Shown one piece after another: positions 1-51,928 of a stretch of DNA of 51,928 bases. The stretch is from Acidobacteriota bacterium. GTDB taxonomy: Bacteria > Acidobacteriota > Terriglobia > Bryobacterales > Bryobacteraceae. Position numbers and translations under genes: made by a program. How positions within the stretch are numbered: the stretch's first letter is position 1; each line of letters opens with the position of its first letter. The notes under the pieces were generated by a model that was given only the letters and a program-made list of their open reading frames with translations, had not been told where the DNA came from and ran no database searches. The DNA lies in NCBI GenBank assembly GCA_016213725.1, contig JACQZS010000280.1, positions 1 to 51,928 of the forward strand, given 5' to 3'.

Positions 1-409
1 ATTCGTGGATCAGATTCTGCGTTCCGCCGTACAGCGGCACCGTGTATACCAACGCGTCCCCGGGATGCAGCAGCGCCAGCATTGTCGTCATAATCGCCGC
101 CATCCCGGAATTGAAGGCGATCGACCACTCCGCACCCTCCTCCAGCGGCACCATCTGGTCCTCCAGAATCTCCGCGTTCGGATGATTGAAGCGCGAGTAG
201 ATCAGGTCCGGCACCTCCCCCGGCTCCGCCTGCTCCCGCCCCGACACCAGGTTGAAGGCGCGCTCCGCCGCCTCCGGGCTCGCGAACACATACGTGGAAC
301 TTCGAAATACCGCCGGACGCGCCGACCCCACCGAGAGCCTTGGGTCAAATCCGCGCGTCAGTACCGCCGTCGAAGGATGCGCCCCATGTGAACCGCGATG
401 CTGTGCCAT
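1..409 (-). CDS. Trans-sulfuration family PLP-dependent enzyme, N-terminal part (runs off window)
   Basis: The first 136 residues can be read leftward from an ATG at 409; the rest lies outside the window. The segment contains YSRFNHPNAEILEDQ and FNSGMAAI, then PLYGGTQNL, which match the N-terminal half of cystathionine gamma-synthase, methionine gamma-lyase and related Cys/Met-metabolism enzymes. These cleave or form C-S bonds using PLP in the cytoplasm. The PLP lysine and the substrate-specificity residues are missing, so the exact reaction cannot be chosen. A GGAGG (complement of 420-424) lies 10 nt before the start. A weak -10-like TACACT sits just upstream on the same strand. Family assignment is firm, substrate is not. 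Confidence 0.85.
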   Translation of the reverse strand, partial: MAQHRGSHGAHPSTAVLTRGFDPRLSVGSARPAVFRSSTYVFASPEAAERAFNLVSGREQAEPGEVPDLIYSRFNHPNAEILEDQMVPLEEGAEWSIAFNSGMAAIMTTMLALLHPGDALVYTVPLYGGTQNLIHE

Positions 410-518
410 GACAACTCTGCCTCCGGCGAACAGTGTAGCGCCCGTTCCCCCTCCAGCGGAACCCGCCAAGGTTACCTTAGTACCCTAAGCCGCCTCGGGT
501 ATCTACCGCGTCGAACCC

Positions 519-530
519 GAGATCGATCTC
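519..530. other. 12-bp perfect palindrome in divergent intergenic region
   Basis: GAGATCGATCTC is a perfect inverted repeat in the 189-bp gap (410-598) between the divergent PLP enzyme and the small HTH-like gene. It could be a regulator site for either gene, but a single 12-bp palindrome in GC-rich DNA may be chance. Nothing else definite is seen in this gap apart from a weak CTTAG/CTAAG inverted repeat near 476-489. Confidence 0.2.
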
Positions 531-598
531 AGCGGAATCTCGGATTCTGCCTGGACCGCGCCGGCACTTAAGATTGTAATGAGGCAGAAACACAACTC

Positions 599-835
599 AT
601 GACTACCTCCCGTCCGGGCAAAGGTTATTACAACGAGCACGAAGCGGCTCAGGCTCTGGGCATCTCGCTCGATCAGCTCCGCACCCTCGTGCGGCGCCAC
701 ATTCTCGGCACCGAGGACGGCATCGAAAATCTCCCCATCACCTCCTTCCAGCCCTCCGATCTCCTCCTCCTCCGGTTGCTCTCCTCTCAAGCCGGTCCCG
801 CCCACCTGTCGGCCGACGGGCCCGTACTCTGCTAA
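599..835 (+). CDS. Small MerR/excisionase-like helix-turn-helix protein, function unknown
   Basis: A 78-residue protein. Residues 10-35 (YYNEHEAAQALGISLDQLRT) read as a helix-turn-helix of the MerR/excisionase type, in which a tyrosine- or phenylalanine-led first strand is followed by xAAxxLGIS. The rest (ENLPITSFQPSDLLLLRLL) resembles the wing and linker helix seen in such small regulators. No effector domain follows. It stands alone, divergent from the PLP enzyme and 68 bp before the DinB gene. The target is unknown. The C-terminus after about residue 62 looks unstructured. Confidence 0.6.
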   Translation: MTTSRPGKGYYNEHEAAQALGISLDQLRTLVRRHILGTEDGIENLPITSFQPSDLLLLRLLSSQAGPAHLSADGPVLC

Positions 836-903
836 CCGAGAATTTACTTGCTTTCTTCGCCCCCCCCGCGGCATCATTAGAGACCGCAAGGAGGGTTTTT
901 CCC

Positions 904-1380
904 GTGAACAAATCTGAAATGAAAGGGCTGCTCGGTGGCATCAAAGAATTCTTTGACCGCTCCACCCGCGCCTTGACCGAAGAGGACTCCAACTTCACCC
1001 CCGCAGAAGGCATGTTCACCGCCGCTCAGCAGGTGGCCCATGTCGCTCAAACTGTTGAGTGGTTTGTAGATGGCGCCTTCGCCCCAGACGGCTTTCCCAT
1101 GGATTGGGAGGGCATGGACAAGCAGATCCGCGCCGTCAACTCCCTGGCTGAAGCCCGTGCCTGGGTCGACCGCGCGTTCGCTCATGCCAACGCTGTCATC
1201 GATCAGAAATCCGAGCAAGAGTGGGCCGCCCCGCTCCCGGCAGGCCCCATCATGGGCGGCCTGCCCCGCAGCTACATCTTCGGCTCTCTCAACGATCACA
1301 CCGCCCACCACCGCGGCGCCCTCTCCGTCTATACGCGCCTCCGCGGCAAAGTCCCACCCATGCCCTACATGGACATGTAG
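904..1380 (+). CDS. DinB-fold metal-binding protein
   Basis: A 158-residue four-helix-bundle protein of the DinB/YfiT superfamily, a group that includes thiol-dependent transferases and many enzymes of unknown reaction. The expected metal ligands are visible: one His in QVAHVAQTVEWF (about residue 47) and the C-terminal pair in NDHTAHHRGAL (about residues 134 and 138). The start is GTG at 904, chosen because a strong AAGGAGG lies at 888-894. Length is normal for the family. Probably cytoplasmic, since there is no signal peptide. Substrate cannot be inferred from the neighbours. Confidence 0.85.
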   Translation: MNKSEMKGLLGGIKEFFDRSTRALTEEDSNFTPAEGMFTAAQQVAHVAQTVEWFVDGAFAPDGFPMDWEGMDKQIRAVNSLAEARAWVDRAFAHANAVIDQKSEQEWAAPLPAGPIMGGLPRSYIFGSLNDHTAHHRGALSVYTRLRGKVPPMPYMDM

Positions 1381-1403
1381 CCCGGTCCCGTTGACTCCCA
1401 CCC

Positions 1404-1430
1404 CTCCCGGCGCGATAATTCCGCCGGGAG
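1404..1430 (+). promoter_or_regulatory. Hairpin overlapping the Shine-Dalgarno of a 25-codon ORF
   Basis: CTCCCGGCG (1404-1412) and CGCCGGGAG (1422-1430) form a perfect 9-bp stem with a 9-nt loop. The 3' arm holds part of GGGAGGA, the likely ribosome binding site of the TTG-initiated ORF at 1441. No T-run follows, so it is not a typical intrinsic terminator. It could equally mark the end of the DinB transcript or mask the ribosome binding site. Confidence 0.4.
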
Positions 1431-1440
1431 GACTCTCCAC

Positions 1441-1518
1441 TTGAAGATCCGCGTTCTCCTCGCCGCCCTCCTCGCCCTCGCCCTGGCCCTTCTCCTGGCT
1501 CCGCCAGCTCACGCCTGA
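1441..1518 (+). CDS. 25-residue ORF consisting only of a signal peptide
   Basis: TTG at 1441 is preceded by GGGAGGA at a suitable distance. The translation is 25 residues: a basic start (MKIR), an uninterrupted Leu/Ala core, and an ending APPAHA that is an ideal signal peptidase I site. It then stops with TGA at 1516-1518, leaving no mature protein. It may be a leader peptide for cheYXW, the remains of a secreted-protein gene, or chance. Reading on in frame after the TGA stays open into the cheY ATG, but that stretch is low-complexity and does not look like protein. Confidence 0.35.
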   Translation: MKIRVLLAALLALALALLLAPPAHA

Positions 1519-1538
1519 TCCCCCGCCACCGCGAGCAT

Positions 1539-1552
1539 CGGCTGCGCAGCCG
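1539..1552. other. 14-bp perfect palindrome upstream of cheY
   Basis: CGGCTGCGCAGCCG is a perfect inverted repeat directly after the signal-peptide ORF. As RNA it could only form a tight hairpin; as DNA it could be a protein site. Chance is possible in this GC-rich gap. Confidence 0.2.
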
Positions 1553-1560
1553 CGGCCCGG

Positions 1561-1626
1561 CTGTGCCCGCCCCCCTCCCCCACCGCTTTCTTCCCCACTT
1601 TTCCTCACACCACCCCCTCCCCCGCC
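1561..1626 (+). promoter_or_regulatory. C-rich, G-poor leader tract before cheY
   Basis: About 65 nt are nearly all pyrimidine with very few G residues, directly between the 25-codon ORF and the cheY ribosome binding site (AGGAGGG at 1647-1653). An unstructured C-rich, G-poor RNA is what Rho uses for loading, so a Rho-dependent leader is possible. The + strand is C-rich throughout this part of the window, which weakens the inference. Confidence 0.25.
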
Positions 1627-1662
1627 GATGAGGCCACAAGAGCGACAGGAGGGAACAACCAC

Positions 1663-2034
1663 ATGGCTCTAGACGTGATGATCGTCGACGACTCCGCGGC
1701 AATCCGCAAGATTCTGCACCGCGTCCTGCTCCAGGCCGACATCCCTCTCGGGGCCGTCCTGGAAGCCGGCGACGGCAAGGAAGCACTGGAGAAACTCCAA
1801 TCCTCCAGCGTCAATCTGATCCTTTCCGATATCAACATGCCCAACATGGACGGCATAGAACTCCTCAGCGCCCTCAAGGCCCAGGAACTCACCAAAGGCG
1901 TGCCCGTCATCATGGTCACCACCGAGGGCAGCAGCTCGCGAGTGATGGAAGCCGTCAACCTGGGCGCCTCCGGCTACGTCCGCAAGCCCTTTACCGCTGA
2001 GCAGATCAAGGAGAAGCTGTCCGGCCTCATCTGA
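1663..2034 (+). CDS. cheY: CheY-like single-domain response regulator
   Basis: A 123-residue receiver domain with no output domain. The phosphorylation site D56 (SDINMP), acidic pair D9/D10 (IVDDS), T86/T87 and K108 (VRKPF) are all present, so it should accept phosphate from a CheA-type kinase and act by protein contact. A strong AGGAGGG lies 9 nt before the ATG. It is followed 30 bp later by cheX and then cheW, which points to a chemotaxis-type role. No cheA or receptor gene is in the window, so its kinase is encoded elsewhere. Confidence 0.92.
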   Translation: MALDVMIVDDSAAIRKILHRVLLQADIPLGAVLEAGDGKEALEKLQSSSVNLILSDINMPNMDGIELLSALKAQELTKGVPVIMVTTEGSSSRVMEAVNLGASGYVRKPFTAEQIKEKLSGLI

Positions 2035-2064
2035 CGCCAGCCACACGCAATTCAGGAGCCCGCC

Positions 2065-2601
2065 ATGACCCAGGAACGAATCATTGAGATGATGCGCGCT
2101 GCCACCCGCGACGTCTTCGGCACGATGCTCGGCATCGAACTCACAGACCTCGAGGCCTTCGCTCAGGAGAGAGCCCCCGGCCCCAGCGAAGGCGTCCTCG
2201 CGCTTGTCGGACTCGCCGGCCAATGGGCTGGTTCCGGCACCTTTTCCTGCTCCGCCAACTCCGCTCGCCACATCGCGGGCCAGCTCCTCATGCAGCCCTA
2301 CGAGTCCATCGACGACGAAGTCCTCGACGCGATCGGCGAGGTCACCAACATGGTCCTCGGTAACGTCAAAACCTCCCTCGAAGAAGAACTCGGCCCCATG
2401 GGCCTCTCCATCCCCACGGTCATCTACGGCCGCAATTTCACCACACGCAGTGTCGCCAAGAGCCAGTGGATCGTCGTCCCCTTCGGCTGCAACGGGGAAA
2501 CCGTGGAAGTCCACCTCTGTCTCGCTCCCAGCAAAGAGGCCGGCGGCCTCACGCGCCTCGCTAAAGACCAGCTCGCCGCCGTACTCTCGATCCTCGACTA
2601 G
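2065..2601 (+). CDS. cheX: CheX-family phosphatase of CheY-P
   Basis: A 178-residue protein of the CheC/CheX/FliY group, which dephosphorylates CheY-P. The catalytic E-x-x-N signature is present as E92-V-T-N95 in the helix GEVTNMVLGNVK. Only one such motif is visible, as in CheX rather than CheC. It is slightly longer than typical CheX at the N-terminus. The position between cheY and cheW supports the role: it would end the signal carried by the neighbouring CheY. Cytoplasmic. Confidence 0.85.
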   Translation: MTQERIIEMMRAATRDVFGTMLGIELTDLEAFAQERAPGPSEGVLALVGLAGQWAGSGTFSCSANSARHIAGQLLMQPYESIDDEVLDAIGEVTNMVLGNVKTSLEEELGPMGLSIPTVIYGRNFTTRSVAKSQWIVVPFGCNGETVEVHLCLAPSKEAGGLTRLAKDQLAAVLSILD

Positions 2602-2653
2602 CCCGCCTCTGCACGATTGCCCCAGGCGGCCATCTCCGGAGGAGTTCCTCGCT

Positions 2654-3121
2654 ATGGCCCACCTCAAACGATTCCTCGTCGTGCGGCTCGCCGGCCGCGA
2701 GTTCGCCATCCCCGCCGCCCGCATCTGCGGCATGATGCAGATGCGCGGCCTTCAAATGGAACCTGCTCAAGGCCTCGGCGCTGCCCGCTATCTCGCCAGC
2801 CTGCACGGCCGCGCACTCCCCGTCTATATCCCCAATCAATCCCTCGGCCTCGCGGACCGCCCCGTCTCCGCCCGCAGTTGCCTCCTCCTCATCCGGGGCA
2901 AGGCCTCCCCGTCGCAGGGCTTCGATACCGATGCCCACGCCGCCGACTGCGCCCTTGTCGTCGATTCCATCTCCCGCCTCGAGGATCTCCCCCCCAACCA
3001 TTGCCGCCCGGCCGCCGACGGCCACGGCTCCGGCACCAGCCACGTCCGCCTAGGCGAAAAGTGGCGCGAAGTCCTCGACGTCGAGCAGCTCCTTCAGCAG
3101 CCCCTCAATCCCACCACGTAG
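2654..3121 (+). CDS. cheW: CheW-like coupling protein
   Basis: The ATG at 2654 follows GGAGGA at 2638-2643 and gives 155 residues. The sequence begins FLVVRLAGREFAIPAARICG and includes RSCLLLIRG and CALVVDSISRLEDLP, the beta-barrel pattern of CheW domains that link receptors to CheA. The same frame stays open upstream to 2204, but that part lies over cheX and is a shadow. The last 28 bp overlap the 3' end of holB on the other strand. The conserved core is somewhat divergent, so it could be a CheW-like adaptor of a non-flagellar system such as pilus motility. Confidence 0.78.
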   Translation: MAHLKRFLVVRLAGREFAIPAARICGMMQMRGLQMEPAQGLGAARYLASLHGRALPVYIPNQSLGLADRPVSARSCLLLIRGKASPSQGFDTDAHAADCALVVDSISRLEDLPPNHCRPAADGHGSGTSHVRLGEKWREVLDVEQLLQQPLNPTT

Positions 3122-4134
3122 CTGTCCAGCGTCGGCCCCTTCTGCACGTTCCGCCGCTGCAACGCCACCATCTCGTCCGCCTTCTGCACCGCCTCCATCA
3201 GCCACTCAAAACCAACCCTGCCCGCGATCTTCTCCAGCGCCGGACGTACATCCTCATTCCGGACCCGCCCGCCCCCCGAATGGAGCACCACCAGGTCTTC
3301 CAGCACCGCGTACAGCGGCCGCAGATAGAAGTCCAGCTTCTCGCTCTTGCTCGCCAGCAACGATTCGGAGGCCTTCACCCAGGCCGCAAATCCTCCCTGC
3401 GCCGACGAAGCCTCCAGCATGGCCAGCATCACACCGCGCCGCTTCTCATACACCGCCAGGTCCATCGTCGCCGCCAGTCCCGGACATCCCGGCGCCAGCG
3501 CCGCCCGCCGCGCCGCGTCTTTCCAGCCGGCTTGCTCCCCGAACGCCTCCATCTCTTCCGGCGATAGCGGAGAAAGGTGGAATAGCACCGACCGCGACCG
3601 GATCGTCTGCGGCAGGTCAAACGCATTCTGCGCCGTCATCACCAGGATGAGATGCGGCGGCGGCTCCTCCAGCGTCTTCAGCAGAGAATCCGCGCTCTGC
3701 GCGCTCGCCCGGTCGATCTGGTCGATCAGGAAGATCCGCCTCTCGCCCTTCAGCGGCCGCAGCTGAGACCGGCTCTTCACCAGCCTCATCTGCTGGATCG
3801 ACAACTGCCGCAGCGGCCCTTCCGGGCAAAACGTCAAAAAGTCGGGGTGCGACGCGAACAGCAGCGGGTCCTCGGCCCGCTTCTCGCTAGGCCACTTCTC
3901 CCGTTCCGCGATGATCGTCCGGTTGGCTTCCAGGCTCAGATCGTCCCGCTCGATCAGCTCCGCTGCGTGCGCATCGCTTTGGCTCAGCAGGTGCGCGGCG
4001 AACTTCCGCGCCAGCGTCGCCTTGCCCACGCCCTCCGGTCCGGCCAGCAGAATCGTTTGCGGAATGCGCCCTGAGCCGCACATCTGGCGCAGTGCCGACA
4101 CCACGCCGGCGTTGCCCCTGAATCCCTCAAACAT
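3094..4134 (-). CDS. holB: DNA polymerase III delta' subunit, clamp loader
   Basis: A 346-residue AAA+ clamp-loader subunit. Walker A-like GPEGVGKAT is at residues 32-40, Walker B-like FLIDQIDRA in the middle, and SLLKTLEEPPP followed by sensor-1 TAQN and RSRSVLF are the usual delta' landmarks. The SRC motif reads SRS, so the Cys is replaced by Ser. The protein helps load the sliding clamp at replication forks. Its start overlaps the tmk stop by 8 bp, which suggests translational coupling. A tmk-holB pair is common in bacteria. Confidence 0.9.
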   Translation of the reverse strand: MFEGFRGNAGVVSALRQMCGSGRIPQTILLAGPEGVGKATLARKFAAHLLSQSDAHAAELIERDDLSLEANRTIIAEREKWPSEKRAEDPLLFASHPDFLTFCPEGPLRQLSIQQMRLVKSRSQLRPLKGERRIFLIDQIDRASAQSADSLLKTLEEPPPHLILVMTAQNAFDLPQTIRSRSVLFHLSPLSPEEMEAFGEQAGWKDAARRAALAPGCPGLAATMDLAVYEKRRGVMLAMLEASSAQGGFAAWVKASESLLASKSEKLDFYLRPLYAVLEDLVVLHSGGGRVRNEDVRPALEKIAGRVGFEWLMEAVQKADEMVALQRRNVQKGPTLDSYVVGLRGC

Positions 4135-4786
4135 GGCTGCCTCGACGGGCCTCGAATGCCGCCATCACCCGCTCGGCTACCGTTTCCACGCTGCCCCGCC
4201 CGTCAATCCGCACTACCCGCTCAGGCTCAGTCTCCTCCAGCGCCAGGTAGCCCTGATACACCCGCTCGTAAAACGCGCGGCTCTGGTCGTCCATCCGCGT
4301 GTCCTGCTCCGCGCGTTCCTGATTCCTCGAGCGCGCCCGCAGCAGGCTCGCCTCCAGGTCGATGTCGATCCAGAACGTCACATCCGGCCGCCGGCCCCGG
4401 CACGCGATGGCGTCCAGATCTCGCACGACCTCTGTGCCCAGTTCGCGCCCATACCCCTGATACGCCCACGTCGAATCCGTCCACCGGTCCGACATCACAA
4501 TCTCGCCCCGCGCCACCGCCGGTTCCAGCACTTCGTGCACGTTCTGCGCCCTGGCCGCGAAGTACAGCAGCATCTCCGCCTCAGATCCCATGTTGTCATT
4601 GCGCGGATCCAGGAGAATCCGCCGGATTCCCATCCCGATCTCGGTTCCGCCCGGCTCCACGGTCTCAATCACCGTCTCGCCGCGCGCCCGCAGACGCTCC
4701 GCCAGCAGGTGCATCTGCGTCGTCTTGCCGCACCCATCCAGCCCCTCAAAAGTCAGAAAGAGGCCGCGGCGGCTCGTCGTAGACAT
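4127..4786 (-). CDS. tmk: Thymidylate kinase
   Basis: A 219-residue dTMP kinase, which makes dTDP for DNA synthesis in the cytoplasm. The P-loop EGLDGCGKTT is at residues 14-23, the DRW motif at 100-102 (SDRWTDST) is followed by AYQGYGR, and a lid-like RSRNQERAEQD comes later. The P-loop carries Cys in place of the more frequent variants. The 5' end overlaps the UDG gene by 41 bp and the 3' end overlaps holB by 8 bp, so the three are almost surely cotranscribed. A shorter start is not obvious because the P-loop lies close to the N-terminus. Confidence 0.95.
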   Translation of the reverse strand: MSTTSRRGLFLTFEGLDGCGKTTQMHLLAERLRARGETVIETVEPGGTEIGMGIRRILLDPRNDNMGSEAEMLLYFAARAQNVHEVLEPAVARGEIVMSDRWTDSTWAYQGYGRELGTEVVRDLDAIACRGRRPDVTFWIDIDLEASLLRARSRNQERAEQDTRMDDQSRAFYERVYQGYLALEETEPERVVRIDGRGSVETVAERVMAAFEARRGSHV

Positions 4787-5561
4787 AGTGCAGTACCTTC
4801 TTGAGATCTTCCCAGGCTTCCCGTTTCGCGTTCTGGTTGTATGGCCGGAGCAGGTAGGACGGATGATATGTGGGCATCACCGGAATGTCGCGCCAGGAGT
4901 GCCATTTCCCGCGCATCTTCGTGATCCCCTCGCGGCTTCCCAGCAGCGCCTTCGCCGCCGTGGCGCCCAAGGCGCAGATCGCCCGCGGCTTCAGCACCAG
5001 CAACTGCCGCAGCAAAAACTGCCCGCAGATCTCCATTTCGTCCGGCTCCGGAGTCCGGTTCTCCGGCGGCCGGCACTTCACCACGTTGCAGATGTAGGCA
5101 TCCCCCCGCCGAATCACCAGGCCCTCTTTCGCCGCAGTGTTGTCGATCATCTGCGTCAAAAGTTGGCCGGCCCGGCCGACGAACGGCAGTCCCTGCGCGT
5201 CCTCGTCTGCACCGGGCCCCTCACCTACAAACACCAGCCTCGCCTCCACGTTCCCTGAGCCAAAAACGATCTTGTTCCGGCCCGCGCACAGGCGGCAGCG
5301 CTTGCAGTCACCCATATCTTCCTGGATTCTGGTCAGCGTGTCAGCCCCCGCATCCGGCTGGAAAAGGGCCGAAAACAGCTTAGAGTCTCCCTCTTTTGCA
5401 CCTATAGGCATCTCTTGTCCGGTATCCGCCGCCACGCTTTCCGCCGCCGCCATCGCCTGGACCTCCGCCGCCGGCCCCTCGCCTCCCTCCGGCAGATACA
5501 GCGTCCGGATCCCCAGGTCCCGGTAATACGCCAGCTGACGCCTCAGCTCTTCCCGGTCCAT
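4746..5561 (-). CDS. Family 4 uracil-DNA glycosylase with [4Fe-4S] cluster
   Basis: A 271-residue protein. Four cysteines expected to hold the iron-sulfur cluster are at C86, C89, C163 and C179. The catalytic loop GEGPGADEDAQGLPFVG (about 113-129) and the HPSYLLRP motif (233-240) define family 4 UDG, which removes uracil from DNA. The first 75 residues form a low-complexity extension before the core, often seen in this family. It lies 8 bp downstream of coaBC and overlaps tmk by 41 bp. Some homologues were first annotated as phage SPO1 DNA polymerase-related proteins. Confidence 0.92.
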   Translation of the reverse strand: MDREELRRQLAYYRDLGIRTLYLPEGGEGPAAEVQAMAAAESVAADTGQEMPIGAKEGDSKLFSALFQPDAGADTLTRIQEDMGDCKRCRLCAGRNKIVFGSGNVEARLVFVGEGPGADEDAQGLPFVGRAGQLLTQMIDNTAAKEGLVIRRGDAYICNVVKCRPPENRTPEPDEMEICGQFLLRQLLVLKPRAICALGATAAKALLGSREGITKMRGKWHSWRDIPVMPTYHPSYLLRPYNQNAKREAWEDLKKVLHYVYDEPPRPLSDF

Positions 5562-5569
5562 CGCCCCGC

Positions 5570-6805
5570 CTACCGGTCCTTGTGCAGCGCCAGCCGCAGC
5601 TTCAGCGCTTCGTCCAGAATCTTATCCGCCAGCACCCGCTTCGTCGCGCGCCCCAACTCGATCGTTTCCTTGGCGCGCGTCACCAGCGTCACTTCGTTCT
5701 CGTCCACTTCGAAGCCCGTCGCATCGCCCGCAACGTTGTTGGCCACCACCATGTCGCACTTCTTCGCCTGCAGCTTCCGCTTCGCCTCGGCCACCACGTT
5801 CTCGGTCTCCGCCGCGAAGCCGATCAACAACTGCCCCGAGTTCAGCCGCTCGATCTCCCGCCCCACTTCGGCCAGAATATCCGGCGTCGGGTCCAGTTCG
5901 AGCGACAGCCGCATCGCCGTCTTTTTCACCTTCTGTTTCGGAATCTGCGCCAGGTGATAGTCCGCCACCGCCGCCGTCTTAATCACCATCCCGCACTCCG
6001 GCAGATGCTGGAGCACCGCCGCGCGCATCTCCGCCGCCGTCTGCACCGGCACCACTTCCACGCCCTCCGGCGCCGCAATCTGCACCGGACCGCTCACCAG
6101 CACCACTTTCGCTCCCCGCTGCGCCGCCGCCTCCGCCATGGCGTAACCCATCTTCCCGCTCGAACGGTTCGTAATGAACCGCACCGGGTCCAGAGGTTCG
6201 CGCGTCGGTCCGGCCGTCACCAGAATCGTCTCTCCATCCAGGTCGTGCCGCCGCGTCACCAGACGTTCCAGGTACGCCGCGATCCGCGCCGGCTCCGGCA
6301 GCCGCCCCGGCCCGCTCGTTCCGCAGGCCAGCGGCCCCTCGTCCGGAGGAATGATGAAATGCCCCCGGCCCGCCAGCGTCTTCACGTTCTCCTGCGTCGC
6401 CGGATGCCGCCACATCGCCGTGTTCATCGCCGGCGCCAGCACCACCGGCCCTTCAAACGCCAGGTAGAGCGTCGTCAGGAAGTCGTTCGCCAGCCCGTGC
6501 GCAAACCGCGCCAGCAGGTCGGCCGTCGCCGGCGCCACCACCAGCACCCGGTTCTGTTGCGCCACGCGGATGTGTTCCACGCTCGATGCCAGCACGTCTT
6601 CCGCGCTGCCTGCGCCGAACATCTCCGTCACCACCTTCCGGCCGGTGAGCGCCGCAAATGTCAGCGGCCGCACAAACTCCTGTGCGGCCGCTGTCATCAC
6701 AACGTTGATTTCGAATCCGCGCTCCATCAGCTCGCGCGCCAGCTCCGCCGCCTTGTACGCGGCGATGCCTCCGCCTACGCCCAGGATCGCTGAGTGCGAG
6801 GCCAT
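5570..6805 (-). CDS. coaBC: Bifunctional phosphopantothenoylcysteine synthetase/decarboxylase
   Basis: A 411-residue fusion making 4'-phosphopantetheine for coenzyme A. The CoaC flavoprotein half contains GVGGGIAAYK (9-18), catalytic H78 (SSVEHIRV), PAMNTAMW with N128, and C161 in LACGTSGPGRL. The CoaB half starts near residue 190 with ILVTAGPTREPLDP and ITNRSSGKMG. The usual GVTGGIAAYK is GVGGGIAAYK here, a small change in the FMN loop. Sits in the conserved block gmk-rpoZ-coaBC, with 10 bp to rpoZ and 8 bp to the UDG gene. Confidence 0.95.
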   Translation of the reverse strand: MASHSAILGVGGGIAAYKAAELARELMERGFEINVVMTAAAQEFVRPLTFAALTGRKVVTEMFGAGSAEDVLASSVEHIRVAQQNRVLVVAPATADLLARFAHGLANDFLTTLYLAFEGPVVLAPAMNTAMWRHPATQENVKTLAGRGHFIIPPDEGPLACGTSGPGRLPEPARIAAYLERLVTRRHDLDGETILVTAGPTREPLDPVRFITNRSSGKMGYAMAEAAAQRGAKVVLVSGPVQIAAPEGVEVVPVQTAAEMRAAVLQHLPECGMVIKTAAVADYHLAQIPKQKVKKTAMRLSLELDPTPDILAEVGREIERLNSGQLLIGFAAETENVVAEAKRKLQAKKCDMVVANNVAGDATGFEVDENEVTLVTRAKETIELGRATKRVLADKILDEALKLRLALHKDR

Positions 6806-6815
6806 CCCCAGCCCC

Positions 6816-7061
6816 TTAGAACTGCTGTTCTTCGGCTTCCGGTGTGTCCGTCTGCAGCGACGGATCGTAGTAACTCACCAGGCCCCGGCGCACCTCCTCC
6901 ATGGAGGCTACCGTCGGCTTCTTCGAGGTCGATGGCAGCAGTGAACGCGCCCCGCCCTGCAACTGCCGCGCTCTCTTTGCCGCGACGATGATAAACCTGT
7001 AAATGCTCGCCTCCGGATCGTCCGGAATCGCGTTGATCGGGCTGCGGCTGCTTCTTTCCAT
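6816..7061 (-). CDS. rpoZ: RNA polymerase omega subunit
   Basis: An 81-residue protein with YRFIIVAAKRARQLQ, the conserved helix of omega that clamps the beta' C-terminus during polymerase assembly and binds ppGpp in some bacteria. The initial MERSSRSPINAIPDD matches the acidobacterial and deltaproteobacterial type of start. It sits between gmk (30 bp upstream) and coaBC (10 bp downstream), the typical location. The C-terminal 30 residues are variable and probably disordered. Confidence 0.88.
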   Translation of the reverse strand: MERSSRSPINAIPDDPEASIYRFIIVAAKRARQLQGGARSLLPSTSKKPTVASMEEVRRGLVSYYDPSLQTDTPEAEEQQF

Positions 7062-7091
7062 TTGCTCTCAATCCTCTTCAGGTTCGCCTGA

Positions 7092-7733
7092 TTACTCGAA
7101 CGTCGCCAGAATCTCTGTTACCCGCTTCTGCACGGCGGCGTTGTCCGATCTCAGTCCGGCCGTCTCGCCCTCTCCGGCTCCCTGCCGGCTGGCCTTGACT
7201 ATCGCCTGCAACTGCCCGGACGCCACCTCGACGTCCTCATTCACCAGCACATACGTGTACTGGCTGTAGTCCCGGATCTCTCGGGCCGCTTCCGCCACTC
7301 TCTTTTGAATGACTTGATCGGAAACGTCCCCTCGCGCTCGCAACCGTTTCTCCAGTTCTTCACGCGAAGGCGCCAGAATAAACACACTGACGGCTTCCGG
7401 GATCCGTTCCCTCAATTGTCGCGCACCTTTTACGTCAATGTCGAGTACCGCGTCTTTGCCCTCTGCTCGCGCCTGGTCCACATACCGCCGGTGCGTTCCA
7501 TAGAAATCGTCGAACACCGGCGCCCACTCGATGAATTCATCCCGCGCCCGCATCTCCAGAAACGCCGCCCGCGACACGAAATGGTACTCGTGCCCCTCGG
7601 TTTCCTGCCCCCGCGGCGCCCGCGTCGTGTACGACACCGAGAAAATCAGGTTGCCGTCCCGCTCCATCAGGTTCCGCACCAGCGTCGATTTGCCCGACCC
7701 CGAGGGGGCCGAAATGATAAATACTTGGCTCAT
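7092..7733 (-). CDS. gmk: Guanylate kinase
   Basis: A 213-residue GMP kinase. The P-loop is APSGSGKS (residues 9-16), the GMP-binding segment is SVSYTTRAPRGQETEGHEY, and DVKGARQLR plus the arginine-rich lid RLRARGDVSDQVIQKR follow. It makes GDP for nucleotide pools and feeds ppGpp and GTP balance. The ATG overlaps the yicC stop by 4 bp (7730-7733), and rpoZ follows 30 bp later; yicC-gmk-rpoZ is a widespread operon. Confidence 0.95.
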   Translation of the reverse strand: MSQVFIISAPSGSGKSTLVRNLMERDGNLIFSVSYTTRAPRGQETEGHEYHFVSRAAFLEMRARDEFIEWAPVFDDFYGTHRRYVDQARAEGKDAVLDIDVKGARQLRERIPEAVSVFILAPSREELEKRLRARGDVSDQVIQKRVAEAAREIRDYSQYTYVLVNEDVEVASGQLQAIVKASRQGAGEGETAGLRSDNAAVQKRVTEILATFE

Positions 7734-8626
7734 TCCAGATTCAGCGCCTGCTCCCTGATCCTCTCGATGTTTGCCTTCGCTTCCAGCGCCAGCGACGAGA
7801 TCTTCAACCCCAGCTCGCCCACGCCCGAAGTCTTCGACAGGATCGTGTTCGTCTCCCGGTTCATCTCCTGCATCAGGAAATCCAGCTTCTTGCCCAGCTC
7901 CCCGCCGCCGTCCAGCAGCGCGTCCAACTCCCGCGAATGCACCTGCAGCCGCCCCAGCTCCTCCGTGATGTCGCTCCGGTCCGCCAGCACCGCCGCTTCC
8001 TGCGCCAGACGCTGCGGCTCCAGCCCCACCCCGTCCAGCAGTTCGCCCAGCCGCTCTTTCAGCCGCGCCTGGAAGTGCTCCACCGCCGGCTCCCGGTATT
8101 TCTCGATCTCTCCCGCATCCCGCCGGATCGCCACGTTGTGCCCCTTCAGCAGCTCCCGGATCTCCGCCCCTTCGCGCTCCCGGAACACGTTCAGCGCATC
8201 CAGCGCGTCCTGCGCCGCCGACAGCACCAGTTGCTCCAGGCCCTCCGGCGCGTCTTCATCTTCGGTGGGCTGCGCCAGCATCCCCGGAATCCGCAGCGCC
8301 GCGTTCAAATCCGGCTGCGCCGAGATCCCGAACACCCCCGTCGCCTCGTCCAGCGCCCGCAGATAGGCCTCGAATAGCGGCCGGTTCAGCGCCGCCGCCG
8401 CCGTCGCATGCGCCGGCACGAAGCTCAACCGCACATCCACATGCCCCCGGGAAACGTGCTTCTTCGCCAGCGCCCGCACGGCCGGCTCAAACTGCTCCAG
8501 CTGCGCCGGGATGTGCGTGTGCAGGTCCAGCGCCCGGTGGTTGACGCTCTTCACTGTCGCCGTCACTTCACCCTGCTCGCCGGTCTTCCGCACCCGCGCG
8601 TACCCTGTCATGCTCCGCAGCTTCAT
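7730..8626 (-). CDS. yicC: YicC-family endoribonuclease
   Basis: A 298-residue protein with the family N-terminus MKLRSMTGYA, SVNHRALDLH near residue 30, and the conserved C-terminal block GKKLDFLMQEMNRETNTILS followed by ALEAKANIERIREQALNLE. Family members are RNases acting on small RNAs and mRNA; the acidic Glu residues in the C-terminal block (QEMNRE) are thought to bind metal. Its start abuts the stop of the exporter gene at 8627, and its end overlaps gmk by 4 bp. Confidence 0.93.
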   Translation of the reverse strand: MKLRSMTGYARVRKTGEQGEVTATVKSVNHRALDLHTHIPAQLEQFEPAVRALAKKHVSRGHVDVRLSFVPAHATAAAALNRPLFEAYLRALDEATGVFGISAQPDLNAALRIPGMLAQPTEDEDAPEGLEQLVLSAAQDALDALNVFREREGAEIRELLKGHNVAIRRDAGEIEKYREPAVEHFQARLKERLGELLDGVGLEPQRLAQEAAVLADRSDITEELGRLQVHSRELDALLDGGGELGKKLDFLMQEMNRETNTILSKTSGVGELGLKISSLALEAKANIERIREQALNLE

Positions 8627-10447
8627 TTAGCTCTCCAGATCCACAAACTGCAGCTCGTGCAACCGCTGGTAAATTCCACCCTGGCTCACCAGTTCTTCGT
8701 GCGTCCCAATCTCGCTGATCGCCCCGCCGCTCAGCACCACAATCCGGTCCGCTCTCCGGATGGTGGAGAGCCTGTGCGCGATCACGATCACGGTCCGGTT
8801 CTCCATCAGGTTCGCCAGCGCTCGCTGTACCAGAATCTCACTCTCCGTATCCAGCTGCGACGTCGCCTCGTCCAGCACTAGGATCGGCGCGTTCTTCAGG
8901 ATCGCCCGCGCAATCGACAGCCGCTGCCGCTGCCCCCCGCTCAGCTTGGCCCCGCGCTCTCCAATGCGCGTCTCGTAGCCTTCCGGCAGCTCCTGGATAA
9001 ACTCGTCCGCCAGCGCGTTCTTCGCCGCTTCCGCCACCTCGTCCGTCCGCGCCTCCGGCCGCCCGTAGCGGATGTTGCCCGCCACCGTGTCGTCGAACAG
9101 GAACGTCTCCTGGCTCACCATCGCAATCTGCCGCCGCAGCGACTTCAGGCTCACCTCTCGAATGTCCTTCCCGTCGATCCGGATCGAGCCGTCCGTCACG
9201 TCGTAGAACCGCGCCAGCAGGCCCGCCAGCGTTGTCTTGCCCGATCCGCTCGGACCCACCAGCGCCACCACTTCACCCCGCTTCACCTCCAGCGTGAAAC
9301 CCTGAATCGTCAGTCCGTTCGAGGTCTCCGGATACCGGAAGTTCACGTTGTCGAACAGGATCGATTCGCGCAGCCCGGCCAGTGCCGGCGCACCCGCCTG
9401 CTCCACCACCTGCTGCTCGCGGTCGATGTATTCGAACACCCGCTGGCTCGCCCCCGCCGCCTGCTCGAAGATGTTGTGGATTCCCGTCAGCCTTTTCACG
9501 GGTTCGTACAGCAGCAGCAGCGCCGAAACGAACTCCATGAACCCGCCCGGCGTCATCCGGCCTGCGATGATCTGCGTCCGCGCATACGTCAGCAGCCCCA
9601 CAATCGTCAGCGCCCCGAAAAACTCGATAATCGGCGACGGCAGCGCCTGCAGCGCGATGTACTTCAGGCTCGATCTCTTAAACCGCTGCGCCGCCTTCTT
9701 GAACCGCGAACTCTCCAGCGCCTCCGCCGTGAAGCTCTTCACCACCGCGTGCCCGCTGAACGCCTCCTGCAGAATCTGGCTCATCTCCGCCGCCTGGTCC
9801 TGCGCGCTCCGCGTCGACCGCCGGATCTTCTTCCCCAGCCGCGCCGTCGGAAGAATCACGAACGGCAGCACCGTCACCGACACCAGCGCCAGCTTCCAGT
9901 CGTTCTGGAACAGCACATACGCCATCCCCAGTACGGCGAAGCTCTGCCTCAGCCAGTCCGCCAGCATCTGCGACACCGCCAGCTGGATCTTCTCGATGTC
10001 GCTCATGATCGACGACATCAGCCGCCCCGTCGAATGCGACTGGAAGAACGCATGCTCTTCCGCCACTACCTTCTCAAAGGTCTTCTGCCGCAGGTCCGTC
10101 ACCGCCGACAGCCCCACGTAACTCACCAGGTAATTGCCAAAGTAATCCGCGATGCCCTTCACCAGGAACAGCATCAGAATCGACACCGCCACCAGCGTCC
10201 ACACGTTGTGGATCTCGAACGGCACTAGCTGGTCCAGGTAGAGCTGGAAATGCAGGAATTGCGGCACCGGCAGCGCCACCCGCGCCTCCGGGCTGGCCGG
10301 GTGCAGCACGCGGTCGAACACCGGCTTCAGCAGCACCGGCAGCATCGCCCGGCCCGCCCCCGAAATCAGCATCAGGAATACCGACAGCAGCAGCACAGGC
10401 GTATAGCGCCGTGCGTAAGCGATGAGCCGCGTCGTCTCCTGAAACAC
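8627..10447 (-). CDS. msbA: MsbA-type lipid/multidrug ABC exporter, fused permease and ATPase
   Basis: A 606-residue half-transporter. Six membrane segments occupy roughly residues 15-320. The ATPase has Walker A GPSGSGKTT (398-406), the Q-loop SQETFLFDDT, the signature LSGGQRQRL (502-510), Walker B ILVLDEATS (522-530) and the switch H558. The length and YALQ-rich loops fit lipid flippases such as MsbA more than peptide exporters. Housekeeping neighbours favour lipid A or lipid export, but drug efflux cannot be excluded. Starts 9 bp after the Trm112-like gene and abuts yicC. Confidence 0.85.
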   Translation of the reverse strand: MFQETTRLIAYARRYTPVLLLSVFLMLISGAGRAMLPVLLKPVFDRVLHPASPEARVALPVPQFLHFQLYLDQLVPFEIHNVWTLVAVSILMLFLVKGIADYFGNYLVSYVGLSAVTDLRQKTFEKVVAEEHAFFQSHSTGRLMSSIMSDIEKIQLAVSQMLADWLRQSFAVLGMAYVLFQNDWKLALVSVTVLPFVILPTARLGKKIRRSTRSAQDQAAEMSQILQEAFSGHAVVKSFTAEALESSRFKKAAQRFKRSSLKYIALQALPSPIIEFFGALTIVGLLTYARTQIIAGRMTPGGFMEFVSALLLLYEPVKRLTGIHNIFEQAAGASQRVFEYIDREQQVVEQAGAPALAGLRESILFDNVNFRYPETSNGLTIQGFTLEVKRGEVVALVGPSGSGKTTLAGLLARFYDVTDGSIRIDGKDIREVSLKSLRRQIAMVSQETFLFDDTVAGNIRYGRPEARTDEVAEAAKNALADEFIQELPEGYETRIGERGAKLSGGQRQRLSIARAILKNAPILVLDEATSQLDTESEILVQRALANLMENRTVIVIAHRLSTIRRADRIVVLSGGAISEIGTHEELVSQGGIYQRLHELQFVDLES

Positions 10448-10456
10448 GGCGCCCGG

Positions 10457-10627
10457 CTACTCTTCGACCTTCGCCTCGTCCACCAGCATCACCGGGATGT
10501 CGTCCCGGATCGGGTAGACGCGCTTGCAGCCCTCGCACTTCAGTCCGAGCTTGTCCTCTGTCAGATGGACGGGCTCCTTGCATGCCGGGCACACGAGAAT
10601 GTCGAGCAGATCTTGACTGACGGCCAT
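10457..10627 (-). CDS. Trm112-like zinc-ribbon protein
   Basis: A 56-residue protein read from the ATG at 10627. Two CxxC pairs are visible: CPAC near residue 13-16 and CEGC near 32-35, with YPIRDDIPVMLVDEA at the end. This is the Trm112/YcaR family, whose members stabilise methyltransferases or simply hold zinc. It lies 9 bp upstream of the exporter, where YcaR-type proteins often sit next to lipid A genes (msbA-lpxK-ycaR in Escherichia coli), so a link with lipid A is plausible. No lpxK is present here. Confidence 0.85.
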   Translation of the reverse strand: MAVSQDLLDILVCPACKEPVHLTEDKLGLKCEGCKRVYPIRDDIPVMLVDEAKVEE

Positions 10628-10691
10628 AAGAATCACCCGATTCTACCAGAGGCCCCGGCCTGGGAACTCCGGTCCTGTCCTGAGACTATGC

Positions 10692-11351
10692 TTAGCCCTT
10701 CATCTCCGCCCGCGCCTTCGCCACCACTTCCAGGAACTGCTTGGCGCGCTCTTCGAACACTTCGTACTTGCCTTCTTTGATCGTCTTGGCGTCCACCAGT
10801 TCGCCGCCCACCGCCACCGCGCACGCTCCGGCTTTCAGGAAATCCGCCGCCGTCGTCAGGCTCACTCCGCCCGTGGGAATCATCTCGATCTGCGGGAACG
10901 GCCCCTTCAGCGCCTTGATGTACTTCGCCCCGCCCACGTTGTCGCACGGAAACACCTTCACGATGTCCGCCCCGCCCTGCCACGCCGCCAGCACTTCCGT
11001 CGGCGTCAGCGCGCCCGGGCAGATCGGCCTTGAATACCGCTGCGCCATCTCGATCGTCTTCAGGTTCAGCGCCGGCGTCACAAAGAACTGCGCCCCCGCC
11101 AGCATGCAGATGCGGCACGTCTCCGGATCCAGCACCGTCCCCGCGCCCAGCACCATCTTGTCTCCGAATTCGTCGGCCAGCTTCTCCAGCACCTTCACCG
11201 CGCCGGGCACCGTCATCGTCACTTCCGCCGCGCGGATGCCGCCGCGGTAGATCGCTTCAATCGCCTTGTAGGCGCTCTCGGCCGAAGGAGTACGCACCAC
11301 CGGCACAATGCCGATTTCAATCATTGCGGAGAGGATGCTCTCTTTTTTCAT
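10692..11351 (-). CDS. eda: KDPG/KHG aldolase family protein
   Basis: A 219-residue class I aldolase. The Schiff-base lysine is K132 in DIVKVFPCD and the general base E43 is in AAEVTMTVPG, with GAGTVLDPE and IPTGGVSLTTAADFLKAG completing the phosphate site. The family cleaves 2-keto-3-deoxy-6-phosphogluconate to pyruvate and glyceraldehyde 3-phosphate, or acts on related 2-keto sugars. It starts 12 bp after the broken acyltransferase and is 64 bp from the Trm112-like gene. No edd or kinase is nearby, so the in vivo substrate is uncertain. Confidence 0.9.
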   Translation of the reverse strand: MKKESILSAMIEIGIVPVVRTPSAESAYKAIEAIYRGGIRAAEVTMTVPGAVKVLEKLADEFGDKMVLGAGTVLDPETCRICMLAGAQFFVTPALNLKTIEMAQRYSRPICPGALTPTEVLAAWQGGADIVKVFPCDNVGGAKYIKALKGPFPQIEMIPTGGVSLTTAADFLKAGACAVAVGGELVDAKTIKEGKYEVFEERAKQFLEVVAKARAEMKG

Positions 11352-11363
11352 GCTTTGATCGTA

Positions 11364-12403
11364 TCACTCTCCACCGTGCCGTCCGTAGAAACTCGCAGCC
11401 CCTTCCGGCCCCAGATAACGCTCCACCTGCTTCCTCGGCGCCGTCATCAAATCCACCACAATCAGCCCATCCAGGTCTTCCACGCTCTGCGGCCGCGGAA
11501 ACCCCCGCAGGTCTTCCGCCTTGGGGGGACGCCACGCCGCCGCCAGCCTCACTTCCAACACCCCACTCCTCGCCAGCACCCGCTCCGCCGGCAACTCCTC
11601 CAGCTCCTTTTCCACCCACTCCACCGGCACATCCGGCCCCAGCCGCGCCTGCAATTTCTTCAACTTCCGTGGCTCCACCCCCCGCCGCGCCATCCAGAAC
11701 GTACGCCGCCGCATCTCATCGGTCTCCACCCGCTCGGCCGGCAGCGGCTGCCCCACCCGCACCTCCATCCGGCTGTTCTTCTTGTTCAGCAACTCGTGCG
11801 GCAGCAGCGCCGTCCGCAGCCTCGGGTGCAGGAGCCCGGCAATCTGGAATAGGGCGCTGTTCGCGCCTCCGAAGTAGACCGGCACTACCCTCGCCCCGGC
11901 CTGCCGCGCCAGCCGCGCCGCCGTATCCTGCCACTGCGGATCCTCCACCCGCCCCCGTCCAACCCCTCCACCGCGCGCCGCACTGCCCGCGCGTTCTTCC
12001 CTTTCGCAAACGGGTCCACCGCGATCATCTCCCCCGCCAGCTCCGGCAACTGCCCCAGGATCTGGTTCGCCAGGATCCGCGCGTCCCCCCTCACCCGCCG
12101 CAGCAGCAGCGCCAGTACCGCCGCTTCCACCATTCCGTGAGGATGATTCGCCACCACCACCACCGGGCCGCTCTTCGGAATCTTCTCCACGTCCCGCTCC
12201 TCCACCTGCACCGTCACGCCCAACTCCGCCAGCAACTGCTCCGCGAACGGCGCCCCCCTCCGCCTCCGTACCGTGTCGCACATCGTGTCCAGCGCTTCCA
12301 GCCGCAGCAACCGGTCCAGCGCCCCCGCCACCGGCCCCGGCAGCGGCCGTTCCATCATTTGCCGCAATGCGCCCCGAAAGACCGTGGTTGTTTCCATCTT
12401 CAC
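11364..12403 (-). pseudogene. Lysophospholipid acyltransferase-like gene broken by an internal deletion and frameshift
   Basis: The N-terminal part (GTG 12403 or ATG 12397) includes VVVVANHPHGMVEA, the acyltransferase block I, and MIAVDPFAKGKNARAVRRAV. Near 11945-11958 the homology passes to the next frame, which continues RVEDPQWQDTAARLARQ, VVPVYFGGANSALFQ and LHPRLRTALLPHELLNKK to a stop at 11364. The two halves abut but the segment carrying the expected FPAGEVSH block is absent, so this is more than a single-base slip. The junction lies in the G-run GGGGGCGGG, suggesting slippage or an assembly fault. An intact enzyme would acylate lysophospholipids at the inner membrane. Confidence 0.7.
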
Positions 12404-12512
12404 TCACACCCTAGGCCACCCCCGTCAATTCCACGTGACACCCCCGCGAGAATTCTGTAAACACCCGCTCCCCTTTCGGCATCTGACAAACTAGAGAGAG
12501 AGTGAAACTCCA

Positions 12513-13361
12513 ATGAACGCCATCAAGACCGTTCTCCTTCTGGGCCTCATGAGCGGCATCGTCCTCGCCGCCGGCCAGGCCTTCGGCGGCCGCCGCGGCC
12601 TCATGATGGGCCTCGTGATGGCCGTCCTGATGAACGTCGCCAGCTACTTCTTCTCCGAGAAGATCGCCCTCATGTCCTCCGGAGCCATCCGCATCAGCGA
12701 AACCGAAAACTCCGAGGTCTTCTGGCGCGTCCAGCCCATGGTCAAGCGCCTCACCGAAAAGATGGGCCTGCCCATGCCCAAGCTCTGGGTGATCCCCGAA
12801 GACGCCCCCAACGCCTTCGCCACCGGCCGCAACCCCGCCCACTCCTCCGTCGCCGTCACCGTCGGCCTCCTGCGCCTCATGAACGACGACGAGATCGAAG
12901 GCGTCGTCGCCCACGAACTCGGCCATATCCGCAATCGCGACATCCTCATCTCTTCCATCGCCGCCACCCTCGCGGCCGCCATCACCTTCGCCGCCCGCAT
13001 GGCCTTCTTCTTCGGCGGTTCCCGCCACGATGACGACGATTCGCCCAGCCCCATCGCCGCCATCGCCATGATGATCCTCGCGCCCGTTGCGGCCCTGCTC
13101 ATCCAGATGGCTATCTCCCGCACCCGCGAGTACGGCGCCGATGCTGCCGCCGCGAAGTTCACCGGCTCCCCCTCCGGCCTCATCTCCGCTCTCCGCAAGC
13201 TCGAAGGCTACTCCCGCCGCATCCCCATGGATGCCTCCCCGGCCATGTCGCACATGTACATCATCAAGCCCTTCTCCGGGCAGTCGATGATGCGTCTCTT
13301 CTCCACCCACCCGGCCACTGAAGAGCGCATCGCGCGCCTGGAAAGGCTGCGCACCGCGTGA
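12513..13361 (+). CDS. htpX: HtpX-family membrane zinc metalloprotease
   Basis: A 282-residue M48 protease of the inner membrane. Two N-terminal membrane segments (about 5-22 and 28-47) precede the zinc site HELGH (134-138); the third ligand is the Glu of TREYGADAAA. Two more hydrophobic segments lie between them (about 148-168 and 180-200). The family degrades misfolded membrane proteins. Length matches HtpX. The upstream 109-bp gap is shared with the divergent acyltransferase. It ends in a 4-bp overlap with the next gene. Confidence 0.93.
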   Translation: MNAIKTVLLLGLMSGIVLAAGQAFGGRRGLMMGLVMAVLMNVASYFFSEKIALMSSGAIRISETENSEVFWRVQPMVKRLTEKMGLPMPKLWVIPEDAPNAFATGRNPAHSSVAVTVGLLRLMNDDEIEGVVAHELGHIRNRDILISSIAATLAAAITFAARMAFFFGGSRHDDDDSPSPIAAIAMMILAPVAALLIQMAISRTREYGADAAAAKFTGSPSGLISALRKLEGYSRRIPMDASPAMSHMYIIKPFSGQSMMRLFSTHPATEERIARLERLRTA

Positions 13362-14518
13362 ACTCAGTCCAGATCACCCGCAAAGGCGAGGCGCGCCTGG
13401 AATCCGGCCACCCCTGGATCTTCGCCAGCGACATCTCCAACCGCGGCTCCGCCCAACCCGGCGAAGCCGTTCGCGTCACCAATCAGAAGGGGCGCTGCCT
13501 CGGCGTAGCTCACTACAGCTCTACTTCCCAGATCACCCTCCGCCTCCTCTCCCACACGGACGAGCCTCTCACCCGCGGCTTCTTCTTCGCCCGCCTCAAA
13601 GCCGCTCTCGAGCACCGCCTCCGCGTCGCCCCCGCCGCCACCTCCTACCGCCTCGTCCACGCCGAAGGCGATCTCCTCCCCGGCCTCATCATCGACCGCT
13701 ACGGCGACTACCTCGTCCTGCAACTCCTCGACCAGGGCATGGACGCCGTCCGCCACACCCTCACCGACTGCCTGACTGAACTGCTCGCCCCCAAAGGCAT
13801 CATCGCCCGCAACGACGTCCCCGTCCGCCGCCTCGAGTCCCTCTCCCAGGCACCCGAAATCCTCTCCGGCGAGATCCCCGAGCGCGTCCCCGTCACCCTC
13901 AACCACCTCGCCCTCCACGCCGACCTCCGCCGCGGCCAGAAAACCGGCGTCTACCTCGACCAGCGCGAAAACTACCTCGCCGCCGCCCGCTTCGCCCGCG
14001 GCCGCGCCCTAGATTGCTTCACCTCCACCGGCGGCTTCGCCCTCCACCTCGCCGCCGCCTGCGATTCCGTCGAGGCCGTCGATTCTTCTCCCGATGCCCT
14101 CACCACCGCCCAGGCCAATGCCCAGGCTAACTCCATCGCCAACATCACTTTCCGCGAGGCCAACGCCTTCGATTACCTCTCTGGCCTGGCCACCGCCCGC
14201 CGCCAGTTCGATACCATCGTTCTCGATCCCCCCGCCTTCGCCAAGTCCCGCACCACCCTGGACTCCGCCCTGCGCGGCTACAAAGAGATCAACTTCAAAG
14301 CCCTCAAGCTTTTGCCCCCCGGCGGCACCCTGGTCACCTGCTCCTGCAGCCATCACGTCTCCGAGTCTTCGCTCTTTGATGTCGTAGCCCAGGCCGCCCT
14401 CGACGCCCGCCGCACCCTCCGCGTTCTCGACCGCCGCACCCAGGCTCAGGACCACCCCATTCTCCTCACCGTCCCCGAGACTCTATACCTGAAGTGCCTC
14501 ATCCTCGAAGTTCTCTGA
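13358..14518 (+). CDS. rlmI: RlmI-like 23S rRNA cytosine-C5 methyltransferase
   Basis: A 386-residue protein of the COG1092 type. An N-terminal PUA domain (about 1-75) is followed by a Rossmann methyltransferase with LDCFTSTGGFALHLA (218-232), VLDPPAFAKSR (288-298) and TCSCSHHVSE (327-336), which carries the catalytic-type cysteines. RlmI methylates C1962 of 23S rRNA; that exact target is inferred by family. The GTG at 13358 overlaps the htpX stop by 4 bp, so translation is probably coupled. Confidence 0.82.
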   Translation: MNSVQITRKGEARLESGHPWIFASDISNRGSAQPGEAVRVTNQKGRCLGVAHYSSTSQITLRLLSHTDEPLTRGFFFARLKAALEHRLRVAPAATSYRLVHAEGDLLPGLIIDRYGDYLVLQLLDQGMDAVRHTLTDCLTELLAPKGIIARNDVPVRRLESLSQAPEILSGEIPERVPVTLNHLALHADLRRGQKTGVYLDQRENYLAAARFARGRALDCFTSTGGFALHLAAACDSVEAVDSSPDALTTAQANAQANSIANITFREANAFDYLSGLATARRQFDTIVLDPPAFAKSRTTLDSALRGYKEINFKALKLLPPGGTLVTCSCSHHVSESSLFDVVAQAALDARRTLRVLDRRTQAQDHPILLTVPETLYLKCLILEVL

Positions 14519-14531
14519 CCCGCACCCTCCG

Positions 14532-14540
14532 TGCTAAACT
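14532..14540 (+). promoter_or_regulatory. Candidate extended -10 of tRNA-Ala
   Basis: TGC followed by TAAACT reads as an extended -10 box ending 18 nt before the tRNA start, a suitable distance. No good -35 is visible at 16-18 bp upstream, inside the end of the methyltransferase gene. Confidence 0.3.
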
Positions 14541-14558
14541 GAAATCGCACCAACTCGT

Positions 14559-14634
14559 GGGCGGCTAGCTCAGTTGGGAGAGCACCGCGTTCGCAACGCG
14601 GGGGTCGTGGGTTCGAGTCCCATGCCGTCCACCA
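14559..14634 (+). tRNA. tRNA-Ala (anticodon CGC)
   Basis: The acceptor arms GGGCGGC (14559-14565) and GCCGTCC (14624-14630) pair with the G3-U70 wobble that is the identity mark of alanine tRNA. The anticodon stem CCGCG/CGCGG encloses TTCGCAA, anticodon CGC, which reads GCG. The T arm GTGGG-TTCGAGT-CCCAT is intact. Discriminator A is followed by an encoded CCA. Length is 76 nt. Confidence 0.97.
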
Positions 14635-14676
14635 TCCCCCCTTCCCTCCCGCCTCCAACCGCACTACAATCCACCC

Positions 14677-15024
14677 ATGCCCCCAGCTCCCGCCATCGCC
14701 CACCACATGGTCACCACTTCCTTCGACCTCCAGGGCTATACCGTCATCCGCAACCTCGGCATCGTCCGCGGCATCATCGTCCGCTCCCGCTCCATCTTCG
14801 GCACCATCGGCGCCGGACTCCAGACCCTCGCCGGCGGCAACATCAGCCTCCTCACCGATCTCTGCGAGCGCACCCGCAACGACAGCTTCGAACTCATGCT
14901 CCAGCACGCCGCCGCCTTTGGCGCTAATGCCGTCGTCGGAGTCCGCTACGACGCCACCGAAATCATGTCCGGCGTCACTGAAGTCCTCTGCTATGGCACC
15001 GCCGTCTACGTCCAGCCCAAGTAA
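14677..15024 (+). CDS. YbjQ/UPF0145 family protein
   Basis: A 115-residue protein of the YbjQ family. The pattern [20 protein letters not shown], then [20 protein letters not shown] and [15 protein letters not shown], ending in YGTAVYV, is characteristic. The family forms pentamers and is often called heavy-metal-binding, but its cellular role is not established. A second ATG at 14707 would drop ten weakly conserved residues and is also possible. It lies between tRNA-Ala and the DUF3467 gene. Confidence 0.85.
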
Positions 15025-15085
15025 GGCCCCGGCCGCCGCGCCGCCAACCACAGCCCCTTCCCCCACTCTGCTACCCTCATTTCGT

Positions 15086-15382
15086 ATGCACGCGCCCGCC
15101 CCTCAACCCGCCGTCCACCTCGAAAACGGCCCCGACTATCGCGAAGGCTACGCCAACTCCGTCCAGCTCCGCGCCTCGCTCTGGGACTTCCTCCTCCTGT
15201 TCGGCACCGTCCGCCAGCAGTCCCCCGAATCCGTCGTCATCCAGAACTTCCAGGGCGTCTACCTCAGCCCCCAACAGGCCAAAGCCCTCCTCAACGTCCT
15301 ATCCACCAACGTCCAGCAATACGAAGCCACCTTCGGCGAAATCCGCCTCGAGCCTCAAGGCGACTCCCGCCTCGTCCAATAG
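15086..15382 (+). CDS. DUF3467 family protein
   Basis: A 98-residue protein from the ATG at 15086. The body YANSVQLRASLWDFLLLFG and QGVYLSPQQAKALLNVLS matches DUF3467, a small alpha/beta family with no known reaction, found widely in bacteria. The same frame is open further upstream but overlaps the YbjQ gene and is not conserved there. Its stop lies 3 bp from the stop of the convergent fused spermidine-synthase gene. Confidence 0.8.
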   Translation: MHAPAPQPAVHLENGPDYREGYANSVQLRASLWDFLLLFGTVRQQSPESVVIQNFQGVYLSPQQAKALLNVLSTNVQQYEATFGEIRLEPQGDSRLVQ

Positions 15383-15385
15383 CGC

Positions 15386-17446
15386 TCAGCGCGTCCCCCC
15401 GTACTTCAGCACCCGGAAGATGTTCGAATAGTCGTCCGTCCACGTCCTCAGCCACGGCGCCGCCTCCAGCGGTTTCCCATTCTTGTACGCCTCGGCTTTG
15501 AACACCTCCGGGTTCGACGCCAGCAGCACCCACGACGTCCCGAAGCACTTCCCTTCTTCGTCGTCGTCGGACTCCACGAACAGCGCCGCCTTCCCCAGTG
15601 CCTTCGCGCCGCGCTCCAGCACCGGCGCCAGGTTGATAAACCGGTTCGAGATGTGCACCGCCAGCACCCCGTTCGGCCTCAAGTGCCGGAAGTACTGCTG
15701 CAACGCCTCTTTCGTCAGAAGGTGCACCGGAATCGAATCGCTCGAAAACGCGTCCACCACCAGCGTGTCGTAGTTCTCCACCGGCTCCCTCTCCAGCGAA
15801 AGTCGCGCATCCCCCAGCACCACCTCGATCGCACCCTCGGCGTTCTTCAGATACCAGAAGTGGTCCTTCGCCACCCCCTCCACCGCCGGGTTGATCTCAT
15901 AGAACCGGTAGAGGTCGCCCACCCGCGAATAGCCCGCCAGCGTCCCCGTCCCTAACCCGATCACCCCCACTCTCTGCATGTCCGCGATATTCCGGTTCCG
16001 CATCGTCATGCCCACGCCGGTGTCTTCGCAGTAGTACGTCGCCACCTCCCGCCGCCGCGCCGGATGCGTGAACTGCTCGCCGTGATTGATCGCCCCATGC
16101 ACCAGTGACCGGTAGCCGTCCCAGTCGTACAACCCGTTGTACTGGTTCACCCGCATCTCGCCGTAGAAGTTCCGCGTCACCACCACGCTGTTCTTTACCA
16201 TGTCCCGCACGTCCCGGCCCACCAGCCCCAGCAGCCCGGCCACCACGGTGTACACCAGAATCGCCGGCCAACCCAGCAGATCCTTCCGGAACGGCCAGTC
16301 CTTTTCCAGAAACACCACCACCGCCGCCAGCACCCCGCACGCCGCCACCGAAATCGGCAGCTCGTAGTAGGCGTTGAACAGCGTCGGAGCCAGCAGCGCC
16401 ACAAACACTCCCCCCACCGCTCCGCCCACCGACACCATCAGGAAAAACCCGGTCAGGAACTTCGGATGCGGCTTCCGCAGCGACAGCTCTCCATGGCACA
16501 CCATGCACACAATGAAGAACGCCAGCGAGTACACCGCAATGCACAGCCGCAGGTCCGGACGCTCCGACGGACCCAGGCTCGTCAGCCATGCCAGCATGCC
16601 CAGCGCCGCCGGCATCGCAATCAGGAACCACTTCCGCTGATACCACCCGTCAGCGTCGAAGCACAGGATGAACGACAACAGATACAGCGTCAGCGGCAGA
16701 ATCCACAGGAACGGAATCGGCGCCAGATCCATGCTCATGTGCGTGGTCAGCGACAGCAGCAGCATCGAGGGGCCCGCCGCCAACGCAATCCAGAGCGCGT
16801 AGCTCCCCCGCGAGGGCTGCTCCACCGCCGCCTCTTCTTCCGCCTCCGTCTCCTCCACCGTCACCGCGCCCTTGTAGCTCCTCCATCCCGTATAGATGCA
16901 CACCAGGGCAAACAACCCGAACAGGCCGCTCCACGTCAGCGCTTGCGCCCGCAGCGTCAGAAACGGCTCTACCAGCGGCGGATAGCTCAGCAGCGCCGCC
17001 ATCGAACCCAGGTTCGATAACGCAAACAGCCGGTACGGCACCTTCCCCGGATGCGCCTGCACGTACCATGCCTGCACCAGCGGCCCCGTCGTCGACAGCA
17101 TGAAGTACGGCAGCCCGATCGTCACCGCCAGCAGCCCCAGAATCCGCAGGATCGGCGCGTCCGGCGTCAGCGGCTTCCACGCCGCGTTCGGCACCACCGG
17201 CAGCAGCGCCAGGCACAACACCAGCAGCACCGCATGCAGCATCCACTGCTGCTTCGGCTTCAATCGCTTCACAATCCCGTGCGAATACGCATATCCCAGC
17301 AGAAGCGCCGTCTGGAAGAACAGCAGGCAGGTCGCCCACACAGCCGCGGTCCCTCCGAACCAGGGCAAAATCATCTTGGCGATCATCGGCTGAACTTGGA
17401 ACAGCAGGAAGGCGCTCAGGAAAATGGTGATGGCGTAAATCAACAT
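15386..17446 (-). CDS. Membrane protein fused to a spermidine-synthase-like domain
   Basis: A 686-residue protein. The first ~400 residues contain about a dozen hydrophobic segments, starting LIYAITIFLSAFLLFQVQPM, typical of the MFS-like half of these fusions. The C-terminal ~200 residues form a Rossmann domain with GVIGLGTGTLAGYS, YEINPAVEGVA, VVLGDARLSLE and DTLVVDAFSSDSIPVHLLT, the aminopropyltransferase-like signature. The substrate is unknown: polyamine synthesis is not proven for membrane-fused members. A 72-bp gap separates it from the divergent DUF1080 gene. Confidence 0.85.
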   Translation of the reverse strand: MLIYAITIFLSAFLLFQVQPMIAKMILPWFGGTAAVWATCLLFFQTALLLGYAYSHGIVKRLKPKQQWMLHAVLLVLCLALLPVVPNAAWKPLTPDAPILRILGLLAVTIGLPYFMLSTTGPLVQAWYVQAHPGKVPYRLFALSNLGSMAALLSYPPLVEPFLTLRAQALTWSGLFGLFALVCIYTGWRSYKGAVTVEETEAEEEAAVEQPSRGSYALWIALAAGPSMLLLSLTTHMSMDLAPIPFLWILPLTLYLLSFILCFDADGWYQRKWFLIAMPAALGMLAWLTSLGPSERPDLRLCIAVYSLAFFIVCMVCHGELSLRKPHPKFLTGFFLMVSVGGAVGGVFVALLAPTLFNAYYELPISVAACGVLAAVVVFLEKDWPFRKDLLGWPAILVYTVVAGLLGLVGRDVRDMVKNSVVVTRNFYGEMRVNQYNGLYDWDGYRSLVHGAINHGEQFTHPARRREVATYYCEDTGVGMTMRNRNIADMQRVGVIGLGTGTLAGYSRVGDLYRFYEINPAVEGVAKDHFWYLKNAEGAIEVVLGDARLSLEREPVENYDTLVVDAFSSDSIPVHLLTKEALQQYFRHLRPNGVLAVHISNRFINLAPVLERGAKALGKAALFVESDDDEEGKCFGTSWVLLASNPEVFKAEAYKNGKPLEAAPWLRTWTDDYSNIFRVLKYGGTR

Positions 17447-17518
17447 GGCAAAACCCCGATTCTACGCCATTCTCGACCCGCCCCTCCGATGGTTATAGAA
17501 TGGCTCGGGCTTCACCCC

Positions 17519-18211
17519 ATGAAAATCTTCCCTCTTCTCCTCCTCCCAGCCGCCCTCCTCTTCGCGGCCGGCGCCCCCAAAGGCTTCCGCTCCATCTTCA
17601 ACGGCAAGGACCTCAAGGGCTGGCACATCTCCGAAGTCAACCACCACGGCAACACCAAGGCCTGGAAAGTGGAGCCCGGCGGCATCCTCACCGTCACCCA
17701 GGACCGCCCCGGCAACGGCGGCATCCTCCTCACCGACAAGCTCTACAAGAACTTTGAAGTCTCCCTCGAAGTCAACCCCGACTTCGGCTGCGACGGCGGC
17801 CTCTTCCTCCGCTCCACCGAAAAGGGCGAAGCCTATCAGGTCATGCTCGACTACCTCGAAGGCGGCAACATGGGCGGCATTTACGGCGAAGGGCTCAAAG
17901 GCCTCGGCCGCGACACCGGCACCGGCAAACGCATGGACCCCAACTGGAAACAGTATTGGAAGAAGGGCGATTGGAACCTCATCCGCGCCCGCATCGAAGG
18001 CGACGTCCCCCACATCCAGGTCTGGATGAACGGCACTCAGATCGTCGATTGGACCGACTCCGAGAATCGCCTCCCCGGCGGCGCCACCTCCGGCATGATC
18101 GCCGTTCAGTCCCATATGTCCAACCCCGATCCCGCCGCCAAAGGCAATCGCTGGGTCCCCAACGGTTTCCACCGCTTCCGCAATATCGCCGTCCGCGAGA
18201 TCATTAAGTAA
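17519..18211 (+). CDS. Secreted DUF1080 (3-keto-disaccharide hydrolase) protein
   Basis: The ATG at 17519 gives 230 residues with a clear signal peptide (MKIFPLLLLPAALLFAAGA). The remainder is one DUF1080 jelly roll: FRSIFNGKDLKGW, WKVEPGGILTV, GGLFLRSTEKGEAYQVMLD and GFHRFRNIAVREI. DUF1080 proteins are glucanase-like beta sandwiches; characterised members cleave 3-keto-glycosides. The Gfo/Idh/MocA gene follows after 16 bp, a pairing that fits oxidation at C3 followed by cleavage. The acid residues that do the cleavage cannot be assigned from sequence alone. Confidence 0.88.
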   Translation: MKIFPLLLLPAALLFAAGAPKGFRSIFNGKDLKGWHISEVNHHGNTKAWKVEPGGILTVTQDRPGNGGILLTDKLYKNFEVSLEVNPDFGCDGGLFLRSTEKGEAYQVMLDYLEGGNMGGIYGEGLKGLGRDTGTGKRMDPNWKQYWKKGDWNLIRARIEGDVPHIQVWMNGTQIVDWTDSENRLPGGATSGMIAVQSHMSNPDPAAKGNRWVPNGFHRFRNIAVREIIK

Positions 18212-18227
18212 AGGAACCACCGTCACC

Positions 18228-19421
18228 ATGCTCTCCCGCCGCTCCGCCGCCCAGGCCGCCGCCATCTCCGCCCTTTCTTACTCCCGCATCCTCGGCGCCA
18301 ACGACCGCATCGGCCTCGGCGTCGTCGGCACCGGCGGCCGCGGCACCTACGTCATGACCAGGTTCCAGGCCTTCGCAGACTGCGAGGTCCGCGCCCTCTG
18401 CGACGTCTATCCCAAACGCATCGACGACGCCCAGGCCAAAGCCCCCAACACCAAAACCTTCGGCGATCACCGTAAGCTCCTCGAACTCAAGGAAGTCGAC
18501 GCCGTCCTAATCGGCACCCCAGACCATTGGCACTGCGATATCTCCATCGACGCCATGTCCGCCGGCAAGGACGTCTACACCGAAAAGCCCCTCTGCCGTA
18601 CCCGCGACGAAGCGCCCCGCATGGTCAAGGCCGCCCGCATCAACGACCGCATCTGCCAGGTCGGCGTCCAGCAGCGCTCCGGCCCCATCTATCTAGAACC
18701 CCTTGAAAAGTTCGTCCGCTCCGGCGCCATCGGCAAAATCTGCCACGTCGACGCCATCTGGCACGGCGGCCTCCCGCCCCGCGTCCCATCCACGCCGCGC
18801 CGCCAGGTCATCCAGGAAAAGCCCTCCAACCTCGACTGGGTCCGCTTCCTCGGACCCGTCAAGTACCGCGACTGGGCGCCCTCCCAATACTTCAACTTCC
18901 GCGCCTTCCTCGATTTCAACGGCGGCAAGATGACCGACTTCGGCCACCACTGGCTCGATGCCGTCCATCTGTTCATGGGCGAGCGCGCCCCGCGCTCCGC
19001 TGATTTCGCCGGAGGCATCTTCTACCAGTACACCGACGGCCGCACCGCGCCCGACACCTGCAACGCCCTCTTCGAATACGACGGCTTCACCGTCCTCTTC
19101 CAGTCCAACGCCTACTCCACCCCCACCGAGTACGGCATCACGTTCTACGGCGACCAGGGCTCTCTCTTCGTCAACCGCAACCGCTACAAATTCACCCCCG
19201 CCGAAAAGGGCGCGCCCCCGCAGGAACGCCACATCCCCGGCGACATCACCAGCGACCACGTCCGCAACTTCCTCGACTGCTGCAAGTCCCGCAAGCTCCC
19301 CAACGGCGATGTCGCCCTCGCCGCCATCTCCGTCCTCCCCCCGCTCCTGGCCATCCAAAGCTACCAGGAGAAGCGCCGCATCAAGTTCGACCCGGACCGC
19401 CTGGAGGTTCTCCCCCTCTAA
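18228..19421 (+). CDS. Gfo/Idh/MocA-family oxidoreductase, probably Tat-exported
   Basis: A 397-residue NAD(P)-dependent sugar oxidoreductase. MLSRRSAAQAAAIS looks like a twin-arginine signal, though it lacks the usual Phe after RR. The Rossmann fold follows with GLGVVGTGGRG, then TPDHWHCD and VYTEKPLCRT (the EKP catalytic lysine). GGKMTDFGHHWLDAVH carries the His expected in the active site. Members of this family oxidise sugar hydroxyls, often with tightly bound NAD. Export with cofactor would need Tat, and tatA/tatC are at 28.8-30.4 kb. Paired with the DUF1080 gene. Confidence 0.88.
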   Translation: MLSRRSAAQAAAISALSYSRILGANDRIGLGVVGTGGRGTYVMTRFQAFADCEVRALCDVYPKRIDDAQAKAPNTKTFGDHRKLLELKEVDAVLIGTPDHWHCDISIDAMSAGKDVYTEKPLCRTRDEAPRMVKAARINDRICQVGVQQRSGPIYLEPLEKFVRSGAIGKICHVDAIWHGGLPPRVPSTPRRQVIQEKPSNLDWVRFLGPVKYRDWAPSQYFNFRAFLDFNGGKMTDFGHHWLDAVHLFMGERAPRSADFAGGIFYQYTDGRTAPDTCNALFEYDGFTVLFQSNAYSTPTEYGITFYGDQGSLFVNRNRYKFTPAEKGAPPQERHIPGDITSDHVRNFLDCCKSRKLPNGDVALAAISVLPPLLAIQSYQEKRRIKFDPDRLEVLPL

Positions 19422-19430
19422 CGTCAGCCA

Positions 19431-21899
19431 TCACGGCCGCAACTCGATCTCCCGCGTCTGCGTCTGACCCGTCAACGCGTCTTTCACCACCACCGTCCAG
19501 CGCCCCGGCGCGTCGTTCCGCGCCGTGCGCCAGAGATGCGCCGCCCTGCCGTTCGGCGCAATCACGTTGGCCGTGTAGTGCGCTACGGCTTTGCCCTCCG
19601 GGTTCCTCACTTCGACGTGAAAGACATGCGTTGCGGCGGGAGTGCGGTCTCCCACCGCCAGCGCCAGCGTCGCCATCTCGCCCCGGTTCACCTCCCGCGG
19701 CGCCGCCACCCTCAGCGGTTCGATGGCCACCGGCGAGAAGGCGTAGAGCGCCGGCTGATAGGGGTCCAGCGTGATGTCGAGCTTGGTTTGAATCCCCAGC
19801 GCTTTGGATTGGCGGAGGTCGTAGGCCTGCAGGGGCGCGGGCAGTGTGAGGGTCACCCGCCGGACCTTCTCAAAGCGCTGGTTCGACTTGAAATCGGGCG
19901 GACCGAGTTCGTTCACGCGCAACTGGGGGTTCGAAAGCAGGCCCACAATGCGCACCCCGCCATTCGAAAACGTGTGCGTCTCGATGCCCGCGCTGTCGCT
20001 GACTTGGAACTCCGGCCTGAAGTCCTCGAGGAGCGCGGCCATCTGCTGCAGCGTGGGGCGCTCTTTGCCGGTGAGCCGCTGCTGGTGGTAGTTGAGGACG
20101 TCCATCTGCGAATAGCGGACGCCTTGCAGGCTGGGCTCGGCCCGCTTCTTGATGCTCGTGTCGTATTGGCCTGGCTCTCCGTCGGCAATCACGAGTCCGC
20201 CTTGCTGGACGAACTCGCGGATGGCTTCGGATTCCTTGTCGGAGAGGGCGCTGGAGCGCGGGAGGATGAGCGCACGGTAGCCGCCGCGGGCGAGTTCTCC
20301 GGCTTCCAGTTGCAGGTACGAGACGAAGTCGTATTGCAGGCCGAGGTCTTCGATCAACCGGCAGTAGGATTCGCGGAGCCGCAGGAAGTCGCTGTCCATG
20401 CGTTCGGCGGAGGAGGTGCGGTTGATCCAGGCTTCGCCCTGGGCGCGGTGGGCTCGGAGCCATTCGGCGCGCAGGCTGGGCTGGGAGTAGTGGATGGCGA
20501 TGGGGCCGGCCAGGCGGCGGCTGGCGATGAGTTGCGCGCCGAGGCCGCCGCGGATCTCGTTGTAGTAGGCGGCGGCTTCCTGGCCGCGCGGACCGGAGAA
20601 CTCGTCCTTCTCGTTCCAGATGATGTTGCCGCGCGCGCCGTGAAGGAGTTCATACCAGATGCGGTGCTGCTCCCAGGGGCCTTTCTCGAACGCCGTGGTG
20701 ATGAAGGCCAGGTTCGGATTGAGAGAGCGGATGATCTCGATGTTGTTGCCGATGTCGTAGGGCTCCAGCGCAGGCAGCGCCTGCGTCAGGCGGGCGTAGT
20801 CGTAGCCGCCCCAGCCGGGCATCTGCGCGCCGGCGATGGCCACGTAGGCGTCAGGGTCGACTGAGCGGATGGCGTCGGCGCCGAACTTCAGCGCGCGGGC
20901 GAACGACACGTCCATCCACTCCTTGTGGTCGGACCAGGCGGAGTAGTTTTCGTCGGTGTGCTTGAATGCTTGATTGGTGGTTTCCGGGATCACCGCATCC
21001 CAGGCGGTGTAGCGCGTGCCCCACTGGCGGTTGAGCGCGGCGATGGTGCCGTACTTCTCCTTGAGCCACTGGCGCATCTCGGCCAGGGAGTGATCGGAGA
21101 AGTCGAAGTCCCAGAAGGCGGCCAGGTCGGCGATGCCGGATTCGTCGGCGAGGTCGTAGAAGATGGGGCGGTAAGGAGACCAGGTGCGGGCGGCGTCGAT
21201 CAGGCGCTGGCGGATGGTGGCCAGCCAGGCTGGATCGTTGAGGCTGGGGTGGCGCTTGAAGGCCTCCAGCGAGGTGGGGTCTTTCTTGTAGAGTTCTTTG
21301 GCCTGGAGCCAGGACCACTGCTGGATGCGGTCCGGACGGTAGCGGTGGTATTCGGCGTAGAAGTCCGTGGCGATGTTCTCGGAGTACCAGCGGAGGTTGT
21401 TCTTGAGAAGGAACTCCGGCGGGGTCCTGGAGCGGCCGTTGTATTGGCCGCCGGAGATGCCGCGGGCGATGTACTGGGCGCCCTGCTCCGGCGTGTGGCT
21501 CTGCCACATCATGATTTCGTAGTCGTCCCACTGGCGCGTGGGCGGCTTGGCGATGAAGTTGATGGTGGCGGTTTCGTCGCGGCGATCCGGCGCGCCTTTG
21601 AGGTTGCGGCCGTCAAGGGTGAAGCGCACCTGCAGTGTGTTGGCCATGGCGACGGCGCGGCGCAGGTCTAGCGGGAACCGGATCTCGGTTTCGTCGGTGA
21701 GATCGAGGGCGAGAGTCCGGTCTTCGACGGTGCGGCCCAGCATGTCGGTCCAGAGGATCTTGAGCGTGGCTTTGCCGGCGGCCTGGGGATTGGTGCGGTA
21801 GACGGCGGTGACGGGCGCGTCGCGCTCGAGTGCGTTGGATGGGAGGATGATTTCCGCGGCGGTGGCGGTGAGGGCCAGCAGGAAGAGGGCGGCCCGCAT
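19431..21899 (-). CDS. Secreted GH42-like glycosidase (beta-galactosidase-like)
   Basis: An 822-residue protein with a signal peptide (MRAALFLLALTATAAE), a beta-sandwich (about 20-120), a TIM-barrel region (about 125-460) and a glutamine-amidotransferase-like domain (about 505-600, RALILPRSSALSDKE), as in GH42 beta-galactosidases. FYDLADESG with E253 may carry the acid/base and IWNEKDEFSG near 427-436 may carry the nucleophile; these are inferences. Additional beta-rich domains complete the C-terminus. It is the third gene of a tight operon, 3 bp after the DUF5107/TPR gene. Codon use changes inside it: G-ending in the last ~350 bp, C-ending before. Confidence 0.72.
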   Translation of the reverse strand: MRAALFLLALTATAAEIILPSNALERDAPVTAVYRTNPQAAGKATLKILWTDMLGRTVEDRTLALDLTDETEIRFPLDLRRAVAMANTLQVRFTLDGRNLKGAPDRRDETATINFIAKPPTRQWDDYEIMMWQSHTPEQGAQYIARGISGGQYNGRSRTPPEFLLKNNLRWYSENIATDFYAEYHRYRPDRIQQWSWLQAKELYKKDPTSLEAFKRHPSLNDPAWLATIRQRLIDAARTWSPYRPIFYDLADESGIADLAAFWDFDFSDHSLAEMRQWLKEKYGTIAALNRQWGTRYTAWDAVIPETTNQAFKHTDENYSAWSDHKEWMDVSFARALKFGADAIRSVDPDAYVAIAGAQMPGWGGYDYARLTQALPALEPYDIGNNIEIIRSLNPNLAFITTAFEKGPWEQHRIWYELLHGARGNIIWNEKDEFSGPRGQEAAAYYNEIRGGLGAQLIASRRLAGPIAIHYSQPSLRAEWLRAHRAQGEAWINRTSSAERMDSDFLRLRESYCRLIEDLGLQYDFVSYLQLEAGELARGGYRALILPRSSALSDKESEAIREFVQQGGLVIADGEPGQYDTSIKKRAEPSLQGVRYSQMDVLNYHQQRLTGKERPTLQQMAALLEDFRPEFQVSDSAGIETHTFSNGGVRIVGLLSNPQLRVNELGPPDFKSNQRFEKVRRVTLTLPAPLQAYDLRQSKALGIQTKLDITLDPYQPALYAFSPVAIEPLRVAAPREVNRGEMATLALAVGDRTPAATHVFHVEVRNPEGKAVAHYTANVIAPNGRAAHLWRTARNDAPGRWTVVVKDALTGQTQTREIELRP

Positions 21900-21902
21900 G
21901 GG

Positions 21903-24900
21903 TTACCTTTCAGCGGGGACGTCGTTGCGGAGATCCAGACGGGCGGGCAGGAAGTCCGGCAGCGCTTCAACGGAGGCGGCCATGAGGCGGCGGGCTTCTT
22001 CGGAATGGCCCGCCTGCTTTTCAGCGAGGCCAAGAAGATAAAGGGCTTCGGCGCGGTGTTGAGGGGCTTTGTCGTTGCGCTCGGTTTCGGCGAAGTGGAT
22101 GAACTTGTCGCGGAGGGCGGCGAGTTCGGCGCTGCGGCCCAGGCGCGCCAGCGCGAAGATCATGTGGAAGTTTTCGCTGCTCCAACTGTCGCGATCGCCC
22201 GTGAGGTAGGGGAGGCCGGCGAGGGCCTTCTCGTAAGCCTGTTTGGCTTCGGCGGTGCGGCCCAGTGCTTCTAGCGCGCGGCCGATGTAGTAGGAGAGGC
22301 GCGGCGAAGTCTGCGTAGCGAAGTCGTCCACGCCAAGAGATTCAGGGGGCGTGAGGGCGGCGGTGAACAGGGTAAGGGCTGCGGCGTAGTCGCCCTTGTT
22401 GAAGGCCTGGGCTCCGGCGCCGGACTGCATGAGGCGGTATTTGTCGCGCAGGCCGTAGCTGCGGTGGCGGACAGCGAAGCGGTGGGCCCTGATGAGTTCG
22501 GCGGCGGCGGCGTAGTTGCCCTGAGCGAGGTAGGCGGTGAAGACACCTTCGGCGAGATCGTCGTCGCCGGGGGAGCGCGCGAGGGCTTTCTGGAGGACGG
22601 CGAGTTGGGCTTCGAAGTTGCCGGCGCGGGCGTAGAGGGCGGAGAGATCGTTGATGGTGCGGATGTGTGCTGGATTGAGGGCGACGGCCTTTTCGAGTTC
22701 GGCGGCGGCCTGGGCGGGTTCGATGTTCTGGGCCGCGTAGGCCAGGCCGAGCGCGCGGTGGACGGAGAAGTTCCGGGGATCGAGTTCGGCGGCGCTCTTC
22801 CACTGGACGATGGCCTCAGAAGCGCGGCCGCGGAAGTAGAGGAGGCAGCCGAGGGCGAAGCGGGCAACGGGGTCGCGGGGGTTGTCCGAGATGGCTGCGC
22901 TGAAGACGGCTTCGCTTTCGGGGCGGAAGGGGAATCGATCGATGTTCTTCGCCGAGGCGCGGGCCTGGTTGAGGGCTTCCACGTGTTTGGCGCCGTCGCC
23001 GGCCTGGCGGTAGGCGTAGGCGAGGGTATAGTAGAACTCCGGGGTGGTGCCGTAGGGATCGCTGTTGGTGGGAGTGAGCAGGGCGAGGAGCGCGGCGGCG
23101 TCGCGCCACTGGCGGAGGTCCTGATAGAACACCGACACGCCGAGCGCTTCCTGGGTTTGCGAGCCAAGGAGGCGGAGAAGAGCGGACTTGGCGGCGGGCG
23201 TGGGCGCGAGGAAGTAGCGCTCGGCGCGGGCGATGCGGCTGGTGGGGTCGATCTTCTCAGCGGCGGCGAGATGGCGGGCGGCTTCGGCGGGCTCATGGCT
23301 GAGCCGCTGGAGCAGGGCCAGGAACAGCCGCGAGTTGAGATCGCCGTCGTTGACGGAGAGGGCCTTTTCGAGATGGCCCTTCGCTTCGGGTGTGTTGTTC
23401 CGGAAGAAAGCCAGGCGGGCTAGCTGATATTCGCGGGGGCCGTAGAAGGGGGAGCCGGGCCAGATGTAGTAGAGCTGGCGCTCGGCGCGCGCGGGCTCTG
23501 CGAGCGCGAGGCGGGCCATGGAGAGGTAGTAGTGTGCTTCGTCGCAGTAGGGATCGCGGTCGATGGCTTTCTGCAGACTCTCGATGGCGGCGGGATAGCG
23601 GGCGTTCAGGTAGTGGTGGATGCCGTACTGGAGATGGGCCCGGGAGTAGCCGGGGTCGAGGGCGAGGGCTTTGTCCAGGAGGGCGGCGGCGCCGGCGGGG
23701 TCGAGTTCCTTGAAGCGGTTTTCGGCGGCGAAGGTGAGTTCTTCGGCGGACATCTGCTCCGCAGCTTTGCGGGGCTTCTCGAGCGGCGCGGTGAAGGGCG
23801 TGTACTCCTTGCGGCCGGGGGCTTCGGTGGGGTGCGTGTAGTCGAAGATCTGGTCCTTGGCGCCAATGGTGATGTGAAGGCCGGGGGCCTTGGCGTTGGG
23901 GAGTTCCACTTTGACGGGCTTGGCGGGGTCGAGGCGGATGGTTTGGGTGAGGAGTTTCTGCATGCCGAGTTGCACGTTGAGGGTGGCGGCGGGGTGGAGG
24001 CGGGTGGCGGCGAAAGTGAGGGTGACGGAGTTGGATTGTTCGGTGAGGTTGAGTGCGACGTCACGGGAGAGGGCGGTGAGGCCGCCGGTGCCGGCGACGG
24101 GGATCCACCACTCAGACCAGGCTTCGGCGTGATGGGGCGGGATCCATTCGTAGTGGCCGTCCCAGACGTGGCGGCCGGATTGCAGCTCGACATACGGGCC
24201 GGCTTTGTCGGTATAGCCGTGTTCGTGATTCTGGGCAGTGGGGCCTGTGCCGAAGGTCCAGAGCTTCATGCCCTGCACCTGGCGGCGGTCGGCGAGGCGG
24301 AAGAGGCCGTAATCCCGATCGAAGGCATAGGCGCCGTGGTAGTCGGCGTAGATGTCGATGCCGAAGACGCCGAGCATGTTGCGGTTGTTGCGGTTCCAGC
24401 TGTAATCGGTGCCGTTGTAGACGGGCCAATCGGCGATGTCGGCGGTGGTGTGGCCGACGGTGCGCGACATGGAGTAGAGGAAGCGCGTTTCAGGGGTGGC
24501 GGAGATCGCGGTGTTCACCCACAGCATCTGCGGCATGCGGGCGGTGCGGGTGTTGAAGCAGAAGATGTCCAACTGGAGGGCGGCGAGGCCGGGGTGGAGG
24601 GTGGCGGAGAAGTTGACCTTCATCTGGTAGACGGGGTCGAGCTGGCCGAGGACGAGGGAGAGCGAGCCGTCGGAGTGGGGAACGAGCTGATGGGCCCAGA
24701 AGGGCTCGCCGTGGAGGGTGAGCGTGTGTAGGTCGTGAGGGCCGGTGAGCTCGGCGCCGGATTGCGGCCAGCCGTTGCGGGGGTTGTAGGGGGCGGGTTT
24801 GATGACGTCGTTGCGGTACCAGACTTCGCGGCGGCGGAGCTTGTCGTAGAGCGAGAAGAAGTGGCCGCCGAGTTCGGGGAGATAGGTGAGCTTGAGGTAC

Positions 24901-25136
24901 TCGTTTTCGATGAAGACGGCTTTGTAGGTGTGGGGCTTGGGATCGCCGGGCTGGAAGGGGGAGAGGAAGCTGGGGAAAGGGTAGAGTCCGGAGACGGTGG
25001 ACTGCGGGAAGAGGGCCGGCTCCAGTTCGCGGCCGGAGTGCGTGTAGGTAGGGATGGTGATGGAGCCTTCCGAGGAGCGGACGGCGGGGGATTGCGCCAG
25101 CACCAGGGTGGGCAGGAAGAGCAGGGCGAGTTTCAT
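21903..25136 (-). CDS. Secreted DUF5107 domain protein with C-terminal TPR array
   Basis: The ATG at 25136 overlaps the preceding stop in an ATGA, giving 1077 residues with a signal peptide (MKLALLFLPTLVLAQ). Residues ~30-330 form the DUF5107 domain, a galactose-mutarotase-like sandwich: FIENEYLKLTYLPELGGHFF and FSATLHPGLAALQLDIFCFN are typical. From ~440 to the end there are many TPR-like helix pairs (e.g. ALDPGYSRAHLQYGIHHYLN). Such proteins are thought to bind carbohydrates and partners rather than catalyse. It lies between the transglutaminase-like protein and the glycosidase and may organise them outside the cytoplasm. Confidence 0.82.
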   Translation of the reverse strand: MKLALLFLPTLVLAQSPAVRSSEGSITIPTYTHSGRELEPALFPQSTVSGLYPFPSFLSPFQPGDPKPHTYKAVFIENEYLKLTYLPELGGHFFSLYDKLRRREVWYRNDVIKPAPYNPRNGWPQSGAELTGPHDLHTLTLHGEPFWAHQLVPHSDGSLSLVLGQLDPVYQMKVNFSATLHPGLAALQLDIFCFNTRTARMPQMLWVNTAISATPETRFLYSMSRTVGHTTADIADWPVYNGTDYSWNRNNRNMLGVFGIDIYADYHGAYAFDRDYGLFRLADRRQVQGMKLWTFGTGPTAQNHEHGYTDKAGPYVELQSGRHVWDGHYEWIPPHHAEAWSEWWIPVAGTGGLTALSRDVALNLTEQSNSVTLTFAATRLHPAATLNVQLGMQKLLTQTIRLDPAKPVKVELPNAKAPGLHITIGAKDQIFDYTHPTEAPGRKEYTPFTAPLEKPRKAAEQMSAEELTFAAENRFKELDPAGAAALLDKALALDPGYSRAHLQYGIHHYLNARYPAAIESLQKAIDRDPYCDEAHYYLSMARLALAEPARAERQLYYIWPGSPFYGPREYQLARLAFFRNNTPEAKGHLEKALSVNDGDLNSRLFLALLQRLSHEPAEAARHLAAAEKIDPTSRIARAERYFLAPTPAAKSALLRLLGSQTQEALGVSVFYQDLRQWRDAAALLALLTPTNSDPYGTTPEFYYTLAYAYRQAGDGAKHVEALNQARASAKNIDRFPFRPESEAVFSAAISDNPRDPVARFALGCLLYFRGRASEAIVQWKSAAELDPRNFSVHRALGLAYAAQNIEPAQAAAELEKAVALNPAHIRTINDLSALYARAGNFEAQLAVLQKALARSPGDDDLAEGVFTAYLAQGNYAAAAELIRAHRFAVRHRSYGLRDKYRLMQSGAGAQAFNKGDYAAALTLFTAALTPPESLGVDDFATQTSPRLSYYIGRALEALGRTAEAKQAYEKALAGLPYLTGDRDSWSSENFHMIFALARLGRSAELAALRDKFIHFAETERNDKAPQHRAEALYLLGLAEKQAGHSEEARRLMAASVEALPDFLPARLDLRNDVPAER

Positions 25137-27076
25137 TGGCGGCACTCCAGAATGAGGGCGGTGTTTTCGATTTTCGCGGTGGTTGGGGTGTCGATCTTAT
25201 AAGCGCGGGCGGCCAGGCCGGCGGGGATGGATTCCGTGTGCGTTTTGGGCTGGCCGTCCTGGGTGTATTGATGGGTGACTTGCAGGGCGCAGGGTTTGCG
25301 CGACGGGGCGGTTTCCGTGGCAAGGCGAATGCTGTCTACGGCCAGGCCTGCGAACTGGTATCGGACGTAGATTTCGGGAGCCGGGGCGGGCAGGGCGACG
25401 GCGTGATCGGTTTCGGGCCAGAGCAGAGACTGCTCCTTGGATTGCATGCTGGGGAACGTGTAGAGGCGCTTCCAGGGGCCTTGCGGTTTGGTCGCCCAGG
25501 CGATGGTGGCGGACTTGCGCGCCGGTGGCGGCAGCGCCTGGGCCTTGCGCGTTTCGGCGGTGAACTTGTCCGGGGCCAGGCCGGTGGAGAGATCGAGGAA
25601 GCGGGCTCCGGCGGCGAAGGCGGTGAGGGGAAATTCGCCGGCATTGGCCAGGCGGTAGGTGAGGATGGCAGGGGCCTCGGTGGTGGGGAGCCAGTAGCCT
25701 TGGGCGCCATCGGTGGAGAAGCGTGCGTCAGCGATGGCGGGGTCGGGCGCGACGTTGTGGCGCGGCCTGGCGCCAGACGTGTAGTGGAGTTCGTTCAAGC
25801 CCGGGTGGAGGGCGGGGAGAGTGCGCGGGTTGACTTGAACTCGCGTGGCGAGGCGGGCGTTGTTGAGCTTGGCTTTGGGGGAGAGGAGGACGGAGAAGAG
25901 GTAGGCGTAGCGGCCGGAGATGAGCGTGCGCGTGCCGTGTTCGGTGGTGGTGAGGGCTTCCGGGGCGGCGGTGAAGACTCCGGTGAAGGGGCCTTCCCGG
26001 CGGCCGGCGGCATGCCACGTACGGCCCTGGTCGATGGAGATATCGACGGCGGCGGATTCGCCGGCAGGCAGTTGAACATCGAGCTGGAATTCGGCGTTGA
26101 TGATGACGTAGGGGCTTTCTACCGGAAAGACCTGCCGGCGCGCCTGGGACAGCGTCGGCTGGTAGTCGAAGCGGCCGGTGGCCCACAGGCGGGCGTCTTT
26201 CTGTGAGCGGGGGCCGTCTTCGGTGCGGATGGAGTATTGAGCGATTTCGCGCGGGAACTCGGTGTAGGTTTTGCCGTCGTAGCGGTAGGGGAGGTAGAAG
26301 AGGCCCGGCTGTTCGGGTTGGAAGTAGCGTGTGAAGGTTTCGCCGGGGCGGAGCTGCCACGCCATGGAGTGGCCTTGCGGGGAGCGCGTGAAGGGGAAGA
26401 GGTAGTTGTCGTTGCGCGTGGAGAAAAGCTCGGCGAGGCCGGGGATGGCGCGCGCGCGGACGTCGGCGGGGTACCAGGGATTGGGCACAAGGTCTGGGTT
26501 CGAGTCGCCGTTGGGGCGGAGTTTATTGAGGAAGATCGAGGGGTCGGCGGCAAGCTGAGCTACGGAGGCGACGGGGCCGGAAGCGGGAGGCGTGCCGTTG
26601 AGTGTGGTGTAGCCGAGCATGTCGGAGTCGAAGTGGTGATAGGCGCCGTCATAGAAAACTTCCGCGACGGTGTGGCCGGTAAGGAACCAGACGCGGGCAT
26701 CGGAGAAGCCGGCGGCCTCATAGACGGCCTCGAGCAGAGGAGCGATGTGGTAGCACAGGCCGAAACCGTAGGAGTTGAGCAGCTTGAGGGGATCGAGGAC
26801 TTCGCCGGATGGCTCCTCATAGGCCCAGCCGGCGATGTGGTAGAAGAAGCCCGGCGCGACAAAGCGGCCGTCGGTGAGGAAGTAGCGCCAGATGGCCTCG
26901 GCGCGCTGCCGAGGGCTGACGGCGCGGGCGTTGCGGCAGATGGTTTCGGCGAACGCTTTGAGGTGGGTGGGGTCGGGCTGGTTGGCTTGAAGCACCTTCG
27001 GAGAGAGGATTTGGGGCGAGGCGGGGGCAGCGAGCAGGAGGGCGGCCAGGAGAACGCGCACGAAGGGCGTCGGCAT
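25133..27076 (-). CDS. Secreted transglutaminase-like protein of unknown function
   Basis: A 647-residue protein with signal peptide MPTPFVRVLLAALLLAAPAS. A papain-like transglutaminase fold is suggested by a C-H-D triad: C108 in YGFGLCYHIAPLLEAV, H135 in LTGHTVAEVFYDG and D150 in YHHFDSDMLGY. This could be a peptidase, amidase or a binding domain; the reaction is unknown. The rest (about 200-647) has beta-rich segments such as QVNPRTLPALHPGLNEL, consistent with Ig-like or sandwich domains. First gene of the operon with DUF5107/TPR and GH42-like. It starts 81 bp downstream of tRNA-Arg on the same strand. Confidence 0.7.
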   Translation of the reverse strand: MPTPFVRVLLAALLLAAPASPQILSPKVLQANQPDPTHLKAFAETICRNARAVSPRQRAEAIWRYFLTDGRFVAPGFFYHIAGWAYEEPSGEVLDPLKLLNSYGFGLCYHIAPLLEAVYEAAGFSDARVWFLTGHTVAEVFYDGAYHHFDSDMLGYTTLNGTPPASGPVASVAQLAADPSIFLNKLRPNGDSNPDLVPNPWYPADVRARAIPGLAELFSTRNDNYLFPFTRSPQGHSMAWQLRPGETFTRYFQPEQPGLFYLPYRYDGKTYTEFPREIAQYSIRTEDGPRSQKDARLWATGRFDYQPTLSQARRQVFPVESPYVIINAEFQLDVQLPAGESAAVDISIDQGRTWHAAGRREGPFTGVFTAAPEALTTTEHGTRTLISGRYAYLFSVLLSPKAKLNNARLATRVQVNPRTLPALHPGLNELHYTSGARPRHNVAPDPAIADARFSTDGAQGYWLPTTEAPAILTYRLANAGEFPLTAFAAGARFLDLSTGLAPDKFTAETRKAQALPPPARKSATIAWATKPQGPWKRLYTFPSMQSKEQSLLWPETDHAVALPAPAPEIYVRYQFAGLAVDSIRLATETAPSRKPCALQVTHQYTQDGQPKTHTESIPAGLAARAYKIDTPTTAKIENTALILECRQ

Positions 27077-27157
27077 GGGGGAATTGTAGAACGGGTTGGG
27101 TTTGTAAGGGTTGAGTGGAAGAGGCTTGCCGGGGGGAAAGAATGAACGGGAGGGGGA

Positions 27158-27234
27158 TGGTGCGCCCGGAGTGATTCGAACACCCGACCTACTGGTTCGT
27201 AGCCAGTTGCTCTATCCAGCTGAGCTACGGGCGC
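27158..27234 (-). tRNA. tRNA-Arg (anticodon ACG)
   Basis: On the minus strand GCGCCCG pairs with CGGGCGC. The D arm GCTC/GAGC, anticodon stem ACTGG/CCAGT enclosing CTACGAA (anticodon ACG) and T arm GGGTG-TTCGAAT-CACTC are all intact; A34 would be edited to inosine to read CGU/CGC/CGA. The discriminator A is followed by encoded CCA. Length with CCA is 77 nt. The + strand composition changes from G-rich to neutral here. Confidence 0.97.
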
Positions 27235-27252
27235 ACAGCAGAACTGAATAAC

Positions 27253-27282
27253 AGTATAGCGTTTGGGGGCCGCGGTGGGCAA
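27253..27282 (-). promoter_or_regulatory. Probable promoter of tRNA-Arg
   Basis: On the minus strand TTGCCC (complement of 27277-27282) and TATACT (complement of 27253-27258) are separated by 18 bp. The -10 matches 5 of 6 consensus bases, and it ends 18 nt before the tRNA, giving a short leader. Confidence 0.6.
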
Positions 27283-27308
27283 CAACGGCTACAATAGAGG
27301 GGAGCAAC

Positions 27309-27986
27309 ATGGATTCTGCGAATCTGGACCGCACTCTGGATAAGATGCGGCGCGACTGGGATGAGCGCGCCCGGGAAAACGCCCGCTTCTACGTCAATAC
27401 CGAACGGACCGATTGGACCGACCAGGACTTCTTCGCTTCCGGCGAGCGCACGCTGGCCGAGGAGATTCTCACCGACCTCACCAATATCTGCCAGGGCCGC
27501 GACCCCAAGAAAATGAAAGTGCTGGAGATCGGCTGCGGAGCCGGGCGAGTCACCCGCGCGCTCTCCGGCTACTTCGGCGAGGTCCACGCCGTGGACGTGA
27601 GCGGCGAGATGGTGGCGCAGGCGCAGGCGGCGCTGAAAAGCCGCCCCAATGCCCGCGTCTACCAGAACAACGGCATGGATCTCTCAGTCGTTCCAGTTGG
27701 GGACTTCGACTTCGCCTTCTCCACCATCGTCTTCCAGCACATCCCCAGCCGGGAGGTCATCGAAAACTACGTGAAGGAAGTGCATCGCCTCCTGCGGCCA
27801 GGCGCGCTCTTCAAGTTCCAGGTGCAGGGAGATCCCACGCTCCAGACCGACGCCGACGACACTTGGCTCGGCGTTCCATTCTCTGACGAGCAGGCCGTGG
27901 AAATGGCTAAACGCTGTGGCTTCGAGCCGCGATACCGGCACGGCGCCGGCGAACAGTACTTCTGGCTCTGGTTCTTCAAGAAATAG
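27309..27986 (+). CDS. Class I SAM-dependent methyltransferase
   Basis: A 225-residue cytosolic methyltransferase. Motif I is VLEIGCGAGRVTRAL near residues 71-85, followed by VHAVDVSGEMV, the acidic DFDFAFSTIVFQHIP and a late RLLRPGALFKFQ. There is no obvious substrate-binding domain, so the target is unknown. GAGGGGAG lies 4-11 nt before the ATG. A TACAAT at 27290-27295 resembles a -10, but would put the transcript start inside the Shine-Dalgarno region. It converges with the GntR gene, ends 10 bp apart. Confidence 0.88.
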   Translation: MDSANLDRTLDKMRRDWDERARENARFYVNTERTDWTDQDFFASGERTLAEEILTDLTNICQGRDPKKMKVLEIGCGAGRVTRALSGYFGEVHAVDVSGEMVAQAQAALKSRPNARVYQNNGMDLSVVPVGDFDFAFSTIVFQHIPSREVIENYVKEVHRLLRPGALFKFQVQGDPTLQTDADDTWLGVPFSDEQAVEMAKRCGFEPRYRHGAGEQYFWLWFFKK

Positions 27987-27996
27987 GACGCCGCCG

Positions 27997-28746
27997 CTAC
28001 TCGGCGCGCCGCGGCGCCATGCGCCAGCGGGAGCCGTTGGGCTCTTCAGCGAACTTCAGCAGCTCTTCCAGCGCGTATCGGATGTGGTGGCGGATCGCCT
28101 CATCCGCGCGGTTCAGTTCTCCGGAGCAGAGAGATTCCGCCAGTTCGGAGTGGTAGTGCGGGGGCAGCGGGTGGATCTGCGCCGCGGTATCGGAAAGCCA
28201 GCTGAACAGCAGATCCTGCTCCCGCTCAATGGCGAAGCGCAGCAGCGGGCTGCCCGCGATTTCGGCGATGCGGAGATGGAAGTTCACATGGAACTGGCGC
28301 ACGGAGAAACGGTAATCCGCGTCTGCGTCGTGGCTTTCCCAGTCTGCATAGAGGCCGTCGAGCTTCTGGGCCAGGCGCAGGATCTCGGCTTTGTCGCGCG
28401 CCTTGGCGCGCTGGGCGAACAGGCGCGCAGACTGGCTTTCCAGCGCTTCCCGCAGCGTGTACCGGTCGCGGATCTCGTCGCGGCGCAACATCCGCACGCG
28501 CGTGCCCACCCGCGGACGGCTTTCCAGTAGTCCGTCGTTCACCAGGCGCTGCAGCGCCTCGGCCACGGGCAGCAGGCTCATGCCGAACTCATCGGCGAGG
28601 CGGCGGCGCGAGAGCGCGGCGCCAGGCGGATAGATCCCCTTCAAAACTCGTTCCCGCACCAGGCGGTAGGCTCGCTGGGCTAGCGTGTCTTCCGCGCCTG
28701 CAACTGGCGGGAGGACGGACGATTGTTCTGGCTCCGGATCTGACAT
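27997..28746 (-). CDS. GntR-family transcriptional regulator, FCD subfamily
   Basis: A 249-residue repressor-type protein. The winged helix lies at about 24-85 (ILKGIYPPGA-like start, LADEFGMS, then LVNDGLLESRPRVGTRV). The all-helical FCD ligand domain fills about 95-230 (RYTLREALES, FHVNFHLRIAEIAG, HHIRYALEEL). The usual PVREAL of the recognition helix reads PVAEAL, losing an Arg that commonly contacts DNA. FCD regulators often sense organic acids or sugar acids. It follows tatC by 25 bp on the same strand, so it may be cotranscribed with tatA-tatC. Confidence 0.85.
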   Translation of the reverse strand: MSDPEPEQSSVLPPVAGAEDTLAQRAYRLVRERVLKGIYPPGAALSRRRLADEFGMSLLPVAEALQRLVNDGLLESRPRVGTRVRMLRRDEIRDRYTLREALESQSARLFAQRAKARDKAEILRLAQKLDGLYADWESHDADADYRFSVRQFHVNFHLRIAEIAGSPLLRFAIEREQDLLFSWLSDTAAQIHPLPPHYHSELAESLCSGELNRADEAIRHHIRYALEELLKFAEEPNGSRWRMAPRRAE

Positions 28747-28771
28747 GACAGAAACCGCTAAACGATCCAGT

Positions 28772-29881
28772 CTACTTGATCAGGAAGGGCCACTTCCAGG
28801 TCCAATGCAGTCCGAACTTGATGGAGGCGAACCAGAGCGTCGCGCCAATCACGGCCGCCACAGCCAGCAGGAACAGGATCACCTTACCCCACGGGAACCG
28901 GCGCCCTTCTCGCGACAGCACCAGCAGGTAGCTGGCAAAGACGCCCACGAAATAGAGCACGATCATCGGGGCGGCGAAGATGGTGAGGTTCATCACGTCC
29001 GGCGTGGGCGTGATAATCGCCGCGGCGACGACGATCAGCAGGATGGCATAGCGCGAGTGCGCCAGCAGGAAGCGCGGCGAAGCGATGCGCAGCAGGGTGA
29101 GGAAAAAGATGAGGATCGGCAGCTCAAAAACCAGCGCCACGCCAAGGATGACGTTCACGAAGAGGTCGAAGTACTCCGTGATGGAAATGTAGGGCCGCAC
29201 CCCCATGGTGCTGCCGATGCCCAGCAGGAAGGTCAGGCCGAAGCGGAAGGCGACGAAGTACGCGAAGGCGCCGCCGAGAATGAAGAGGCCGGCCGTGGAG
29301 AAGATGAACGGAACCGCAAGCCGGCGCTCGCGTTTGTACAGGCCCGGCGCAATGAAGGACCACACCTGGTACAGGATCCACGGAGACGCGATGAACAGGC
29401 CCGCGAGGATCGGCAGCTTCACCCAGATGATGGTGAAGGCTTCCGTAGGCGTGAGCTGGGCCAGGTCCGGGGGATAGCCGAGCTGCTTCAGGGCAGCCAC
29501 CGCCGGCTGGCGGACCGCGTTCCACAGCTCGTTCGTGAAGAAGATGCAGCCGATGAAGGCGATGCCGAGACCTGAAAGCGCCCGAATAATACGCAGGCGC
29601 AGCTCTTCCAGGTGCTCAAGGAAAGACATGCGGAGCATGCCGTCTTCCTCATCATCGCCATCATCGTCTTTTTTGGGTTCAGCCGCGGGCGGGTTGGCGG
29701 GCGGCTGTGCCGGGGGATCGACCTTGGCGGGAACAGAGGATTCGGCAGGCACAGGAAGCGTGTCCTGGGCATGATGGTCCTCTTTGGCGAACGGATCGCC
29801 GGAGCTTTCTGGCGTCAAGCGGCCGTCGTGCTCCGGATCGATTTCCGGCCGCGGGTCTTGCGGGTCAATGTTGTCCGGCAT
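28772..29881 (-). CDS. tatC: Sec-independent translocase subunit TatC, with long N-terminal extension
   Basis: A 369-residue protein. The TatC core begins near residue 82 (MLRMSFLEHLEELRLRI), with PTEAFTIIWVKLPILAG and later segments giving six membrane spans. TatC binds the twin-arginine signal in the inner membrane. About 80 residues at the start are Pro/Asp/Glu-rich and presumably disordered; a start at M82 or M85 would remove them, but the frame from 29881 is uninterrupted and 45 bp from tatA. A hydrophobic C-terminal segment (VILFLLAVAAVIGATLWF) may be one span more than usual. Confidence 0.92.
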   Translation of the reverse strand: MPDNIDPQDPRPEIDPEHDGRLTPESSGDPFAKEDHHAQDTLPVPAESSVPAKVDPPAQPPANPPAAEPKKDDDGDDEEDGMLRMSFLEHLEELRLRIIRALSGLGIAFIGCIFFTNELWNAVRQPAVAALKQLGYPPDLAQLTPTEAFTIIWVKLPILAGLFIASPWILYQVWSFIAPGLYKRERRLAVPFIFSTAGLFILGGAFAYFVAFRFGLTFLLGIGSTMGVRPYISITEYFDLFVNVILGVALVFELPILIFFLTLLRIASPRFLLAHSRYAILLIVVAAAIITPTPDVMNLTIFAAPMIVLYFVGVFASYLLVLSREGRRFPWGKVILFLLAVAAVIGATLWFASIKFGLHWTWKWPFLIK

Positions 29882-29926
29882 TGGGGCGTTACTACTGCTT
29901 CCTAACTCAGAACCGGTGTAGCGAGG

Positions 29927-30430
29927 CTAGGCCGCCGCCGGCTTTTCAGGCGATGACGGCGCAGCCTCGGCGCTGGCCGGGGCAGAGTCTGTCGGGACTG
30001 TGCCTTCGGCGGCTGCGAGGACTGGAGCCGCGTCGGCCGCTTGTACGGCCTCACCGGTGCTGTCGGCGCCCTGAGTTGCGGAAGCGCTTACGGTGGACGA
30101 ATCCGTGGACGTTGTCGACGAATCGTACGAATCGGGATATTCGTAAGCCCCGTAGTCGTACGAAGAGTCGTAGTTGTAGCTACTGATCTCGCTGCTGTAC
30201 TCGTTGGTGACCTGCGAAAGGGTGTCAGCCTCCTTCTTGATGTCGGAGGTTTCCCTTTCCAGGTTCGCCATTTCCCTATGCCAGGTGTCCTTCAATTCAC
30301 TGGACGCCCGGCGAAACTCACCAATGGCCTTGGCAATCTGTTTGCCGACCTCAGGAAGCTTCTTGGGCCCGAACAGCAGCAACGCCAACACAAAAATGAC
30401 AAGAGTTTCTTGCCAGCCTAGCGGACCCAT
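29927..30430 (-). CDS. tatA: TatA/TatB-type translocase protein with Tyr/Ser/Asp-rich tail
   Basis: A 167-residue protein. The N-terminus has the single membrane helix (LVIFVLALLLFG), the FGPKKLPEVGKQ hinge and the amphipathic helix (IAKAIGEFRRASSEL) of TatA/TatB. The rest is unusual: from about residue 78 it is rich in Tyr, Ser, Asp and Thr (YDSSYDYGAYEYPDSYDSS), then an Ala/Pro/Glu-rich end. Whether it acts as TatA or TatB cannot be told. It is followed by tatC at 45 bp. Its 5' region is shared with the divergent rhamnosidase gene. Confidence 0.88.
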   Translation of the reverse strand: MGPLGWQETLVIFVLALLLFGPKKLPEVGKQIAKAIGEFRRASSELKDTWHREMANLERETSDIKKEADTLSQVTNEYSSEISSYNYDSSYDYGAYEYPDSYDSSTTSTDSSTVSASATQGADSTGEAVQAADAAPVLAAAEGTVPTDSAPASAEAAPSSPEKPAAA

Positions 30431-30560
30431 CCGGAGAACTCCTTCTATCGAACCTATCCCTGATGATAGCGAAGTGGGCGTTGGATTTCAGCAGGCGCGG
30501 CAGGCGAGCCGGCCCGGGGGCCTCCGGCCGGGCCTCCCCCATCGCCGCACACCCCGCTGG

Positions 30561-30566
30561 TATAAG
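30561..30566 (+). promoter_or_regulatory. Candidate -10 box of the rhamnosidase gene
   Basis: TATAAG lies 15 nt before the ATG at 30581. Transcription from it would begin around 30573, so a GTG start at 30569 would be outside the transcript; this favours the ATG and implies a leader of only a few nucleotides. No good -35 is visible at the right distance (30538-30543 is CCCATC). Confidence 0.3.
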
Positions 30567-30580
30567 CTGTGATCGACCCA

Positions 30581-33500
30581 ATGTATCGCCAGATTCTCCT
30601 CCTCTCCCTGTGCGGCGCGCTGCCCGGCTGGGCCGCACTCCACCCCGTTCATCTCCGCTGTGAATACCTGACAAATCCAACCGGCATTGAAGCGGCCCGG
30701 CCCCGGCTCAGTTGGGTGCTGGAGTCCCGCCCCGCGGCGGAGAGAAACCGCACACAGAGCGCCTACCGGATCGTGGTCTCCTCCGCCGGCGGAACCGTTT
30801 GGGACAGCGGAAAGACCGGCTCCGGCGCCCAGGCCCAGGTGGAGTACGCGGGCAAGCCGCTGGAAGCGGGCCGCCCCTATGAGTGGAAGGTGCAGGTTTG
30901 GGATGACCGCGGCCGGCCGTCCGGCTGGAGCGAAACCGCCCGCTGGTCCATGGGCCTCATCCACCCCGCCCGCTGGGCGGCGCAGTGGATCTTCGATCCC
31001 GCCGCCGTCGTGCCGCCGGACGCCGATGCCAAGGCCCGTATCTCCGCCCATTCCGGCTATTGCTCGCGCATGTCAGACCAGGCGTCGCTCGAAAAGTGGG
31101 TCGGCGTCGACCTCGGCGCGGTCAAAACCGTGGACGCCGTCCGCCTCTGGCCGGCGCGCGCCGAAGAGGGCGGGCCATCGTACCTGTTCCCGCGGCGCTA
31201 CACCATCGAGGTGGCGTCCGACGCCAAGTTCACCGACGCGCGCATCATCGTAGACCGGTCCAAGCAGGATCAGGCCGTGCCGCCGCCCGATACCCCCCTG
31301 GACGTCCGCTTCGCCCCGGTCGCCACGCGGTTCCTGCGCCTGGTGCGCTTTGAAACCCCGAACTTCCGCGAGGTGGCGCACGCGCTCGTGCTGGCCGAGA
31401 TGGAGGTCCTCGCCGGCGGCGTGAACGTGGCCGCGAAAGCCAACGTCATTCCCTTCGACAACCTCGAAAATGCCGGCTGTTCGCGCCTCTATCTCACCGA
31501 TGGGCGCACCGCCTTTTCCGCCGGCGCTCCGCCCGTACAGCCCGTCTCTGAATTCCGCCGGAGCTTCCAGGTCGGCGCCAAGATCAAACGGGCGGTGGCC
31601 TATGCCACGGCGCGCGGCGTCTATCAGCTGCGCATCAACGGCAAAGCGGTGGACGACCGCGTGCTCGCCCCTGATTTCACAGACTACGCCCGCCGCATCC
31701 AGTACCAGACCTATGACGTCACCTCGCTGCTCGCCCCCGGCGAAAACGTCGCCGCCGCGCTGGTGGGCGCCGGCTGGTATTCGGGACGCGTGGGACTCTA
31801 CCGCCGCCATATGTACGGCACCCAGCCGCAGCTGCTGGTCCGGCTGGAAATCGAACTCGCCAACGGCCAGACCCTCGTGGTCGTCTCCGATCCCTCCTGG
31901 AAGCGCAATCCCGCGCCCCCCATCGTCTCCTCCGACATGCTCGACGGCGAATGGCGCGACGCCCGCCGCGAAGCCCCCGGCTGGGACCGCCCCGGATTTT
32001 CAGACGCCGCCTGGCCCGCCGCCCTGGCAGATCCGAAGCTGGGCGACGCCGTGATCTCCGCGCAGCGCAACGAGCCCATCCGGCCGCTGATGGAGTTGAA
32101 GCCCCAGGCCGTGACCGAACCGCGCCCCGGCGTCTACATCTACGACATGGGCCAGAACATGGTGGGCTGGTGCCGCATCGCGGCGCGCGGCCAGGCCGGC
32201 TCCACCATGAAAATCCGCTTCGGCGAAGCTCTCTCCGAAGACGGCTCGCTCTACACCATCAACCTCCGCGGCGCGCGGCAGACAGACCAATATACGTTCG
32301 CCGGCTCCGGCCAGGAGAGCTTCGAGCCTCTGTTCACCTACCACGGCTTCCGCTATGTGGAGGTGAGCGGCGCGGCCGAAAAGCCCACCCTCACCGGCCG
32401 CGTCATCCACTCCGCGGCGCCCGCCGCCGGCCAGTTCAAAACCTCCGACGCCATGCTCAACCGCCTCATGGCCAACATCCTGTGGTCGCAGCGCGGCAAC
32501 CTCTACTCCGTCCCGACAGACTGCCCCCAGCGCGACGAGCGCCTGGGCTGGATGGGCGATGCCCAGACCTTCTCCCAAACCATGATCTTCAACATGGACA
32601 TGGCCGCCTTCTTCACCAAGTGGATTCTCGATATCCGCGACGATCAGGCGCCCACCGGCCAGTTCCCGGATTACGCGCCCAACCCCGGCATTCGGGACAC
32701 TCCGCCCAAGCAGGTCGGCGCGCCCGCCTGGGGCGACGCCGGCGTCATCGTGCCCTGGCGCATGTGGCAGAACTACGCCGACCGCCGCCTTCTCGCCGAG
32801 CACTACGAGGCCGCCCGCCGCTGGGTGGATTTCATCGAGAAGAACAACCCGAACGGCTTGTGGCTCACCGCGCGCGCCGCCGATTACAACGACTGGGTGA
32901 ACGGCGATTTCGTCATCCTCGACGGCTGGCCCACCTCCGGCGCCGCCATCCCCAAGCCGATCTTCGCCACGGCCTTCTGGGCCCACTCGACTGACCTCCT
33001 CTCCCGCATGGCCGCCGTGCTCGAAAAGAAGGACGACGCCGAGCGCTACGCCGCCCTCCATTCCAGGATCAAGGCCGCCTTCAATCGCGAGTGGGTGAAA
33101 GCCGATGGGCGGATTGAGGGCGACACGCAGGCCTCCTACGCCCTCGCCCTGCACTTCAATCTGCTGCCTCCGGCGCAGCGCGCCGCCGCCATGAAACACC
33201 TGCTGGCCGCCATCGATCGCTACAAGGGCCACCTCTCCACCGGCATCCACGCCACCAGCCGCCTCATGCTGGAGCTCACCCGCGAGGGCCGCCCCGATAC
33301 CGCCTACCACTTGGCCATGCTCAAGGAGTTCCCGTCGTGGGGCTTCATGATCGAGAATGGCGCCACCACCATCTGGGAACGGTGGGACGGCTACATCAAG
33401 GGCCGCGGCTTTCAGAATCCCGGCATGAATTCGCTCAACCACTGGGCGTTCGGCTCCGTCGGCGAATGGATGTGGAGGACCATCGTCGGCCTCAATCCCG

Positions 33501-33781
33501 ACGACGCGGCCCCCGGCTGGGCGCACTTTGAGGTGCGGCCGGTTCCGGGCGGGGGGCTCACTTCCGCCGAAGGCAGCTACGATTCCATCCGTGGACCCAT
33601 CCGCGTGGCCTGGGACGCCGCCGGAGGATTCGTCACCGTGCGCGTGTCGGTGCCTCCCAACGCCAGGGCCACCGTCTACGTGCCGACATCGGATCCGGCC
33701 AGCGTCACCGAAGGCGGCAAGCCGGTGAAAGCGGTCAGCGAGGTCGGCAGCGGAGAGTACACGTTCCGGGCGCGCCTGTGA
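30581..33781 (+). CDS. Secreted GH78 alpha-L-rhamnosidase with an inserted discoidin-like domain
   Basis: From the ATG at 30581 the protein is 1066 residues with a signal peptide (MYRQILLLSLCGALPGWA). It begins with the N-terminal sandwich (LRCEYLTNPTGIE, RPRLSWVLES). Residues ~150-285 resemble an F5/8-type C (discoidin) domain (WVGVDLGAVKTVDAVRLWP), inserted before the second sandwich. The catalytic barrel has CPQRDERLGW (648-657), whose D652/E653 hold the expected general acid, and IWERWDG with E933 as likely base. The enzyme removes terminal L-rhamnose from plant polysaccharides or glycosides. It faces tatA and is not clearly in an operon. Confidence 0.93.
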   Translation: MYRQILLLSLCGALPGWAALHPVHLRCEYLTNPTGIEAARPRLSWVLESRPAAERNRTQSAYRIVVSSAGGTVWDSGKTGSGAQAQVEYAGKPLEAGRPYEWKVQVWDDRGRPSGWSETARWSMGLIHPARWAAQWIFDPAAVVPPDADAKARISAHSGYCSRMSDQASLEKWVGVDLGAVKTVDAVRLWPARAEEGGPSYLFPRRYTIEVASDAKFTDARIIVDRSKQDQAVPPPDTPLDVRFAPVATRFLRLVRFETPNFREVAHALVLAEMEVLAGGVNVAAKANVIPFDNLENAGCSRLYLTDGRTAFSAGAPPVQPVSEFRRSFQVGAKIKRAVAYATARGVYQLRINGKAVDDRVLAPDFTDYARRIQYQTYDVTSLLAPGENVAAALVGAGWYSGRVGLYRRHMYGTQPQLLVRLEIELANGQTLVVVSDPSWKRNPAPPIVSSDMLDGEWRDARREAPGWDRPGFSDAAWPAALADPKLGDAVISAQRNEPIRPLMELKPQAVTEPRPGVYIYDMGQNMVGWCRIAARGQAGSTMKIRFGEALSEDGSLYTINLRGARQTDQYTFAGSGQESFEPLFTYHGFRYVEVSGAAEKPTLTGRVIHSAAPAAGQFKTSDAMLNRLMANILWSQRGNLYSVPTDCPQRDERLGWMGDAQTFSQTMIFNMDMAAFFTKWILDIRDDQAPTGQFPDYAPNPGIRDTPPKQVGAPAWGDAGVIVPWRMWQNYADRRLLAEHYEAARRWVDFIEKNNPNGLWLTARAADYNDWVNGDFVILDGWPTSGAAIPKPIFATAFWAHSTDLLSRMAAVLEKKDDAERYAALHSRIKAAFNREWVKADGRIEGDTQASYALALHFNLLPPAQRAAAMKHLLAAIDRYKGHLSTGIHATSRLMLELTREGRPDTAYHLAMLKEFPSWGFMIENGATTIWERWDGYIKGRGFQNPGMNSLNHWAFGSVGEWMWRTIVGLNPDDAAPGWAHFEVRPVPGGGLTSAEGSYDSIRGPIRVAWDAAGGFVTVRVSVPPNARATVYVPTSDPASVTEGGKPVKAVSEVGSGEYTFRARL

Positions 33782-33829
33782 CCGCCATCCGCTGAGCGCC
33801 GTCTGGACCCCGAAGCTCGATCCGCAGGC

Positions 33830-34372
33830 CTACTGCACGTTCTCCTGCGGATCCACCTTCTCCTGCAGCACCACCTCCACCAGCGCCACAATCTCATCCA
33901 GACTATCCCGAACCGGCGTCAGCACCGATACCATCCCAGCCCGCTTCCGCACCGTCACCCGTTCGCCGCTCGCCAGCACCCGCGCCATCTCCGGGAACAT
34001 ATCCTGGGTCAGCGCCCCCCACACCCAGAACTGGCTGATCTCGTGCCTGTTCCGGATCACCACCTGCACCTTTCCGGGCGCTCCCGCCAAGGGCATCCAC
34101 AGGTTCAGGTCGCAGGGCCCCGGGCACAGCCGGGAGAGCCGGATCAGCGACTTCTTCACTGCCACGAACGGCCCGTGATTCACGTCGTAATTGTCCGAGG
34201 CCGCCCACGGATCCCGCGGGTCTTTCTTGAGCATCGAGGCCGCTGACTTCGCGGTCTGAATCTGTTTCACCAGCTCCCCGTCCACCATCGCCGTCGCCGC
34301 CTCGGCCACAAACTGCACGTCGGCCGCGAACCCCGCGGCTGCCATTGCCAATCCCAGCACGAAGACCCTCAT
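33830..34372 (-). CDS. Small secreted protein of unknown function
   Basis: A 180-residue protein whose ATG overlaps the previous stop as ATGA (34369-34372). A short signal peptide (MRVFVLGLAMAAAGFAAD) is followed by a unique body; C83 and C87 in RLCPGPCDLN could form a disulfide or bind metal. I recognise no family. It begins with a lysine-rich helix-like stretch and ends with an acidic tail, so a periplasmic binding or adaptor role is possible. It is the last gene of the proposed ROK-TonB receptor-APC-M20-DUF4091 unit. Confidence 0.6.
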   Translation of the reverse strand: MRVFVLGLAMAAAGFAADVQFVAEAATAMVDGELVKQIQTAKSAASMLKKDPRDPWAASDNYDVNHGPFVAVKKSLIRLSRLCPGPCDLNLWMPLAGAPGKVQVVIRNRHEISQFWVWGALTQDMFPEMARVLASGERVTVRKRAGMVSVLTPVRDSLDEIVALVEVVLQEKVDPQENVQ

Positions 34373-36156
34373 CGCCGGCCCTCCTTCGCAAGCTCCATCA
34401 CATACGCCCGCACCCGGGCCCACGCCCCCGCGTCCAGTTTTTCGTCAAACCGCGCATCCTTCGGCATCGCCTCGCCGATGTCGGCGTTCGTCCATTCCGA
34501 TGGATCCCCGTCCGCCAGCCGCGGCCTCGGCGCATGCCAGTCTTTCACCTCGGTCCCGTTGTACCGCCGCGCCACCTCGGCCCGTAGCGCCGCTGCTCCC
34601 TTGGAAGCCGAATACGTCTCCAGCAGCGCCAGATCCTCCAGCGCATTGCGCTCCAGCTTCAGCCGCACGCTGGCCAGGGGTCCGGAGATCCCAAAGCGTT
34701 CTCCCGGATAAACCAGAGTCTCTCCTCCCCCTTGAAACTGGAACCAGGGATCTGCCCCCGGCGCCACCGTCAGCCACCGCACAAACCCATCCACCCCCAG
34801 CATCCACGTCTCCAGCAGCTCTTTCGTCACGTGCGACGACGGCCGCGCCACCGGCGGCGTCCCGCCGTAGATCCACACCGTGTCCCCCTGCTTCTTCCGC
34901 TCCAGCCCCTCTTCCAGGTACCAGCCGAACATCCCCCCGCCGCACACCCAGAAGTTGATCACCCCGGCCAGCTCCTTGAACTGGCGCTCCATCTGCCAGC
35001 TCGCATCCGTCCGGTACACCCACTCGACCGGCGAGCCGGCCGGCATCGCCGCCTTCATCAGTCTCTGATACTCCCGGAAGCGCTCGAAGTCCTTCGGAAA
35101 CCGCGTCTCGTCGCCATCCCATTCAAACGCCTTGTAGCGCTTCTTGTGATTGAAGAACAGCTCCAGCTTCGTCTTCGTCCAGCCCTTCGCCCGGAAGTGC
35201 GCCTCCATCTCGCCCACCACGTTCACGAACTCGCGCTCGTAGCCCGGCTCGCCCCACCACAGATACGATGCCGGCCACTCCGGATTGATCGGCGTGTACA
35301 CGTACGGAATCGGCTGCGCCCCGCGCCGCGTCTTCGCAAATGCGCTCCCGTCGAACAACGGCCCGTAGTGCTTGTCGTAGTACGTCCAATCCGCCACGTG
35401 CCTGTTCTTCCCCGCGCCCTCCAGCCGCGGAGCGAACTCCTCGCCCACCTTCCCGCCGTGTCCGTAACCCAGTTGATGGAACACGCCCCGGTGTTCGTAG
35501 TACACGCGGTGGTAGGCGTGGATCAGCCCAAAGAAGTCGTCGCTCAAATAGAACCCCGGCTTCTTCGCCAGCCCGGGATACTGCCCGCCGAACCAGCTCG
35601 TCCCGTACGCGTTGTGGTCCATCACCACCGCGTCCTTGTCCGGCACCCTGGCGTCCAGCACCCGCACCTCCACCGTCACGGCGGACTTCTGCCCGCCTGC
35701 CTCCAACACCACCGTGACCTTCTCCGCCCCGGCCCGCGCGTTCGCCGGCACCCACAGGTCCAGCCAGTAGCTCTGCGCCGTCTGCCCCGCCACTTTGTTG
35801 TCCGCCGCCGGCAGTTGCGCCGCCGCCGGCAGCGCCACCGGAATCAACGCATCCACAATGTACGCTTTGCTCTTGGGCAGGAAGTGGAACCACTCCCGGA
35901 ACAGCTCGGCCTCCACTCCGCCCGACACCGACAGCGTGTACGCCGCCGCCGCCGCGCTCGTCACCACCAGCCGGCACGACACGTGCGCCGCCCGCGCGCT
36001 CTCCACCACCATGGATCGCGCCGGCGCCACGCCCGCCCCTCTGTCCGCCGCCGTGATCTGCCCGAACGGATCCACCCTCACGTGCCCCGGCAGCACCGTC
36101 AGGTCCGCCCCCGCACACACCGCCGCCGCGGCCAGCGCCAACACGCCTAACTTCAT
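34369..36156 (-). CDS. Secreted DUF4091-type glycoside-hydrolase-like protein
   Basis: The ATG at 36156 (AGGAG 8 nt upstream) gives 595 residues starting with the signal peptide MKLGVLALAAAAVCAGAD. An N-terminal sandwich is followed by a TIM-barrel-like region (LELFFNHKKRYKAFEWDGDE, VEWVYRTDASWQ). DUF4091 is recognisable at the end: LGVDGFVRWLTVAPGADPW, ETLVYPGERFG and RLKLERNALEDLALLE. DUF4091 proteins are believed to be glycosidases with unknown substrates. It is 5 bp downstream of the M20 peptidase gene and overlaps the next gene by 4 bp. Confidence 0.78.
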   Translation of the reverse strand: MKLGVLALAAAAVCAGADLTVLPGHVRVDPFGQITAADRGAGVAPARSMVVESARAAHVSCRLVVTSAAAAAYTLSVSGGVEAELFREWFHFLPKSKAYIVDALIPVALPAAAQLPAADNKVAGQTAQSYWLDLWVPANARAGAEKVTVVLEAGGQKSAVTVEVRVLDARVPDKDAVVMDHNAYGTSWFGGQYPGLAKKPGFYLSDDFFGLIHAYHRVYYEHRGVFHQLGYGHGGKVGEEFAPRLEGAGKNRHVADWTYYDKHYGPLFDGSAFAKTRRGAQPIPYVYTPINPEWPASYLWWGEPGYEREFVNVVGEMEAHFRAKGWTKTKLELFFNHKKRYKAFEWDGDETRFPKDFERFREYQRLMKAAMPAGSPVEWVYRTDASWQMERQFKELAGVINFWVCGGGMFGWYLEEGLERKKQGDTVWIYGGTPPVARPSSHVTKELLETWMLGVDGFVRWLTVAPGADPWFQFQGGGETLVYPGERFGISGPLASVRLKLERNALEDLALLETYSASKGAAALRAEVARRYNGTEVKDWHAPRPRLADGDPSEWTNADIGEAMPKDARFDEKLDAGAWARVRAYVMELAKEGRR

Positions 36157-36161
36157 TTCGG

Positions 36162-37460
36162 TTACTCCTGATTGCACCAGCGATAGGTGAACAGCAGCAG
36201 CGCCTTGGCCGCGCTGTACAAAGTGTCCAGCTCCACGTACTCGTCCGCCAGATGCGTGTTCCCGCCGCGCGCGCCCCAGATTACCGCCGGCATCCCGAAG
36301 TGCTGCTGGAACACGTACATGTCGCAGGGCCCTTCAATCCCCGCGATCTCCGCTTCCTGCCCCAGCACCTCCCTGGCGCTTACCGCCATCTCCCGCAGCA
36401 CCGCCGCCTCCGCGTCGCACGACGAGCCCGGCAGCCACCTGAGCGGAAACTTCACCGTTGGCGCCCACGGGAACAGCTCCTTCCGCGCCGCCACCGTCTC
36501 CTCCAGCCACTCGAAGAACTGCGCGTCCACGTCCTCCAGGCTCTCGCCCGGCATCGCCTGCCAGTACAGCTCCACCATGCACTCCTGCGCCGTCGCCATC
36601 GGCTCGCTCGTCCCCCACGGGCCCGTGTGGATCTTCAGCACCGCCACCGGCACCGGGTTCTCCAATCCCGCATACGCATAGTGCTTCGGAGCCAGCCTGG
36701 TCCGCCGCTCCGCGAACACCGGAATCTGCGACAACAGCCACGCCAGTTGCAGCGCCACCCCCGCATCCATCCCGCCGGCCAGAATCCCCGCGTTCGGAAC
36801 CTGCAGCTTCAAATGCGCCGTCCGCCCGCCTCTCTGCGCCGGACAGATCCTGAGAAACGACGGCTCGCTCACCACCGCCGCATCGGCCAGATAGCCGCGC
36901 AGCCGCCCGGCCAGCGTCCCATTCACGCCGCCGAACTCCTCGTCCACCACGCTCTCCACCGTCAGGTCGCCTTTGAGTTGAACCCCCATCTCCGCCAGCG
37001 CCCGCGCCACCCACACATTCGTCGCGATCCCCGCCTTCATGTCGTTCGAGCCGCGTCCGTACAGCAGCCCGCCTTCGATCTGCGCGCCGAACGGATCCCG
37101 CGTCCAGTTCAGCGTCCCCTTCGGCACCGTGTCCACATGCCCCGTCAGAATCAACGACCGGCCGCCGCCGCTGCCCTTCTTCTGCCCCGCCAGATTCGGC
37201 CGCCCGCGGTAGTCCCGGCCCGCAAAGTACAGCGGATGCTCCTTCAAGCCGGTCACCGTGTCCAGCTCGTACAGGTCCGTTTCGAATCCCGCCCCCTGCA
37301 GCAGCCCTTCGCAGTACCGCTGGCACGCTCCCTCCGCCCCCGTCGGCGGCGTGTTCTCTGACCGCGTCCGCACCAGCGCCGCCAGAATCTCCACGAGATC
37401 CTCGCGGTGAGCGTCCGCGTATTGCAGCAGCTCTCTCTCCACCATCGTGTCAGCCGGCAT
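36162..37460 (-). CDS. M20-family metallopeptidase/deacylase
   Basis: A 432-residue protein of the ArgE/DapE/ACY1/CPG2 family. Metal ligands are H108 and D110 (LTGHVDTVPKG), D140 (GRGSNDMKAG), the E174/E175 pair (VVDEEFGG), E199 and a late His in GGNTHLADEY. The dimerisation lid lies between them. Such enzymes cleave peptide or N-acyl bonds in the cytoplasm. The gene overlaps the APC permease gene by 11 bp, so the permease may import its substrate, an amino acid derivative or small peptide. The exact substrate cannot be read from sequence. Confidence 0.9.
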   Translation of the reverse strand: MPADTMVERELLQYADAHREDLVEILAALVRTRSENTPPTGAEGACQRYCEGLLQGAGFETDLYELDTVTGLKEHPLYFAGRDYRGRPNLAGQKKGSGGGRSLILTGHVDTVPKGTLNWTRDPFGAQIEGGLLYGRGSNDMKAGIATNVWVARALAEMGVQLKGDLTVESVVDEEFGGVNGTLAGRLRGYLADAAVVSEPSFLRICPAQRGGRTAHLKLQVPNAGILAGGMDAGVALQLAWLLSQIPVFAERRTRLAPKHYAYAGLENPVPVAVLKIHTGPWGTSEPMATAQECMVELYWQAMPGESLEDVDAQFFEWLEETVAARKELFPWAPTVKFPLRWLPGSSCDAEAAVLREMAVSAREVLGQEAEIAGIEGPCDMYVFQQHFGMPAVIWGARGGNTHLADEYVELDTLYSAAKALLLFTYRWCNQE

Positions 37461-38844
37461 GCGAGGTGTCCTCCTCGAAGCTCTCCATGGCCTTCGGCGC
37501 CAGCCGGAAGCCGCGGGTGTTCACTGCCAGATACAGCACGCCCAAAGCCAGCCAGCCGAACCCGGCCAGCTTCGCCTTGTTCGTCAGATTCAACCACAGG
37601 AACGTGCACACCGCCGCGCCCATCAGCGGATACACCAGGTGCTCCAGCGCCTGCCGCCCTTCCCTCTGCCTCAGCCGCACGTAGTAATGGCGCACCACGC
37701 TCAGATTCACCAGAATGAAGCCCGACAGCGCTCCGAAGTTCAGCAACTCCACCGCCAATTGAAACCGGAAGACCAGTGACCCCGCCAGCGTCACCGCCGC
37801 CATCACCATCAATCCCCTCACCGGAGTCGAGTGCTTCGGGTCGATCGTCCCGAACACCCGTTTCGAGATCACTTCATCGCGCCCCATCCCCAGCAGCAGG
37901 CGCGATGCCCCGGCCTGTCCCGTGAGCGCGCTCGCCAGCCCCGCCACCAGCAGCACAAACGTCAGCGCGCCGAACATCCACTGCCCGCCGATCCGCGTGC
38001 CGATGTCCAGAATCGCCGTGTCCGGCTGCGGAAACGCCGCATAGTCCGGCCACACCAGCGCCGCCAGGTAAACCGTCGCGATGCAGATCACACCCTGGAA
38101 GACGCACACCGCCACCGTCGCCCACCCAATGTCCTTCCTTGGGTTCAACGCATCCTCCGCCAGCGTCGAAATCGCATCAAAGCCAATATACGAAAGCGTC
38201 GCCACCCCCGCGCCCAGCAGCATCGGACCGGGGGCGAACGTCTCCTTCCGGAAGAACCCGCGCGTGTCCAGCAATCCCGCCCAGCCGTGCGCCGCCACTA
38301 CGTAGTAGCCGGCCAGAGCCAGGAACGCCGCCGCGCAACCCGTCATGATCGCCATCAGCCAGGCGCTGGCCCGCGCCGTCATCCTGATGCCGCGCAGATT
38401 CACCAGCGTGATGCCCACCGTAAACAGCACAGCCCAGACCCACTCCGGCACCGCCGGCAGCAGCCTCGCCGCGGTGAGCGCGGCATAGATCACGCTCAGC
38501 AACGGGATCAGGAAGTAGTCGAGAATCATCGCCCAGCCTGCCAGAAAGCCAACGTGTTCGCTCAAGCCTCTGCGCGCGTATGTGTACGTCGAGCCTGCCG
38601 ACGGATAGGCCGCCGCCATCTTGCCGTAGCTCGCCGCCGTGAAGAACATCGCCACCATCGCCACGACATAAGCCAGCGCCGCGTGTCCGCCCGAAAGGTT
38701 CTGCACGATGCCGAACACCGGGTAGGGCGCCGTCGGTGTCAGCATCACCAGCCCGTACAGTACCAGATCCCAGCGCGTCAGCACCCGCCGGAATCTCTTC
38801 GTTGCTTCCGCCTGCCCGCAAATTGGAGGGTTTGATGATTCCAT
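37450..38844 (-). CDS. APC-family amino acid/amine permease
   Basis: The ATG at 38844 gives 464 residues; an in-frame GTG at 38871 would begin inside the 38857-38885 hairpin and is less likely. Twelve hydrophobic segments are visible. YVVAMVAMFFTAASYGKMAA and SAGSTYTYARRGL match the APC superfamily, with SYIGFDAISTLAEDALNP in the middle. Members import amino acids, polyamines or small peptides by cation symport. It is 55 bp after the TonB receptor gene and overlaps the M20 peptidase, which supports an uptake-and-cleave role for one substrate. Confidence 0.88.
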   Translation of the reverse strand: MESSNPPICGQAEATKRFRRVLTRWDLVLYGLVMLTPTAPYPVFGIVQNLSGGHAALAYVVAMVAMFFTAASYGKMAAAYPSAGSTYTYARRGLSEHVGFLAGWAMILDYFLIPLLSVIYAALTAARLLPAVPEWVWAVLFTVGITLVNLRGIRMTARASAWLMAIMTGCAAAFLALAGYYVVAAHGWAGLLDTRGFFRKETFAPGPMLLGAGVATLSYIGFDAISTLAEDALNPRKDIGWATVAVCVFQGVICIATVYLAALVWPDYAAFPQPDTAILDIGTRIGGQWMFGALTFVLLVAGLASALTGQAGASRLLLGMGRDEVISKRVFGTIDPKHSTPVRGLMVMAAVTLAGSLVFRFQLAVELLNFGALSGFILVNLSVVRHYYVRLRQREGRQALEHLVYPLMGAAVCTFLWLNLTNKAKLAGFGWLALGVLYLAVNTRGFRLAPKAMESFEEDTSHAG

Positions 38845-38856
38845 TGCGAAGTCCCA

Positions 38857-38885
38857 GGCGGAGCCGCTCACGCGGCGGCTCCGCC
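38857..38885 (-). other. GC-rich hairpin between TonB receptor and APC genes
   Basis: GGCGGAGCCG (38857-38866) and CGGCTCCGCC (38876-38885) form a 10-bp stem (11 with the next C-G pair) that ends about 12 nt before the ATG of the permease. It has no T-run. It may weaken read-through from the highly expressed receptor to the permease or protect the 3' end of the receptor mRNA. Confidence 0.5.
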
Positions 38886-38899
38886 CGGAGATCCGGATT

Positions 38900-41800
38900 C
38901 TACCAGCTCAGCCGTAGCGAGAACTGGATGATCCTCGGACCGTTGGTCTGCACGCTCATGTCCTGCAGGCCGGTCGTCGCGTTGGGATTCGTGTCGATCG
39001 GGTGGTTGAACGCGTTGAAGAAGTCCGCCGTGAACCGCAGCTTCACCTGTTCGGTGATCGCGAAGTTCTTGAACGCCGACAGGTCCGTCGACCACGCGCC
39101 CGGCCCGAGGAAGAACGCTCGCGCATTCGAGTTCACCGTGTCCGTGATCGGGGTCTGCCGCACCGTCCCGTTCGCCAGCGTCTGCGGCAGCCGGTTGTCG
39201 AAGTTGGCGCCCAGCGGGTGCGCCAGCCGCTTGCTGCGGTCCAGCGGAACCAGCGCCTGCAGCGCATTCTGGTCGACGTTCGTCGCCAGCAGCGGATTGA
39301 AGTCGCCGGCCCAGTACAGCCGCTGGTTGCGGTTGCTGTACTTCAGGTCCAGCCGCTGGTCCGAGGAAAGCGAAGGATTCCCGAACAGGTACAGCCCGGC
39401 GCTGACGCCCGTCCAGTAGCCGCTGCGCCAGTCGCCCATCCCGGCCAATTGCCAGCCGCCGATGAGCAGGTCCCAGCCCTTCGCCACGTTGCCGCCGTAC
39501 TTCTTGCCCTTGCCGAACGGCAGATCGTACACCGCGTTCCACCGCATGTGATGCGGTGGAATGTTGGTGGAATTCTGGTAGCCCAGCTTCAACCGGTCGT
39601 CGTAGCTCGAGTTGCTGCCGCCCAGGATCTGGATGTTCTCCGGAACCTGGAAGATGCCGTTGGTCGAGTTGATGGCGGCGCCGCCGGAGGTGAAGCCGCC
39701 GGCATCCGACGTCGTCAGCGAACGGGTGTACGTGTAGAAGTACTGGAAGGCCAGGCCGCTCGAGAAACGCCGCTCCACTTCCGCCTGCAGCGAGTTCGTG
39801 TTCGAATAGCCCGTCTTGTTCGTCGCGTTGTTGATGCTCCAGTCTTTGTTCACTCTCATCAGATCGCGGTTTCCGGGAGGCGCCGTCTTGGTCGTCTGCA
39901 CCCAGTTGTACTCCGCGATCCTCGAGTTCGAACTGAACTTCTGCTCCATGCCGGAGGAGTGGTTGCCAATGTAGCTCAACCGCATCGCCGTCATCCGGGC
40001 CAGCTCATACTCCAGCGTGAAGTGCCAGGACTGCGCCCGGCCGTCGCGCCAGTTGCGGAAGTCCATCGGCACCACGCCTTGCGCGCTCAACGGCAGTTGC
40101 ACGAGGCCCTGCGTCGGAATGGTGACCTTGCCGATGTAGTAGCTGTCGAGAGGCTTCGTCCGGATGCCATAGCTGCCCGTCCCGTCGACCGTCGTCACCG
40201 GGTTCTCGTACCTGAGGTTGAACGGCGGGTTGGTGCGGGAGGCCTGCAGAATCTGCGACAGCGGCATGGTCCAGAAGAACTCGCCATAGCTGCCCCGCAG
40301 CACCATCTTCGGATTCAACTTGAATGCCGCGCCCAGACGCGGCCCGAAGTTGTTGTTGTCCGCCGGCAGCAGCGCGCCGGGGATCCCGAGGTCGTTCGCC
40401 GTCTTCCAGCTCAATCCGCGCGCCGCCCAGCTGGCCAGCACCGAGGGAGGAATGCCCTGGATGCTGGTCATCTTCGTATCGTTCGGCGTGATCACCTGGA
40501 ACACTTTGTCGAGCGTCGTCAGGTCCACGTTGACCATCCTGTCGTACTTCTCCTTGTAAGGAGTCCACTTGTCCCAGCGCAGGCCCAGGCTGAGGGTCAG
40601 CCTCGGGCTCACCTTCCAGGTGTCTTCCGCGTACAGCCCGATCTCCTTCTGCCGGAAGTAGAAGTAGCCGCGGTTGAACTGCGCCGAGTAGTAGCTGGCC
40701 AGGCCGAGCGCCATCGTGGCGAAGCCGTCGCCCGTGTAGGACTTCGACCAGTCGCTGTCGGCATCGTAGAGCGAGGTCCACTCATGGCCGAAGTCGTGCT
40801 CGCCCATCGCCTGCTGCAGCTCGCGGATGTTGTTCTGCTCCGTCCTGTACTGCCCGCCGAACTTGATCGTGTGGGCGCCCTTCACCCAGGTGAAGTTGGG
40901 CTGCAGGATGTAGGCCGTCAGCATCTCGTCCTTGCGATTGTCGGCATCGTAGGTGAAATACGTGGACCAGTCTTCGTTGTGCGCGTACATGGTCGGCCAG
41001 CCGCTCTCGCCGAACGGATTCGGCAGGCCCAGCTGGTTCGCCCACGGGGTGCTGTCGGCCAGGGTGCCGGAGCTCTTCGGCGCCCGGTTCACCGCCAGCA
41101 TGATGTCGCCGATGAACGTGTTCGTGAAGGTCTTGGTGTAGCGCAGGGAGGCGTTGTAGACGTTGGCGTCGTTGCGGCTGGTGCCGTAGCCGTTCTGGAT
41201 GTCCTCCCGCGGGCCGCCGTACACGCCGCCCATCTGCTTGTAAGCGCGCTGGCTGTGCGTATAGCGGAACGTCAGCAGGTTGCGCTCGTTGAAACTGTGG
41301 TCGCCGCGGATGGTCAGGTTGTTCATGTTCGTCTTCACCGGATAGTAGGTGGCGAGGTTCAACCCGAGATAAGGATTGGTGCTGGACGTCGGCGCGTGCG
41401 TGACGCTGTTCATCGTCGCCAGGAACGGGCTCAGACGGCTGGTGGGAATGACGTTGCCTACGAAGGGCGTCCTCGCCCCGCTGGCCGTCGTCGACATCGG
41501 ATCGTAGATCGTGTACTTCACGCTGTTGGCGTCTGTGATGTTGCTCAGGTCGCCGGCGAACATGCTCGCCGTCGGCACGGTGTCCTGGTAGAAGCTCTTC
41601 TCCCGCTGCCGCAGCCCTTCATAGGCCGCGAACCAGAAGCTCTTGTTCCGGCCGTCGTACAGCTTCGGGATCATCACCGGGCCGCCGGCCGACACGCCGA
41701 ACTCGTTGCGGGCCAGAAACGCCGACGTATTCCCGTCCTGCCGCGCTCTCGCGCGCAGGCCGGCGCCGTTGTTGCGGAAAGTCTCGAAGGCCGCGCCGTG

Positions 41801-42511
41801 GAAGGCGTTGGTGCCGCTCTTGGTCACCACCGTCACCGTGGCCGGCCGCGAATACTGCGCGCCGCTGCCGACGGTTTCAATGCGGAACTCCTGAACCGTG
41901 TCCAGGCCGGGCTGCACGCGCGCCATGCCGCCGCCGAAGCGGTCAACCAGCGACACGCCGTCCAGCGTCATTTCCGCGGAGCCCACCTTCATGCCGTTGA
42001 TGCGCGGGTTTCCGCCGCCTTCCACGCCCGGGGTCAAATCGAACAGCGTGGTGATCGACCGGCCGTTCAACGGCAGCTGCTGGATGCGGACGTTGTCCTT
42101 CACGCTGCCCACCTCCGCACTCTCCGTGTTGATCAGCGGAGCCGCGGCCGTCACTTCCACCAGCGAATCCACGCTGCCCACCACCAACGAGGGTTCGACC
42201 ACGGCCGTCTGGCCGGCCACCACCGTCAGCGTGCCTTGCCATTTCTTAAAACCCTTGGCTTCCACGTCCACTTTGTAATCGCCGGGCACCAGGCCCTGGA
42301 AGAGGAAGAAGCCGACGTCGTTGCTGACGGACTCGCGAACCACGTTCGTGGCGACGTGCGTCAACGTGACCTTCGCACTGGGCACGGCGGACTTGGCCGG
42401 ATCGTAAACGGAGCCGCGGATGACGGCGTTTCCGGATTGTGAGTAGACGGGCAGCATGATGCAAATCAGCAGCACCGCCAGGAAGCAGGGAGATTTAGCG
42501 AAACCAACCAT
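38900..42511 (-). CDS. TonB-dependent receptor with N-terminal carboxypeptidase-regulatory-like domain (Oar-like)
   Basis: The ATG at 42511, preceded by GAGG, gives 1203 residues with a signal peptide (MVGFAKSPCFLAVLLICIML). Residues ~27-110 form the Ig-like domain (GNAVIRGSVYDPAKSAVPSA). A plug follows (IQQLPLNGRSITTLFDLTPG, MTLDGVSLVDRF) and then a 22-strand-type barrel to a final aromatic residue (FSLRLSW). Acidobacteria have many of these; they import large glycans, glycopeptides or siderophores with TonB energy. No SusD partner is adjacent. The ROK gene ends 29 bp upstream, so it is probably controlled as one unit. No TonB box is obvious. Confidence 0.93.
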   Translation of the reverse strand: MVGFAKSPCFLAVLLICIMLPVYSQSGNAVIRGSVYDPAKSAVPSAKVTLTHVATNVVRESVSNDVGFFLFQGLVPGDYKVDVEAKGFKKWQGTLTVVAGQTAVVEPSLVVGSVDSLVEVTAAAPLINTESAEVGSVKDNVRIQQLPLNGRSITTLFDLTPGVEGGGNPRINGMKVGSAEMTLDGVSLVDRFGGGMARVQPGLDTVQEFRIETVGSGAQYSRPATVTVVTKSGTNAFHGAAFETFRNNGAGLRARARQDGNTSAFLARNEFGVSAGGPVMIPKLYDGRNKSFWFAAYEGLRQREKSFYQDTVPTASMFAGDLSNITDANSVKYTIYDPMSTTASGARTPFVGNVIPTSRLSPFLATMNSVTHAPTSSTNPYLGLNLATYYPVKTNMNNLTIRGDHSFNERNLLTFRYTHSQRAYKQMGGVYGGPREDIQNGYGTSRNDANVYNASLRYTKTFTNTFIGDIMLAVNRAPKSSGTLADSTPWANQLGLPNPFGESGWPTMYAHNEDWSTYFTYDADNRKDEMLTAYILQPNFTWVKGAHTIKFGGQYRTEQNNIRELQQAMGEHDFGHEWTSLYDADSDWSKSYTGDGFATMALGLASYYSAQFNRGYFYFRQKEIGLYAEDTWKVSPRLTLSLGLRWDKWTPYKEKYDRMVNVDLTTLDKVFQVITPNDTKMTSIQGIPPSVLASWAARGLSWKTANDLGIPGALLPADNNNFGPRLGAAFKLNPKMVLRGSYGEFFWTMPLSQILQASRTNPPFNLRYENPVTTVDGTGSYGIRTKPLDSYYIGKVTIPTQGLVQLPLSAQGVVPMDFRNWRDGRAQSWHFTLEYELARMTAMRLSYIGNHSSGMEQKFSSNSRIAEYNWVQTTKTAPPGNRDLMRVNKDWSINNATNKTGYSNTNSLQAEVERRFSSGLAFQYFYTYTRSLTTSDAGGFTSGGAAINSTNGIFQVPENIQILGGSNSSYDDRLKLGYQNSTNIPPHHMRWNAVYDLPFGKGKKYGGNVAKGWDLLIGGWQLAGMGDWRSGYWTGVSAGLYLFGNPSLSSDQRLDLKYSNRNQRLYWAGDFNPLLATNVDQNALQALVPLDRSKRLAHPLGANFDNRLPQTLANGTVRQTPITDTVNSNARAFFLGPGAWSTDLSAFKNFAITEQVKLRFTADFFNAFNHPIDTNPNATTGLQDMSVQTNGPRIIQFSLRLSW

Positions 42512-42540
42512 CGGGACTACCTCGTTGTTGTCGATCAGAC

Positions 42541-43752
42541 TCAATTCCGACCCAGATCGCAGATCAGGTCGTGGGCAAGACTCTTCGCGGCGCCCATGGC
42601 GCCGATCAGGGCCGCATCGGCGCCCAGCGCCGAAAGCTCGACGCGCATGGGCCACGGGATGACACGCCCCACCAGTTCTTGGATCCGGTCCTTGACCAGG
42701 GCGAACACGTCCCCGGACAGCACGATCAGTTCCGGATCGATGACCGCGGCCAGATCGGCCACCGCGATGCTCAACTTCTCAGCCAGTTCGTCCAACACGC
42801 GCGCCGCGACGGGATCGTCGTGGCGCATCGCCTCAGCCAATTCGGCGGCCAGATCGGCGCCCGCCATCTCGCCGGCGCCGGCCCGGGCCGTGCTCACTCT
42901 CTGCAAAATCTGATCGCTGGCGATGGCAGACTCCAACAGGCCGCGGTCAATGGTCCCATCGGCCGGAGCCGTGGCCCGGTCGAACACCATGTGCGCAATT
43001 TCGCCGGCCGCCCAATGCGTGCCCTGATACAACTGCCCTCCGAGCACAAGGCCTGCGCCAATGCCGGTGCCCAACCGGATGAGCACGAAGTTCCGGACGC
43101 CGCCGGCCAGGCCGGCATGCATCTCGCCGAGCGCGGCCAGGTTGACGTCGTTTTCCACCAGCGTTTCCACGCCGAAGCGCTTCGCCAAAGTCCTGCGGAC
43201 TTCCACGTTGCGCCAGTGGAAGACGTTGCCGGCCTCCAGCACCGTGCCCGTGCGCGCGTCCACGCGGCCCGGGGCCGCCACCGAGATGCAACGCAGTTTG
43301 CGCCGCCGTCCCCGGCCGCGCGAAAGCAAATCCTGAACTCCGGCGCAAAGCGCGTCCAGCACATGCTCCGCGCCGCGGGCCGGGCGGATGGCACAGTTCT
43401 GCGAATCCATCAGGTTGCCGTCGAGATCCGCCAGCCAGATTCTCACCTGCGCGCTGCCGATCTCCACCGCCGCCAGCGCTCCGCCGCCGGCGTCGAACCG
43501 CAGCATCGTGGGCGGCTTGCCGCCGCGCGCGTCCGGCTCGCCTGCGCCGTCTTCCACGACGATGCCGCGCTCCATCATGTCGGCCACCAGGCTGGAGACA
43601 GTGGGCTTCGTCAGGCCGCTCTGCCGCGCCAGCTCGGCCCGCGACACCGGTCCGCCCATGCGGATCATCTCCAGCAGCAGCGCGGAGTTCATTTGCCGCA
43701 TGCCGGATGCCCGCATCCGGCCCGAGTGGGTGTTTGGAGCTGCGCGTTTCAC
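42541..43752 (-). CDS. ROK-family (NagC/XylR-like) transcriptional regulator
   Basis: A 403-residue protein with an N-terminal winged helix (about 23-63: ARQSGLTKPTVSSLVADM). The ROK domain follows: VENDVNLAALGE, LGTGIGAGLVLGGQLYQG and GEIAHMV with H254. The Cys-rich zinc motif that normally follows (C-x-C-G-x2-G-C) is missing, and the N-terminal ATP loop is degenerate, so it is a regulator rather than a sugar kinase. The ligand is likely a sugar or amino sugar. It is the first gene before the TonB receptor, with an inverted repeat 33 bp upstream. Confidence 0.9.
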   Translation of the reverse strand: MKRAAPNTHSGRMRASGMRQMNSALLLEMIRMGGPVSRAELARQSGLTKPTVSSLVADMMERGIVVEDGAGEPDARGGKPPTMLRFDAGGGALAAVEIGSAQVRIWLADLDGNLMDSQNCAIRPARGAEHVLDALCAGVQDLLSRGRGRRRKLRCISVAAPGRVDARTGTVLEAGNVFHWRNVEVRRTLAKRFGVETLVENDVNLAALGEMHAGLAGGVRNFVLIRLGTGIGAGLVLGGQLYQGTHWAAGEIAHMVFDRATAPADGTIDRGLLESAIASDQILQRVSTARAGAGEMAGADLAAELAEAMRHDDPVAARVLDELAEKLSIAVADLAAVIDPELIVLSGDVFALVKDRIQELVGRVIPWPMRVELSALGADAALIGAMGAAKSLAHDLICDLGRN

Positions 43753-43784
43753 GGGAAGCCTTCCGATGCGGTCACAGCAAAGGT

Positions 43785-43813
43785 TAGGTAAGTTCGTTTA
43801 CTTACCGTACCTA
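43785..43813. promoter_or_regulatory. Nested palindromic operator upstream of the ROK gene
   Basis: GGTAAGT (43787-43793) and ACTTACC (43800-43806) form a perfect 7-bp inverted repeat with a 6-bp spacer. A second repeat, TAGGTA (43785-43790) and TACCTA (43808-43813), overlaps it. The AT content is far above the surroundings. ROK regulators bind such sites and repress their own operon. The site lies 33-61 nt before the ROK start and covers the expected start of transcription. Confidence 0.6.
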
Positions 43814-43817
43814 GTTG

Positions 43818-43846
43818 AGTGGACCACGGACCGGGATTTGTGTCAA
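43818..43846 (-). promoter_or_regulatory. Candidate promoter of the ROK-receptor unit
   Basis: On the minus strand a perfect TTGACA is found at 43846-43841. Seventeen bases further is TCCACT (43823-43818), a weak -10 with 3 of 6 matches. Transcription would start within the nested palindrome, consistent with repression by occlusion. The -10 is poor, so a different sigma factor is possible. Confidence 0.4.
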
Positions 43847-43887
43847 GCGGGAATTGCAGGTTTGTTAAGAGTTTTTACAGACCCCTT

Positions 43888-43927
43888 GCCGCCGGATGTT
43901 CGCTGGGCTCCGGGGCCTGCCGGCGGC
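43888..43927 (-). terminator. Possible hairpin terminator after the GH20-like gene
   Basis: GCCGCCGG (43888-43895) and CCGGCGGC (43920-43927) can form an 8-bp stem with a 24-nt loop a few bases after the GH20-like stop at 43933. There is no T-run on the minus-strand transcript, so it is not a textbook intrinsic terminator, but it separates two units. Confidence 0.3.
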
Positions 43928-43932
43928 GGAGG

Positions 43933-46137
43933 TTATTCCTCCAGCCGGGCGTCGGCGAGACCCCGGACGGGGACGTTGTGCGCCGCGGCATAGGCGCGCG
44001 TGAGCTTCGACAGATCGGCACACCAGCGGGGGAGGGCGAGGCTGCGCTCGGCGGCGGCCATGTAGCCCAGGCCGGGGGTGCGGTCGGCCAGATGGTCCTT
44101 GGTGTCGTCGAGGACATGGATGAACTTGCGGCCGTTCACTTCGCGGCCCTTGGGCCACTGGCTCTTTTCCCAGGCGGCAACGACCTGCGCGAAGACGGCT
44201 TCGCCGTTGGTGGACGCCGACTGGGCTTTGTTGTGCGCGGCGACGAGATGTCCGACGGCCTGCGCATGCTGGCCCTTGGCGGCGGCGGCAGCGGCGGCGG
44301 AGAGGTCCTTTTCGGCGCCGGCAAGCGCGGAGAAGAGCTGCCAGTGATGGCCGGTGAAGCGGGCCAGAACGAGCATCATCTCGAGGTTGTATCGATTGCG
44401 TTCGACGTTGAGCATGGCCTCGAGGAGCGAGTGGACGAGCTGGTCGTTCTGCAAGGCGAGCGCGGACGCCTCGCCGAGGTAGCCTTTGTAGCGGGCGGCG
44501 AAGCGCGGCTGGAAGGCGAGCGTTGCGGGGTCGGGCAACACGGGCAACTCCAGAGTGAGGTCCTGGCGGGCGGTGCCGATGCCGGGACCTTCGGAGTTGC
44601 CGTAGCCGGGCTTACGGGCGCGCGAAGTCACGCGGTCCCAGGTGCGCTGCCAGGCGCGGGCCTGGCGCTGGAGAGCGCGGTAGTCTTCCACCAGTCCGGC
44701 GGTGTGGCCGCCATAGTAGATACGCATGAACTCGGCGGCCTGCTGCTCCGGCGTGGGCGAGCCGGGGTGCCAGGCCCAGGCGGCGACGGCGCTCCAGCCG
44801 AGCCAGAAGGATTCGTTGTGGAGGCCGGAATCGCCCCAGGCCGCGCCGAAGGCGCCGATGGGATTCATGCGCATGGCGCGGGCGGTGTTGAAGGTGTGGA
44901 ATGCCGCGGTGAGGCGGCCGGCGGTGAAGACCTCTTCGAACTCGCCCATGACGACGCCGGGCGGCAGGCTTTCGATGGCGAAGTGATCGGGGAAGAGGAA
45001 CTCTGCGCCTTGCATGGAGACGTAGATGAGCTGGCGCATGCCTTTGCGCATTTCGATGTCGACGAAGCTGTCGTCACCGACGACGCCGTCGATCACATCG
45101 GCGGGGATGCGTTCAAGGTCCTTGGCGAGCAGCGGGTATTCGAGCCAGGCGAGCATGCGGCGGCCGCGGGCGGCGAGATGATCGTGAGCGCGGATGGCAA
45201 AGTTGGCCCACTCGGCGCTGCGGTTGGCGGGGTTGTAGGGCAGGGTGCAGGCTGAGCCGATGCCGGCGTAGTAGTTCTCGTCGGTTGAGACGAAGAAGTA
45301 GTCGATGCCTTTGGTGGCGGCGATCAGGTCGTCGTACATCTGGAAGATCAGCTTGTAGGTGTCTTCGCGGCAGGTGTCGGAGCTGTAGTTGTTGCCGTCG
45401 GCGCGGAGGTGGGCGAACTGCGGATGCTTCAGGACGTAGGCGAAGTGCGCGGGGGACTGGACAATGGGGACGATCTGGATGTAGCGTTCGAGGCCGTAGT
45501 TGACCAGCTCCTGAAGCTCGGCGGGCGTGAAGGCGCCCGGCGCGCCGATGATGGGGTTGGACGGGTAGGAGAACTTGTCTTCGAGTTCGAAGCCGATGGT
45601 GTTGACCTTGAAGCGCGCAGCCCAGTCGAGGTAGCGCTTGAGGGTCTCCATGCGGTCCTGGTGGTGCTTGGTGTCCCAGTGGAGGAAGCGCAGGTTGAGG
45701 CGGGGCCAGTCTTCGATTTCACATTCGGGCAGGGTGTTGCCGGCGGCGAGCTGGAGCAGCGTCTGGACGCCGTAGAAGAGGCCGGCTTCGCCGTTGCCGA
45801 TGATCTCGATGCGGCCGGGCGCGACGGTGAGCTTGTAAGCCTGCGAGGAGACTTCGGCGGGCGCGGCGTCGATGGCACCGGGGGCGGTGCGTAGGCTGAT
45901 GAAGCTGGGCGAGTCCACGGTGAAGTTGGCCTTGAGGCCGGCTTCGAGGGTGCGGCGGGCGATGCCGCTGGGCGCCTGAATGCGCCAGGGCGTGGCGAGG
46001 GAGACGTCGCCGGGTTTGAGAGAAACGCGCTGGGGCGCGGGCAGGACGGCGTGGCCGCGGAGGAAGAGGGCGGTGGGCTCGGCGGCGTTCGCGGCGAAGA
46101 CGGCGGCGGCGGTGCAGACGAGGAGGTAGCGCGGCAT
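43933..46137 (-). CDS. Secreted GH20-like beta-N-acetylhexosaminidase family protein
   Basis: A 734-residue protein with a signal peptide (MPRYLLVCTAAAVFAANAAE), a GH20b-like N-domain (about 30-140: VLPAPQRVSL, GLFYGVQTLLQL) and a TIM barrel. The catalytic Asp-Glu pair is D286-E287 in YFFVSTDENYY. Substrate residues around it differ from the typical GGDEV. It probably removes terminal GlcNAc or GalNAc, though the substrate may differ. The C-terminal ~150 residues are helical and unassigned. It is the last gene of the GH5-like/esterase/GH20 operon, 11 bp after the alpha/beta hydrolase. Confidence 0.8.
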   Translation of the reverse strand: MPRYLLVCTAAAVFAANAAEPTALFLRGHAVLPAPQRVSLKPGDVSLATPWRIQAPSGIARRTLEAGLKANFTVDSPSFISLRTAPGAIDAAPAEVSSQAYKLTVAPGRIEIIGNGEAGLFYGVQTLLQLAAGNTLPECEIEDWPRLNLRFLHWDTKHHQDRMETLKRYLDWAARFKVNTIGFELEDKFSYPSNPIIGAPGAFTPAELQELVNYGLERYIQIVPIVQSPAHFAYVLKHPQFAHLRADGNNYSSDTCREDTYKLIFQMYDDLIAATKGIDYFFVSTDENYYAGIGSACTLPYNPANRSAEWANFAIRAHDHLAARGRRMLAWLEYPLLAKDLERIPADVIDGVVGDDSFVDIEMRKGMRQLIYVSMQGAEFLFPDHFAIESLPPGVVMGEFEEVFTAGRLTAAFHTFNTARAMRMNPIGAFGAAWGDSGLHNESFWLGWSAVAAWAWHPGSPTPEQQAAEFMRIYYGGHTAGLVEDYRALQRQARAWQRTWDRVTSRARKPGYGNSEGPGIGTARQDLTLELPVLPDPATLAFQPRFAARYKGYLGEASALALQNDQLVHSLLEAMLNVERNRYNLEMMLVLARFTGHHWQLFSALAGAEKDLSAAAAAAAKGQHAQAVGHLVAAHNKAQSASTNGEAVFAQVVAAWEKSQWPKGREVNGRKFIHVLDDTKDHLADRTPGLGYMAAAERSLALPRWCADLSKLTRAYAAAHNVPVRGLADARLEE

Positions 46138-46148
46138 GGTGGGTTCCT

Positions 46149-48197
46149 TTAGTCGATCAGGCGGGCATAGGCCGCCGCTTCGGGCTCTTCGATCTGGCGC
46201 ACATGGACTTGCGCTTTGGGATAGATCTCTTTGACGGCGCCGGCGGGCATGGCGGCGCCCAGCGGGGTGGCGAGGTCGATGAGGACGATGCGGCCGACGT
46301 GGAGCGCGGCGAGGGCGGGTAGATCGTAGTCTTTTAGGGCGCCGGGGACGAGGCCCTCAAAGACGGCGCGGTGGACTGGGTTTTCGACGATGGCGCTATA
46401 GGAGGCGACCATCTGGTCGAGGATGAGATCCTTGAACGGCACTCCGGCGGCGGCGGCGTGGAGCAGCGCGGGGGCGGCGTTGCCCTGGGCGGCGCCGTGG
46501 ATGCGGTTTCTATCGACGCCGGGGCGGGCGGCGAGCAGGTAGAAAGCGCGTTGGATGTCGTAGGCGCGCTGGGCGGCGAGGCTGGTGTCGAGCAACACGG
46601 ACGTCATGGCGGAGTCATAGTCTCCGAACCAGGAAGTCCAACTGTCGCCCTTGGTGGCGCCGAGGGGCCGGGTTTCGCCGAAGCCGCGGGCATCGATGGC
46701 GAGAACGGCGGCGCCGCGCCGGGCGAGGGCTTGAATCTCAGCCCACGCTGCGCGCTTGCCGCGGGCGGAGACGAGCACCACGCCCGGACGAAGGGCGGTA
46801 GTAGAGGCGGCGGCGGAGACGAGGACGGCGGGCACGACGATGCCGGGTTCGGATTCGTAGAGGAATTTCTCGATGTTTAGCCCGCCGCGGGATTCGTGGC
46901 CGTAGGGGCGGATGACGGGCGGCCTGGTCTCTTCGCGCCACTGGATGCGGCGGCGGACGATGTCGCGCGTGGTGGCGGCGGGGGTGTTGAGCGCGCGGGC
47001 GCGGGCTCGATTGAGGGTGTAGACGGTTTCGCCGTTGTAGGTTGTGGCGACCTGGCCGGTTTTGGTGACGGCGAGTTCGTCCACGGTGGCGGGCGCGACG
47101 GGCGGGTCGCCGGCGGGTGCGGGCCGGCCTTGGAGCCAGCGGCTGAACCACTGGTAGGAGGCGAGGCGGAGTTCGGCGGTGTAGCCGTGGCCTTCGTCGG
47201 TCTCGGTCATGGCGAACTTTTCTGGCGCAGGAGCGTAGGCGGGCTTAACGGCCTCGAAGGCGGAGCGTGCGCCTTGAATGGAGAAGAAGTCGCGGATGGC
47301 GGAGAGCATCATGTAGGGCTTGGGGGCGAAGGCGCGGATGAAGTCGGCGTGTTCGAAGCCGTTCGAGAGGAAGCCGGGGATGCACTGTTCGGCATCTTGG
47401 GGACCAATGGTTTCGAGGAGGCGCTGCCAGGAGGTGATGAAGCAGGAGGGGGCTGCGACGTGGATGCGGGGGTCGAGCGCGCCGAGGTAGGCGGTGTGGG
47501 TGCCGCCGCCGGAGTTGCCGGTGAGGCCGATGCGGGACTTGTCGACTTCGGGGCGGGAGAGGAGGTAGTCGAGCGCGCGGGTGGCGTCCCAGATGGTGTA
47601 GCGGGCGAGGGAGTCACCAACGGCGAGGCACTGGATGCCCATGATGGTGTGCTCTGTGGTGGAGGGAGGAACCTTGGAGCCTTGGAGGGCTTCGTCCCAG
47701 TGCTGAATGCGTTCGCCCTGGCCGTTCTGGTCCCAGGTGAGGGCGACGAAGCCGCGGCGGGCGAAGGTGGCGAGGATCTGCTGCCACACGGGGTAGGCTT
47801 TGGCGCCGGGCTCATGGCCGATGGGGAAGAGGATTGCGGGATAGGGCGCGGCGCCGGTGGTGGGGAGGTAGAGATTGGCGGTGACGTAGAAGCCGGGCTG
47901 GCTTTCGAAGACGATCTTCTCGACGCGATAGCCGTCGCGCTGGAGAGTGCCGGTGACGCGGGCGTTGAGGGGCGTGCGGTCGGGTAGACCGCCGAGGCCT
48001 TTCAGGAAGCCGGCGCGGAACTCATCGGGGGAGGCGGGCGTGGCTCGATGGCGCTGGCGGACCTGCTGCTTGAGGTAGTTGGGCAGCATGTCGCGGAGGC
48101 CGCGGCCGTCGGTCTGGTTGGTGAGGAAGTCTAGGGTGGGCTCCTGGGCGAAGGCGGCGGTGAGGAACAAGGGGCAGAGAGCGGCGGCGAGTTTCAT
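46149..48197 (-). CDS. Secreted tandem alpha/beta hydrolase (acetyl-xylan-esterase-like), second domain degenerate
   Basis: A 682-residue protein with a signal peptide (MKLAAALCPLFLTAAFAQ) and two alpha/beta-hydrolase domains. The first (about 90-350) has nucleophile S229 in GLTGNSGGGTHTA, with D303 and H337 as likely triad partners. In the second (about 440-660) the nucleophile elbow reads GAAQG near 568-572, so Ala replaces Ser and this half is probably inactive. Related proteins are acetyl xylan esterases or glucuronoyl esterases. The gene overlaps the GH5-like gene by 4 bp and is followed by GH20, which suggests a joint attack on a decorated glycan. Confidence 0.82.
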   Translation of the reverse strand: MKLAAALCPLFLTAAFAQEPTLDFLTNQTDGRGLRDMLPNYLKQQVRQRHRATPASPDEFRAGFLKGLGGLPDRTPLNARVTGTLQRDGYRVEKIVFESQPGFYVTANLYLPTTGAAPYPAILFPIGHEPGAKAYPVWQQILATFARRGFVALTWDQNGQGERIQHWDEALQGSKVPPSTTEHTIMGIQCLAVGDSLARYTIWDATRALDYLLSRPEVDKSRIGLTGNSGGGTHTAYLGALDPRIHVAAPSCFITSWQRLLETIGPQDAEQCIPGFLSNGFEHADFIRAFAPKPYMMLSAIRDFFSIQGARSAFEAVKPAYAPAPEKFAMTETDEGHGYTAELRLASYQWFSRWLQGRPAPAGDPPVAPATVDELAVTKTGQVATTYNGETVYTLNRARARALNTPAATTRDIVRRRIQWREETRPPVIRPYGHESRGGLNIEKFLYESEPGIVVPAVLVSAAASTTALRPGVVLVSARGKRAAWAEIQALARRGAAVLAIDARGFGETRPLGATKGDSWTSWFGDYDSAMTSVLLDTSLAAQRAYDIQRAFYLLAARPGVDRNRIHGAAQGNAAPALLHAAAAGVPFKDLILDQMVASYSAIVENPVHRAVFEGLVPGALKDYDLPALAALHVGRIVLIDLATPLGAAMPAGAVKEIYPKAQVHVRQIEEPEAAAYARLID

Positions 48198-49954
48198 GGG
48201 TTGTTCTTGTGGATGATCTTGGCGGCGATGTCAGAGCGGAAGGGCGGCGGCTTGAGTTCGAGGCCGTAGCCGAAGTGATTGGAGGCGCGGACGCGGCCGT
48301 GGTCCTGGCGGACGATTTTGCCGGTGGCGGTGTCCCACCACTCAATGGCGTATTCGCCGTCGTTGAGGCCGGTGAAGTTGAGGGAGGCGGCGGACTGCGC
48401 CGGGCCGGATTCCGCCTTGCCATCGACGATGCGGAAGGCGAGGGGATCGTGGAGCCAGAGGAGGGCGCGATCGGAGGCGACGAGGCCGTGGAGCTGGAGC
48501 GTGACGGGGAGCGAGGGGCGGGAGAGGCCGGGGCGGCGCCAGGAGCGTGCGGGGAGGTCTTCGCCGTCGAGGAAGGCGGCGAGGGGCTGGTAGTGGTGAT
48601 AGAGATCGAGCGGCTCGACGTAGTTGTGCCACCACCAGTAGAGGCCGGTGCCGGCGGCGCCGCTGAGGGCGGAGGCCCAGATGGTGTCGTGGAAGTGGCG
48701 GCCTTCGGTGTCGATCTTGACGGCGAGAGCGGGGTCGTCGACGCCCTGTTCGCCGAAGAAGTAGGGCTTCGCGAAAGAGCTCATGAGGTGAGCGGTGTCC
48801 TGGAGGGTGTACTCGGCGGCGTCGTAGGGGAGGTCCCAGTAGGAGTGGCCCTGGACGATGTCGATGTCTGGGATGGCGAACATGAGGGGGTCGCGCCAAG
48901 AGGTGGTGATGAGGTGGCGCCAGGGGTCGATGGATTTGAGGTAGGCGGCCATCTCGCGGTGCCAGGCGGCGTTGGCGGCGGGATCGAAGCCCTCGTTGTT
49001 GTCGACCTCGTTCCAGAGTTCCCAGGCGGCGAGGTGGGTGGACCAGCCCCAGCGGGCGACGGAGTAGCGGAGGCGGCGGCGGACGAGTTCGCGGGCCTTT
49101 TCGTTGGTGAAGTAGTCCTGGGGCGTTCGGCAGGGGCCGCCGTTGGCGGCGTTGTAGGGATTGCGGGGCCAGCGGTGCTTCTGGCGGGTCTGCCACCAGA
49201 CGGTCATCTCGAAGGCGAGCTGGTAGTAGATGCCCTGGCGGGCGGATTCGCGATCGACTTCGTCGAGGCGCCAGGCGGAGGCGAGGTCGTAGCGGCCGAG
49301 TCCGGTGGATTGGGTTTCGAGAGGGAAACCGGCGAAGCTGGAGTCGCCCGGGGCGGCGACAATGGAGATGTCTTGCGGGACGTAGTATTCCTGCCAGAGG
49401 CGGACGTAGTTGGCGCGGGCGCGGGCGAGCTTGGGAAGAATGCGGGCGTAGTAGTAGGTGCCTTCGCGGTTCTGATACATGCAGAGGTTTTCGCCGATGG
49501 GAAAGAAGGGGCGGCCGGAGGCATGCTCGAGGTAGGCGGGATTGCGGGGGCTGCGGCGGAGGAAGCCGGGGTGGGTGGATTCAGCGATGTTGACGGTGAG
49601 GGGATCGGATTGGCCGTCACGGCCATCGATGGTCCAGACGGCGGAGACGCGATGGGGTCCGGCTTCGGGGCTGGAGAAGCGCAGGCGCCAGCCGGGCGGG
49701 CCTTGGGCGGTGAGTTGTTCGATGCGCTGGACGCCTTGGGCTTCCGGGTTCTTCAGGGCGCGGGTGAAGTGCTGGTACCAGAAGGCGGGGACGCGGAGGG
49801 ACTTGCCGGAGGGGAGGGTGATGGCGGCGTCGACGCGGGCGGTGTTGGGATCGAAAGGATTGGCGGCGGCGGGGGCGGGGATGGAGAGTTCGACCAGCTC
49901 ATAGCGGCCGGCGGGCGGCGAGAGAAGTTGCAGAGCGGCGAGGGCGACGAGCAT
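48194..49954 (-). CDS. Secreted GH5-like glycoside hydrolase with DUF5060-type N-domain
   Basis: The ATG at 49954 gives 586 residues with a short signal-like start (MLVALAALQLLS); an upstream in-frame ATG at 50152 adds a segment unlike protein that overlaps the divergent esterase. The N-terminal ~120 residues resemble the DUF5060 sandwich. The TIM barrel has FFPIGENLCMY, acid/base E316 in WELWNEVDNNEG and nucleophile E402 in YFFGEQGVDD, both expected for clan GH-A. Substrate is unknown; related proteins are cellulases, mannanases or uncharacterised. First gene of the operon with the tandem esterase and GH20 genes. Confidence 0.8.
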   Translation of the reverse strand: MLVALAALQLLSPPAGRYELVELSIPAPAAANPFDPNTARVDAAITLPSGKSLRVPAFWYQHFTRALKNPEAQGVQRIEQLTAQGPPGWRLRFSSPEAGPHRVSAVWTIDGRDGQSDPLTVNIAESTHPGFLRRSPRNPAYLEHASGRPFFPIGENLCMYQNREGTYYYARILPKLARARANYVRLWQEYYVPQDISIVAAPGDSSFAGFPLETQSTGLGRYDLASAWRLDEVDRESARQGIYYQLAFEMTVWWQTRQKHRWPRNPYNAANGGPCRTPQDYFTNEKARELVRRRLRYSVARWGWSTHLAAWELWNEVDNNEGFDPAANAAWHREMAAYLKSIDPWRHLITTSWRDPLMFAIPDIDIVQGHSYWDLPYDAAEYTLQDTAHLMSSFAKPYFFGEQGVDDPALAVKIDTEGRHFHDTIWASALSGAAGTGLYWWWHNYVEPLDLYHHYQPLAAFLDGEDLPARSWRRPGLSRPSLPVTLQLHGLVASDRALLWLHDPLAFRIVDGKAESGPAQSAASLNFTGLNDGEYAIEWWDTATGKIVRQDHGRVRASNHFGYGLELKPPPFRSDIAAKIIHKNNP

Positions 49955-50020
49955 TGGTTTGTAAGCCGACTTTCCTAACTGGGGATTAGAGCATACCTGA
50001 GAACGAATCGCAATGCGGAT

Positions 50021-50050
50021 TTCAGAAAAGAGGGGAGTGTCTGCTATTCT
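50021..50050 (+). promoter_or_regulatory. Candidate promoter of the esterase gene
   Basis: TTCAGA (50021-50026) and TATTCT (50045-50050) are 18 bp apart, each matching 4 of 6 consensus bases. Transcription would begin about 50057, just before the ATG at 50060. The whole divergent gap with the GH5-like gene is 105 bp (49955-50059). Confidence 0.3.
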
Positions 50051-50059
50051 GGCGTCGCC

Positions 50060-51928
50060 ATGGTACCGCTTCTGCTGCTGATGCTGAGTATGGCGGGGAC
50101 GCCGTATGAAGACCGGGTGTTTTCGAGCAAGGTGTTTGGACAGGAGCGGCACTACCGGCTATTCCTGCCGGCGGGCTACGCGGCGAGCGGGCAGCGGTAT
50201 CCGGTGATCTACTACTTCCACGGGCACAGTGACCGCTACACGCTGGAGCGCTACGACGATGGCAAGGACACCGTGCCGAAGATCGCGAAGTTCGTAGCGG
50301 AGCATCCGGTGATTGTGGTGGCGGTGGACGGTTATGTGGCGGAGCACTATACGGGGTTCTATGGTGGCGCGCCTTATGACGTAATGGCGGACGGAGGGAC
50401 GTACGATTTTGGCGTCTATTTCCAGGAATTAGTGGCGCATATCGACGGGAGTTTGCGGACAATGGCGGGACGGCGGTACCGGGCGACGTCGGGGCTGAGC
50501 ATGGGCGGGTTCATGAGCCTGTATCTGAGCGCGCGGTATCCGGAGCTGATTGGGAGCGCGTCGGCGTTCAATCCGGGGCCGGAGTTCTACATGGGGGCGA
50601 AGGGCGAGAGGGTGCTGTGGAGGCCGAAGGACCACGTGGCGAGCCACAAGCAGACGATGGTGCGGCTGATCCGGGCGAGCGGGGATTACATCAGCCAGTA
50701 TCACGAAGAGACGCGGATGGCGTATGCGCGGGCCAGAGCGGTGGATTTCGAGTTCCGGCAGGACGAGTATCACCGGCACTGGGCGACTTCGATTGGCGAG
50801 ACGTTCGCGTTTCACGAGCGGGCGTTTGCGAATCCGAAGCTGGGGAATACGCCGGAGACGTTTGATACCGACAATGCTTATCGCAAGTTCGGGGCGTGGG
50901 GCTGGGAGTTTGAGGCGGTGGGCGGCGGGGCCGGGTATACAGTGCTGCGGGACGTCCGGCAGGGCGGGCTGCGGGTGGAGACGCGGCGCTGGGCGCCGGA
51001 TGGCGGCCCGGTGGCGGGACGGACGGTGCGGGTGTCGACGGCTGGATTATACAAAGCCGGGGTGGAGTATACGGTGCTGGACGCGCCCTTGAATGATGCG
51101 GCGGGCAGCGGAGCGGCGCGGCGGATTGCGGTGAAGGCGAGCGCGGATGGGCGGCTGCGGTTTGAGGTGGAGGGCAGCGGGCGCCAGGTGTCGATCCACG
51201 GGCCTGGGGCGGGCGGGCAGGCTCCGGTGGTGTTGCCGATGGGGCGCGGGGCTGTGCTGCGCGTGATGCCGGACGCGGATATGGCGGTGCCGGTACGGAT
51301 CTACAATCCGCGGCTAGAGGCGATGAAGGACGTGGTGGTGGAGGTGTCGAGCGAGTATCCGATTGTGTCGCTGGCGGAGACAAAGACGCGGGTCGGGGAG
51401 ATTCCGGCGGGGGGATTTGTGGATTTATCGAAGGTATTTCGGGGTCGATTTACGTCGGGCGGAGGGGATTATTGGCCGGCACGGATCACGGTGCGGACGG
51501 CGTGCGGGCAGGTGGGGCGGACGGAGGATGTGGACGTGTTGGTAGCTCCGGACGGAATGACGGCGCCGGCGGCGATGGAGATTCTGGATGGACGGACGAT
51601 GACGTTCCGGGTGTTCAAGCAGAAGGGGAATCAGGGCGGGGGCTCTGCGATAGAGCGGAAGGTGACGGAGGGCAAGGGGAATGGGAACGGCGTGCTGGAG
51701 CCTGGAGAGGAGGCGACGGTGTGGGTGCAGACGAAGCAGGGGTTGGACCCTTTCGATAAGGGGACGTGGCACCGGGCGCGGGTGTATACGGCTGCGGCGT
51801 GGCTGGAGGAGGCGGAGCGGTTGGAGGAGCAGAAGGGGTTGGAGTGGACGGGGGCCAAAGAGCTGACAAGTGTGGTGCGCGTGAAGGGAGACGCGCCACT
51901 GGGGAGCGAGGCGGAGGCGGTGCTTTGG
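50060..51928 (+). CDS. Secreted esterase with C-terminal beta-rich region, truncated by window end
   Basis: The frame stays open from the ATG at 50060 to the last base, giving 623 residues without a stop. A short signal peptide (MVPLLLLMLSMAG) is followed by an esterase-D/feruloyl-esterase-like alpha/beta hydrolase: YRLFLPAGYA, YYFHGHSDRY and nucleophile Ser in TSGLSMGGFMSLYL. Beyond about residue 260 are beta-rich regions resembling Ig-like domains (VPVRIYNPRLEAMKDVVVEV). It may remove acyl or aromatic esters from polysaccharides. It is divergent from the GH5-like gene, so both may share a control region. The C-terminus and any anchor are not visible. Confidence 0.82.
   Translation, partial: MVPLLLLMLSMAGTPYEDRVFSSKVFGQERHYRLFLPAGYAASGQRYPVIYYFHGHSDRYTLERYDDGKDTVPKIAKFVAEHPVIVVAVDGYVAEHYTGFYGGAPYDVMADGGTYDFGVYFQELVAHIDGSLRTMAGRRYRATSGLSMGGFMSLYLSARYPELIGSASAFNPGPEFYMGAKGERVLWRPKDHVASHKQTMVRLIRASGDYISQYHEETRMAYARARAVDFEFRQDEYHRHWATSIGETFAFHERAFANPKLGNTPETFDTDNAYRKFGAWGWEFEAVGGGAGYTVLRDVRQGGLRVETRRWAPDGGPVAGRTVRVSTAGLYKAGVEYTVLDAPLNDAAGSGAARRIAVKASADGRLRFEVEGSGRQVSIHGPGAGGQAPVVLPMGRGAVLRVMPDADMAVPVRIYNPRLEAMKDVVVEVSSEYPIVSLAETKTRVGEIPAGGFVDLSKVFRGRFTSGGGDYWPARITVRTACGQVGRTEDVDVLVAPDGMTAPAAMEILDGRTMTFRVFKQKGNQGGGSAIERKVTEGKGNGNGVLEPGEEATVWVQTKQGLDPFDKGTWHRARVYTAAAWLEEAERLEEQKGLEWTGAKELTSVVRVKGDAPLGSEAEAVLW

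Follow-up and report, generated by a model that had tools for sequence, protein, structure and literature searches.

The locus considered here, in a window of 51,928 nucleotides from a member of the Bryobacteraceae, raises the question of what is achieved by six tightly packed minus-strand genes that encode, in order, a ROK regulator, a TonB-type receptor, an APC permease, an M20 enzyme, a protein labelled 'DUF4091' and a small secreted protein. They probably form a repressor-controlled operon through which this soil acidobacterium imports and degrades N-acetyl-hexosamine sugars bearing an amide or amine group. The first-pass annotation had proposed a dedicated pathway for a glycopeptide, an amino-sugar peptide or a similar compound, with peptidoglycan, glycoproteins or chitin oligomers as candidate substrates; its interpretation is partly supported, and the theme of a sugar combined with an amide or amine is one of the parts that stand. 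So do the gene order and spacings, which are exact: 29 bp separate ROK from the receptor and 55 bp the receptor from APC, APC and M20 overlap by 11 bp, 5 bp lie between M20 and 'DUF4091', and 'DUF4091' and the small protein overlap by 4 bp. Pfam identifies the ROK, AA_permease, Peptidase_M20 and receptor (PF13620 and PF25183) families.

The fifth gene (34369 to 36156) encodes an exported protein that had been called glycosidase-like. Taken alone, it does not reach the Pfam DUF4091/GH123_cat model (PF13320) and matches only the GH123 N-terminal domain (E 0.012). The label nevertheless holds at superfamily level, because 15 of the 43 family members match PF13320 weakly (best E 1.4e-4) and the family profile strongly matches solved GH123 enzymes (NgaCa 8k2f, E 4e-30). 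Its AF2 model (pLDDT 92) shows the jelly-roll and TIM-barrel fold of the beta-NGAs, with a VIA Z of 26.3 to NgaDssm and of 23.8-26.3 across all 17 GH123/NGA structures listed, the next fold scoring 11.5. By motif mapping, Asp349-Glu350 is invariant across the 43 members and aligns with the DEP of intermediate and canonical sequences; it is preceded by an invariant FFNHKKRY insertion, and model confidence is lowest exactly in this inserted active-site loop (residues 331-350). The idea that Asn-His (NHKK), where strand beta4 ends, had taken the place of the catalytic Asp-Glu was considered and rejected, as the intermediates FFINGLDEP and FNNK...WWLLDEP place the motif at Asp349-Glu350. Profile, fold and motif thus agree in marking the protein as a divergent GH123-superfamily enzyme that appears to retain its catalytic pair behind an insertion, and hydrolysis of beta-N-acetylgalactosaminides is its predicted trait. 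In comparison with the beta-N-acetylgalactosaminidases NgaCa, NgaDssm, BvGH123 and NgaP (PMC11087588), it has the same two-domain fold over its full length, the common DUF4091/GH123_cat C-terminal motifs and the catalytic Asp-Glu, but only about 10-18% identity, ten inserted residues (FNHKKRYKAF) that separate strand beta4 from the Asp-Glu pair, and an obligate partner protein. The text of PMC11087588 does not mention Acidobacteria or Planctomycetes, nor does it describe this subfamily.

The partner is the product of the last gene (33830 to 34372), an exported protein of 180 residues whose sole targeting feature is a signal peptide. Searches of Pfam, NCBIfam and PDB sequences returned nothing convincing and no curated family, in keeping with its earlier description as a small secreted unknown; only the fold is informative. 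The AF2 model (pLDDT 90.7) has a predicted single PAS/Cache (PDC) fold, with a VIA Z of 11.9 to the WalK sensor domain and of about 11 to CitA and DctB, covering some 130 of the 180 residues. Compared with the extracytoplasmic PAS/Cache domains of WalK, CitA, DctB and Tlp3, the fold is the same (Z about 10-12 across 118-135 residues) at about 5-13% identity, but the protein stands alone, devoid of any membrane, kinase or chemoreceptor part, is tied to a glycosidase, and belongs to no curated family.

The association between these two proteins is the most constant feature of the locus. Among 73 genomes of the family, all 22 that carry either one carry both (p 4e-19, a value that ignores shared ancestry); the genes are adjacent wherever the contig allows, or fused, as in five loci, and the products share a compartment, being both secreted or, in Bacillota and some Planctomycetota, both cytoplasmic. 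Sugar-type ABC permeases are found close to the pair in Paenibacillus, where one strain also has an M20 gene after it, and in further lineages its neighbours include amide-cleaving families (M20, M28, creatininase, racemase). The GH123-like enzyme and its PAS/Cache partner are thus an inseparable pair and the conserved core of the locus. Since the folds nearest to it are domains with which sensor kinases and chemoreceptors bind their ligands, the small protein might instead work in the periplasm as a sensor or scavenger, binding a product and signalling; this is very unlikely for a protein that has no membrane or signalling domain, that forms one chain with the enzyme in five loci and that accompanies it into the cytoplasm, and no kinase or receptor domain was found in any of the loci to place it among sensor kinases or chemoreceptors. 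We give roughly even chances to the reading that a new GH123-superfamily glycosidase has acquired a sensor-type domain as its obligate subunit, be the role allosteric, substrate-binding or active-site-completing, and that Acidobacteriota, Planctomycetota and Bacillota possess the resulting enzyme in two-component or fused form. A sugar-cleaving enzyme paired in this way with a sensor-domain-shaped protein is so far unstudied, and no paper in the open-licence literature was found to join DUF4091 with Acidobacteria or a Cache domain with N-acetylhexosaminidase. A testable function is thereby offered for two proteins outside curated families, an unassigned branch of the GH123 superfamily and its constant partner; should the two bind each other, a sensory domain would here have been converted to a glycosidase subunit.

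Whether all six genes act together is a separate matter, to which the DNA ahead of the first gene speaks. The ROK gene (42541 to 43752; PF00480, E 1e-41; MarR_2 helix-turn-helix, E 3e-11) encodes a winged-helix regulator of NagC/Mlc-like type, and its best NCBIfam match is NagC, under that model's cut-off. Upstream lies the perfect palindrome GGTAAGT-N6-ACTTACC (43787 to 43806), a candidate ROK operator that occurs in perfect form nowhere else in the assembly of 6.05 Mb; allowing up to three mismatches, the window holds one match against 0.02 expected. A candidate minus-strand -35 box, TTGACA (43841 to 43846), is followed after 17 bases by a weak -10 element, TCCACT (43818-43823); position 43846, given earlier as the end of the unit, marks the first base of this box and not the edge of a gene. 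TTGAC(A/T/G) followed by 17 bases is retained upstream of ROK in five other loci (L052, L053, L055, L057 and L078), and five other loci have related palindromes at the corresponding position. The candidate site thus overlaps ROK's own promoter and is kept in relatives, as for a self-operated ROK repressor. A generic consensus scan found no full sigma-70 promoter and fewer terminators than in shuffles, and a position-weight scan built from five sites gave, beyond those five, weak matches near chance level. The conserved palindrome beside the TTGACA box supports one ROK-controlled operon, as had been suggested.

The six-gene order itself recurs, window included, in five loci (the window, L052, L053, L057 and L078), with proteins about 62-91% identical, and spans several genera of the family, so that co-location extends beyond the nearest relatives, as had been anticipated. 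All six families fall within the fetched neighbourhood of 6 of the 65 loci, M20 in 13 and APC in 12. The 'DUF4091' gene co-occurs with M20 in 16/20 genomes, with APC in 16 of APC's 17 and with GH20 in 18/25 (p values again ignoring shared ancestry). Contrary to the first-pass annotation, the conserved entity is not the six-gene unit but its last two genes; the full set is a lineage-specific assembly, because in most loci the pair stands without APC, M20, ROK or this receptor. This pattern, together with the very large receptor family and the many other recurring CAZyme-type genes in the window, lends some credit to the idea that only the pair is a functional unit and that APC, M20, receptor and ROK are frequent neighbours in CAZyme-rich Bryobacteraceae regions, serving other substrates. 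That idea appears unlikely given the tight spacing and overlapping genes, the conserved operator ahead of all six, the presence of APC beside the pair in nearly all of its own genomes, and the existence of a paralogous cassette in which APC and M20 are again grouped, there beside a canonical GH123.

The receptor (38900 to 42511; PF25183, E 7e-158; PF13620, PF00593) is of Oar/CarboxypepD_reg type, and at least 60 copies of this type exist in the genome; the family being so large, its adjacency to the other genes says little, and its weight in the unit had been overrated. TonB-dependent carbohydrate utilisation (CUT) loci and Bacteroidota PULs cluster a receptor, glycosidases, an inner-membrane transporter and a sugar-type regulator. 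The window has the same elements, but differs in its CarboxypepD_reg/PF25183 receptor, its PuuP-type permease and M20 hydrolase, and its lack of SusD. No SusD family match was found among the window genes scanned, so that the receptor is present outside the SusC/SusD arrangement of a Bacteroidota-type PUL; this absence, put forward as a distinguishing trait, is ordinary for this receptor type.

The permease (37450 to 38844) belongs to the APC superfamily, as had been proposed, but is not a typical amino-acid permease. In a direct comparison with PuuP, PlaP, FrlA and YbaT, it appears as a full-length homologue of E. coli PuuP (35% identity, 274 bits), scores 261 bits to PlaP, and is far from FrlA (42 bits) and YbaT (32 bits). 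Judged by homology, its nearest characterised relatives among those compared are thus the putrescine:H+ symporters PuuP and PlaP, for which putrescine transport would be expected; such homology does not give the substrate, because APC specificity shifts easily between close relatives. The adjoining gene (36162 to 37460; PF01546, E 2e-25; PDB 3pfo, E 5e-31) encodes a putative cytoplasmic ArgE/DapE-like M20 amidohydrolase or deacylase with all of the motifs HxD, DMK, DEE, SEP and NTH. Replacement of NagA by M20 was rejected, as NagA-like genes occur in 40 of 41 genomes (16 above cut-off) and nothing would be explained. A permease like PuuP and a hydrolase like ArgE could act on an amine unconnected with any sugar, and the operon could even serve a (glyco)sylated or acylated polyamine or a uronoyl-amino compound, split at its amide by M20, with glycosidases merely freeing it from sugars; the amide-cleaving neighbours of the pair in other lineages fit this. 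It is nonetheless rather improbable, as ROK regulators usually sense sugars and polyamine catabolic genes are absent from the unit: relative to the E. coli Puu putrescine pathway, only the permease has a counterpart, the other Puu enzymes are missing, and PuuD is by annotation unrelated to M20.

Taken as a whole, a ROK-repressed operon for the import and cleavage of HexNAc oligosaccharides is the preferred explanation, though one that we hold about as readily as we doubt it. The six genes would be transcribed together and repressed by their own first product at the palindrome. The receptor would carry an oligosaccharide with beta-linked N-acetylhexosamine over the outer membrane. The GH123-like enzyme, complexed with the PAS/Cache-fold protein in the periplasm, would there cleave a beta-N-acetylhexosaminide by substrate-assisted catalysis via Asp349-Glu350, and a neighbouring GH20-like enzyme would then trim. 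The permease would import a product bearing an amine or aminoacyl group, M20 would split its amide bond in the cytoplasm, and the freed sugar or amine would lift ROK repression.

The enzyme proposed for trimming lies just beyond the borders first chosen for the unit, which omitted three same-strand genes directly upstream. The GH20-like beta-N-acetylhexosaminidase (43933 to 46137; PF02838, E 5e-18; PF00728, E 1e-8; PDB GH20 7bwg, E 5e-15), with an Asp-Glu pair at residues 286-287, is conserved upstream of the operator and is the strongest companion of the six genes. In the same leftward row follow an AXE1-like alpha/beta hydrolase or esterase (46149 to 48197; PF05448, E 3e-15) and a DUF5060-like putative glycosidase (48194 to 50152; PF16586, E 6e-5, below cut-off), the latter also found beside GH20 and the 'DUF4091' gene in another locus (L035). 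Five genomes hold the second cassette, in which the APC-M20 pair accompanies a canonical GH123; four of them have ROK there as well. GH123 enzymes are thus linked on two independent occasions with a permease of amine type and an M20 hydrolase, which suggests that soil Acidobacteriota use an uncharacterised class of HexNAc glycans with amide or amine groups. This cassette also holds AXE-like esterases (group k4), likened by sequence description to the AXE1-like hydrolase of the window.

The six leftward genes (minus strand), which encode in 5' to 3' order a ROK regulator, a TonB-type receptor, an APC permease, an M20 protein, a DUF4091-type protein and a small secreted protein, appear to form a new variant of TonB-type carbohydrate utilisation operon, whose core is a new, probably obligate pair of an enzyme (the GH123-like DUF4091-type protein, 34369-36156) and a sensor-domain protein (the small PAS/Cache-fold partner, 33830-34372). 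The window spans one entire contig from a draft genome of 6.05 Mb. Among named relatives a Paludibaculum MAG is closest, with a DUF4091-type protein 87% identical. All six genes lie where the first-pass annotation had placed them, with starts at 43752, 42511, 38844, 37460, 36156 and 34372 that reproduce its gaps of 29, 55, -11, 5 and -4 bp; position 43846, the outer limit given there, is not a gene end but the point where a TTGACA box (43841-43846) starts. Its stress on the TonB receptor and on the missing SusD does not hold, because the genome carries at least 60 copies of this receptor type. Directly upstream on the same strand lie three genes, GH20-like, AXE1-like esterase and DUF5060-like.

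Ahead of the ROK gene, the TTGACA box is followed by 17 bases, a poor -10 and the perfect palindrome GGTAAGT-N6-ACTTACC (43787-43806), the sole perfect copy in the whole assembly; a related palindrome occupies the equivalent position in five further loci, with protein identities mostly of 62-91%. An operator profile derived from these same sites ranks them highly by construction; independent evidence for the candidate operator comes from site position and from sequence conservation read side by side. The conserved palindrome and promoter box before ROK bear out the earlier grouping of the six genes as one operon. A ROK repressor at its own promoter is predicted to control these six genes and not the GH20 group, since the latter begins further upstream.

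The DUF4091-type protein served to collect a neighbourhood sample of 65 loci, and in these the small protein adjoins or is fused to it wherever the contig continues; loci without a match end there, except for one weak Paenibacillus case. Among 121 relatives the two proteins occur together in the same genomes, and within the same family (73 genomes) both are found in an identical 22 (in one of these the larger gene is just a fragment, cut by the end of its contig), against 6.6 expected by chance, with p values uncorrected for kinship. Fusions, with the small protein behind the enzyme, occur in Planctomycetota (L092, L096, L097) and Acidobacteriota MAGs (L093, L094). By a hydrophobicity test, both members carry signal peptides in most Acidobacteriota and neither does in Bacillota and several Planctomycetota. 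Taken together, the fusions, the strict co-occurrence and the common compartment favour a physical complex of the two proteins.

The enzyme's family profile hits beta-N-acetylgalactosaminidases of solved structure (NgaCa, 8k2f, E 4e-30), and its predicted structure (pLDDT 92) gives Z 24-26 against 17 listed GH123-type structures, versus 11.5 or below for non-GH123 structures. Solved beta-N-acetylgalactosaminidases use substrate-assisted catalysis by an Asp-Glu pair (PMC11087588), equivalent to Asp349-Glu350 in an alignment including intermediate paralogues. The invariant FFNHKKRYKAF stretch, between strand beta4 and this pair, shows the highest conservation in the family yet is among the lowest-confidence regions of the model, which would fit a loop ordered only with ligand or partner. 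Large GH123-superfamily paralogues (L024, L025, L134, L136, L137, L138; open frames of 936-1394 residues) have FNNK, a longer insertion and WWLLDEP ahead of helix alpha4. The small protein's predicted structure (pLDDT 90.7) shares its fold with sensor domains of the extracytoplasmic PAS/Cache type, at Z 11.9 to WalK and about 11 to CitA and DctB; the protein has no signalling part besides this fold.

Near the DUF4091-type protein, the 65 loci hold M20 in 13, APC in 12, ROK in 13, GH20 in 16 and this receptor type in 22. By genome counts that ignore kinship, APC, M20 and GH20 accompany the pair above expectation, often on a separate contig or in changed order, such as the diverging GH20-APC-M20 arrangement of L038, L040 and L041. 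The neighbourhood of the pair in Paenibacillus oceani and P. koleovorans includes ABC permeases and a solute-binding protein, and the gene adjoining the pair encodes a creatininase-family or M20 protein. The best evidence that GH123-type, APC and M20 functions belong together is a second cassette (L162-L166; genomes G002, G006, G007, G015, G016), in which APC-M20 recurs beside a canonical GH123: another, paralogous link between such an enzyme and this pair of genes. It includes a PuuP-like APC, AXE-like esterases and, in four or five of five, a ROK gene, adjoining APC in G002, G006, G007 and G016; four of the genomes (G006, G007, G015 and G016) also carry the window-type cassette or parts of it. 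Compared with FrlA and YbaT, the putrescine symporters PuuP and PlaP are far nearer in sequence to the window's permease; the window's M20 protein has metal-site motifs and lacks a signal peptide. Glycosidases, M20 protein and permease together suggest that the substrate would be a beta-HexNAc glycan bearing an amide or amine.

Elsewhere in the window, 19431-27076 encodes leftward GH42-like, DUF5107-TPR and unmatched 647-residue proteins; in other loci of Bryobacterales, members of each of these families again neighbour the pair, which suggests a larger CAZyme region. TatA-like, TatC-like and GntR/FCD regulator genes (27997-30430) lie between the two CAZyme groups. A PF00756 esterase (50060-51928, plus strand) is cut by the contig end, and its family recurs near the pair elsewhere. 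In a Planctomycetota MAG (L101:2156-9813), sulfatase-modifying-factor-like, Ser/Thr kinase-like and BNR-repeat proteins adjoin the pair.
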